A stretch of DNA of 38,964 nucleotides, taken from NCBI GenBank assembly GCA_945860425.1, contig CAMAQU010000002.1:1-38964 (forward strand). The letters run 5' to 3'. Within the stretch, counting starts at the first letter, position 1; each line of letters starts with the position of its first letter. This document shows, piece by piece, positions 1 to 38,964 of this stretch. The translations under genes and the position numbers were made by a program. Source of the stretch: Sphingomonas paucimobilis (GTDB taxonomy: Bacteria > Pseudomonadota > Alphaproteobacteria > Sphingomonadales > Sphingomonadaceae). The notes below the pieces were generated by a model that worked only from the letters and a program-made list of their open reading frames with translations, did not search any database and had not been told where the DNA came from.

Positions 1-2
1 AT

Positions 3-23
3 GTGGCAGCCGAACCAGCATGA
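3..23 (+). CDS. Possible 3' end of a gene upstream of purK (purE expected), partial
   Basis: Frame 3 reads V-A-A-E-P-A-stop, with TGA at 21-23 overlapping the purK ATG (ATGA). purE-purK order is common. Only 6 codons visible. Confidence 0.3.
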   Translation: MAAEPA

Positions 24-1096
24 CGACCCTGGCTCCCGGCGCAGTTATTGGCATTATCGGTGGCGGCCAGCTTGGCCGTATGTTGAGCATGGCGGCCGCA
101 CAGCTTGGCTATCGTTGCTTCATTTATGCCCCAGAGAAAACCGGCCCGGCCGCCGATGTGTGCGCCAAATGGGTACAGGGGGATTATGGCGATGCCGCCG
201 CCCTCGCCACCTTTGCCAAATCCGTCGATGTCGTCACATTTGAATTTGAAAATGTGGATACGGCCCCTCTTCGATCCATGTCAGACAATGCACCGCTTTA
301 TCCGCCGATCGACGCGCTCGAAATCGGGCAGGACAGAATTCGGGAAAAGCGATTTGCAGCAGACTGCGGCGGCCGCACCGCCGATTGGGCCGAAGTCGCC
401 AGCCGGGCTGATCTGGACGTTGCCATTGCCCGCATCGGGACGCCGGCAATCTTGAAGACAACCCGGTTCGGCTATGATGGCAAGGGGCAGGCCCGCATCC
501 TGAAGCCAACAGATGCCGATCCCGCTTGGGATGCCCTGTCAGGCGGCGCGCCACTTATCTTGGAAAAGATGATCCGTTTTGAGCATGAATTTTCCCTGAT
601 CTGCGCGCGCGATCAACAGGGCGGCATCGCCTTTTGGGATGCCCCGGAAAATGTCCATAAAGATGGCATTCTCGCGACATCAACCCTGCCCGCCCATGCC
701 AAGATTTTAGAACAAGTGCCTGCCGCCCGCGCCCTGTGCCGCCGCATTGCAGAACGGCTCGATTATGTCGGCGTCTTTGCGGTCGAGTTTTTTGCCAGCG
801 ATGAAGGACCCGTGTTCAACGAAATGGCCCCGCGCGTTCATAATTCGGGCCATTGGACGATTGAAGGGGCGCTCACCTCTCAATTTGAAAACCATATCCG
901 GGCCGTTGCTGGCCTGCCGCTCGCCTCAACCAAGCTTGCAGCCCCGCAAGTTGAAATGCGCAACATCATTGGCGCAGATGCCGATAAATGGCTGGAATGG
1001 GCATCTGACCCTCTTTCGCACCTACACCTTTATGGCAAGGGCGCCTCCAGCCCGGGCCGTAAAATGGGCCATATCACGCGATTGGGGGGCCTGTGA
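20..1096 (+). CDS. purK: 5-(carboxyamino)imidazole ribonucleotide synthase
   Basis: ATP-grasp protein: GIIGGGQLGRMLSMAAAQLGY N-terminus, FEFENVD, EFFASDEGPVFNEMAPRVHNSGHWTIEGALTSQFENHIRAVAGLPL. Confidence 0.95.
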   Translation: MTTLAPGAVIGIIGGGQLGRMLSMAAAQLGYRCFIYAPEKTGPAADVCAKWVQGDYGDAAALATFAKSVDVVTFEFENVDTAPLRSMSDNAPLYPPIDALEIGQDRIREKRFAADCGGRTADWAEVASRADLDVAIARIGTPAILKTTRFGYDGKGQARILKPTDADPAWDALSGGAPLILEKMIRFEHEFSLICARDQQGGIAFWDAPENVHKDGILATSTLPAHAKILEQVPAARALCRRIAERLDYVGVFAVEFFASDEGPVFNEMAPRVHNSGHWTIEGALTSQFENHIRAVAGLPLASTKLAAPQVEMRNIIGADADKWLEWASDPLSHLHLYGKGASSPGRKMGHITRLGGL

Positions 1097-1350
1097 AACA
1101 AAGAACCCCTTGGTTTGCGCCAAAACAATATGGTTATGGATCAGGCTTGCCGATCTCATGGCAGGGGTGGGTAGTTTGCGGCCTGATTGTGGCTGTGTGC
1201 GTGGCCATCGGATGGGGTTTTGGCTTCAACAGCCCTGAAGCAAATTTTGGGACTGCCGCCTTCTTGCTCATCTCTTTGCCGCTCATTGCCGCGCGCACCA
1301 AAGGCGGTTGGAAATGGCGTTGGGGCAGCACCGACGCGGACCGTCCCTAA
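1093..1350 (+). CDS. Small membrane protein, translationally coupled to purK (ATGA overlap)
   Basis: 85 aa with two hydrophobic segments; start overlaps the purK stop. Confidence 0.6.
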   Translation: MKQRTPWFAPKQYGYGSGLPISWQGWVVCGLIVAVCVAIGWGFGFNSPEANFGTAAFLLISLPLIAARTKGGWKWRWGSTDADRP

Positions 1351-1898
1351 AAGCGCGACACCAGCGTAAAGCCGCCACCCTGCACATCTGCCCAAGGGAC
1401 GAAGGCAGTTTTTACCTCCTCGGGCCGGTCCTTCGTGATCAGCAGACCAATGGACGTGCCGATCGCAGCACCCGCCAAAACGTCGGTCCAATAATGCTTC
1501 TTACCCTCAACGCGGGCCAGCCCAACAAATCCCGCGACGAGAAAGGCCGGCACACCCACTTTCGCGCCCTGACGGTTCATCAGGCTGGCCGCCGCAGAAA
1601 AGGATCGCGAAGTATGCCCGGATGGAAAACTCTTCCGATCACTCAGGTCCGGACGGGTTTTAGGAAAGGTCTGTTTTAACCCTTCGGTCACCAGCGATGT
1701 TGCGCCAAAGCTTCCGGCGGCCTGAAAAGCGCCTGCCTTATCGCCTTGCAGAGCGGGCAGACCGACCGAGACAGCCATTAAGGAATAGGCGCCAATGTCG
1801 CTGGCCGTCTTCCAACCCTCAACACCGGCATGGGCCGGGACACTGGGGAGTGTCGCGAGGAACAAGGCCGCCACAAATTTATACCGCATCACGTTCAA
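1347..1898 (-). CDS. PAP2 superfamily phosphatase
   Basis: Signal-like N-terminus; KTRPDLSDRKSFPSGHTSRSFSAAASL and YWTDVLAGAAIG motifs. Confidence 0.85.
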   Translation of the reverse strand: MNVMRYKFVAALFLATLPSVPAHAGVEGWKTASDIGAYSLMAVSVGLPALQGDKAGAFQAAGSFGATSLVTEGLKQTFPKTRPDLSDRKSFPSGHTSRSFSAAASLMNRQGAKVGVPAFLVAGFVGLARVEGKKHYWTDVLAGAAIGTSIGLLITKDRPEEVKTAFVPWADVQGGGFTLVSRF

Positions 1899-1938
1899 CT
1901 CTTATTTGGCGCGAGGCGCTAAACTGCAGCCGCGTGCC

Positions 1939-2643
1939 TTACGACGCGGCGGGGACCAGAACGGGCATAGTGGCTTGTGCCGCCTTAAAGTCCGGCAGCG
2001 CTTCTCCAGCAGCAACCGCCCCCGGGGCCGGCCAAGATGTCGCAGCGACAAAGGCCAGCACCAGACTGGCGACCAACAGCGCAAAGCCGAACACAGAGAC
2101 GCGCTTCACCGGGACCATCCGTTCCATCAAGCCATCGCGCATGAAGAACTGGTGCCGCACCGCCCCAATCAAATGCAGTGCGAGCAGCGGGATCATCGAC
2201 TTTGCCAAAATCGCATGAACCTCTTCACCAATTTCATGAACCTCACGCCCAAAATTGGGCAAAAGCGGCCAAGGAACAAGATCAAAAACGAAGAGGGGCG
2301 TTGGTGTTTTTGACGTCGAGATCACCAGCCAGCCCGACAATGGGACGATCAGCATGATCGCATAAAAGCCCCAATGCACGGCCTTGGAGGCGAATTGCAA
2401 AAGCGGGCTGTCCGCCACCTTGGCCGGACGCGGCGTCACGAGGCGCAGACCAAGCCGCCAAAGCGTCAACACCAAGATCGTGATACCAATCGACTTGTGC
2501 AGCTGCATCACCCAGGCGAGTTCAGGCCCCTTGGCCAAATCCTCACTGCGTTCGCCGAGCGCGAAATTGGCGACAAGAAGCAGAGCAATGGCCCAGTGAA
2601 GCAGCATTGCGGTGGCGGAATATCGAGTCTCAGTCTTGGTCAT
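1939..2643 (-). CDS. Cytochrome b561 family protein
   Basis: MTKTETRYSATAMLLHWAIALLLVANFALG, HKSIGITILVLTLWRLGLR, HLIGAVRHQFFMRDGL. Start set at the internal Met of the 1939..2685 ORF. Confidence 0.85.
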   Translation of the reverse strand: MTKTETRYSATAMLLHWAIALLLVANFALGERSEDLAKGPELAWVMQLHKSIGITILVLTLWRLGLRLVTPRPAKVADSPLLQFASKAVHWGFYAIMLIVPLSGWLVISTSKTPTPLFVFDLVPWPLLPNFGREVHEIGEEVHAILAKSMIPLLALHLIGAVRHQFFMRDGLMERMVPVKRVSVFGFALLVASLVLAFVAATSWPAPGAVAAGEALPDFKAAQATMPVLVPAAS

Positions 2644-2791
2644 AAGTGCATCATGAGAGAAGTTTGCCCTGCAGGAAAGCACCATTTTCAGACTGGTTTC
2701 CTATCGCAGCACAAAGTTTTCCCTTTGCGGCAGGAAATTTTGACGGCAGCATAGCGGAATCAGCCTCATCCAACCAACAGGGAGTCGTTTT

Positions 2792-3907
2792 ATGGATCGC
2801 CGCATCTCGCTTCAGGAATTCCGCGCCAATCGGCGTTCAATTTTGAAAACAATGGGTGCGGCCGCCATAGGCATCAGCTTTGCCGGGGCCTTGGCCGGCT
2901 GTGGCGAGAAAGAGGGCGCATCCGGGTCTGGCACGGGTGAAGAACCCAAACTCAATTTCTACAATTGGGACACCTATATCGGCGAAACCACGCTTGGGGA
3001 TTTTAAGGACACCAGCGGCATTGACGTCAACATGTCGCTCTTTGCCACCAATGATGAGCTGTTCGCAAAGCTGCGGGCCGGCAATCAGGGCTATGACGTC
3101 ATCGTCCCGTCCAATGACTTTGTGGAGCGGATGGTGAAGGCAGATATGCTCATGCCGCTCGACCAAGCTCAAATTCCCAATATGAAGAATGTGGACCCCA
3201 GCTTTATCGATGTCGCTTATGATCCGGGCCGCAAATATTCGATGCCCTATACTTGGCTGGTGCTGGGCATTGGGTATCGCAAATCGAAGGTGAAGGCGAA
3301 GCCAGACAGCTGGAAAGCCATTTTTGATTCACCCGAGTATAAGGGGCGGATCGCCCTTTTGTCGGAAGCAGGCGACATGTTCCGCCTCTATGGCAAATAT
3401 CTGGGCAAGTCGGTCAACAGCCTGACAGCAGACGATATTAAGAAAATCGAAGCCATGATGATCCGCCAAAAGCCAAATGTGAAAGCCTTTCACGAAGATA
3501 ATGGGCAGGATCTGCTGATGTCGGGCGAAGTGGATCTGGTGCTCGAATATAATGGCGATATTGCGCAAGCCATGTCGGAAGATGATGATCTCGACTTTGT
3601 TGTGCCCAAAGAAGGCAGCCAGCTGAATTCCGATAATCTGTGCATCCCGAAGGGCGCAAAGCATCCGAAGAATGCGCATGCCTTCATCAACTATTTGTTG
3701 GATGCCGACGTGGGCAAGAAGATTACCGAAACGATCCTCTATCCAACGCCCAATGCGGCCGCCAAGGCACTGATGCCCGACAGCTATAAGAATAACCCGG
3801 TCATCTTCCCGCCGGCGGACCGCCTCTCCAAATGCGAATATGCGGCCTATAATGAAACGCTTCAGCCGCTCTATGAAGAGGCCTTTACCCGCGTGCGCGC
3901 GGCCTGA
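2792..3907 (+). CDS. potD: Polyamine (spermidine/putrescine) ABC transporter substrate-binding protein, Tat-type lipoprotein signal
   Basis: LNFYNWDTYIGETTLGDF...GYDVIVPSNDFVERMVKADMLMPLD, typical PotD/PotF; RRSILK motif followed by LAGC lipobox. PotD versus PotF not resolved. Confidence 0.9.
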   Translation: MDRRISLQEFRANRRSILKTMGAAAIGISFAGALAGCGEKEGASGSGTGEEPKLNFYNWDTYIGETTLGDFKDTSGIDVNMSLFATNDELFAKLRAGNQGYDVIVPSNDFVERMVKADMLMPLDQAQIPNMKNVDPSFIDVAYDPGRKYSMPYTWLVLGIGYRKSKVKAKPDSWKAIFDSPEYKGRIALLSEAGDMFRLYGKYLGKSVNSLTADDIKKIEAMMIRQKPNVKAFHEDNGQDLLMSGEVDLVLEYNGDIAQAMSEDDDLDFVVPKEGSQLNSDNLCIPKGAKHPKNAHAFINYLLDADVGKKITETILYPTPNAAAKALMPDSYKNNPVIFPPADRLSKCEYAAYNETLQPLYEEAFTRVRAA

Positions 3908-3930
3908 TCGCTTTAGCGGGGCACGGGGGG

Positions 3931-4833
3931 ATGCAGGATTGGAAAGGCCATAAGACGGCGTTCGCGGCGATTGCCGCGGCGCCCTTGGCTTGGCTGATCG
4001 GCTTTTTTATCATCCCTTTGGGCGTGGTCTGGCTGTACAGTTTCGGGCGCAATGTTGGCCTGACCGAAATTGATATTTCGGGCACCTTCGCCAACTACGC
4101 CCGCGCGCTGGAGCCGCTTTATCTTGAGATTTTTGGCAAGTCGGTTGCGGTTGCCGCGCTGACCACATTGATCTGCCTCATCGTCGGATTTCCAATTGCG
4201 CTCGCCATCACCTTTGCGCCGGAAAAATGGCGGCCCTGGATGTTGCTGGCGATCATGCTGCCCTTTTGGACAAATCTTTTAATCCGCACATACGCACTGA
4301 TCACCGTGTTGCGCACCAATGGCTATGTGAACATGTCCTTGGGCTGGTTTTGGGAACAGGCCAGCGGCTTGAAAGTCCTTGTCGGCCTTGCACCACTCCC
4401 AACTTGGGAGCCGCTTCCTCTCCTCTATAATAATTTCGCGGTCGTCCTTGGGCTGGTTTACGTCCATCTGCCCTTCATGGTCTTGCCGCTTTATGCAGCG
4501 CTTGACCGGCTTGATAAATCACTGATCGAGGCAAGCCTTGATCTGGGGGCGGGCCATTTCCGGACGATCACTCAGATCGTTACCCCGCTGGCTGGGGCCG
4601 GGATTATTTCAGGTGTGATCATCACCTTTGTTCCGGCGCTCGGCGCCTATCTGACGCCGGATCTCATGGGCGGGCCGGATAGCCAGATGATCGCCAATGT
4701 GATCGAACGTCAGTTTAAGCGTGCCAATGATTGGCCCTTTGGCGCGGCGCTGTCCTTCCTGCTGATGTACGCCACCTTCATGCTGATCGCGCTTCAGGCC
4801 CTGCGCACCCGCAAGGCGGAGGCGCGCCGATGA
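3931..4833 (+). CDS. potB: Polyamine ABC transporter permease
   Basis: Multi-TM; LPFWTNLLIRTYA and EASLDLGAGHFRTITQIVTPLAGAGIISG (EAA motif). PotB/PotH family. Confidence 0.9.
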   Translation: MQDWKGHKTAFAAIAAAPLAWLIGFFIIPLGVVWLYSFGRNVGLTEIDISGTFANYARALEPLYLEIFGKSVAVAALTTLICLIVGFPIALAITFAPEKWRPWMLLAIMLPFWTNLLIRTYALITVLRTNGYVNMSLGWFWEQASGLKVLVGLAPLPTWEPLPLLYNNFAVVLGLVYVHLPFMVLPLYAALDRLDKSLIEASLDLGAGHFRTITQIVTPLAGAGIISGVIITFVPALGAYLTPDLMGGPDSQMIANVIERQFKRANDWPFGAALSFLLMYATFMLIALQALRTRKAEARR

Positions 4834-5666
4834 GCCTTTTGAACCGAAGCCCTATTGCCCCGCTGGAATATACGCGGCGGCTCTGGATGCGCGCTTGGAT
4901 TGGAGCGACGCTCTTCTTCCTTTACGCGCCGCTGCTCGTCCTCATTGTCTTCAGCTTCAACGATTCCAAACGGAATATTGTCTGGCGCGGCTTCACATTC
5001 AAATATTATGGCAAGGTGTTTGAAAATGACACGCTGGTCACAGCCCTTGGCAATTCGCTGACCATCGCCTTTCTCGCGACTCTGGTCAGCATTATTCTCG
5101 GCACGCTGGCCGCCGTCATGTTGTGGCGGTTCCGCTTCCCGGCCAAGGCAGGGATAGAAGGGGCCTTGTCCCTGCCCATTGTTGTGCCGGAAATCTGCAT
5201 GGGCGTCGCGATGCTGGTGTTTTTCGCGCGACTTGATTGGCCGACCGATTTGGTCTGGCCGCTCAATCTGTCGGCCATCACCATTGCCCACATCACCTTT
5301 TGCTTCCCCTTTGTCACCATGGTGGTGCGCGCGCGCCTCGCCAGTTTTAACAAGGAACAGGAAGAAGCCGCGCGCGATTTGGGCGCCAGTGAATGGCAGA
5401 CCTTCCGCGATGTCCTCTTGCCCCATATGAAGCCGGGGATCATTGCGGGCGCGCTGCTGGCCTTCACGCTCAGCCTCGATGATTTTGTCATCACCTTTTT
5501 CACCAGCGGGCCGAACACCATCACCTTCCCGGTGAAGGTGTATTCCATGGTGCGCTTCTCCGTAACGCCAGAGGTAAATGCAGCCTCCGCACTCCTTATT
5601 CTCCTCACCATCATCCTCACCACTGTGGCCCTGAAGCTGCAGGACTTCACCAAGGCCACGGCATGA
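4830..5666 (+). CDS. potC: Polyamine ABC transporter permease
   Basis: MSLLNRSPIAPLEYTRRLWMRAW start overlapping the upstream stop (ATGA); EEAARDLGASEWQTFRDVLLPHMKPGIIAG. PotC/PotI family. Track ORF begins earlier, at 4731. Confidence 0.9.
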   Translation: MSLLNRSPIAPLEYTRRLWMRAWIGATLFFLYAPLLVLIVFSFNDSKRNIVWRGFTFKYYGKVFENDTLVTALGNSLTIAFLATLVSIILGTLAAVMLWRFRFPAKAGIEGALSLPIVVPEICMGVAMLVFFARLDWPTDLVWPLNLSAITIAHITFCFPFVTMVVRARLASFNKEQEEAARDLGASEWQTFRDVLLPHMKPGIIAGALLAFTLSLDDFVITFFTSGPNTITFPVKVYSMVRFSVTPEVNAASALLILLTIILTTVALKLQDFTKATA

Positions 5667-6775
5667 CCGAAAAACAGCCCGTCATCTCCATCCGCAATAT
5701 CACCAAACGCTTTGGCAATATGGTCGCCGTAGACGATGTGTCGCTCGACATTTTGGAAGGGGAATTTTTTGTCCTGCTCGGGCCATCGGGCTGCGGCAAA
5801 ACGACTCTGCTGCGGATGCTGGCCGGGTTTGAAATGCCTAGCGAAGGCCAGATTCTAATCGGCGGACAAGATATGGCGGGCGTCGCCCCCAATCGCCGCC
5901 CGGTGAATATGGTGTTTCAAAGCTATGCCGTCTTCCCGCACATGTCGGTGACAGACAATGTGGCTTATGGCCTGAAAATCGCCGGACTGGAAAAATCCGA
6001 AATCCGCCATCGGGTGGATGAAGCGCTCGAATTGGTCAGCCTTGGCGGCCTTGGCACACGCATGCCCGACCAACTGTCCGGCGGCCAACGGCAGCGCGTG
6101 GCGCTGGCCCGCGGGCTTGTGATGCGCCCCAAAGTGCTCTTGCTGGATGAGCCTTTGTCCGCACTGGATGCCAAGTTGCGCGCACAAATGCAGTTTGAAC
6201 TGGCCGAGCTTCAGGACAATGTCGGCATCACTTTCGTCACCGTTACGCATGATCAGGATGAAGCCTTATCCATGGCCTCGCGGATTGCGGTGATGAATAA
6301 GGGCGATATTGCCCAATTGGCCGAACCCTCTGACCTTTATGAACACCCCGCCAATCGCTTTGTTGCGGATTTTATTGGCTCGGTGAATATCTTTGAAGGC
6401 AAGCTGACCGTTGATGAGCCGGAACAGGCGATGGTCGATTGCCCAGAATTGGGCCGTGTCTTTCTCAACCACGGCGTCACGGGCGCGCATGAAACCACCG
6501 TCTGGGTTGCCATTCGCCCAGAAAAAATCACGATGCTCCCGGCTGGCCGTGCCAAGGCGAAGGACAGCCCATCGGGCACCAATATCGCGCAGGGGCAAAT
6601 TAAGGGCATGTCCTATCTGGGCGATGTCACCATTTACGATATCCGTCTCGACAGCGGCCGCAGCATCCGCGTCTCGCGCCCCAATTTATCGCGTTGGGAT
6701 CAAGAAGAATTTAGCTGGGATGATAAGGTGTCACTCCACTGGCACCCGTCCAGCCCGGTTGTCCTGCTGAGTTAG
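5663..6775 (+). CDS. potA: Polyamine ABC transporter ATP-binding protein
   Basis: Walker A GPSGCGKTT, LSGGQRQRVALARG, LLLDEPLSALD, TVTHDQDEAL; C-terminal TOBE-like region. Confidence 0.93.
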   Translation: MTEKQPVISIRNITKRFGNMVAVDDVSLDILEGEFFVLLGPSGCGKTTLLRMLAGFEMPSEGQILIGGQDMAGVAPNRRPVNMVFQSYAVFPHMSVTDNVAYGLKIAGLEKSEIRHRVDEALELVSLGGLGTRMPDQLSGGQRQRVALARGLVMRPKVLLLDEPLSALDAKLRAQMQFELAELQDNVGITFVTVTHDQDEALSMASRIAVMNKGDIAQLAEPSDLYEHPANRFVADFIGSVNIFEGKLTVDEPEQAMVDCPELGRVFLNHGVTGAHETTVWVAIRPEKITMLPAGRAKAKDSPSGTNIAQGQIKGMSYLGDVTIYDIRLDSGRSIRVSRPNLSRWDQEEFSWDDKVSLHWHPSSPVVLLS

Positions 6776-6778
6776 GCC

Positions 6779-6907
6779 TTATCGCTGTCCGACCAAATGG
6801 GTCTTGCGCGGGGGGCGGATTTGCGACCCGCGCGCCCGATAGGCCAGCACGATGTCCGCTTCACGCAGCTTGCCGATGATGTCTTCCGGCTTGTGCTTCC
6901 TTGCCAT
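6779..6907 (-). mobile_element. IS3-family transposase OrfA remnant (first ~20 codons recognisable) next to an IS terminus
   Basis: Minus-strand reading MARKHKPEDIIGKLREADIVLA..., typical of IS3-family OrfA N-termini, preceded by GGAGGAA; then degenerate sequence to a stop. Confidence 0.65.
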
Positions 6908-6952
6908 TCCATTCCTCCTTCGTGGCCATTCCTAAAATAGAAATTGGGCCAC

Positions 6953-7204
6953 TCAGTGGGGGCCGGTCAGCCCGATCGATAGGTTTTTAAAGACGACATT
7001 GCTGCTGTTATACGCCTTAGCAAAGGCGATTTTTGCAGGATCTGCCGCGCTTTCTGAAACAAAGGTCACCGCTGAAGTGAAGGCTTTATTCACAAGGGAT
7101 AGAGAGGTGTAGTTACCAGAAAGCAGGAGAACGCTGTCTCCGCCCTTAACCTTACTAATCGCTGCATCAAGCTGCGTTTGATTGCTGACCCGGTATGTCG
7201 TCAT
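6953..7204 (-). pseudogene. Truncated right-handed beta-helix-type protein, 5' part only
   Basis: MTTYRVSNQTQLDAAISKVKGGDSVLLLSGNYTSLSLVNKAF... resembles the N-terminus of parallel beta-helix proteins; stops at TGAGTGGCCCAATTTC next to the IS remnant. Track ORF extends to 7309. Confidence 0.55.
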
Positions 7205-7312
7205 TTCAGAATTCCTAATCGCTTGGCCCGGGCAATGCCTTGAAACTGCTCCAAAACATCCGCCGGTTATGAGGCCCATTATTGCGATCAGGTGTGAAGT
7301 CGTGGTCACTCA

Positions 7313-7370
7313 ATATGGTTAACGGATGCATTATGGAGATAAAAGTTAACTCGCTTTTTGTTAACCATAT
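7313..7370. promoter_or_regulatory. Perfect 11-bp inverted repeat ATATGGTTAAC / GTTAACCATAT (7313-7323, 7360-7370) with an additional GTTAAC at 7345-7350
   Basis: Read directly; TTAACCAT resembles the alphaproteobacterial CtrA half-site. Confidence 0.45.
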
Positions 7371-7511
7371 ATAGATCAACCTTGATCACGGCCGGGGCCT
7401 GGCTCCGTGGCTTAGCCGGACTAGGCCCGCCAATCGGAAATCTACATTGACAGGACGCGCCCCGCGCTGGATCAGGCAAGACCCGCGACGACGAAAGGCT
7501 ATGGGCTGATT

Positions 7512-8252
7512 ATGGAGCCATCCGACATTCTCTTGGCCGAACGCCTGGCAACTGAGGCGGGGCAGATCCTTCTCTCCCTGCAACAATCGGGCACGCAGGA
7601 AGGCAAAGCGCTTGGCGCCGCGGGTGATGCCGCTGCCAATAACCACCTGATGGCACAACTGCGCGCGATGCGGCCGCATGACGCCATTTTATGCGAAGAG
7701 GAAAAGGACAATCTCGACCGCCTGTCGGCCGAGCGCGTCTGGATTGTCGATCCGCTGGATGGCACGCGCGAATATGGCGAAGGGCGAAGCGATTGGGCCG
7801 TCCATGTCGCATTGGCAATTGAGGGCGCGCCTGTTGTCGGTGCAGTGGCCCTGCCCGCTCTCAACTTAACGCTCTCCTCTGGCACACCTCTGCCCCTCGG
7901 CCCTGCCAATACCCCGCCGCGCATGCTGGTTAGCCGCACACGCCCCGCCGCCGAGGCCGTTTATGTGGCGGAAGCCCTGGGTGCTGTGCTGCACCCTATG
8001 GGGTCAGCAGGCGCAAAGGCGATGGCCGTCGTTCGGGGAGAGGCGGATATTTATCTGCACACGGGCGGCCAATATGAATGGGATAATTGTGCGCCAGCCG
8101 CAGTCGCCAAAGCCGCCGGCCTGCATGTGAGCCGGGCCGATGGCCGCCCATTGGTCTATAACAACCCTGATACCTATTTGGCCGATCTGCTCATTTGTCG
8201 CCCAGAATGGGCAGAGCAGGTTCTGGCTCTGGTCGCAGAACAAGCAAGATAA
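7512..8252 (+). CDS. cysQ: 3'(2'),5'-bisphosphate nucleotidase / inositol monophosphatase family
   Basis: CEEEKDNLDRLSAERVWIVDPLDGTREY and GGQYEWDNCAPAAVAKAAGLHVSRADGRPLVYN. Confidence 0.85.
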   Translation: MEPSDILLAERLATEAGQILLSLQQSGTQEGKALGAAGDAAANNHLMAQLRAMRPHDAILCEEEKDNLDRLSAERVWIVDPLDGTREYGEGRSDWAVHVALAIEGAPVVGAVALPALNLTLSSGTPLPLGPANTPPRMLVSRTRPAAEAVYVAEALGAVLHPMGSAGAKAMAVVRGEADIYLHTGGQYEWDNCAPAAVAKAAGLHVSRADGRPLVYNNPDTYLADLLICRPEWAEQVLALVAEQAR

Positions 8253-8320
8253 TGGCCCTGCTTTGCAGCGGGCAATGGCCGTGCAATAGCTGGTCTAGAA
8301 CCAAGAAGAGGACTTAGATC

Positions 8321-9124
8321 ATGGGTGATTTCCTTCATGTTGAGCGCCGCGGCCGTGTTGCCATCTTGCGGATGAACAAGCCGGAGACGATGAACGCGAT
8401 CGGCACGCATGAAGATTGCGAGGATATCTGCTCCACCTTGCAGGCGCTCTCTGATGATCGTTCGGTCAGCTGCCTCATCCTAACGGGCACGGGCAAGGCG
8501 TTTAGCGCGGGTGGAAACCTGAAGTCGATGCAGCAGCGCCAGGGCATTGGCGTGCTTGACCAACCGGATTCCACACGCGCCAATTATCGTCGCGGCGTTC
8601 AGCGCGTGGCGCGCGCGCTGCTCGATGTTGAAATTCCAGCCATTGCCGCCGTCAACGGCCATGCCGTTGGGCTAGGGGCGGACCTCGCCTGCCTGTGCGA
8701 TATCAGGATTGCGGCCAAGAGCGCGCTGTTCGCGTGCAGCTTTATCAAGGTCGGCATTGTGCCGGGTGATGGCGGCGCATGGGCACTGCAGCAGGTATTG
8801 GGCTATGCCAAGGCGGCGGAGCTGTTCTTTACCGGCGACCGTTTTGACGCGCAGACGGCCAAGGACATGGGCCTTGTCAGCCAAGTGGTCGAAGATGATC
8901 AGCTGATGGAGGCGGCCATGGCCATGGCAGAGCGGATCGTTTGCAACCCGCCACGCGCCCTGCGCCTCACCAAGCGGCTGCTGCGCGAGGCGCAGCACAG
9001 CCGCATGTCCGACATATTGGAGTTATCTGCCGCTTATCAGGCGATTGTCCATGAAACGGCCGACAATCGCGAAGCGATCAACGCCTTTGTCGAAAAACGC
9101 CCGCCCGTCTTTACAGGCGACTAG
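8321..9124 (+). CDS. Enoyl-CoA hydratase/isomerase family protein
   Basis: Crotonase fold: GTGKAFSAGGNLKSM, AVNGHAVGLGADLACLCDIRIAA, FIKVGIVPGDGGAWALQQVLG. Confidence 0.92.
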   Translation: MGDFLHVERRGRVAILRMNKPETMNAIGTHEDCEDICSTLQALSDDRSVSCLILTGTGKAFSAGGNLKSMQQRQGIGVLDQPDSTRANYRRGVQRVARALLDVEIPAIAAVNGHAVGLGADLACLCDIRIAAKSALFACSFIKVGIVPGDGGAWALQQVLGYAKAAELFFTGDRFDAQTAKDMGLVSQVVEDDQLMEAAMAMAERIVCNPPRALRLTKRLLREAQHSRMSDILELSAAYQAIVHETADNREAINAFVEKRPPVFTGD

Positions 9125-9127
9125 GCC

Positions 9128-10477
9128 TCAGGCCGAAGGGCGCGTTTTTGCAAGGCCTTTGGCACGCAGGCCAGAATAAATCAGCTGGGAGGCAGGGCCA
9201 GAAAGGACCCACAGCCCAGCCATCATGGCCGCGCCCAAAAGCCCGTCAGACGCATAATGCCAGCCGAGGTGAATGGAGGCGATCCAGATCAACATCGCAT
9301 AGCCAAAGAAGCACCAGCCGATTTTTCGGCTATGCTGAAAGGCCCCAATGACGAATAAAGTCGCCATGGCCACATGCATGGACGGCATGGCAGAAATGCC
9401 GCTGGCAAACGCCAATGGCCCGCCTTGTGACTGGCGCAGCATTTCTTGAAAATGGAGCGCCTGAACATTCAGGCCATAAACTGCTGCACGCTGATCAAGG
9501 ACCATCAACGCTTCATGCATCCGAACATAGCCAGCATGCGGCCCAATTAACTCGTTGAAATAACATGGGCCCGCCGATGCCAGCCCCCATGCCCCAAGGC
9601 TGCCAATGAGGATCCAAGACACGACCCATGTCCCAACAAGTCGACCGCGCACATTCTGATCCCGAATTGCGATGACAACAGCGGCTGGAAACAAAAACAT
9701 GATCGGCAACCAGACCGCATAGGCCGTATCAAGAATGAGTGTCGGCAAAAGCGCTCCGAACAACATATGGGTCACTTCCCATGCATCATGTCCGAACAGC
9801 AGGCGGTGCTCCAGATCAGCGATCAGGGCATCAAGCGGGAACCCCCGACCCGGCAAGACCAGTTGCTTGAAGACCTGAAAGTGAGAAAGGGTAACAGCCG
9901 TTGCGATAATCGCTCCGATCAACCAGCGCCGCTGCCCCTCATCCGGGCCATCCGTCCGCCCTGTGATGCAGGCAAGGCGCTGAGCGCCCAAAACAAGCGC
10001 TCCGGCGAATATGGCAAGCCCCAGATAGGCCAAATTCAGCAGCAGAAATGGCCCGGGCTGAAGCGACGGCAACACAAAAAGGGGCGCGCAGCCTGCAAGG
10101 AACAGCATCGCAATAACGGCGGCAGAGCGCACGGCCACGGGCCGCGCACCCTCAGTGTCTGCAATGTCCAAGGCTGCATCACGCCGTGATTTGCCCAACA
10201 AACCCGATCCCCCACATGGCGCGTTACGTTCTGCGAGCCTGTTTACCCCCGCAACGCGACCAACTGAAAACCGCCTCCAAATGGCGGAAGCGGTCCATCG
10301 CAGATGTCCCCCATCTAGTAAATGACAAAACGATGACACGATAGGCGCTGGCGATGACCGGAGGATAGTTGCCGCATCGTCGACATGGGGCGTCGCTGTT
10401 TTCAGCCTGATCTTTCTCCAACAAGCGATAAAATTGGCCAGGAATCTAGGTGAATCTATGCGGCCAAACAGAAACAA
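9128..10477 (-). CDS. PAP2 superfamily integral membrane protein, possibly lipid phosphotransferase (Aur1/IPC-synthase-like); N-terminal boundary uncertain
   Basis: SAMPSMHVAMATLFVIG and SIHLGWHYASDGLLG motifs, multi-TM. First ~90 codons of the ORF do not look coding. Confidence 0.75.
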   Translation of the reverse strand: MFLFGRIDSPRFLANFIACWRKIRLKTATPHVDDAATILRSSPAPIVSSFCHLLDGGHLRWTASAIWRRFSVGRVAGVNRLAERNAPCGGSGLLGKSRRDAALDIADTEGARPVAVRSAAVIAMLFLAGCAPLFVLPSLQPGPFLLLNLAYLGLAIFAGALVLGAQRLACITGRTDGPDEGQRRWLIGAIIATAVTLSHFQVFKQLVLPGRGFPLDALIADLEHRLLFGHDAWEVTHMLFGALLPTLILDTAYAVWLPIMFLFPAAVVIAIRDQNVRGRLVGTWVVSWILIGSLGAWGLASAGPCYFNELIGPHAGYVRMHEALMVLDQRAAVYGLNVQALHFQEMLRQSQGGPLAFASGISAMPSMHVAMATLFVIGAFQHSRKIGWCFFGYAMLIWIASIHLGWHYASDGLLGAAMMAGLWVLSGPASQLIYSGLRAKGLAKTRPSA

Positions 10478-10564
10478 CCAGAATAGTTGGGATTGCGCTT
10501 TTTCGATAGTAATCCTTTTATAACAGCGGCATCATTGTTTTTAACTTGCCCATGGGGACATCTG

Positions 10565-11836
10565 ATGCGCGATCATGAACTTCGCCTCCGCGTGGTCGGA
10601 GAAATGCACCTGCGCAGGTGGCCACTTATCACCGCACCATGCCATGTTATTCAGTGGGTGTTGAATGTTGACGATGACGAACGGGCACAAGAGCTGATCG
10701 CAATCGAGGCGCAGTCGGGCAAAGACGGCCTCGTCGGCAATCCTTCCCATCGCGAAGGCCAAATCAATCCCGGGGTCTCTTTCACATGGGAACGCCAGAG
10801 TGAAGGGAGTAGCCTCACTCTATTTGCCCACGGCGGCACAGAGAGCGGATATCTTGACCCAACAACCGATCCCGAACTTTATGCGTCCATCATGTGGGCA
10901 CAAAGTCTTCCGGGCCGGATCGTCCGAAGTACGCGGGTTTGGATTGCTGCGACCGATGCAGACATCAAACAGTTGATGAAAGCAATTCCGTTCAGCCGGA
11001 GTGAGCTTGTGTCCAGTCAGATTGGGGAAGACATCCGCATGTGGTCTGATTTTAGGATCATGGATGATGGCTTTGGCCGCTTATTGGTCGCAGCGAACGG
11101 CGCAGACCCTTATGATCTTACCCGCCAGCTTCAACGATTACAGGAGTTGGGCAACTATCGTAACAAGGCACTGCTTGGCTTGCCGGTCGCCCGCGAATGC
11201 TGGCCTCAACTTGATATGACAGAGGCAAGGCTGCGCAACCTCTTCAATCGCCTTGCCAGTAATGAGGACCGGGACGATACGCTACTTGAGGACCTTTCGG
11301 TCCTTGCCCTAGACCTTGCCTCGGTTTCCACTTCGATATCCTTCCGAATGGATGCCACCCGCGCCTATGGGAAGATTGTAGAAGAACGGCTCGAACAGGT
11401 CGATAGCCGTCCGATCGAAGGGTATGCCTCTCTCGCCGATTTTACGCAGCGGCGTTTTAGTCCCGCGATGAACACCTGTATCGCCACTACCGAGCGGATC
11501 GCGAGACTAGAAAAGGGCACAGAGCAACTGGGCTCATTGCTGCGTGCGCGTGTGGATACGCACATTGAAAACCAGAATGCCCAGCTTTTGGGGTCGATGG
11601 AGCGCAGCATTTCCAGCCAGGTTCGGTTACAGCGCATGGTCGAAGGCTTGTCTGTGATCGCACTGAGCTATTATCTTTTGAGCCTGATCAAATTTGCCCT
11701 CTACGCGGTGCCTGCCAGCGACACGCATGTTTCCCATGAGTTTATTGTCGGGGTGCTGGTCATACCGGTGTTGGCCGGCGTCTGGCTCTCTATGCGTCTG
11801 TTGAAAAAGCGATTGCTTGGACCTGACGGACGTTAG
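10565..11836 (+). CDS. DUF3422 family protein (C-terminal TM anchors)
   Basis: MRDHELRLRVVGEMHLRRWPLITAP..., FTWERQSEGSSLTLF, YGKIVEERLEQVDSRPIEGYASLADFTQRRFSPAMNTC, RLQRMVEGLSVIALSYYLLSL. A TTG start at 10487 is also open. Confidence 0.85.
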   Translation: MRDHELRLRVVGEMHLRRWPLITAPCHVIQWVLNVDDDERAQELIAIEAQSGKDGLVGNPSHREGQINPGVSFTWERQSEGSSLTLFAHGGTESGYLDPTTDPELYASIMWAQSLPGRIVRSTRVWIAATDADIKQLMKAIPFSRSELVSSQIGEDIRMWSDFRIMDDGFGRLLVAANGADPYDLTRQLQRLQELGNYRNKALLGLPVARECWPQLDMTEARLRNLFNRLASNEDRDDTLLEDLSVLALDLASVSTSISFRMDATRAYGKIVEERLEQVDSRPIEGYASLADFTQRRFSPAMNTCIATTERIARLEKGTEQLGSLLRARVDTHIENQNAQLLGSMERSISSQVRLQRMVEGLSVIALSYYLLSLIKFALYAVPASDTHVSHEFIVGVLVIPVLAGVWLSMRLLKKRLLGPDGR

Positions 11837-12135
11837 AAGAAACCCAGTCGCATATGTCCCACAAATGTGACGGGCCGGGGGTAGTTTTGGTGCTTTAGAT
11901 CATACCATAAGCCCGCGCTCAAAGATGGCAAATACTACTCAACTTTCTGCTGCGTCTTCATGCGGCGTACTGCAAAAAACGCTGTTTGGCGGCAATGGCG
12001 CTCCCCAACGGACTGCCGGTGCAAACGCTCGACCACGCCGCCATCATGGCCTCGCCTGCAGCACAAGGAATGAGAGGCATTAGTGGGCGGCCGCTATAGA
12101 TCGATACGCGCCGGTATCTCGGCCCGCGATAGTCA

Positions 12136-13497
12136 TCAAGGGGTCGGGTCCGCTTCCAGGCCCCGTTGCAAGGGCTTGCGCAGCACGAGAATGAGCGTGG
12201 CGCCCACGGCAGCAATGGCCGCATCCAGCATCCAGAAGGTGGAAGGTGCCATCTTATCAAAGTAGCTGCCAACCCATCCCGCCAGCACATGGCCAATAAA
12301 TGGGGAGAGGAAAGCGACGCCCATCAATGTCGATGCAAGGCGCGGCGGCGCGGCCTTGCTGACAATAGCGAGCGTCGTCGGCCAATAATACATCCAGCCC
12401 AGCCCCATGGTCAGCCAGCCAGCAACCGCCCAGCCCAAGGCAACACTATTCTCTTCGGTTTGGCCCCAATTGCCATAGGCTAGGAGCAAAGCAGCAAAGG
12501 CAACAATTGCCGTGCCGATTCCCTGCTTGGTCACGCTGGCTGGCTCACGGCCCCGTTTGGCTTGCCAGCCCCATAAAACCACCAGCGCAGGTGCAACGAG
12601 TATGGCCCCAATCGAGTCCATCGACGCAAACCAGCTCGATGGAATGACACCCAGCGGCGTGGCAAGGTTCACATATTGGTCAACCCACAGAATGCCAATG
12701 CTCCACACCATGGGATAGGCGATTTCAGCCGGCATGGTCAGCGCAATCACGCAGAGGAGAACAATCACACGCTTGCGCTCGCTTGGAGTCAAAGGCGGAG
12801 CCTTTACGTGTTCGCGCCGCGCTGGTCGGTCGTCAGGCAAGTATTTCTGGCCAAGAACATAGCTGACCAGTGCAAGCAGCATCAAAACAGCAGCCACAGC
12901 AAAGCCCGCGTGCCAGCCATAAATGGCCGCCACCAGCCCAGTCACCAGGGGGCCACTGGCGGCACCGATGTTAATGCCGGTCGAAAAAATCGTGTACCCA
13001 CGCGACCGCATCGATTCATCTTCGCGCGGATAAAGTGCGCCAACTTGGGCCGAAATATTGCCCTTGAGAAATCCGGAACCCAGGATCAGCAGCAAGAGCG
13101 CGAGCAGGAACGTCGAATAAAAGGACATGGCCAAATGGCCCGCGCTCATCAGCAGCACACCGATCAGGACCGTGCGCTTTGCCCCGAGAAACCGGTCGGC
13201 CACCCATCCCCCGATAAGGGGGGTGAAATAGACCAGCCCTGCATACCAGCCATAGACAATGGCGGCAAAGGCGATGTCGGTCATCTGCCCGTTAAATCCG
13301 ATCAGGCTCCTGAGCGTCGAAAGCCCAACGACCTTCGCCGCGTTTTCCGGCAGCAGCAGATCCTTAACCATGTAAAGAGTCAGAAGCGCCGACATCCCGT
13401 AAAAGGAAAATCGTTCCCAGGTTTCGGTGAAAGCCAGGTAATAAACACCCTTGGGATGGCCCCCAAATTGCTCAGAATGCTGCGCTGCGCTGTCCAC
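12136..13497 (-). CDS. POT/PTR2 family peptide MFS transporter
   Basis: HPKGVYYLAFTETWERFSFYGMSALLTLYMV, GGWVADRFLGAKRTVLIG, FSTGINIGAASGPLVTG. Confidence 0.93.
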   Translation of the reverse strand: MDSAAQHSEQFGGHPKGVYYLAFTETWERFSFYGMSALLTLYMVKDLLLPENAAKVVGLSTLRSLIGFNGQMTDIAFAAIVYGWYAGLVYFTPLIGGWVADRFLGAKRTVLIGVLLMSAGHLAMSFYSTFLLALLLLILGSGFLKGNISAQVGALYPREDESMRSRGYTIFSTGINIGAASGPLVTGLVAAIYGWHAGFAVAAVLMLLALVSYVLGQKYLPDDRPARREHVKAPPLTPSERKRVIVLLCVIALTMPAEIAYPMVWSIGILWVDQYVNLATPLGVIPSSWFASMDSIGAILVAPALVVLWGWQAKRGREPASVTKQGIGTAIVAFAALLLAYGNWGQTEENSVALGWAVAGWLTMGLGWMYYWPTTLAIVSKAAPPRLASTLMGVAFLSPFIGHVLAGWVGSYFDKMAPSTFWMLDAAIAAVGATLILVLRKPLQRGLEADPTP

Positions 13498-13769
13498 CCC
13501 AATCCCCTCACCTTGTCCCGTATTTTGGACCCGCGCGTTTCTACAAGACGTTCAGACTGGCTGTCGCGCGTCAGGATATCAGGCACCCGGGCATTCTCCC
13601 ACCGCACGCGATGAGATACTGACATGGTCTTAGCGTTGGGGTGGACTTGCGCAAGAGGACAGGCACATCTGATTTACTGTTGCGGGTCCTAGCCCAGTTA
13701 ACGTGACGGTGTCGGCACGGCGCCTGCCCAACATGGTTCGTCGATACACCTCTAAAGCCGCCCCGAACA

Positions 13770-13919
13770 ATGACCCTCCCCAGAGTTATTTCTGACAGCA
13801 TTTTAACATTCGACGAACTCGGCGCGGCCTTAGAAGCCGGTGCAACCCCAGAGGTGTATGCACACTTCAGCGAACAGACAGCCGGACGAGCGGGCAACTT
13901 CATCATTGACTGGTTGTAG
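13770..13919 (+). CDS. Small ORF (49 aa), hypothetical or C-terminal gene fragment
   Basis: MTLPRVISDSILTFDELGAALEAGATPEVYAHFSEQTAGRAGNFIIDWL; protein-like composition, no clear family. Confidence 0.25.
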   Translation: MTLPRVISDSILTFDELGAALEAGATPEVYAHFSEQTAGRAGNFIIDWL

Positions 13920-13959
13920 GCGAGCGAGCATTCTCAACCTATATACCTAGGAGAGTTTC

Positions 13960-16002
13960 ATGCGGTTTGTTCGTTGGCCTTTTATCAGCCTAATGTTGTT
14001 GGCCGTAAGCACGCTTCTAGCACCCGGGGCCAAAGCCGAAGCCACCTCTGCTGGCAGTGCGGCCTACCAAAAATACTGCGCAGAATGCCACAATGCCAAC
14101 CTAGCGGGCGGTGCTCATGGCGCCGCTTTAGTCGGTGAGACGTTCCGCACCCGGTGGGGCAAAGGCGGCGTCCCACCCTTGGCCACCTTCATCCGAAGCA
14201 TGATGTCGATGAACCTGCCGGCTGGCGCGCCGCCCTCCATGACCAACAGCATCGCGGCGTTCCTGCTGCGCAGCAATGGCATTGCGGTGAGCGACCAAAA
14301 ACCAGAGGAAACCACGTGGCAAGGTGCTGCCGGCATCATGGAGGCAGCCCAAAGCGCCGGAGGCTGGGTGAATCGCGAAGCACCATTTACGTCACCGGTC
14401 ACCGATGCACTGCTGCAAAATCCACCCGCCGCGGATTGGCTGCATTGGCGCCGCACCGAAAATGGGCAGGGTTTTAGCCCGCTTTCAAGCATCAACACCC
14501 AATCAGTGGGTCGACTGCGGCTTGCCTGGGCGATGACGATGAAAGACGGCAGCAATCAGCCCACACCGCTCATTCATGACGGCGTGATGTACCTGACCCA
14601 TCCGGGCAATGTGGTGCAGGCAATCGACGCCGCCAGCGGCAGTCTGCTGTGGGAATATGCCTACCCGTACCCGGCTGATTCACGCACGCTCGGTGGCCCG
14701 ACACGCAATATCGCGCTGTATCAGGACAAGGTGTTTCTGGCCACGTACGACGCCGCCGTCGTGGCGCTGGAAGCGCGCACCGGCAAACAACTGTGGCGAA
14801 CAGTAAAGGCAGACTATCGTCAAGGCTACACGCACACGGCAGGGCCAATCATCGCCGGCGGCGTCGTGGTCAGCGGCATCAACGGCTGCGAACGCTACAA
14901 AAAGTCCGGTTGTTTTATCACCGGACACGATCCAAGCACAGGCAAAGAGCTGTGGCGCACCTCCACCATCGCACTGCCGGGCGACCCCAATGATGCCAGC
15001 TGGTCGGGCCAGCCCGTTGAACTGCGCGGCGGCGGCGACAGCTGGATTGCCGGAAGCTATGACCCGAAGTTGAACCTATATTACTTCGGCACCGCCCAGG
15101 CGAAGCCTTGGGTAGCAGCCAGCCGCGGTATGACTGCAGCGGACGCCGCTCTCTACACCAACTCGACACTGGCACTCGATCCGCGCACGGGCAAATTGCA
15201 ATGGCACTTTCAGCACGTACCCGGTGAAACATTGGACATGGAAACCGGCTTTGAGCGTGTGCTGGTGGATATCGGATCTGACAAATTCGTGCTCACTGCC
15301 GGCAAGGATGGTCTGCTCTGGAAACTCGACCGTCGCAATGGCAAGTTTGTCGCCGTCGCCGAAACGCTGTATCAAAACATCTTCAAGTCGATCGACCATG
15401 CCACTGGTCGCGTGGAATACCGCGATGACATCATGAAGGCAGGGCTAAATGACCGGGTGTCGGTCTGTCCGAGCATCTATGGCGGCCACAACTGGCAGGC
15501 CAGTGCCTATGACCCAGCCAGCACCTTGCTGGTGTTGCCGCTGCACCAATTATGTGTCGACATGACTGGCCGTGCCGTGGAGCGCAAAGAAGGCGGCGGC
15601 GGTTATGGCGGCGAATCCACCGTCTACCCCATGCCCGGAACCGACGGCATGCTCGGTCGCCTGAGTGCCATCGATGTCAGCACTTTAAAGCCGCGTTGGT
15701 CACACACGCAGCGCGCCATGTTCATGACCTCCGCACTTACCACAGGCGGCGGCCTGGCCTTCATTGGCGACCTGGATCGTTACTTCAAGGCCTTTGACGT
15801 GAAGACCGGCAAGGTGGTCTGGCAAACGCGCCTTGGTTCAGCGCCGCACGGCTACCCGGTCACCTACGCAGCAGGTGGCAAGCAGTATATCGCTGTGACC
15901 ACGGGCATGGGCGTGTTCAAGCTGGTGACTGCGCAACAAAGCCCGGACATCTACCAGCCAAGCGGGGGCAACATGCTGTACGTGTTTGAGCTGGCCGACT
16001 AA
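13960..16002 (+). CDS. PQQ-dependent dehydrogenase with N-terminal cytochrome c domain
   Basis: Signal peptide, CAECH haem site, repeated beta-propeller blades (AIDAASGSLLWEY, ALEARTGKQLWRT, DPSTGKELWRT, DVKTGKVVWQTRLG). AGGAG upstream. Confidence 0.88.
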   Translation: MRFVRWPFISLMLLAVSTLLAPGAKAEATSAGSAAYQKYCAECHNANLAGGAHGAALVGETFRTRWGKGGVPPLATFIRSMMSMNLPAGAPPSMTNSIAAFLLRSNGIAVSDQKPEETTWQGAAGIMEAAQSAGGWVNREAPFTSPVTDALLQNPPAADWLHWRRTENGQGFSPLSSINTQSVGRLRLAWAMTMKDGSNQPTPLIHDGVMYLTHPGNVVQAIDAASGSLLWEYAYPYPADSRTLGGPTRNIALYQDKVFLATYDAAVVALEARTGKQLWRTVKADYRQGYTHTAGPIIAGGVVVSGINGCERYKKSGCFITGHDPSTGKELWRTSTIALPGDPNDASWSGQPVELRGGGDSWIAGSYDPKLNLYYFGTAQAKPWVAASRGMTAADAALYTNSTLALDPRTGKLQWHFQHVPGETLDMETGFERVLVDIGSDKFVLTAGKDGLLWKLDRRNGKFVAVAETLYQNIFKSIDHATGRVEYRDDIMKAGLNDRVSVCPSIYGGHNWQASAYDPASTLLVLPLHQLCVDMTGRAVERKEGGGGYGGESTVYPMPGTDGMLGRLSAIDVSTLKPRWSHTQRAMFMTSALTTGGGLAFIGDLDRYFKAFDVKTGKVVWQTRLGSAPHGYPVTYAAGGKQYIAVTTGMGVFKLVTAQQSPDIYQPSGGNMLYVFELAD

Positions 16003-16051
16003 CGAGCGGGCAAGACCTTCATACTGTCAGTCTATCGACTAGCTGACGAAA

Positions 16052-17119
16052 CTAGCGGCATCGCTCCATCGCTTCGCGAGCAAGACGGGTCAGGCGCGGG
16101 AAGCTCGCCGCACGATCTTTTGCGTGTGCCGAGGCTGCGGTCCCCCGGATAACGCGGCCCTTAATGCCATGAAAAATGGCCGCCAGTCGGAAAAAGTTAA
16201 AGGCGATATAAAAGTCCCAATTTGGTATCTCCGATCGCCCGGTTCGAGCGCAATAGGCGGCAACATAATCAGCTTGTGTGGGAATATTGAGGGACGCGAC
16301 ATCTGCGTCCCCCAGCCCCGCCACGATATCGGGTGGCATCTGATACATCATCGCATGATAGGCAAAATCGGCCAGAGGGTGGCCCAGCGTCGAGAGCTCC
16401 CAATCCAGAACCGCCAGAATGCGAGGCTCCGATGGATGGAAGATCATGTTGTCGCAGCGAAAATCCCCATGGACGATACTGCTGTCATCGCCATCCGGGA
16501 TGTTATTAGGCAGCCATTCGAGAAGGGCGTCCATATCTCCGTCGCGGCCAGCCTCTTCGTCTTCCATATACTGCCGCGACCAGCGGCTGATCTGGCGCTC
16601 GAAATAATTCCCTGGCTTCCCAAAACCTTCCAATCCAAGTGCTGCGTAATCGAGACTGTGGAGCTGCGCGATCGTCGCATTCATCGCATCAAAATAGGCG
16701 GGGCGCTGATCATGGGGGACCTCCGAAAAGCTCGCGTCCCAAAAAATCCGCCCCTCAACCAATTCCATAATGTAGAACCAGCTGCCGATGACACTGTCAT
16801 CCGTGCAAAGCCCGTAGACTTTGGCAACCGGAAAGCCCGCGGGCGCGAGCGCTTGCAAGATCCGTGCTTCCCGGTCAACTGCGTGGGCTCCTTGCACTGT
16901 CTGCCCAGGGGGCTTGCGCCGCAGAACATAGTTGCGCGTTGGAGTCGATAAGCGATAGGTTGGATTAGACTGACCACCCTTGAACTGGGCAACCTCCAAC
17001 GGTCCAGCATAGCCGTCGATATAGACTGCCATCCAACTCGCCAGAGCGGCCTCGTCAAATCGATGCTGTTCCCGAACAGTTGATGTTCCGCTATTGGCGG
17101 ACGCTCCAGAGGCAGTCAT
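16052..17119 (-). CDS. Phosphotransferase (APH) family protein, ACAD10/11- and LvaA-type
   Basis: LSTPTRNYVLRRKPPG, IVHGDFRCDNMIFH, LAVLDWELSTLGHPLADFAYH. Confidence 0.88.
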   Translation of the reverse strand: MTASGASANSGTSTVREQHRFDEAALASWMAVYIDGYAGPLEVAQFKGGQSNPTYRLSTPTRNYVLRRKPPGQTVQGAHAVDREARILQALAPAGFPVAKVYGLCTDDSVIGSWFYIMELVEGRIFWDASFSEVPHDQRPAYFDAMNATIAQLHSLDYAALGLEGFGKPGNYFERQISRWSRQYMEDEEAGRDGDMDALLEWLPNNIPDGDDSSIVHGDFRCDNMIFHPSEPRILAVLDWELSTLGHPLADFAYHAMMYQMPPDIVAGLGDADVASLNIPTQADYVAAYCARTGRSEIPNWDFYIAFNFFRLAAIFHGIKGRVIRGTAASAHAKDRAASFPRLTRLAREAMERCR

Positions 17120-17298
17120 GCTGAATGCACCTTCCAGTCATATTTGAACTTTGTGGCCGGCGGCCATTTATGAACTTCGGTTGCGCCTTGATAGATGCGG
17201 CATGCCCGCCGTTCGCGAGAGACCTGCTGAGCGGTAGCATCCTTAGGGAGGTCATGATGGGCAATTACCCGCGCCTCATCCAATCCAAGGCCAGTCAT
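17116..17298 (-). pseudogene. C-terminal remnant of an acyl-CoA dehydrogenase, overlapping the APH start (ATGA)
   Basis: 60-aa ORF ending RRACRIYQGATEVHKWPPATKFKYDWK, an ACAD C-terminal signature; the rest of the enzyme is absent. Confidence 0.65.
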
Positions 17299-17385
17299 TT
17301 TCTACTCTCCATCATTAACTTAGAGGGTGCACCATGCGGAAGAAGATGCGCACAGATTTGCTCTAAACCTGCATGTCAGATCCGG

Positions 17386-18078
17386 TTAGGTCCGTCTTTC
17401 CGCCAGGGTCTCTAACGTTGTGCGCTTATAGTGGCTGAAAATGGCTTGAAGATTGATCGAGCTTGGATTGATGAGCCATTGATAGACCAATCCAAAAATG
17501 AAGGCGTTAAACTCCATAGCGAAGCAAACGGGATCAATGGATGGACGGATCGTCCCTTCTTCAATTCCTTGCCGCACCCAGCGTTCGGAGTCGCGGCGAT
17601 AGGCCAAATGGTTGGCAGCCAATCGCCGCCGGACAGCCGTGTGGCTACTTATGGACTCATACCAGAGGATATAGAGAGCCTGCATCTCAACACTATGGTT
17701 CAACAAGAAATACTCGACCGCTTCAAGCGCCGCTGTAAACGCAGAAAGCCCTGATTTCTCGCCGACGAACCTGCGAAGCTCACTTGCCCATTTGTCATTA
17801 AACCCAAGAACCAACTGATTGAACAGCGCCTCTTTTGACCCAAAGCGATTGCTGGCCAGGCCCCGGCTGTAACCCGCGCGCTCCCCAATTTCTTTAAGTG
17901 TTGTATTCTGGGTGCCCTTTTCAACAATCAGAAGCATAGCAGCTTCAAACATGCGGGCATCAGACAAAGCCGTCCGCTCTGCCTGCGTGCGACGCCGAGG
18001 GCTTGGCGGCGCATGGGCAGCGAGACCGCTATGCATTTCTTGGGCTTTCTTAGCGACTAGGTTCTGCGACACGGACAA
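17386..18078 (-). CDS. TetR family transcriptional regulator
   Basis: N-terminal HTH: ALSDARMFEAAMLLIVEKGTQNTTLKEIGERAGYSRGLASNRFGSKEALF. Confidence 0.9.
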   Translation of the reverse strand: MSVSQNLVAKKAQEMHSGLAAHAPPSPRRRTQAERTALSDARMFEAAMLLIVEKGTQNTTLKEIGERAGYSRGLASNRFGSKEALFNQLVLGFNDKWASELRRFVGEKSGLSAFTAALEAVEYFLLNHSVEMQALYILWYESISSHTAVRRRLAANHLAYRRDSERWVRQGIEEGTIRPSIDPVCFAMEFNAFIFGLVYQWLINPSSINLQAIFSHYKRTTLETLAERRT

Positions 18079-19690
18079 ATCTCAATTTTCCAGAGTCGAC
18101 GTCCTCTCTTAATTTACGTTTGTCTATTTTCCCAACGCTGGTCTTAGGCAGATTAGGAATAGATGCCCAATATTCGGGGACCATGAATTTGGCCATTTTA
18201 TCTAAGAGAAAACGTCGAACCTCCTCATGGTCAACCTGGTGACCCTCCAACGCCGTCAGAATGACCAAAGGCCTCTCCTCCCAACGTGGATCGGGCACCG
18301 CAATCACGGCGACCTCATTCACGCCCGGATAGCGGCTCACAGCATTTTCCAAATCGACGGACGAAATCCATTCTCCCCCCGATTTGATGAGATCCTTTGT
18401 GCGATCTGTAACCTGCACATACCCGCGGCTGTCGATTGTGCCGGCGTCCCCTGTTCGCAGCCAGCCGTCCTTTGTGAGCGGGCGATCGGCCTCAGCCTGA
18501 AGATAATAGCCCTGCGTGACCCAAGGGCCGCGCAATTGCAGATGGCCAATGGCCTGACCATCTTCTGGCAGCGGCTGGTCAAGATCGTCGACGATGCGCA
18601 CTTCCATTCCTGCAACAGGTCGACCACTTTTTGCCCGCCACTGAACCTCATCATCCGATGGCACATCAACGGGGGGGAAGGAAAGGACGCACATCGGGCT
18701 TGTCTCAGTCATGCCCCATCCTTGAACTAGGCCGACGCCCCAAGCAGCGCGCACCCGCTCGATCAACGTAGGCGACACGGCAGACCCGCCAGAAATCAGC
18801 ACTCGGAAGCACGATAGGTCGAGCGGCTCTTGGTTGTGCATCAACAGCAAGTCGTTCAGGATTGTTGGGACGGCCGCGGCAAAGGTCGGACGCGTCAGGG
18901 TGATCAATTGCGCCAACTTATCTGGCTGAAGATGCGGCCCAGGCAACACGAAATTGCTACCTGCGAGCCAACCGGAAAAGGGCGCGCCCCAGGCATTGGC
19001 GTGGAACATCGGCGGGACCATTAAGAGTGTGTCCCGGTTACTGATCGCAAAAGCGTCCGCTCCAAGCGAGGCTAGGCTGTGCAGAAAAATGGATCGATGG
19101 CTGTAGACGACCCCCTTTGGATTGCCAGTCGTCCCAGAGGTATAGCACATGACGGCCGCGCTGTTTTCATCGAGGTCGGGCCAGTCGTCAAAGGGCGACA
19201 CCCCGTCGATCAAATCCTCATAGCCAATGAGCTTGCCCGAAAAACCAGGGAGAGCAGCAGGTGCATCGCCCAGGACAACAATCATGTCGACCGATGGTAG
19301 ATCGCCAATTACCGAAGCCACCAAAGGCACAAATGACGCATCAAGGATGAGCACCCGATCCTCGGCATGACCGATGATATAGGCAATCTGTTCCGCGGCG
19401 AGCCGGACATTTACCGTGTGGAGCACGCCAGCCATTGCCGGGATCGCCAGATAGGCTTCCAAATGCTCTTGGGTGTTCCAGCATAGCGTCCCGACCCGAT
19501 CCCCCATGGCAAGACCGTGCGCCCGAAGCGCTCTAGCCAGCTGACGCGCGCGATGAGCAACATCGGCATAGCTGGCGGACCGCAACTGAGAGCCGTCAAA
19601 GCTCATCACTTGGCTGTTTTCAAAAAGGCGGGCGCCGCGTCGCAAGATCATCTGCGTCGACAGCGGAAACTGCATCATCGTGGCGTCCAT
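18050..19690 (-). CDS. Long-chain/medium-chain acyl-CoA ligase (AMP-binding)
   Basis: MCYTSGTTGNPKGVVYSHRS, QGWGMTETSPMC, WLRTGDAGTIDSRGYVQVTDRTKDLIKSGGEWISS, PKTSVGKIDKRKLRE. Confidence 0.93.
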   Translation of the reverse strand: MDATMMQFPLSTQMILRRGARLFENSQVMSFDGSQLRSASYADVAHRARQLARALRAHGLAMGDRVGTLCWNTQEHLEAYLAIPAMAGVLHTVNVRLAAEQIAYIIGHAEDRVLILDASFVPLVASVIGDLPSVDMIVVLGDAPAALPGFSGKLIGYEDLIDGVSPFDDWPDLDENSAAVMCYTSGTTGNPKGVVYSHRSIFLHSLASLGADAFAISNRDTLLMVPPMFHANAWGAPFSGWLAGSNFVLPGPHLQPDKLAQLITLTRPTFAAAVPTILNDLLLMHNQEPLDLSCFRVLISGGSAVSPTLIERVRAAWGVGLVQGWGMTETSPMCVLSFPPVDVPSDDEVQWRAKSGRPVAGMEVRIVDDLDQPLPEDGQAIGHLQLRGPWVTQGYYLQAEADRPLTKDGWLRTGDAGTIDSRGYVQVTDRTKDLIKSGGEWISSVDLENAVSRYPGVNEVAVIAVPDPRWEERPLVILTALEGHQVDHEEVRRFLLDKMAKFMVPEYWASIPNLPKTSVGKIDKRKLREDVDSGKLRFVRVAEPSR

Positions 19691-20730
19691 TAAATGGCCC
19701 CCCGGTCTATATGTTTTGCGGCTTCCTGGAGCAGGTTCGGCACATCATGCTCCAGATTTCGAGCATAATCGCGGTCGTCCAATCCGCGGCGGTGGGCAAC
19801 AAAGGCACCTTCAACGATCGCCGCCAACCGCCAAGCAGCAAAAACGGTGTAATATCCCAAATGGCGCTGATCAAAGCCCGTCAACTCCGCCCAAAGATCG
19901 GCCAGGGCAGCAGCCGGAATAATATCAGGCCGATTGGTCAGGGCCTGAACATGTGCGAAGCCCAAAGCATGCTCGGGGTTACGCTGCCAAAAGAACAGGC
20001 AAAGCCCCAAATCGATCAGGGGGTCCCCCAATGTCGCCATCTCCCAATCAAGGATACCCAAGAGGCGCGGCTGACCTTTATCGACAAGGCAATTGTCGAG
20101 GTGAAAATCACAATGAATCAAACTTGCGTGCTGACAGTCCGGACGGTTTGCCAACAGCCAGTCGGCAATCTCCTGAAGGAGGGGCAAGGGGCGAACTTGA
20201 TCCGTTGCACGCTGGTCCAGCCAACGCTCAACTTGGCGCGCCACAAACAAATCAGGCTGACCAAATCGATCCGGCAGACGCGACGCACAATCCGCGCGAT
20301 GGACCGCTGCAAGCCCTTGGATCATTGCTCGGCCCAGAGCAGAAACATGGTCGGCCGCTGAGGCGGTGGAATCGTAGCTGGCCGGCAAGTGGGTCGTCAA
20401 AGAAACGCCATCCAGCCATTCAATGACGGAAAAAGATTGCCCGATCACGCTCGGGTCATCGCACCATGCGACCGGACGCGGCACAGGAGCCTGACCCTGT
20501 AACGCCACAAGCGCCTTGTGCTCGCGCGCGATCCCAGCGGCAGCCTTATCGGAAATCGCAATGACAGGTGGGTGACGCAAAACGAAACGCCCGGAGTCAC
20601 TCTCAATCAATTGGGTCACATTCGCGTTGCCGCCCGCCAGCAACGGGCCGGGCCGGGCATTCTCAATGCCCGCTTCTTGTGTCAGCCATTGGCTTAAACG
20701 CGCAAACGCCTCTGAGGCTAGAGGTTGCAC
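19690..20730 (-). CDS. Second phosphotransferase (APH) family protein
   Basis: RFVLRHPP, LIHCDFHLDNCLVD, LLGILDWEMATLGDPLIDLG. GTG start at 20730 overlaps the SDR stop; track ORF extends to 20790. Confidence 0.85.
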   Translation of the reverse strand: MQPLASEAFARLSQWLTQEAGIENARPGPLLAGGNANVTQLIESDSGRFVLRHPPVIAISDKAAAGIAREHKALVALQGQAPVPRPVAWCDDPSVIGQSFSVIEWLDGVSLTTHLPASYDSTASAADHVSALGRAMIQGLAAVHRADCASRLPDRFGQPDLFVARQVERWLDQRATDQVRPLPLLQEIADWLLANRPDCQHASLIHCDFHLDNCLVDKGQPRLLGILDWEMATLGDPLIDLGLCLFFWQRNPEHALGFAHVQALTNRPDIIPAAALADLWAELTGFDQRHLGYYTVFAAWRLAAIVEGAFVAHRRGLDDRDYARNLEHDVPNLLQEAAKHIDRGAI

Positions 20731-21452
20731 ATTAATCCTCCGTCGGTCACAACGGTCGAGCCCGTCATATATCCCGAACCTGCGACCCACCAGACGACAT
20801 CGGCAATTTCTTCAGCGGTTCCCATCCGGCCAAGCGGCACTTTATCAACGATCTTCTGTCGTGCCTTTTCCGACACGCCTGCCGTCATATCGGTCATAAC
20901 AAAGCCCGGAACCACCAGGTTGACCCGAATATTTTGCCGCGCAAGCTCGCATGCCAAGACTTGGGTGAGCCCAGAAAGGCCTGCCTTGGATGCTCCATAG
21001 CAGCTGTCGCCAGAAAATCCGCGAAAGCCGACAACAGCGCCTATGTTAATAATGGCTCCACCAGCTGCGAGATGCGGGAGAACGGTCCGAATGGCCCGCA
21101 TCGGACCCGACAAATTCGTCGCGAGCGAATCGTCCCAATCGGCATCGCTAATCGAAAGCAACTTGCCCCCGCGGTGAAGGCCTGCATTGTTAACGAGGAT
21201 GTCGACGCCACCCCATTCGTCAACCATCGCAGCGACGGCGGACCCAAGGTCTTGGGCGGAGCTTACATCGCCGCGCACAGCAATCGCGTTTTGGCCGAGG
21301 GATTTGGCCAGATGAGTGACATCATCCCCTCTAGCCATGAGGCAAACCTTGTCGCCTCGCGCGATCGCTAGGGAAGCGATCGCGTGGCCTAAGCCACGCG
21401 ACGCCCCTGTCACAAGCCAGCGACGCTGGCTCGAGTTGGTGTGATTAGACAT
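20718..21452 (-). CDS. SDR family oxidoreductase (FabG-like)
   Basis: VTGASRGLGHAIA, LVNNAG, CYGASKAGLSGL (YxxxK), TGSTVVTDGGLMCNL. Confidence 0.92.
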   Translation of the reverse strand: MSNHTNSSQRRWLVTGASRGLGHAIASLAIARGDKVCLMARGDDVTHLAKSLGQNAIAVRGDVSSAQDLGSAVAAMVDEWGGVDILVNNAGLHRGGKLLSISDADWDDSLATNLSGPMRAIRTVLPHLAAGGAIINIGAVVGFRGFSGDSCYGASKAGLSGLTQVLACELARQNIRVNLVVPGFVMTDMTAGVSEKARQKIVDKVPLGRMGTAEEIADVVWWVAGSGYMTGSTVVTDGGLMCNL

Positions 21453-21464
21453 TCGTCCTCTAGG

Positions 21465-23723
21465 TCAGAATGTCTGAGTTACAGCCACGCCCCAGGTCTG
21501 ACGCGGGCGAGGGGAGGCATAGCTCCAGATACCCTGAACGTCATAACCAATGGTCCAGCCCTTTTCATTGGCAAGGTTCTTGCCAAAGACGCTGACGGTC
21601 GTGTTGTTTAGCTTATAGTTGATCGACGCATCGAGCAGGTACTGGCCGTCGTTGCGCAAGTTCGGGTTGTTCAGGAAGGTGATTTCATGTGCACCAACAT
21701 AGTGCAGATTGCCATTCACCCACATTGTCCCCGAGCCGACTTCCCTCTCCCAGCTTGCGCCAAGGTCCCAAGTCCACTTCGGAGCGCGACGTATCTTCAG
21801 GAACGTCGCGTCAACAGGCTTGCCTGTGCTGTAGATGTCACCGAAGAAGTTTTTGTACTTGGCATCAAGATACCCAAGTTTGGCATTCAGCGTTAGGCCA
21901 TCGGTTGGCTTTGCCGCGAGATCCAACTCAATGCCCTTAAGGTCAGCTTGGGAAGCATTGATTGTTCGGTTTTCACGTCCAGTCGATGTGCCCGGCGCGG
22001 GAACGTCCAGATCTTGCTGCATGTCCTTATACTTCATCAGGAAGACAGCGCCGTTCAACCGGACCCGACGATCAAAAAACTCCGACTTGAAACCAAGTTC
22101 GTAGTTATCGAGCGTTTCCGGATTATAGGCATTCACCGCAGCGCCGACTGTGGCGGGTCGGCCGTTAAAGCCACCGCCGCGATAGCCGCGCGACCACAAC
22201 GCATAGGTCATGACATCCGGCGTCCAATTCATGCTCAAGCTCACCTTGGGCGTGAATTTGGACCAGTCCGCTTCTTTCGGAGCCGTCATGACAATATTGC
22301 CATTCGCCGAGCTTGGCTGGATCGTGACAATCGGATTAACCTCGGCTGTCGAGCCGTAAATGAAAATCGTCTTGTCGTTGACCAAGCTCGTCTTTTTGTC
22401 GTGAGTATAGCGTCCGCCGACTGTCAGCTTCAGCTTGTCGGTGAATTTGTAATCACCTTCAAAGAAGACAGCTGAGGATTTCGTGGTTTGCGTCACGTCC
22501 TGCGCGCTTGTGAGCAACGGCGCCCCGGCAAAGCCAATATAGTTTTTCAGATTGATCGTATATCCTGAGTCCCAGAGATATCCGCCCAAAACAAAATTGA
22601 CCGGGCCCGATCCGCCTTTCGTCAACCGCACTTCATTCGTCGTTTGGCGCCAGCGCGCCGGACGATCAGTGTGGTAGAGCAAGGAGGGTGAGGCATCAAA
22701 GTCCTGCGTCACAGCTTCGCTAGTCTTGAGATAACCGAGAATATACTGAAGTTCGTAATCATCTGAGAGATCGTACTTCACTTTCCCGATCGCCATATCC
22801 AGCTCGAAACGAGCGCTCTTGTCAATTGGCCCATCGCCCAGGCTGACATATGGATTTCCGGACACGGAAACACCCGGAGCAGGCGAGCATTGCTGATAAG
22901 CAGCACAGAAGAGATCTGTAGATTTGTTAACTGCAATAAGCTGCGGCGCGGCTTGCCGCGTCAGCTGATGATCATAATTTGCAGAAATCTCTAGGCCGTC
23001 GGTCGGCGTGATTAGGATCATTGCACCGACAGCGCTGAAATCCGATTTCTGGCCATCTTTGCCCTGCGTCCGGTTAAAAATGTAACCGTCTGAGACATTA
23101 TATGCCCCGGTCAGCTTCATCGCCACATTTGGAGCGAGGCCAAAGCTCACCACACCCTGTGCATCAAGGGTGTTAAAGCGACCATACGTAACGCGCGCTT
23201 TGCCGCTTAGCTCTTGAGTCGGGCGCGACCGCGAAAGGTTGATCACCCCACCCGTCGCATTGCGACCGAATAACGTGCCCTGCGGCCCACGAAGGACTTC
23301 AACGCGATCAATATCGATCGCCTTGAGAAGCGAGCCTGAACTTTGACCGATGTAAACATCATCAATGATGACGCCGACGGCCGGATCGACCGACTTTTCA
23401 ACGTCAGCAACGCCAATGCCGCGAATATAGATAGCTGCAACGCCACCCGGACCCTGCTGCGTATCGTCGATAATGACGTTCGGCGACGCATTCGCAAAAT
23501 CACGAACGTCTGAGTCAAATCGCCGCGCAATTTCCGCTGAGGAAAGTGCACTTACCGATGATGAGACATCTTGCAGATTTTCAACGCGCTTGCGGGCGGT
23601 CACAACAATTTCATCGAGGCCCTGATTATCATTCGGCTCCGCCGCGAGCACCTGACTTGCTCCTAGGGTTGCCATAGATGCTGTAGCAGCAAGAACTGCA
23701 CGGAAATAAGTTGCTGACTTCAT
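21465..23723 (-). CDS. TonB-dependent receptor
   Basis: MKSATYFRAVLAATASMATLGASQVLAAE signal; LDEIVVTARKRVENLQDVSSSVSALS plug; VEVLRGPQGTLFGRNATGGVINL; C-terminal ...WGVAVTQTF. Start at 23723 in the longer ORF. Confidence 0.93.
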   Translation of the reverse strand: MKSATYFRAVLAATASMATLGASQVLAAEPNDNQGLDEIVVTARKRVENLQDVSSSVSALSSAEIARRFDSDVRDFANASPNVIIDDTQQGPGGVAAIYIRGIGVADVEKSVDPAVGVIIDDVYIGQSSGSLLKAIDIDRVEVLRGPQGTLFGRNATGGVINLSRSRPTQELSGKARVTYGRFNTLDAQGVVSFGLAPNVAMKLTGAYNVSDGYIFNRTQGKDGQKSDFSAVGAMILITPTDGLEISANYDHQLTRQAAPQLIAVNKSTDLFCAAYQQCSPAPGVSVSGNPYVSLGDGPIDKSARFELDMAIGKVKYDLSDDYELQYILGYLKTSEAVTQDFDASPSLLYHTDRPARWRQTTNEVRLTKGGSGPVNFVLGGYLWDSGYTINLKNYIGFAGAPLLTSAQDVTQTTKSSAVFFEGDYKFTDKLKLTVGGRYTHDKKTSLVNDKTIFIYGSTAEVNPIVTIQPSSANGNIVMTAPKEADWSKFTPKVSLSMNWTPDVMTYALWSRGYRGGGFNGRPATVGAAVNAYNPETLDNYELGFKSEFFDRRVRLNGAVFLMKYKDMQQDLDVPAPGTSTGRENRTINASQADLKGIELDLAAKPTDGLTLNAKLGYLDAKYKNFFGDIYSTGKPVDATFLKIRRAPKWTWDLGASWEREVGSGTMWVNGNLHYVGAHEITFLNNPNLRNDGQYLLDASINYKLNNTTVSVFGKNLANEKGWTIGYDVQGIWSYASPRPRQTWGVAVTQTF

Positions 23724-23886
23724 AACTATCCTTCTCCTCCCCATGCGGCTCGCGCAAAGGTTTTCAAAAGCAGATGCCCCTGCACCGTTGCGTGACAGGC
23801 AGCTGCGCCGCTCCTTTTTGCTTCGGGTCCCGATTTTGATGCTCAAAACGCGGTCCCCTTCGAGAGCTAGCAGAACAATTGATATA

Positions 23887-24058
23887 TTACTTGTTTAAGA
23901 CGAGCAAGTGGTCAAGGGCTAACGATGGCCCTTTCAACTGGGGGAATGAATTCCTTGAGAAAAAATGCCCAGAAAAGGGCAATTTTTTTTTTGCTCTTCG
24001 TCGGAATTCTCAAGGCGCACTCCGGAAAATACGGGTCAGCTGTTTTTTACTTGTTTAA
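23887..24058. promoter_or_regulatory. Divergent control region with a 12-bp direct repeat TTACTTGTTTAA (23887-23898 and 24047-24058)
   Basis: Read directly; lies between the TonB receptor start and the mini-SDR start. Confidence 0.5.
23960..23992. terminator. Intrinsic terminator-like hairpin with poly-T tract between divergent promoters
   Basis: AAAAAATGCCC-agaaaa-GGGCAATTTTTTTTTT; A-tract on the other side makes it potentially bidirectional. Confidence 0.6.
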
Positions 24059-24109
24059 AGCTAGTATGATGGATAAACCTGCGGCAAAAGACGTCCTTAG
24101 GAGAGCGGT

Positions 24110-24355
24110 ATGGCTGGGCGCATGGCAGGCAAAACGGCGCTGAGTTCTGGTGCTGCAAGCGGGCTGGGAAAAGCACAGGCGAAAGTTTTCACCCAAGTAG
24201 GTGTTCGGGTCAGCACGATCTTCCCGGGACAAGACCGTACACCTATTCTGGGATCTATCACTCATGAACAGGACGCCGCTAGTCAAGCTGCGATTCCGAT
24301 GGGCATCACCGGAGCTGAATTGTGGATCGACGGCGGCTGGTGCGCCGATCATTGA
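24110..24355 (+). pseudogene. Internally deleted SDR (81 aa) keeping its frame, start and RBS
   Basis: MAGRMAGKTALSSGAASGLGKAQA (Rossmann start) joined to VRVSTIFPG..RTPILGSITHEQ..AAIPMG then ITGAELWIDGGW; core and YxxxK absent. Confidence 0.7.
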
Positions 24356-24375
24356 ACTTAGACAGGGTAAATTAA

Positions 24376-25683
24376 ATGGCATGGGATTTTTCGACAGAGC
24401 CTGAATTTCAAGAACAGCTCGACTGGATGAAGGAATTTGTAGCGGCCGAGATTGAGCCGATGGACCTTGTGTTCCGCCATCCGGCAGCACCTTTTGATCC
24501 GTCGTCTCCCGCCCAGCGCGCAATGGCGCCGCTAAAGGAGATTGTGAAGAAGAAGGGCCTTTGGGCATGCCATCTTGGTCCGGAACTGGGCGGACAGGGC
24601 TTTGGCCAGGTTAAGCTGGGCCTGATGAACGAAATCCTCGGACGCAGCCGCTTTGCACCCACCGTGTTCGGCACTCAAGCGCCCGACACCGGCAATGCTG
24701 AAATCCTCGCCCGCTTTGGCACGGAAGAGCAAAAGCAGCTCTATCTGCAGCCGTTGCTCGATGGTGAGATTTTCTCCTGCTATTCGATGACAGAACCGCA
24801 AGCCGGGGCAGACCCCGGCCAGTTTACCTGCCAGGCAGACCTGATCGGCAATGAATGGGTCATCAATGGCGAAAAATGGTTCGCAAGCCATGCATGCGTT
24901 GCCGAATTTTTGATCGTGATGTGCATCACCGATCCGGAAGTTCCGGTTCATGAAGGCTCAACCATGCTCATCGTCCCCAAGGACACGCCAGGCATGGAGA
25001 TTATCCGCAATACTGCTGTCGGCCCCAAAGATGCGCTGGGCAGCGGCGTTCATGGCTATTTGCGATTTACCGATTGCCGGGTACCGCGCGTCAACGCGCT
25101 CGGCCCCGTCGGCGAAGGCTTTAAGGTCGCCCAGTCCCGCCTCGGTGGTGGCCGCATTCACCATGCCATGCGAACCGTCGGGATGCTGAACAAGGCAATG
25201 GAGATGATGTGTGAGCGCGTTGTCTCGCGCACCACCAAGGGCGAACGCCTTGCCGACAAGCAAATGGTGCAGGAAAAAATTGCCGACAGCCACACTCAGA
25301 TCACCCAGTTCCGACTGCACGTGCTCTACACCGCTTGGCTGCTCGATCGAGATAAGGCCTATACCCGACCGGTTCGACGCGAGATTTCCGCGATCAAAGC
25401 TGCCATGCCAGATGTGCTGAAGGATGTGATCTATCGGGCACTCCATCTCCACGGCTCGCTTGGCATGTCGAACGAAACCCCGTTGATGGATATGTGGCAA
25501 TATGTGCCCGAAATGGGGATCGTCGACGGCCCGACCGAGGTCCATAAGGTCTCGGTTGCCAAGGATGTGTTGCGCCATGTTGCACCTTCGCCGGGCGTCT
25601 TCCCTACTTATTTCACGCCAGACCGGCGCGCCGCCGCCGCAATAAAATTCGCCGCATTTTTGGGTGAGGAGAAGGCGGCATGA
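24376..25683 (+). CDS. Acyl-CoA dehydrogenase family protein
   Basis: YSMTEPQAGADPGQFTCQAD, NGEKWFASHA, AQSRLGGGRIHHAMRTVG, LHGSLGMSNETPL, DGPTEVHKVSVAKDVLR. Confidence 0.93.
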   Translation: MAWDFSTEPEFQEQLDWMKEFVAAEIEPMDLVFRHPAAPFDPSSPAQRAMAPLKEIVKKKGLWACHLGPELGGQGFGQVKLGLMNEILGRSRFAPTVFGTQAPDTGNAEILARFGTEEQKQLYLQPLLDGEIFSCYSMTEPQAGADPGQFTCQADLIGNEWVINGEKWFASHACVAEFLIVMCITDPEVPVHEGSTMLIVPKDTPGMEIIRNTAVGPKDALGSGVHGYLRFTDCRVPRVNALGPVGEGFKVAQSRLGGGRIHHAMRTVGMLNKAMEMMCERVVSRTTKGERLADKQMVQEKIADSHTQITQFRLHVLYTAWLLDRDKAYTRPVRREISAIKAAMPDVLKDVIYRALHLHGSLGMSNETPLMDMWQYVPEMGIVDGPTEVHKVSVAKDVLRHVAPSPGVFPTYFTPDRRAAAAIKFAAFLGEEKAA

Positions 25684-26141
25684 CACAGGCGCTCGAAGCT
25701 CGAATCGATCAGCTCGAAAGTCGTTTCCAATTTCGCGACCTTGTGAGCGACTATTGCCACGGATTTGACAAGCGAGACCTTGATCAGTTCATGGCAATCT
25801 GGTGGCCGGACGCCATCTGGGACATTGGCCCGCCTTTTGGCGATTTTATTGGCGCCAAAGAAATCGCGAGGGCTGTCACCGATATCCTCTGGCCTGCCTG
25901 GCTCCAGTCAAGCCATTACACCACAAATCTGCGGGTAACCTTCGATGGCGCAGATCTCGCAACGGGGGTCTGCGACGTCGATTGTATCGGCACGATGAGC
26001 GATCAACAGGCCCAGACCGTGGCGGCCACTTATAATGATCGCTTTGAACGCCGAGATGGCATTTGGAAGATCGTGCACCGGAAAGTGACGATGCACCATT
26101 TCAGTCCCCTTGTCGGCATCACTCTCTCGGCACCGAAATAG
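25680..26141 (+). CDS. NTF2-like/SnoaL-like protein resembling gamma-HCH dehydrochlorinase LinA; putative dehydratase or lyase
   Basis: GFDKRDLDQFMAIWWPDAIWDI, ILWPAWLQSSHYTTNLRVTF, CDVDCIG, FERRDGIWKIVHRKVTMHHFSPLVGI align by eye to LinA (D25, H73, R129 equivalents D30, H79, R134). ATGA overlap with ACAD. Confidence 0.8.
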   Translation: MTQALEARIDQLESRFQFRDLVSDYCHGFDKRDLDQFMAIWWPDAIWDIGPPFGDFIGAKEIARAVTDILWPAWLQSSHYTTNLRVTFDGADLATGVCDVDCIGTMSDQQAQTVAATYNDRFERRDGIWKIVHRKVTMHHFSPLVGITLSAPK

Positions 26142-26157
26142 GATCTTAGGAGGTTTT

Positions 26158-26961
26158 ATGGCTTACCATCAGCTGACAGACGGCCGGCGGATTTATTTTG
26201 AACATTATGCCGGACCAAAAACGCCATTTGTCCTGAGCCATGGCTGGGGCATGTCGAGCCGCGTTTGGGTGGATGTGATCGAACAGTTGCTGCGCGCGGG
26301 CCATGAAGTCCTTGCGGTTGATCATCGCGCTTGCGGCCAATCGGACCGCGATTTTGATGACATGAGCATTGGCGCCCTTGCAGGAGATATTGTCGATATC
26401 GCCCGAGCACGAAAGCTGCGACCTGCCATCGTCAACGGATGGTCACTGGGCGGGGCGGTTGCTGTGGAAGCCGCGCATCGACTTGGTAAGGATGCGGCAG
26501 GCCTTATCCTGACATGCGCGGCGTCGCCGCGCTATGTGCAAGCAGCAGATTTTCCCTATGGCGGCGTGCGCGAGGATGTGCTCGGCATGCAAGACGCCAT
26601 TCTTGCGGACCGGGCCGGTTTCTTCAAAGGCCTTTCAGCCGGCGTATGCGCGAAAGATGTTGGTCAGCCGGCCATTGACTGGATGTGGTCAATATTCATG
26701 GATGCAGGGCCCCAAGCGATAAAGGCAATGCTCGCCTTGGCGGATCTGGATCAACGCTCGATCTTAGCCGGTCTTGATATTCCGGTGCTATCTATCATCG
26801 GCAGTGAAGACGGTGTGGTGCCGCCCCAAATTGGAGAGCAGGCAGCCGCATGCGCGCAACACGGAAAACTTGCCCGTTTCGAAGGATGTGGCCATGCCCC
26901 CTTTATCGAGGATGGGCCCGGCTACATTAAAACGCTGCTTGAATTTGCCCAAGACGTTTAG
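26158..26961 (+). CDS. Alpha/beta hydrolase (serine nucleophile)
   Basis: SHGWGMSSRVW, NGWSLGGAVAVE (GxSxG), GCGHAPFIEDGP; AGGAGG before ATG 26158. Track ORF starts at 26110. Confidence 0.9.
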   Translation: MAYHQLTDGRRIYFEHYAGPKTPFVLSHGWGMSSRVWVDVIEQLLRAGHEVLAVDHRACGQSDRDFDDMSIGALAGDIVDIARARKLRPAIVNGWSLGGAVAVEAAHRLGKDAAGLILTCAASPRYVQAADFPYGGVREDVLGMQDAILADRAGFFKGLSAGVCAKDVGQPAIDWMWSIFMDAGPQAIKAMLALADLDQRSILAGLDIPVLSIIGSEDGVVPPQIGEQAAACAQHGKLARFEGCGHAPFIEDGPGYIKTLLEFAQDV

Positions 26962-27016
26962 GGCGAATCAGATGCAGGTTGGACTTAACGACAAGCGATA
27001 GATTTCGGGGAGCATT

Positions 27017-28126
27017 ATGGGCGCGTTAGACAGTTTGATGAAGCCTTTTGAATGCAAGTCATTCAAAGTACCAAATCGATTGATGATGGCGCCAATGTCG
27101 CGCTATTTCGCGCCAGGTGGGCTGCTAACCCAAGCCTCGGTGGACTATTATCGCCGACGCATTGAGGGCGGTCTGGGCAGCGTCATATCCGAAGCCGTGG
27201 CGATTGATCGCCCTGGTTCAGTTGCGGCAGATACCGTCCCTCATTTCTACGGAGATGAGGCGTTGGCCATGTGGGCGCGCGTTCGCGAAGACTGCCAAAA
27301 AGCAGGCGGCGCGTTCATTCCACAGCTGTGGCATGTCGGCGGATGCGAAGACTTTAACTACCCGGACTCCCCGCATCCACCGCTGGAAAGTCCGTCGGGT
27401 CTGGTCGGGCCTGACATCGCAGGCGGGCGGGAGATGACCCAAGCCGATATTGACGGCGTGATCGCATCCTTCGTCCGGGCGGCACGCGATGCGCAGCGCA
27501 TTGGGTGCAATGCGATCGAGCTTCATGGAGCTCATGGCTATTTGTTCGACCAGTTCTTCTGGGATGTGACCAATAAGCGCGCCGACAAATATGGAGGCTC
27601 AGATATCGCAGATCGCGTCCGTTTTGCCGCAGAGACAGTGGCGGCAATTCGACAGGCCGTCGGTCCTGACTTGACGATCATCTTCCGCATCTCACAGTGG
27701 AAGACCTATATGTACGAAGCCAAAATCGCGGAGAACCCTCAGGATCTTGAGCGTTGGCTGACACCGCTGACCCTTGCCGGGGTCGACATTTTCCACTGCT
27801 CCGAACGCCGTTTCTGGGAGCCCGCCTTTGCCGATGGGGATTATAACCTCGCTGGTTGGACCAAGAAGGTGACGGGCAAGCCCACGATCACGGTCGGCTC
27901 GGTCGGCCTGAACCGCGATCTGATGGCTGATTTTGTCGAAGGTGAATCAGCCCCGGCGCTCCAATCACTAGATGAGTTGACGCGCCGCTTCGACAGGGGT
28001 GATTTTGATTTGGCCGCCATCGGCCGCGTTGTTCTTAACGATCCGCACTGGCTCCAGAAGGTTCAGGAAGGTCGCGTCGCGGAACTACAACCCTATTCCA
28101 GAGAGAATATGGACAAGCTTTATTAA
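27017..28126 (+). CDS. NADH:flavin oxidoreductase / Old Yellow Enzyme family
   Basis: VPNRLMMAPMSR, IPQLWHVGG, AIELHGAHGYLFDQFFWDVTNKRADKYGGS, DLAAIGRVVLNDPHWLQKV. Confidence 0.92.
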   Translation: MGALDSLMKPFECKSFKVPNRLMMAPMSRYFAPGGLLTQASVDYYRRRIEGGLGSVISEAVAIDRPGSVAADTVPHFYGDEALAMWARVREDCQKAGGAFIPQLWHVGGCEDFNYPDSPHPPLESPSGLVGPDIAGGREMTQADIDGVIASFVRAARDAQRIGCNAIELHGAHGYLFDQFFWDVTNKRADKYGGSDIADRVRFAAETVAAIRQAVGPDLTIIFRISQWKTYMYEAKIAENPQDLERWLTPLTLAGVDIFHCSERRFWEPAFADGDYNLAGWTKKVTGKPTITVGSVGLNRDLMADFVEGESAPALQSLDELTRRFDRGDFDLAAIGRVVLNDPHWLQKVQEGRVAELQPYSRENMDKLY

Positions 28127-28161
28127 CCGGTGGCGTCCCAAAAATTAAGAGAGGATAAGAA

Positions 28162-29796
28162 ATGAGCAAGAACGGCAAGAAGGTCGATTTTGACGTAATT
28201 GGGATCGGCGCAGGGTTCGCAGGACTGGCTTTGATCCATTATCTGCGCAATGCGGGCCTATCGGTTCGGATTTTTGACCGCGCGTCTGATGTCGGCGGCA
28301 CTTGGGCATGGAACCGCTATCCCGGCGCGGCAACGGACAGCGAAAGCTATTATTACTGCCTCACCTTTTCCAAGGAGCTGCTGCAGGAATGGTCCTGGAC
28401 CAAGCGCTATCCCGGCCGCCAGGAAACGCAAGATTACATGCGCTTCGTTGCCGACAAGTGCGATATGTGGCCTTACATCCAGCTGAACACGGAAATTGTC
28501 GACGCCGAATATCAGGTTGATGACGGAATTTGGCGGGTGACCACAGGCTCGGGCGACCGCTTTACCTGCAAGTATTTCGTGAGCGGCATGGGGATGATTT
28601 CTGAACCCATGATCCCGAACATCAAGGGGATGGACCAGTTTAAAGGTCCGCTTTTCCATTCTTCACGTTGGCCCAAAGAAGGTCTGGAATATGCCGGAAA
28701 GCGGGTTGGCATCATCGGCGCTGGCGCAACGACAGTTCAGATGGTTCCCGAAGTTGCGAAGACCGCGGCCAGCGTAACGGTTTTCCAGCGAACGCCGAAT
28801 TATATTCTGCCGGCCATGCAAAAGCAGATGACGCCGGAATGGGAAAAAGAGATTAAGGATAATTACGACGCAATCGTCGCAAAATGCCGAAACCATGTGT
28901 TCGGCATGGCCTTTGACAGTCCGGTTGGCCGCAATGCGCTAGACACGCCCCCCGAAGAGCGTCAGCGCATCTTTGAAGAGAATTGGACGGGCAGCTTCCG
29001 CTGGGTATTCGAAACCTTCGACGATCTGCTCGCCGCTCCTGAAGCCAATCGCATGGCTTCTGAGTTCATCATCGCCAAGATGAAGGAACGGGTGAAAGAC
29101 CCAAAAATTGCTGACCTTCTGGCGCCAAGCTTTGAAAATTATCCGCTTTTTGCAAAGCGTCCGCCGCTTGATCATGGCTATCTGGAAGCCTTCAACGAAG
29201 ACCATGTCCATTTGGTGGATATCAAGGATGCCGAACCGCTTGTCGAAGTTACGGAAACAGGCGTACGCACGACGCGCAACCATTATGAGTTTGACATCAT
29301 CGTGCTCGCCACGGGGTTCAGCGCCTATACAGGCGCGCTAGAAGCCTTCCCGATCAAGGGCGTGAGCGGCCAAACGCTCAGCGAGAAGTGGCGCAAGTCT
29401 TCGGATTGCATCATGGGCGTTTGCGTGTCGGATTTCCCGAATATGTTTGTCGTCACAGGCCCACAGGCTCCGTTCGCCAACCTGCCCACCTCAATCGAGC
29501 AGAATGTCATCTGGATCACCCACTGCATCGAGAAGATGGAGCGTGAAGGTTATGACATCTTCAAGCCTCGCCGCGAAGCCGAAGAGGCCTGGACCGCGCA
29601 TACCGCCGAAATCCATGCCCAGACACTCATGGCCGAGGGCCATAAGGTCAATTCCTGGATGATGGGGGCCAACCGGCAGGATAAGCCACCGCGCGTTCTC
29701 ATCTATTTTGGCGGCGCGAATAACTATTATGATACGCTTGATAAATCAGCCGAAGAAGGCTTCCCAGAGCTGGAATTTGAAAAGCTAGGGGCCTGA
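28162..29796 (+). CDS. Flavin-containing Baeyer-Villiger monooxygenase
   Basis: IGIGAGFAGLALIHYLR, GGTWAWNRYPGAATDSES, BVMO fingerprint FKGPLFHSSRWP (FxGxxxHxxxW), IIGAGATTVQMVPEVA, IVLATGFSAYTG. Confidence 0.93.
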   Translation: MSKNGKKVDFDVIGIGAGFAGLALIHYLRNAGLSVRIFDRASDVGGTWAWNRYPGAATDSESYYYCLTFSKELLQEWSWTKRYPGRQETQDYMRFVADKCDMWPYIQLNTEIVDAEYQVDDGIWRVTTGSGDRFTCKYFVSGMGMISEPMIPNIKGMDQFKGPLFHSSRWPKEGLEYAGKRVGIIGAGATTVQMVPEVAKTAASVTVFQRTPNYILPAMQKQMTPEWEKEIKDNYDAIVAKCRNHVFGMAFDSPVGRNALDTPPEERQRIFEENWTGSFRWVFETFDDLLAAPEANRMASEFIIAKMKERVKDPKIADLLAPSFENYPLFAKRPPLDHGYLEAFNEDHVHLVDIKDAEPLVEVTETGVRTTRNHYEFDIIVLATGFSAYTGALEAFPIKGVSGQTLSEKWRKSSDCIMGVCVSDFPNMFVVTGPQAPFANLPTSIEQNVIWITHCIEKMEREGYDIFKPRREAEEAWTAHTAEIHAQTLMAEGHKVNSWMMGANRQDKPPRVLIYFGGANNYYDTLDKSAEEGFPELEFEKLGA

Positions 29797-29804
29797 GAAA
29801 GGAT

Positions 29805-29836
29805 GCAGAGCCGGGTCTGGTCAGACCCGGCTCTGC
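29805..29836. repeat. Perfect 15-bp inverted repeat with 2-nt spacer
   Basis: GCAGAGCCGGGTCTG-gt-CAGACCCGGCTCTGC between BVMO and SDR; no T-run follows. Confidence 0.8.
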
Positions 29837-29865
29837 ACCGGCAATAAAGACAAGGACATTGAAAC

Positions 29866-30696
29866 ATGCGTCTGGAAAATAAAGTGGCGGTCATCACTGG
29901 CGGCGCAATGGGCATTGGCGCGGCAACGGTCAGTCGATTTATTGCTGAAGGCTGCAAGGTCGTGATCGGCGATATCCAACGCGGCCCAGGCGAATCCTTT
30001 GCCGCGCAATTTGGCGATCAGGCAGCCTTTGCCCTTTGCGACGTGACGCGAGAAGACGATGTAGCAGCACTTGTCGATTTGGCGGTCAGCCGATTTGGTC
30101 AGCTGGATATCATGTTCAACAATGCAGGCATTGTCGGCGCGGTAGGACCAATCGATACGACCCCGGCTGATGAATGGAACAAGTCACTTGCCGTCCTTAT
30201 CAATGGTGTGTTCTTTGGCATGAAGCACGCGACCCGCGTGATGAAGCCCGCGCAGCGTGGCAGTATCATCAGCATGGCCAGCACCGCAGGCTTGATGGGC
30301 GGCCTTGGGCCCCACGCCTATGCAGCAGGTAAGCACGCGGTTGTCGGGATGACCAAGAATGTCGCAGCCGAGGTCTGCCATTTTGGCATTCGCGTCAATG
30401 CGATTGCCGCAGCAAGCATGGCGACCCCTATGGTGGCGAATGTCCTGACCGGAGATGGCGGCAATATTGAGGAAGCCAAGCGCATCCTTGCCGAAGTCTC
30501 TCCCTTGCGCGGGCGGCCCGGTCTTGCCGAAGATGTGGCTAATGCGGCGCTTTGGCTGGGAAGCGATGAATCAGGCTATACAACGGGCCATACGCTGACG
30601 ACTGACGCGGGAGCCACCATTGGTGCCACAGCAGCAAAGCCGAATTTCAGCGAGTATCAGCCGATGATTGGTGAGGTGTCCGTAAAGGGACGGTGA
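29866..30696 (+). CDS. SDR family oxidoreductase
   Basis: ITGGAMGIGAATV, MFNNAGIVG, AYAAGKHAVVG (YxxxK), TGHTLTTDAGATIG. Confidence 0.92.
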   Translation: MRLENKVAVITGGAMGIGAATVSRFIAEGCKVVIGDIQRGPGESFAAQFGDQAAFALCDVTREDDVAALVDLAVSRFGQLDIMFNNAGIVGAVGPIDTTPADEWNKSLAVLINGVFFGMKHATRVMKPAQRGSIISMASTAGLMGGLGPHAYAAGKHAVVGMTKNVAAEVCHFGIRVNAIAAASMATPMVANVLTGDGGNIEEAKRILAEVSPLRGRPGLAEDVANAALWLGSDESGYTTGHTLTTDAGATIGATAAKPNFSEYQPMIGEVSVKGR

Positions 30697-30986
30697 GTTG
30701 GCGCCCGCGCTTGAACGGGCGGCTATTTGCTTGATCAATACTTCAAGGGGTCTCCGTCTGGGCCGCCATGTCCATGGTGGACCTGACATGGCTCATCCAG
30801 CCCGGAACGGGTTAACGCAGGGTGCTTTGACAAGCGGTTTTGGGTCCTAAAATAGCGGCATCTGGGGACCGTTAACCCCATGAATTTGGCCGCTCAAGGG
30901 CCGCTATCTGGTCTGGATTTAATCATGAATCTCAGATAGGAAGGCTTAGTGCTGCCTGTCTGAGAAGTTTTGAAAAGCAATCGCAA
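30697..30986. promoter_or_regulatory. 290-nt intergenic region with several inverted repeats
   Basis: Arms: CGCCCG/CGGGCG (30702/30716), GCCATGTC/GACATGGC (30765/30785), GGGTTAACG/CGTTAACCC (30809/30870), ATAGCGGC/GCCGCTAT (30852/30900), CTATCTG/CAGATAG (30904/30933). Confidence 0.5.
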
Positions 30987-31502
30987 ATGACCAAAGATCA
31001 AAATCAGTTGAACACGTCTGGTGCAGACAAAAAACATTCGGCAAGCACAACTGAACTTTTGTCTGAAGAATTGCTTTCCCATATTGGCCGATCGTCAGCG
31101 CCCCGGACGGAAATTGTCTCGCGCCGTGAAATCCGGAAATATGCAATTGCGACAGGCTGGAAGAAGAAAGAATATTTAGATGGCGATGTCGCGCCGCCAT
31201 TATTCCATCTCCCGCTGTTCTGGGACATTGTAGAGCTTGACCAGTTGAGCCCCGACGGCGTTTCAATTGATCGCCTGCTGCCCAAATTCCCGCTCGAAAA
31301 GGCGATGGCAGGCGGCCTAGACATCGAATATTTCCGACCGATCCGCGCAGGCGACGTTTTGGTGGCCACCCGCACCCTGACCAATATTTACGAAAAATCT
31401 GGCTCGCAGGGGCCGATCATTTTCTATGAAGTTGTAATGCGCGTGGAAACGGAAGCGGGCGACCTTGTCCTCACTGAAAAAACAACACGGCTCTTGCGAT
31501 AA
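30987..31502 (+). CDS. MaoC-like/FAS1 dehydratase N-terminal-type hot-dog subunit
   Basis: SRREIRKYAIATGW, PPLFHLPLFWD, GGLDIEYFRPIRAGDVLVATRTLTNIYEKSGSQGPIIFYEV. Confidence 0.82.
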   Translation: MTKDQNQLNTSGADKKHSASTTELLSEELLSHIGRSSAPRTEIVSRREIRKYAIATGWKKKEYLDGDVAPPLFHLPLFWDIVELDQLSPDGVSIDRLLPKFPLEKAMAGGLDIEYFRPIRAGDVLVATRTLTNIYEKSGSQGPIIFYEVVMRVETEAGDLVLTEKTTRLLR

Positions 31503-31924
31503 TGACTATGTCGAAACTAACGAACCTGAAACCGGGCGACACCTTGCCGGGCCGGGATTATTGCCCGGATAACGTCCAGAATTTCATGTATAGTGCCGCG
31601 CTATGGAATGCCCATCGCATCCATTTCGACATGCCCTATGCGGCAGACGTGGAAGGCTATCCGGGCATTGTGATGTCGGGGCCGATGCTTGGCGACTGGC
31701 TGACGCAATGCGTGATCGAATGGCTGGATGATGCGGGCCGGATGACGCACCTTGTCTATTCGAACCGCAAAGCCGCCTTTATCGGCGAGACGGTCACCTC
31801 AGGCGGCCGTGTGATCTCGGTCGATAAGGACAAGGGCACTGCTGACCTTGAAATCTTCATCAAGAATGAGGCGGGCGAGGTGATCGCCCCAGGCACCGCC
31901 ACCGTTACCTTTGACAAGGCCTGA
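31502..31924 (+). CDS. MaoC-like (HTD2-type) dehydratase catalytic subunit
   Basis: ALWNAHRIHFDMPYAADVEGYPGIVMSGPMLGDWL; TAATG overlap with the preceding ORF. Confidence 0.87.
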   Translation: MTMSKLTNLKPGDTLPGRDYCPDNVQNFMYSAALWNAHRIHFDMPYAADVEGYPGIVMSGPMLGDWLTQCVIEWLDDAGRMTHLVYSNRKAAFIGETVTSGGRVISVDKDKGTADLEIFIKNEAGEVIAPGTATVTFDKA

Positions 31925-33106
31925 TTGGAATTGATCTTGGACAGCTTGCGCGGGAAAGTCGCCATTGTTGGGGCCGCGGATACCCCGGTGGGAAAGCTAC
32001 CCCAGTTCAGCCCGACGGGCTTGTGCATTGATGCCGCACGCCGTGCCATGTCAGATGCGCAAATCACCAAGGACCAGATTGACGGGCTGATCACCTGCAA
32101 TTCCATGGCCGAGCCCTATATGTATCACGCCGAGGCGATGGCGGAATATCTCCAGATCTTCCCGCGCTATTGCATGAGCGTGAATGCAGGCGGCAGCACC
32201 ACATTTTCCATCCTGCATCATGCAGCCGCTGCGATTGCGAGCGGCATGTGCACGACCGTTCTGATTACAATGGCAGACAGTTTACGCACGGGCCTAACGC
32301 GCGATCAGGCGATGAAAATGCAGTCGTCGGCCGGCCATTCGCAGTTCGAAATTCCCTTTGGCCCGACAGTCCCAGCCTTTTATGCGCTCATCGCCCGTGC
32401 CCATATGGAAAAATATGGCACGACCGCTGAACAGTTCGCCGCCATTGCCGTCGCCTGTCGCAAACATGCCTGCCTCAACCCGACGGCGGAAATGCGCACC
32501 CCGATCACGATCGACGATGTGATTAATTCCCGGATGATCGCGGACCCCTTGCACCTGCTCGATTGCTCGCTGGTCTCGGATGGGGGCTCTGCGATCATCC
32601 TGACCTCGGCAGAAAGAGCCGCGGATTTTCCGCACGCCCCTGTATATCTTCTGGGCGTCGGCGAAGGCCATGGCCATGAACATATCAGCCAGGCCCAAAG
32701 CCTAACCACGTCCTTCGCAGTGGAATCGGGCCGCCGGGCCTATGCCATGGCTGGGCTTGGACCAAGCGACATGGACTTGGCTCAACTCTATGATTGCTTC
32801 ACGCCAACAGTGCTGGTGGAACTTGAAGACCTTGGCTTTTGCGAAAAGGGCGAAGGTGGTGCGTTTGTGGAGAATGGCAATATCGAGTTGGGCGGCATCC
32901 TGCCGGTCAACACCCATGGCGGGCTTTTGTCCCATTGCCATCCGGGCAATCCGGGGTCGATGTTTGCGCTCACCGAAACCGTGACCCAGCTTCGTGGGGC
33001 TGCCGGTGCGCGTCAGGTGGAGGGCGCTGAAGTCGCGCTGGTGCATGGCCAAGGTGGCATCATGTCAAGCCATACCACCGTGATCCTCGGCAGGGAGCGC
33101 AACTGA
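31925..33106 (+). CDS. Thiolase-fold lipid-transfer protein (Ltp2/SCP2-like), candidate aldolase subunit; TTG start
   Basis: VNAGGSTTFSILHHAAAAIASG, AQLYDCFTPTVLVELEDLGFCEKGEGGAFVENG, GILPVNTHGGLLSHCHPGNPGSM. Confidence 0.88.
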   Translation: MELILDSLRGKVAIVGAADTPVGKLPQFSPTGLCIDAARRAMSDAQITKDQIDGLITCNSMAEPYMYHAEAMAEYLQIFPRYCMSVNAGGSTTFSILHHAAAAIASGMCTTVLITMADSLRTGLTRDQAMKMQSSAGHSQFEIPFGPTVPAFYALIARAHMEKYGTTAEQFAAIAVACRKHACLNPTAEMRTPITIDDVINSRMIADPLHLLDCSLVSDGGSAIILTSAERAADFPHAPVYLLGVGEGHGHEHISQAQSLTTSFAVESGRRAYAMAGLGPSDMDLAQLYDCFTPTVLVELEDLGFCEKGEGGAFVENGNIELGGILPVNTHGGLLSHCHPGNPGSMFALTETVTQLRGAAGARQVEGAEVALVHGQGGIMSSHTTVILGRERN

Positions 33107-33522
33107 TGGACGTCCACGCAGACAAATTCCTGCCTCGGCCAACCCCGGAATCGGCTCCCTTCTGGCAGGGCTGCAAGGAGCACAAGCTCCTGCTCCAGCA
33201 CTGCTCGGGCTGCGGCACATATCAATTTTATCCGCGCCTACTCTGCGCGACCTGCATGTCCGAAGACCTTGAATGGCGCGAAGCCAGCGGGCGCGGCAAA
33301 GTGGAAACCTATACAATTGTCACCCGTGCCGTCTCAGACGCCTATGCCGCCGATGCCCCCTATGTCATCGCCCTCATCACCCTTGAGGAAGGGCCGCGCA
33401 TGATGAGCAACGTGGTTGGCTGCGACGCCCAGAGCGTCACCTGCGGCATGGCCGTTGAAGTGGTGTTTGAAGCTTGGTCGGCCGAAATCACCATGCCGAA
33501 ATTCCGGTCGGTCGCGGGCTAA
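33106..33522 (+). CDS. Zn-ribbon/OB-fold (DUF35) protein
   Basis: LLQHCSGCGTYQFYPRLLCATCMSEDLEWREASGRGKVETYTIV; TGATG overlap with thiolase. Confidence 0.92.
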   Translation: MDVHADKFLPRPTPESAPFWQGCKEHKLLLQHCSGCGTYQFYPRLLCATCMSEDLEWREASGRGKVETYTIVTRAVSDAYAADAPYVIALITLEEGPRMMSNVVGCDAQSVTCGMAVEVVFEAWSAEITMPKFRSVAG

Positions 33523-33535
33523 GCGAAACGCGCGA

Positions 33536-34165
33536 TCAGATTTTGTCTGCAAGGTGGTCGGCATCGGCAAACGCCTGCGCCATGGCCGCCGCCACAACAT
33601 CCTCTGGCCCGAAGGTGCCCGCGACGCGCACGGCGTCAATCTGCGTCACGCCGATAAAGCCCAGCCAGGCCTTCAGATAGGCAAGCTGAAAATCCAGCCC
33701 GTCAATGTCGGGCAGGCTGCCAAAAGGCATGGCGCTGGCGGCGATGATGATCGCCCGGCGGCCCTGCGCCAGGCCTTCCACATTGCCTTGGGCATCATTG
33801 CGGAACGTCAAGCCCGGATGCGTCAAGACATCGATATAGTGTTTCAGCCGATAGGGGATGCCGAAATTCCACATGGGCGTTGCAATCAAATAGCCGTCAA
33901 ATGACAGGAAATGATCGGTCCATCTCTTCAGCTCTTGCCAGGTGGCTGCCTGCGACGGATCAACTGCGTTGCCCGCCAGCAGATGATAGCGGCCTTCAAC
34001 GGCTTCATGACCAAAAGCGGGAAGATCTGCCGCGAACACATCCAGCTGTTCCACCTCTAATGTCGGATAGCGCTGCATCAGGCGCACCAGCAGGCGATCG
34101 GCGGCCATAGCAGAACGCGACCGCTCCTGCCGTGGGCTGGCGGTGATGTGAAGCAGCCGCTTCAC
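33536..34165 (-). CDS. azoR: FMN-dependent NADH-azoreductase family flavoprotein
   Basis: LLHITASPRQERSRSAMAADRL, GYLIATPMWNFGIPYRLKHYIDVLTHPGLTF; GTG start overlapping the Rieske ORF stop. Confidence 0.88.
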   Translation of the reverse strand: MKRLLHITASPRQERSRSAMAADRLLVRLMQRYPTLEVEQLDVFAADLPAFGHEAVEGRYHLLAGNAVDPSQAATWQELKRWTDHFLSFDGYLIATPMWNFGIPYRLKHYIDVLTHPGLTFRNDAQGNVEGLAQGRRAIIIAASAMPFGSLPDIDGLDFQLAYLKAWLGFIGVTQIDAVRVAGTFGPEDVVAAAMAQAFADADHLADKI

Positions 34166-34473
34166 GCGACGTCCATGTCGATATGGATGACACCGTCGAG
34201 GACTTCAGTTTGCCAGACATTGATTGGTGATTTCGTCAATGTCCCCATCGCAGAACCATCCCGCATGTCGAAACGGACACCGTGCGCCGGACAGAAGATA
34301 TGGAACCCTTTGAGCTTTCCACCTTCAAGCGCCTGCAAGGCATGGCTGCACCTGTTTTCAATGGCGAATACGCCGGCCGGGGTGCGAGCGACAAGCACGG
34401 ACTTGCCATTCAGATCAAAAGTGGAGGTGCCATTTTCAGGAATATCGGCAAGCGGCGCGACAGCAATTTTCAC
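34162..34473 (-). CDS. Rieske [2Fe-2S] ferredoxin
   Basis: ENRCSHALQALEGGKLKGFHIFCPAHGVRFDMRDG; GTG start at 34473 with AAGGA upstream. Track ORF extends to 34575. Confidence 0.87.
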   Translation of the reverse strand: MKIAVAPLADIPENGTSTFDLNGKSVLVARTPAGVFAIENRCSHALQALEGGKLKGFHIFCPAHGVRFDMRDGSAMGTLTKSPINVWQTEVLDGVIHIDMDVA

Positions 34474-34653
34474 AGTTTCAGCGTCCTTGAGTGATGCAGC
34501 GGCGCTGGGTTGGAAAACCACGAAAATCCTTGCGGCAAACCCATCTCCGTTGCCCCGAAAACATGCCCGAAGCACCTTGAAAATGCAAACATGATTGTTG
34601 ATGAGGCAGAGCGCTCTATACGGGTGCCACCCCTTTCAAAAAGGCCATGGGCT

Positions 34654-35868
34654 ATGGACGCAAACACCACGCAACGGATAAAGGACAGCATGGCATTCGA
34701 AGCTGCGCGCACCAAGCCCCCGACCGGTTTCCCGCGACTGCCAGACATCCCTGCCGCCCGCTATGTCGATCCGCAGTTTCTAGAGCTGGAAAAACAAGGG
34801 GTGTGGAAGCGCAGCTGGCTTTATGCTGGCCACGCCAGCCAAGCCGCCGAACCAGGCAGCTGGTTCCTGATGCGCAATAGCGGCACACCCATTCTGGTCG
34901 TGCGTGATCTGCAAGGCGAGTTTCGCGCCTATTACAACACCTGCCGCCATCGCGGCGGACCACTTGTCACGCAAGACGCCGGGCAGGGTCGGGGCTTTGT
35001 CTGCAGCTATCATGGCTGGAGCTATGCGCTTGATGGCCAGTTGAAATCCGTGCGCGATAAGCGCGATTTCGTTGATCTCGACTTTGCTTGTCGGTCGCTC
35101 TTGCCCGTGCGCTGTGAAACGCTTGGCAGCTGGATTTTCATCAATGAGGACGCTGAGGCACCGACGCTGATCGAAAGCCTTGGGTCTGTGGCAGACGAGC
35201 TTCGGCAATTTGACCTCGACAATCTGATGCTCGTGCATTCGGCCAGCTATGACGTCCCCTGTAACGTCAAAGTGCTGCTGGATGTATTCTTGGAAGTCTA
35301 TCATCTGAAATCGATCCACGAAGAGACGGCGGACCGGTTCCTCGACCATCGCGGAATGACAGCCACCCTATGGCCAAATGGCCATTCACGGATGATCACG
35401 CCCAATCGCCGACCCGATTGGGTCGATCCCGGCACGCGGGGGATGCCGGAAATGTCGGGCGTGACCGAAATTCCGCGCCTCAACAACGTGAGCTACCATC
35501 TCTTTCCCAATATCGTGATGCCGCCAACGGCAACCGGCATTCCCATGCTTGTGTTCTGGCCGCAAACGGCCAGTTCGATGCGGATCGAATGCCATTGGTT
35601 CGGACCTACACTACCCGTCAAAGATCTAAGCCCGCTATGGGAAACCCGCATCAAGAATTTTGAGCGGATCCTGTTTGAAGATTTAAGATATGCAGGGAAG
35701 ATACAGGAGTCGGTTGAAGGTCCCGGCTTTACCGGCATGGCCCTCAATTATCAGGAGCGGCGCATCTATCATTGGCACGAGGAAGCTGATCGCCGGATTG
35801 GGCCTGACCGCGTGCCAGTCGACCTGCGCGTTGACCCGGTTCTGGTCGACTGGATCGAAAGGTCCTGA
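34654..35868 (+). CDS. Rieske non-haem iron aromatic ring-hydroxylating oxygenase alpha subunit
   Basis: CRHRGGPLVTQDAGQGRGFVCSYHGWSYALDGQL; LEVYHLKSIHEE mononuclear iron site. Start at MDANTTQR; ORF open from 34510. Confidence 0.92.
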   Translation: MDANTTQRIKDSMAFEAARTKPPTGFPRLPDIPAARYVDPQFLELEKQGVWKRSWLYAGHASQAAEPGSWFLMRNSGTPILVVRDLQGEFRAYYNTCRHRGGPLVTQDAGQGRGFVCSYHGWSYALDGQLKSVRDKRDFVDLDFACRSLLPVRCETLGSWIFINEDAEAPTLIESLGSVADELRQFDLDNLMLVHSASYDVPCNVKVLLDVFLEVYHLKSIHEETADRFLDHRGMTATLWPNGHSRMITPNRRPDWVDPGTRGMPEMSGVTEIPRLNNVSYHLFPNIVMPPTATGIPMLVFWPQTASSMRIECHWFGPTLPVKDLSPLWETRIKNFERILFEDLRYAGKIQESVEGPGFTGMALNYQERRIYHWHEEADRRIGPDRVPVDLRVDPVLVDWIERS

Positions 35869-35872
35869 CTTA

Positions 35873-35903
35873 AAGCTCTCCCCCTCCTCGAGGGGAAGAG
35901 CTT
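35873..35903. terminator. Hairpin between convergent genes, likely bidirectional terminator
   Basis: AAGCTCT-c-CCCC-tcctcga-GGGG-a-AGAGCTT followed by cattttc. Confidence 0.6.
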
Positions 35904-37798
35904 CATTTTCCGTTGGGTGTGAAGACCATCAACAGGTTACCGGGCATATGGTTATAAAGACCATAGCCCGAGTTTACGACAACATGGCCATTGGCCACGG
36001 CAGCGCCCGGGCCACTCATGCCCCCGCCTCTCGCTGTTACGCCTGAGACGGTCTTGACCGGCAGCGTTGTGTCCACCGTCCAGATGGGCTTGCCAGTGCG
36101 CACATCATAGGCCCTGAACCGTCCATCAAGATGGCCTGCAAAAGCAAATTCGGACACGGCCGTCACCGCCGAGGAAATGCCGGGATCACAATTGGCCTTT
36201 TTGCCGCAAACATTATCGGCCTTTGATTTCCAGAAGACCCGGCCGTTTGCGGCATCGATGGCGTGCAGCCCTGCCCCGCGCAGCTTAGCATCATACACAC
36301 GACCGTCGCGCGTATCTTCCATGTCATTGATCGGAACATAAACAAGGCGACCTTGAGCTGCCATCCCGAAATGGACGCCGCCTTGTGTACCCCCATGCCC
36401 AAGGGTCGTTTTCCAGACAGGCTTCCCAGTGTCCGGATCAAGCCCGAAAACATCGGCCGATTTCTGTCCTGCAACAATCATCTTCTTGCCGCCCCCAAGC
36501 GGTACAACAAGCACAGAAGCCGCCACGTCAAAATCAGGTCCATTTTCCTTGGGGCAATTATCATTGCCGATCATGCAACCGACATTCCAAGCGTCCCCTT
36601 TGGTCAGCTGGGAGACCCAAATCCGCTTGCCCGTCTTTGCATTTACGGCAAACACGGCGTCGCTATTCCCATCTGCTGGGGAAGAGTAATTCTCTCCCGA
36701 TCCAAAATAGACCCTGTTTGTTGCCGCATCAAAAGTGGGGCTGTTCCAAATGGGGGCGCCCGATGGCCCGATGATGTTGGTTCCAGCTTTCGTCTTGCCC
36801 TGCTGAACCCCAGGAGCGGTGACACTATAATGCCGCCAGTTTAAGGAACCTGACTTGGCGTCAAGTGCGACAACAGATCCCCTAAACGTACAACATGCAT
36901 AGTTTGGATCCGCAGCGGCTGTAACCTCCAGCGAGGACACAGGCACAAAGAGCTGCCCCCCGCCAATCGTTGGCGAGCCTGTGATTGTCGCATTGGAATG
37001 ATCATCAACTTTCGATTTCCAAACGAGCTTCCCCGTCATGGCGTCAAGCGCATACATGCGGGCCAGCACATCCCCGAAATAAAGCCGCTCTGTCGCAGGG
37101 TCTGCGACAACAGCGGTGCGCACTTCGGCGGAGGCCCGGAAAGACCAACGCATGCAGCCTGTTTCGAGATCGAGCGCATAAACTGTGCCGTCTTGGCTTC
37201 CGACAAACACCGCACCCCAGCCGATGGAAGGCTGAGACCGAGCTCTTTGCGCTTTCGGATAGGCGAACGCCCATTTGAGCTTGAGCTGCGGGACCTGTTC
37301 CTTCGTCAGACCTGCTTGTTGGGTCGATACATATCGATTGTTGTTATGTCCCCAACCCGTCCGGGACGGAGGTGATCCTTTGTCAAATCGCGCATGCTGA
37401 GCATCGCATGAAGCAGGCGGCGGAGGCGCCTTATAATCTGCCAGTGATGTACGGGTCAGATATTCTGCGATCTGCTGGCGTTGCAGTAACGAAAGTTTGG
37501 CGGCCTGCTGGCTCATTATCCCGCCATTCATGGCGGCGAGAAGAGCGTCCGGGGCCATCATTTCAAGCCAGACCTGCTGGGGCGCCTTTGGCACACCACC
37601 ATTATGGCAGCTCGCACAATTTTCTAGAAACAAGCCCTTCCCGGGATGTTTCTCTACATCAATGGTCGGGCCATCTCGCGATTGCATTTCGTCGGTCGAA
37701 GTCATTCGTTCGCCGCCGACCTTGTCAGCCGATTTTTGGCCGCACCCTGAAAAGGCAAGCGACGCAGCTAAAACTAGTCCGATCCAACTGCGTCGCAT
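35903..37798 (-). CDS. PQQ-dependent quinohaemoprotein dehydrogenase with N-terminal cytochrome c (polyvinyl-alcohol-dehydrogenase-like), lipoprotein signal
   Basis: LAFSGCG lipobox, ENCASCHNGGVPKAPQQVW, propeller blades (ALDLETGCMRWSF, ALDAMTGKLVWKS), NYACCTFRGSVVALDAKSG with vicinal Cys. Confidence 0.88.
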   Translation of the reverse strand: MRRSWIGLVLAASLAFSGCGQKSADKVGGERMTSTDEMQSRDGPTIDVEKHPGKGLFLENCASCHNGGVPKAPQQVWLEMMAPDALLAAMNGGIMSQQAAKLSLLQRQQIAEYLTRTSLADYKAPPPPASCDAQHARFDKGSPPSRTGWGHNNNRYVSTQQAGLTKEQVPQLKLKWAFAYPKAQRARSQPSIGWGAVFVGSQDGTVYALDLETGCMRWSFRASAEVRTAVVADPATERLYFGDVLARMYALDAMTGKLVWKSKVDDHSNATITGSPTIGGGQLFVPVSSLEVTAAADPNYACCTFRGSVVALDAKSGSLNWRHYSVTAPGVQQGKTKAGTNIIGPSGAPIWNSPTFDAATNRVYFGSGENYSSPADGNSDAVFAVNAKTGKRIWVSQLTKGDAWNVGCMIGNDNCPKENGPDFDVAASVLVVPLGGGKKMIVAGQKSADVFGLDPDTGKPVWKTTLGHGGTQGGVHFGMAAQGRLVYVPINDMEDTRDGRVYDAKLRGAGLHAIDAANGRVFWKSKADNVCGKKANCDPGISSAVTAVSEFAFAGHLDGRFRAYDVRTGKPIWTVDTTLPVKTVSGVTARGGGMSGPGAAVANGHVVVNSGYGLYNHMPGNLLMVFTPNGK

Positions 37799-37818
37799 AA
37801 CCTTATCCTTGCTTCTCT

Positions 37819-38964
37819 TTAGAACTTCGCGCCGGCTTCAATGCCGAAATAGCGCGGCGGGCCGTAGAGGGTGAACGTCCACAAACCACCAACGACCTGG
37901 CTCGCTGTTTCATAACGCTCATCAGTCAGGTTCTTGCCAACGAGACGCAGCGTGTACTTATCGTCCAAATCAGCAAGTGTGATCGACGCATTCAGCAGCG
38001 TCCGCGCGCGGAGGAAGGTGTTGTCCCGTGCATCCGCGATTGACTGCGTAAACAGGTTGCGGCCGACATAGCTCACATTCGCATTAATCGACACCTTCAG
38101 CTTGTCACTGACCGGCGTTGAATATGTCCCGTCGACGGACCATTGCCATTTAGGCGCACGGTCCAACGGTGCTGACGACAGATCATAACCTGCCGGAATC
38201 GGCGTTTCATACTTACGGTACTTGGCGTCCTGATAGCCAAGAACACCGCGAAGGGTCAGCCCGTCGGTTGGGATGAGTGTCGCCTCTGCCTCGATGCCCT
38301 TCACCCGGGCACTGGCTGCATTGAAGAAGCGGGTGACCTGATTGGGCTGGCCGTTAACAGTGATGGGCACAACAATCTGCTTTTGCAGATCGCTATAATC
38401 CACCCAGAAACCGGTCAGGTTAAAGCGGGCGCGGTTGTCGAGGAACTGCGTCTTTACGCCAGCCTCATAGCTGTCTGCCTTTTCAGGATTCGTTGCGGCT
38501 GCTGCATTGGCAAATGCCGCCAAGTCAGCACCGAACGGACCGAAGCCACCGATCTGGTCGTTGAACCCGCCGCCCTTGAAGCCGTGCGAATAGGTCGCAT
38601 ACAGGAACGTATCATCGCTGGCCTTATACGCAGCAGAGAACCGGTACGTCGGCTCATTGTCGCTCGCGCGGACAGTGACGACGCCGGCGGTATAGTTGTA
38701 AACGCTGGCATCCAGCGGCCGCGATATAGTGATGCTCGGGTCAAAGCCGCCCCCAAGCTGCGGGATGAAGACCTGCTGGCGACCGCGCCACGTCTTGCGT
38801 TCCCAAGTGTAACGACCGCCTGCCGTCAGGGAGAGCTTGTCATTCACCTTGAAGGTGCCCTCAGCAAACATGGCTGTCGATTTTGCCTTTTGCGCATTGC
38901 ACAACAGGTAAGGCGTATTGTTCCAAGCACCGAACGGCAGCGGGCCGCCGGTAAGATCAAGGAA
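37819..38964 (-). CDS. TonB-dependent receptor, partial (continues beyond the right edge)
   Basis: Beta-barrel repeats, YSHGFKGGGFNDQIGG, KADSYEAGVKTQFLDNRARFNLTGFW; frame open to base 38964 (...LDLTGGPLPFGAWNNTPYLLCNAQ). Confidence 0.9.
   Translation of the reverse strand, partial: FLDLTGGPLPFGAWNNTPYLLCNAQKAKSTAMFAEGTFKVNDKLSLTAGGRYTWERKTWRGRQQVFIPQLGGGFDPSITISRPLDASVYNYTAGVVTVRASDNEPTYRFSAAYKASDDTFLYATYSHGFKGGGFNDQIGGFGPFGADLAAFANAAAATNPEKADSYEAGVKTQFLDNRARFNLTGFWVDYSDLQKQIVVPITVNGQPNQVTRFFNAASARVKGIEAEATLIPTDGLTLRGVLGYQDAKYRKYETPIPAGYDLSSAPLDRAPKWQWSVDGTYSTPVSDKLKVSINANVSYVGRNLFTQSIADARDNTFLRARTLLNASITLADLDDKYTLRLVGKNLTDERYETASQVVGGLWTFTLYGPPRYFGIEAGAKF

What the first reader, a model, noticed from the sequence alone, without database searches (positions are those of the whole stretch)
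25680..26141. LinA-like protein in an apparent acyl-CoA catabolic operon: possible relative or ancestor-type of gamma-HCH dehydrochlorinase
The 153-aa product aligns by eye along its length with LinA as I recall its sequence: GxDKR..IWWxDAxWxI, LWP....HYxTNLR..F..AD..G..DV.C.G, ERRDGxWK...R...M..F.PL.GI. Roughly a third of positions look identical. The LinA catalytic Asp25/His73 dyad and Arg129 correspond to D30, H79 and R134, and W42 to W47. LinA has long been notable for lacking close relatives and a known ancestral function. Here the gene overlaps an acyl-CoA dehydrogenase stop (ATGA), suggesting a native role as a dehydratase or lyase. The same fold includes steroid dehydratases (BaiE-type) and scytalone dehydratase.
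Basis: partly seen in the sequence, partly recalled or inferred. Interest (0 to 1): 0.88.

Follow-up and report, generated by a model that had tools for sequence, protein, structure and literature searches.

The report
Native relative of lindane-degrading enzyme LinA
This gene belongs to a small group of natural bacterial enzymes that are the closest relatives we found of LinA, the enzyme that starts breakdown of the pesticide lindane, and its gene neighbourhood shows where LinA and its partner LinX probably came from.

Summary
The ORF at 25680-26141 is real (153 aa, under purifying selection, ATGA overlap with an acyl-CoA dehydrogenase). Its best PDB match is LinA (37-39% identity, E=1e-30); the next protein is at 3e-7 and BaiE at 0.07. 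In a tree with other SnoaL proteins, LinA falls inside this protein's clade, beside an IS6100-flanked LinA-like paralog of lindane-degrading sphingomonads.
New: orthologs (62-73%) lie in a conserved sphingomonad catabolic cluster. In the other copies a LinX-like SDR heads the operon, and it is LinX's closest relative found: top five hits in 131 genomes, all from the five cluster-bearing genomes. SDR and LinA trees agree, so linX-linA looks like a pair recruited from this kind of cluster.
Best function: dehydratase-type lyase on a hydroxylated cyclic ketone; relatives keep Tyr where LinA has Lys/Gln. Substrate, HCH activity and pocket geometry are untested (structure model failed, pLDDT 49). 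It is a sister lineage, not LinA's direct ancestor; the AU test does not exclude LinA lying just outside the clade.

The parts
25680..26141 (+). LinA-like SnoaL_4/NTF2-like protein, 153 aa; Y25, D30, W47, H79, Y118, R134 align with LinA 20, 25, 42, 73, 113, 129
24376..25683 (+). acyl-CoA dehydrogenase, closest characterised relative is the dehydrogenase domain of ACAD11; ATGA overlap with the LinA-like gene
   Evidence: 81-91% identical orthologs next to LinA-like genes
26158..26961 (+). alpha/beta hydrolase (BioH/PcaD-like), candidate lactonase or C-C hydrolase
   Evidence: conserved next gene in the cluster
27017..28126 (+). Old Yellow Enzyme family ene-reductase (FMN)
   Evidence: conserved in most cluster copies
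28162..29796 (+). Baeyer-Villiger-type flavin monooxygenase
   Evidence: also near the cluster in G223 (78%)
29866..30696 (+). SDR (not the LinX-like SDR: 38% to LinX)
21465..23846 (-). TonB-dependent receptor, start of the divergent half of the conserved cluster
20718..21452 (-). SDR1, conserved cluster gene
19690..20790 (-). APH-family kinase, matches the ACAD11 kinase domain
18050..19690 (-). AMP-dependent acyl-CoA ligase, conserved cluster gene
17386..18078 (-). TetR-family regulator, conserved cluster gene
30987..33522 (+). FAS1-like dehydratase-domain protein, a second small MaoC-like protein (assigned by position, no Pfam hit), SCP2-type thiolase and DUF35/ChsH2-C protein: steroid-side-chain-like beta-oxidation set adjoining the cluster
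   Evidence: not part of the conserved core

Best explanation
The gene encodes a member of a small, native Sphingomonadales clade of SnoaL_4 lyases from within or beside which LinA arose. LinA and the neighbouring dehydrogenase LinX look like a pair taken from this type of catabolic cluster and then spread by IS6100. SHOWN by sequence: LinA kinship, the conserved cluster, and the LinX-like SDR as its neighbour with matching gene trees. INFERRED: the enzyme works without cofactor. His79, oriented by Asp30, takes a proton from a ring carbon next to a carbonyl; Tyr25 steadies the carbonyl oxygen; Arg134 helps the leaving hydroxyl go, giving an enone. In the pathway the LinX-like SDR would make the ring ketone, the LinA-like enzyme would dehydrate it, and the OYE would reduce the new double bond. 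Ring opening would follow by a monooxygenase and/or the alpha/beta hydrolase. The ligase and the ACAD11-like kinase plus dehydrogenase would then feed the hydroxy acid into beta-oxidation. The substrate is probably a terpenoid-, steroid- or cyclohexane-type ring compound. Replacement of Tyr20 by Lys/Gln and of Cys21 by Leu marks the change to chloride elimination in LinA. Separate confidences: origin part (LinA kinship plus co-recruitment with LinX) about 0.85; dehydratase-type chemistry about 0.55.
For: LinA is the top match, 23 orders of magnitude ahead of the next family. Tree: LinA with the IS6100 paralog 95/96, with the window clade 86/81, with order-level relatives 93/97. 22 positions pass a filter as LinA-clade signatures that are rare in generic SnoaL proteins. 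Cluster TetR-ligase-kinase-SDR1-TonB || SDR'-ACAD-LinA-like-hydrolase-OYE conserved, with small gaps, in 7 other genomes. LinX's five best hits in 131 genomes are the SDR' genes of the five cluster-bearing genomes (56-59%; next 47%). SDR tree groups linX, the SDR beside linA and the SDR of the IS6100 paralog with SDR' (99/93), matching the LinA topology. The IS6100 paralog lies between LinX-like SDR remnants. Kinase and ACAD match the two ACAD11 domains; ACAD10/11 process 4-hydroxyacyl-CoA (abstracts of PMC11342911, PMC12440821). D-H dyad NTF2-like enzymes include the dehydratases BaiE and scytalone dehydratase (PMC11476836). Tyr at LinA position 20 is kept by the whole clade and by 35/38 generic proteins.
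Against: No activity data. The single-sequence fold failed, so the pocket is untested. The LinX-like SDR is absent from the window copy and the BVMO is not in most cluster copies. The ACAD beside linX has 67-73% relatives elsewhere in some of the same genomes and is not the cluster ACAD. The FAD oxidoreductase beside linA is equally close to copies with no LinA-like gene in sight. AU p=0.22 for LinA outside the clade.
Confidence: 0.6

Rival explanations
1. It is LinA kin as described, but the native reaction is not dehydration: an isomerase (ketosteroid-isomerase-like double-bond shift), a retro-aldol/decarboxylation, or a lactone or epoxide opening by the same D-H dyad.
For: The D-H dyad NTF2-like enzymes also include decarboxylases and a formaldehyde lyase (PMC11476836). 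OYE, BVMO and hydrolase neighbours fit several orders of steps.
Against: The nearest characterised kin, LinA, performs beta-elimination, and the related-fold enzymes cited (BaiE, scytalone dehydratase) are dehydratases. Tyr-Asp-His-Arg are all kept.
Confidence: 0.25
2. The window protein is itself a dehydrochlorinase of chlorinated compounds.
For: Shares the D25/H73/R129/W42 positions with LinA. LinA is reported to accept other chlorinated or brominated compounds (DDT and HBCD papers in the reference list of PMC11186250).
Against: Lacks Lys/Gln20 and Leu21. No lin genes or IS6100 seen in the window; conserved in cluster copies that show no lin genes within the about 10 kb on each side examined.
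Confidence: 0.06
3. It is an ordinary SnoaL protein and the LinA resemblance is generic.
For: Pfam assigns only SnoaL-type domains and the D/H/R triad is generic.
Against: 36-42% identity of the clade to LinA (33-35% for the order-level pair) against a maximum of 29% and a median of 21% for 38 generic proteins; tree; LinX co-occurrence.
Confidence: 0.03
4. Non-enzymatic role (ligand binding or a subunit partner) in the cluster.
For: Many NTF2-like proteins are not catalytic; one genome (G223) carries an internally deleted copy that lacks the dyad.
Against: The intact orthologs checked keep Y/D/H/R, and the gene is under strong purifying selection.
Confidence: 0.06

Closest known systems
LinA, gamma-HCH dehydrochlorinase (PDB 3a76, 3s5c, 5kvb)
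   Same: 37-39% identity over the full length, same clade, D25/H73/W42/R129 positions kept, LinX-like SDR as neighbour in the clade
   Different: Tyr25 and Cys26 instead of Lys/Gln20 and Leu21; Trp74 for Phe/Tyr68; catabolic cluster, no lin pathway or IS6100 in the window; HCH activity untested
LinA-like paralog beside IS6100 (Sphingomonas sp. MM-1 pISP0, annotated 'nuclear transport factor 2 family protein')
   Same: 49% identity, Tyr20 and the dyad kept, LinX-like SDR remnants on its flanks
   Different: mobile, truncated surroundings; the closest non-LinA relative of LinA (42%)
BaiE / Hsh2 7-alpha-hydroxysteroid dehydratases
   Same: NTF2-like dyad lyases of similar expected chemistry; a pathway with SDR, CoA ligase, OYE-type enzyme and SnoaL dehydratase
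   Different: BaiE matches only at E=0.07; not the same subfamily
Scytalone dehydratase
   Same: fold and Asp-His dyad shared with LinA (PMC3174995, PMC3507683)
   Different: no match to this protein up to E=10; LinA finds a putative scytalone dehydratase (3ef8) at 7e-4
ACAD10/ACAD11 and the levulinate (Lva) pathway
   Same: neighbouring kinase and ACAD match the two ACAD11 domains
   Different: split into two genes; concerns the pathway, not the LinA-like protein

Membership tests
LinA clade (sequence family) | closer to LinA than to any other characterised family | tested here: met
   phmmer 1e-30 against 3e-7 for the next; tree
LinA clade (sequence family) | clade-specific residues W36, W42, I44, W65, G98, F136 | tested here: met
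LinA proper (dehydrochlorinase) | Asp25-His73 dyad and Arg129 | tested here: met
   but generic to SnoaL_4, and Leu129 occurs in one LinA type
LinA proper (dehydrochlorinase) | Lys or Gln at position 20, Leu at 21 | tested here: not met
   Tyr25 and Cys26
LinA proper (dehydrochlorinase) | >85% identity, as among the LinA types compared here | tested here: not met
   37-39%
LinA proper (dehydrochlorinase) | HCH dehydrochlorination | not testable with these tools
   needs enzyme assay
SnoaL_4 (PF13577) | score above Pfam gathering cut-off | tested here: met
   79.6 bits, cut-off 24
BaiE-type dehydratase | significant sequence similarity to BaiE | tested here: not met
   E=0.07
Scytalone dehydratase | significant sequence similarity | tested here: not met
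   no match to E=10
NTF2-like lyase | Asp/His/Arg meeting in one pocket | tested here: inconclusive
   single-sequence model pLDDT 48.7

The most novel reading that the evidence does not exclude
The cluster is the ancestral pathway type from which both LinA and LinX were recruited together; present-day members already have weak side activity on HCH-like polychlorinated rings, so that a few pocket changes (Tyr20 to Lys/Gln, Cys21 to Leu, Trp68 to Phe/Tyr) would explain how an enzyme for a man-made pesticide arose from a natural lyase.
Probability: 0.25. Interest if true: 0.88.

Novelty: new variant of a known kind. Interest (0 to 1): 0.72.

Why it matters
LinA is a textbook case of an enzyme for a man-made compound with no known origin; a 2024 paper from a LinA laboratory still calls it unique 'with no significant homologous sequence' (PMC11186250). 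A native sister clade in a conserved cluster, with LinX's closest relatives as neighbours, makes the origin testable. It gives proteins to assay, an outgroup to polarise LinA variants (Tyr20, Gly23, Cys96, Tyr113 and Arg129 ancestral-like), and a pathway class in which to look for the native substrate.

Tried and rejected
1) ACAD beside linX as a relic of the cluster ACAD: rejected. Four of the seven genomes searched hold 70-73% relatives at unrelated places, against 34-39% for the cluster ACAD. 2) FAD oxidoreductase (KstD-like) as a shared neighbour: it sits beside LinA-like genes in two order-level relatives and beside linA (44%), but copies elsewhere are equally close (43-48%), so weak evidence only. 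3) D/H/R triad as evidence for LinA kinship: rejected as generic. 4) genome-contig scan: only a 26% Acidimicrobiales protein. 6) BaiE active-site paper not held, so BaiE residue numbers are not used. 7) Class and phylum searches found no new carriers at E<=1e-16.

Full report
OBSERVATION. The ORF 25680-26141 (+) encodes 153 aa exactly as reported, and its ATG overlaps the stop of the acyl-CoA dehydrogenase gene 24376-25683 as ATGA; two other cluster copies also overlap or abut. Against all PDB chains the three LinA entries come first (E 1e-30 to 2e-28, alignment over nearly the whole length), then 3b8l (3e-7), Rv3472 (0.01) and BaiE (0.07). BLASTP identity to LinA is 37-39% over 140-145 aa. 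Pfam gives SnoaL_4 (79.6 bits). Orthologs show dN 0.23-0.30 with dS about 2.7 or saturated, so the protein is constrained.

WHERE IT LIVES. The window is contig 2 of a 1.73 Mb, 76% complete draft genome. Its family includes genomes with genuine linA at the same coordinates as the plasmids of Sphingobium sp. TKS, MI1205 and S. indicum B90A, so it is a member of the Sphingomonadaceae (inference).

RELATIVES. In 400 genomes of the family, orthologs of 62-73% identity occur in G090, G044, G037, G075, G203, G120 and, in broken form, G311 and G223. Two order-level genomes have 55% relatives. Searches of 386 class and 399 phylum genomes added none at E<=1e-16. Plasmid records add the Sphingomonas sp. 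MM-1 pISP0 paralog (49%), Methylibium petroleiphilum PM1 (41%) and Rhodococcus sp. ZPP (36%). One genome, G275, holds a linA whose product is identical to UT26 LinA over 145 aa and also the IS6100-flanked paralog; G1356 does likewise.

TREE. With 59 rows, most of them other SnoaL proteins of Sphingomonadaceae and other bacteria, LinA is sister of the IS6100 paralog (95/96), both join the window clade (86/81), and then the order-level pair (93/97). AU tests do not exclude LinA as sister to the whole clade (p=0.22) or to the cluster plus paralog (p=0.16). LinA is therefore nearest this clade; its exact position within or beside it is not settled.

RESIDUES. Asp25, His73 and Arg129 of LinA are matched, but the same residues occur in 37, 38 and 37 of 38 generic proteins. 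LinA-clade signatures rare elsewhere include W36, W42, I44, W65, D93, G98 and F136. LinA differs from the otherwise invariant clade at ten positions, among them pocket residues 20 (Tyr to Lys/Gln), 21 (Cys to Leu), 68 (Trp to Phe/Tyr) and 131 (Val to Ala/Gly) (pocket list from PMC3507683). Arg129 is called catalytically essential and Lys20 a possible helper of the leaving group in UT26-type LinA (PMC3174995). Using the clade as outgroup, the B90A pSRL1-type LinA keeps ancestral-like states at 23, 71, 96, 113 and 133, and the UT26 type at 115 and 129.

CLUSTER. tblastn of the window proteins shows a conserved divergent cluster in seven other genomes: TetR, acyl-CoA ligase, APH-type kinase, SDR1 and TonB receptor on one side; SDR', ACAD, LinA-like, alpha/beta hydrolase and OYE on the other. 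A few copies lack a gene: the TonB gene gave no hit in G223, G203 lacks the OYE nearby, and the window lacks SDR'. The kinase matches the kinase domain of ACAD11 (E 1e-28) and the ACAD matches its dehydrogenase domain (E 2e-68, against 6e-41 for ordinary ACADs). ACAD10/11 handle 4-hydroxyacyl-CoAs by phosphorylation and elimination (abstracts of PMC11342911 and PMC12440821).

LINX LINK. linA of B90A and MM-1 lies in the order ACAD, linX, SDR, linA. LinX and the SDR next to linA are 56-62% identical to SDR' and about 28-38% to most other SDRs of the cluster loci. In a search of 131 family genomes the five best LinX matches are the SDR' genes of exactly the five cluster-bearing genomes of that sample, with the next at 47%. 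The SDR tree places linX, its neighbour and the SDR of the IS6100 paralog beside SDR' (99/93), the same topology as the LinA tree. The paralog itself lies between LinX-like SDR remnants. Together this indicates that an SDR-LinA pair was inherited and mobilised as a unit. The neighbouring ACAD and FAD oxidoreductase do not share this history on present evidence.

MECHANISM (inferred). A cofactor-free lyase: His79 as base with Asp30, Tyr25 and Arg134 polarising carbonyl and leaving group, removing water from a beta-hydroxy ring ketone made by the SDR; OYE then saturates the enone; ring opening by monooxygenase or hydrolase, CoA ligation and the split ACAD11-like pair lead into beta-oxidation. 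The SDR/ligase/OYE/SnoaL set resembles the bile-acid dehydroxylation set (BaiA, BaiB, BaiCD, BaiE; from general knowledge). Weak NCBIfam hits below cut-off to cyclohexanecarboxylate and ketosteroid enzymes point to six-membered rings but do not name a substrate.

LIMITS. The structure model is unusable. The paper library holds only open-licence papers, and the genome searches sampled fewer than 1,900 genomes; earlier notice of these homologs elsewhere cannot be excluded, and public annotation already lists some as 'nuclear transport factor 2 family protein'.

Noticed in passing
L048 11998-12441 (Sphingomonas sp. MM-1 pISP0), L012 888-1331 (G275), L068 16797-17237 (G1356): Unnamed LinA-like paralog (42% to LinA) beside IS6100 in genomes that also carry linA; candidate extra lin-type gene.
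   Followed up: partly
L037 6645-7031 (-): LinA-like gene with an in-frame internal deletion of about 87 codons that removes the Asp/His dyad; decay or assembly artefact.
   Followed up: no
window 19690-20790 (-) and 24376-25683 (+): Split ACAD11-like kinase and dehydrogenase, a likely bacterial 4-hydroxyacyl-CoA route conserved with the LinA-like gene.
   Followed up: partly
window 30987-33522 (+): FAS1-like dehydratase, small MaoC-like protein, SCP2-type thiolase and DUF35/ChsH2-C gene set resembling steroid side-chain cleavage.
   Followed up: no
L055 8690-11993 and L056 8766-12083: KstD-like FAD oxidoreductase, LinA-like gene and an amidohydrolase-like gene side by side in two order-level relatives.
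   Followed up: partly
window 16052-17119 (-): Second APH-family kinase close to the cluster, 66% to one beside the cluster in G075 (L041).
   Followed up: no

Follow-up and report, generated by a model that had tools for sequence, protein, structure and literature searches.

A thiolase-fold protein that lacks the thiolase nucleophile, encoded between two hot-dog-fold proteins and a DUF35 protein, raises the question of which reaction such a set performs and on which substrate. The four genes are found in the window, by which is meant the whole stretch of 38,964 nucleotides from Sphingomonas paucimobilis that was analysed. The first-pass annotation read them as a probable hydratase plus retro-aldolase. 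Quite probably, the four genes indeed encode a hydratase and then a thiolase-fold retro-aldolase, forming a two-step module for C-C cleavage.

Gene arrangement of the module

The four open-reading frames (Table 1) share the forward strand and overlap or abut across 30987-33522, with the junctions TAATG, TGA directly followed by TTG, and TGATG. Their tight packing is thereby borne out, as is the presence of DUF35 as a separate gene and of the MaoC parts as split ones, four distinct frames being found at the locus. The labels MaoC-N, MaoC-C, Ltp2-like and DUF35 given at first sight agree with the Pfam matches, the resemblance to the halves of 8huc/8khg, and the AF2 model and Foldseek matches of MaoC. 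The adjacent TTG start fares less well: the junction is as described, but 31925 is probably not the true start of the thiolase-fold protein. The TTG at 31937 is more probable, because the orthologues, 389 amino acids in length, start at the position corresponding to DSLRGK.

Table 1. Module genes and neighbouring genes in the window
Feature	Coordinates	Strand	Remarks
Acyl-CoA dehydrogenase	24376..25683	+	Pfam; candidate maker of enoyl-CoA
Alpha/beta hydrolase	26110..26961	+	Possible ester/lactone hydrolase; 8 other clade loci have linked homologues
Type I Baeyer-Villiger monooxygenase	28162..29796	+	PDB matches: T. municipale cyclohexanone monooxygenase 450 bits, PAMO 414
SDR directly upstream of module	29866..30696	+	Adjoins module in Sphingorhabdus loci too, 91-92%
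MaoN	30987..31502	+	FAS1_DH/MaoC-N domain protein; PF13452 FAS1_DH_region 58 bits
MaoC	31502..31924	+	Candidate catalytic hydratase subunit; no Pfam match; motif WNAHRIHFD
Thiolase-fold retro-aldolase candidate	31925..33106	+	Thiolase_C_1 212 bits, Thiolase_N 36 bits
Stand-alone DUF35 protein	33106..33522	+	zf-ChsH2 49 bits, OB_ChsH2_C 86 bits
Flavodoxin-fold protein	33536-34165	-	Beside Rieske oxygenase gene
Ferredoxin	34162-34575	-	Beside Rieske oxygenase gene
Rieske oxygenase alpha subunit	34510..35868	+	Pfam; orthologous block in loci L032-L034

The same gene order, with the MaoN-MaoC pair directly upstream of the aldolase gene, is present in 21 of the 27 other loci of the clade described below; in a 22nd locus MaoC alone is seen upstream and a contig edge cuts the rest. 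Because this order recurs from Sphingomonadales to Halieaceae and Porticoccaceae, the arrangement is not due to chance. The five loci without the pair belong to Bacillus, Oceanobacillus, Gallionella, Binataceae and Steroidobacteraceae. Fused versions of the Ltp-like and DUF35 proteins occur in none of the loci examined, scanning the module for promoters and terminators gave a signal no better than shuffled sequences, and a literature search found no paper describing a module of this kind. Among 151 genomes of the window's family the MaoC gene occurs only in the window's own, and the module is therefore considered accessory and probably horizontally spread.

Active site and relatives of the thiolase-fold protein

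In pairwise alignments with the thiolases 7yvy and 6esq, the position of the nucleophilic cysteine is taken by Gly90. The predicted absence of the usual nucleophile is thus confirmed, and Cys83, seven residues before Gly90, is out of register. The tyrosine noted in YDCFT (residues 289–293) is Tyr289, which occupies the position of the histidine in the thiolase HDCF motif, while the cysteine of the CxG motif is replaced by His374. The segment SHCHPGNPGS does stand in place of HxGHPxG (SHCHPG at 336–341), but the GHP histidine is not lost and is kept as His339. Of these four active-site residues of classical and SCP2 thiolases, only this histidine is present.

The AF2 model of the protein (pLDDT 94.7, 55 sequences) has as its best Foldseek matches 4u4e, then 9myr (CtSal) and then 6ok1 (TcLtp2), for which phmmer gives 327, 231 and 220 bits, correspondingly. 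The closest of these, the “thiolase” 4u4e from Sphaerobacter thermophilus (48% in sequence), has, like the PRK06158 family, the same Tyr/His/His type of site as the window protein, differs in having YDSF instead of YDCF, and is itself uncharacterised. PRK06158 is also the nearest NCBIfam model, and it names the window protein acetyl-CoA acetyltransferase. The thiolase fold, the missing nucleophile, the YDxF tyrosine and the DUF35 partner gene together make up the anatomy of thiolase-fold CoA retro-aldolases, and by this anatomy the protein is predicted to be a member of that broad, DUF35-paired kind.

CtSal is the bile-acid side-chain aldolase of Comamonas testosteroni, which works with the DUF35 protein CtShy (PDB 9myr, PMC12329534). 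It has Gly at the nucleophile position, and Tyr302 and Cys304 of its YDCY motif were shown to be catalytic by mutagenesis (PMC12329534). This pair aligns in register with the invariant Tyr289 and Cys291. The two systems have in common the thiolase fold, the Gly, the Tyr and Cys of YDC, the DUF35 partner and a preceding MaoC hydratase. They differ in that the position of His339 is Gln352 in CtSal (PMC12329534), that CtShy is a fusion of DUF35 to one MaoC domain with a C3H1 zinc site whereas the DUF35 protein of the module is separate and C4, and that the hydratase of the module is a two-gene pair. Identity as Sal was rejected on the grounds of the Gln-to-His change and the C4 zinc ribbon.

TcLtp2 and ChsH2 (PDB 6ok1, 4wnb) likewise combine a thiolase-fold aldolase, with Gly at the nucleophile position and a catalytic Tyr, with a C4 DUF35 domain and a heteromeric MaoC hydratase, although in ChsH2 MaoC and DUF35 are fused. 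The motif is YDHF in TcLtp2 instead of YDCF, and the position of His339 is occupied by the second catalytic Tyr344 (PMC12329534). The proposed pairing of an Ltp2-like protein with DUF35 thus stands as regards the thiolase fold and the adjacent DUF35 gene; identity with Ltp2 does not, the first catalytic Tyr being present as Tyr289, the second being replaced by His339, and the protein falling on a separate branch.

The placement comes from a tree of 125 aligned related sequences, which were gathered by searching with the window protein, favouring its type of active site. The protein belongs to a 28-row clade (SH-aLRT 100) spanning Sphingorhabdus, Halieaceae, Porticoccaceae, other Gammaproteobacteria, Gallionella and Binataceae, with Bacillus sp. 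EB600 and Oceanobacillus rekensis forming part of one sub-branch. Residues G90, Y289, C291, F292, H339 and H374 are invariant in all 28 rows; so is Cys83, which is not conserved outside the clade. Ltp2, the Ltp2-like protein of pIBU218 and IpfD have Tyr at position 339, where the alignment is gapped between His-type and Tyr-type enzymes, and form a separate 20-row branch (SH-aLRT 98). CtSal, a single long-branch row of uncertain placement, also falls outside the window clade. The clade thus has Tyr-Cys-His where Sal has Tyr-Cys-Gln and Ltp2 has Tyr-His-Tyr. In the window protein, the Tyr and Cys known from Sal therefore occur together with the thiolase His.

Another 83 relatives are of the Tyr/His type, a set chosen by the presence of Tyr289 and His339, both of which are hence constant in it by definition. 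Gly is found at the nucleophile position in 82 of them, and position 291 mostly holds Ser, Ala or Cys. Since residue 291 varies while His339 stays in the set so defined, His339 is a candidate for the general acid. Across the entire family set, Tyr replaces the HDCF histidine in 122 of the 125 sequences, and 121 of these 122 have the Gly.

The putative hydratase pair and the DUF35 protein

In sequence searches MaoN resembles the N-half of the itaconyl-CoA hydratase 8khg (E 9e-8), while MaoC resembles the C-half of 8huc/8khg (E 1.9e-13). The AF2 model of MaoC (pLDDT 90, 17 sequences in the alignment) has PhaJ (1iq6) and ChsH1 (4w78_F, 4wnb_B) among its best Foldseek matches. Residues N36, H38, H41 and D43 are invariant in 23 sequences, and N36 and H41 are presumed to be the catalytic dyad. 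Their counterparts in the mesaconyl-CoA hydratase MeaC are Asn226 and His231 (PMC10164722). MeaC and 8huc/8khg thus share with the module the succession of an N-half and a C-half and the Asn/His pair, but their halves are fused in one protein, while those of the module are encoded by two genes. The ChsH1-ChsH2 hydratase differs in its dyad, which is Asp/His.

The locus has the two parts of a heteromeric hydratase, a candidate catalytic hot-dog subunit and a partner hot-dog subunit, the latter recognised by sequence alone. By analogy with the MaoC domain of ChsH2, MaoN is probably the non-catalytic, substrate-binding subunit. A profile search detected no MaoN-MaoC pair beside Ltp-like genes outside the clade, a search which distant MaoC proteins, such as those annotated near loci L121 and L122, would escape. 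At locus L115, which encodes a thiolase with the Cys nucleophile, weak matches to the pair lie 2.6-2.9 kb away.

The DUF35 protein consists of a C4 zinc ribbon (C33, C36, C47 and C50) and an OB fold, and its four zinc-ribbon cysteines are invariant in 28 DUF35 sequences. Its PDB matches are 9myr_B (E 3e-24) and 6ok1_B (E 6e-18). The DUF35 gene lies downstream of the aldolase gene, at a distance of 18-118 bases, in each of the other 27 clade loci, and the protein is presumed to be the partner of the aldolase candidate.

A DUF35-like gene separate from, and beside, that of a thiolase-like retro-aldolase is also known from the non-steroid ibuprofen pathway of Sphingomonas Ibu-2 and R. wittichii MPO218 (pIBU218), as IpfE and IpfD; the pIBU218 genes ipfABDEF also include a CoA ligase and a Rieske oxygenase. 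There the beta-hydroxyl stems from dioxygenation of the ring, and the activity described for the cleavage step is that of a retro-aldolase (PMC9195938, PMC6063337). IpfD has the Ltp2-type Tyr (YDAF...Y), IpfE is devoid of zinc cysteines, and no MaoC pair belongs to ipf. Identity of the window protein with IpfD was rejected, the pIBU218 IpfD being of a different branch and active-site type. The pUPO218 thiolase (H55) was also considered as IpfD and rejected.

Proposed reaction, substrate and alternative readings

Hydration followed by retro-aldol cleavage is the best supported reading of the four genes, given the replaced thiolase residues, the constant adjacency of DUF35 and the preserved Asn/His of MaoC. 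A retro-aldolase is suggested because the thiolase residues are lost and a Tyr is gained at the aldolase position, because the proven catalytic pair of CtSal aligns with Y289 and C291, because 4u4e, 9myr and 6ok1 are the three best fold matches, the nearest characterised structures being retro-aldolases, and because IpfD/IpfE of the same family serves a pathway described with this reaction (PMC9195938).

From gene order, folds, residues and their conservation, the following course may be proposed. A ring- or branch-bearing acid would be activated by a linked CoA ligase. MaoN and MaoC would form a heteromeric hydratase similar to ChsH1-ChsH2, in which MaoN holds the bulky part of the substrate and Asn36 and His41 of MaoC add water across the α,β-unsaturated acyl-CoA. 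The beta-hydroxyl of the resulting beta-hydroxyacyl-CoA would be deprotonated by Tyr289, upon which the Cα-Cβ bond breaks, and the acyl-CoA enolate would regain a proton either from Cys291, the donor in CtSal, or from His339, at the site of the second Tyr of Ltp2. Cleavage would release a ketone or aldehyde together with acetyl- or propionyl-CoA, with the DUF35 protein shaping and stabilising the aldolase. In loci with a linked Baeyer-Villiger or luciferase-type monooxygenase, this enzyme would probably process the ketone further.

The surroundings of the module are catabolic, with CoA ligases, acyl-CoA dehydrogenase, oxygenases, hydrolases and TonB receptors. The Baeyer-Villiger monooxygenase, which possibly performs the next step on the ketone product, is also module-linked in two Sphingorhabdus loci and both firmicute ones (L032, L033, L036, L039). 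A CoA ligase is found immediately upstream of the module in most gammaproteobacterial loci, and luciferase-type flavin monooxygenases with an alpha/beta hydrolase are near it in Haliea and other gammaproteobacteria. In Halieaceae and Porticoccaceae, most loci have a Rieske oxygenase gene immediately after DUF35; in Sphingorhabdus it is 8-9 kb off, and in the window's own genome a Rieske oxygenase is encoded on contig C94. The two firmicute loci combine aldolase and DUF35 with CoA ligases, a Baeyer-Villiger monooxygenase, Abhydrolase_3 esterases, zinc alcohol dehydrogenases and an aldehyde dehydrogenase, a set that would suit conversion of a ketone to an ester or lactone and then to an acid, without naming the substrate. 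The linked ligase, Rieske oxygenase and monooxygenases suggest that the substrate is an acid with a ring or a ketone group.

Because five clade members have no adjacent MaoN-MaoC, hydration is not necessarily the sole source of the beta-hydroxyl, which a Rieske oxygenase could provide instead, as in ibuprofen degradation. Taken further, this gives a rather unlikely alternative, in which the Rieske enzyme introduces a hydroxyl at the ring carbon adjoining the side chain of an arylacetyl- or arylpropionyl-CoA, the Ltp-like and DUF35 proteins remove the chain by retro-aldol cleavage, and MaoN-MaoC acts elsewhere in the pathway. The gene content shared with ipfABDEF, the Rieske genes adjoining DUF35 and the firmicute loci devoid of the pair are consistent with it. 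IpfD, however, groups with the Ltp2-type (Tyr344) enzymes, no beta-subunit gene was established beside the linked Rieske protein, and the MaoC pair, directly upstream in 22 of the 27 loci (one cut by the contig edge), is linked more tightly than the oxygenase.

A sphingomonad equivalent of ChsH1-ChsH2-Ltp2 or Shy-Sal, acting on steroid or bile-acid side chains, is less probable still. Steroid enzymes are the closest characterised ones, and KshA_C-family proteins are encoded in the window's own genome and in Haliea, in both of which a steroid role is possible. Against this, no steroid-ring gene families were recognised within the window, and the protein lies outside the branches of Ltp2 and of CtSal, the latter a single long row. 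KshA_C is above the cut-off in five of 13 module-bearing genomes and absent from seven (L032 and L033 are small MAGs), the negative ones including the isolates Pseudohaliea rubra, Bacillus sp. EB600 and O. rekensis, and the steroid pathway is therefore not tied to the module. The substrate part of the steroid analogy drawn in the first-pass annotation is thus not carried over, and the role of the module is probably outside steroid metabolism.

It is very improbable that the protein is a genuine thiolase or acyltransferase in which another residue, such as Cys83 or Cys291, acts as nucleophile, as the PRK06158 annotation and the invariance of both cysteines in the clade might suggest: the nucleophile position holds Gly in all 28 rows of the clade and in 82 of the 83 further sequences of the Tyr/His type, the HDCF His and CxG Cys are lost, Cys83 is not conserved outside the clade, and CtSal, with Gly and the same Cys, cannot perform thiolysis by its authors' argument (PMC12329534). 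Least probable is a synthase that performs the aldol condensation in the forward direction for biosynthesis, for aldol reactions are reversible in general but the surroundings are catabolic.

Returning to hydration and retro-aldol cleavage, a more specific version is speculative and unlikely as stated: the clade, with its Tyr-Cys-His site and a split hydratase of its own, would be a third class among the thiolase-fold aldolases in catalytic terms, and would cleave tertiary beta-hydroxyacyl-CoAs into acetyl-CoA and a ketone, cyclic or aryl, before the Baeyer-Villiger step. If so, the clade is a candidate for (1-hydroxycyclohexan-1-yl)acetyl-CoA lyase (EC 4.1.3.35) of cyclohexylacetate degradation, to our knowledge an activity without an assigned gene; a literature search found no gene for the cyclohexylacetyl-CoA lyase.

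Non-steroid use of a thiolase-like and DUF35 pair is already known from IpfD/IpfE; what is new is the variant active site together with a dedicated split hydratase, in a role that probably does not belong to steroid metabolism. The module is widespread and usually labelled thiolase, while its predicted function is that of a retro-aldolase. Many of the 125 relatives carry the database names thiolase or acetyl-CoA acetyltransferase despite the Tyr (122) and the Gly (121), and a large set of pathway annotations would be wrong if the Tyr-Cys-His site is that of a retro-aldolase. In that case the clade would also add a third way of performing this chemistry to those of Sal and Ltp2, and would provide genes for non-steroid acyl-CoA side-chain removal in marine and freshwater bacteria. 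The small, split subunits are expected to be easy to test.

Genes flanking the module in the window

The module of MaoC-type hydratase, Ltp-like retro-aldolase candidate and DUF35 genes lies among several other genes (see table). The flavodoxin-fold, Rieske ferredoxin and Rieske oxygenase alpha genes are retained as one block in the Sphingorhabdus loci L032–L034, and in Halieaceae the second quinoprotein is kept together with the module. The TonB receptor orthologue in locus L132 has 831 amino acids, as opposed to 361 in the window. Upstream, comparison of neighborhoods shows the same APH-ligase-TetR order in the Haliea and Sphingorhabdus loci as in the window, and this block, with its kinases, ligase, SDR and TetR regulator, is similar to hydroxyacyl-CoA kinase systems. 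Elsewhere in the window's own genome there are three KshA_C-family oxygenases, on contigs C109, C64 and C3, with a top score of 197 bits.

Features of the window and of the compared loci
Feature	Location	Remarks
Quinoprotein (PQQ beta-propeller) with cytochrome c domain	Window 13960–16002	First of two
Two APH-type kinases, acyl-CoA ligase, SDR, TetR regulator	Window 16052–21452	
Flavodoxin-fold protein, Rieske ferredoxin, Rieske oxygenase alpha subunit	Window 33536–35868	Adjoins module
Quinoprotein (PQQ beta-propeller) with cytochrome c domain	Window 35903–37798	Second of two
TonB receptor, 361 aa	Window 37819–38904	Incomplete; interrupted by contig end at 38964
Amidohydro_2 protein	L044 8695–9837	Adjoins Ltp-like/DUF35 pair; no MaoC pair
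Amidohydro_2 protein	L036 18713–19861	Adjoins Ltp-like/DUF35 pair; no MaoC pair
Ltp2-type aldolase, DUF35 protein, crotonase-type hydratase	L125 (pIBU218) 30938–33387	Aldolase a clear case (YDHF, Tyr344)
IpfE, DUF35-like	L125 (pIBU218) 43228–43626	

Plasmid-borne relatives

Amidohydro_2 proteins are also annotated near plasmid-borne relatives. On plasmid pIBU218, the Ltp2-type aldolase group is separated by ~10 kb from the ibuprofen genes, whose DUF35-like product IpfE contains only one Cys in its sequence and therefore seems to be without the zinc ribbon.

Candidate aldolase genes in Firmicutes

Copies of the aldolase with 73–80% identity are found in Bacillus sp. EB600 (L036) and Oceanobacillus rekensis (L039). 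The G+C content of these genes exceeds that of their surroundings (0.475 vs. 0.402 and 0.448 vs. 0.385, respectively), which suggests their transfer from a proteobacterium.
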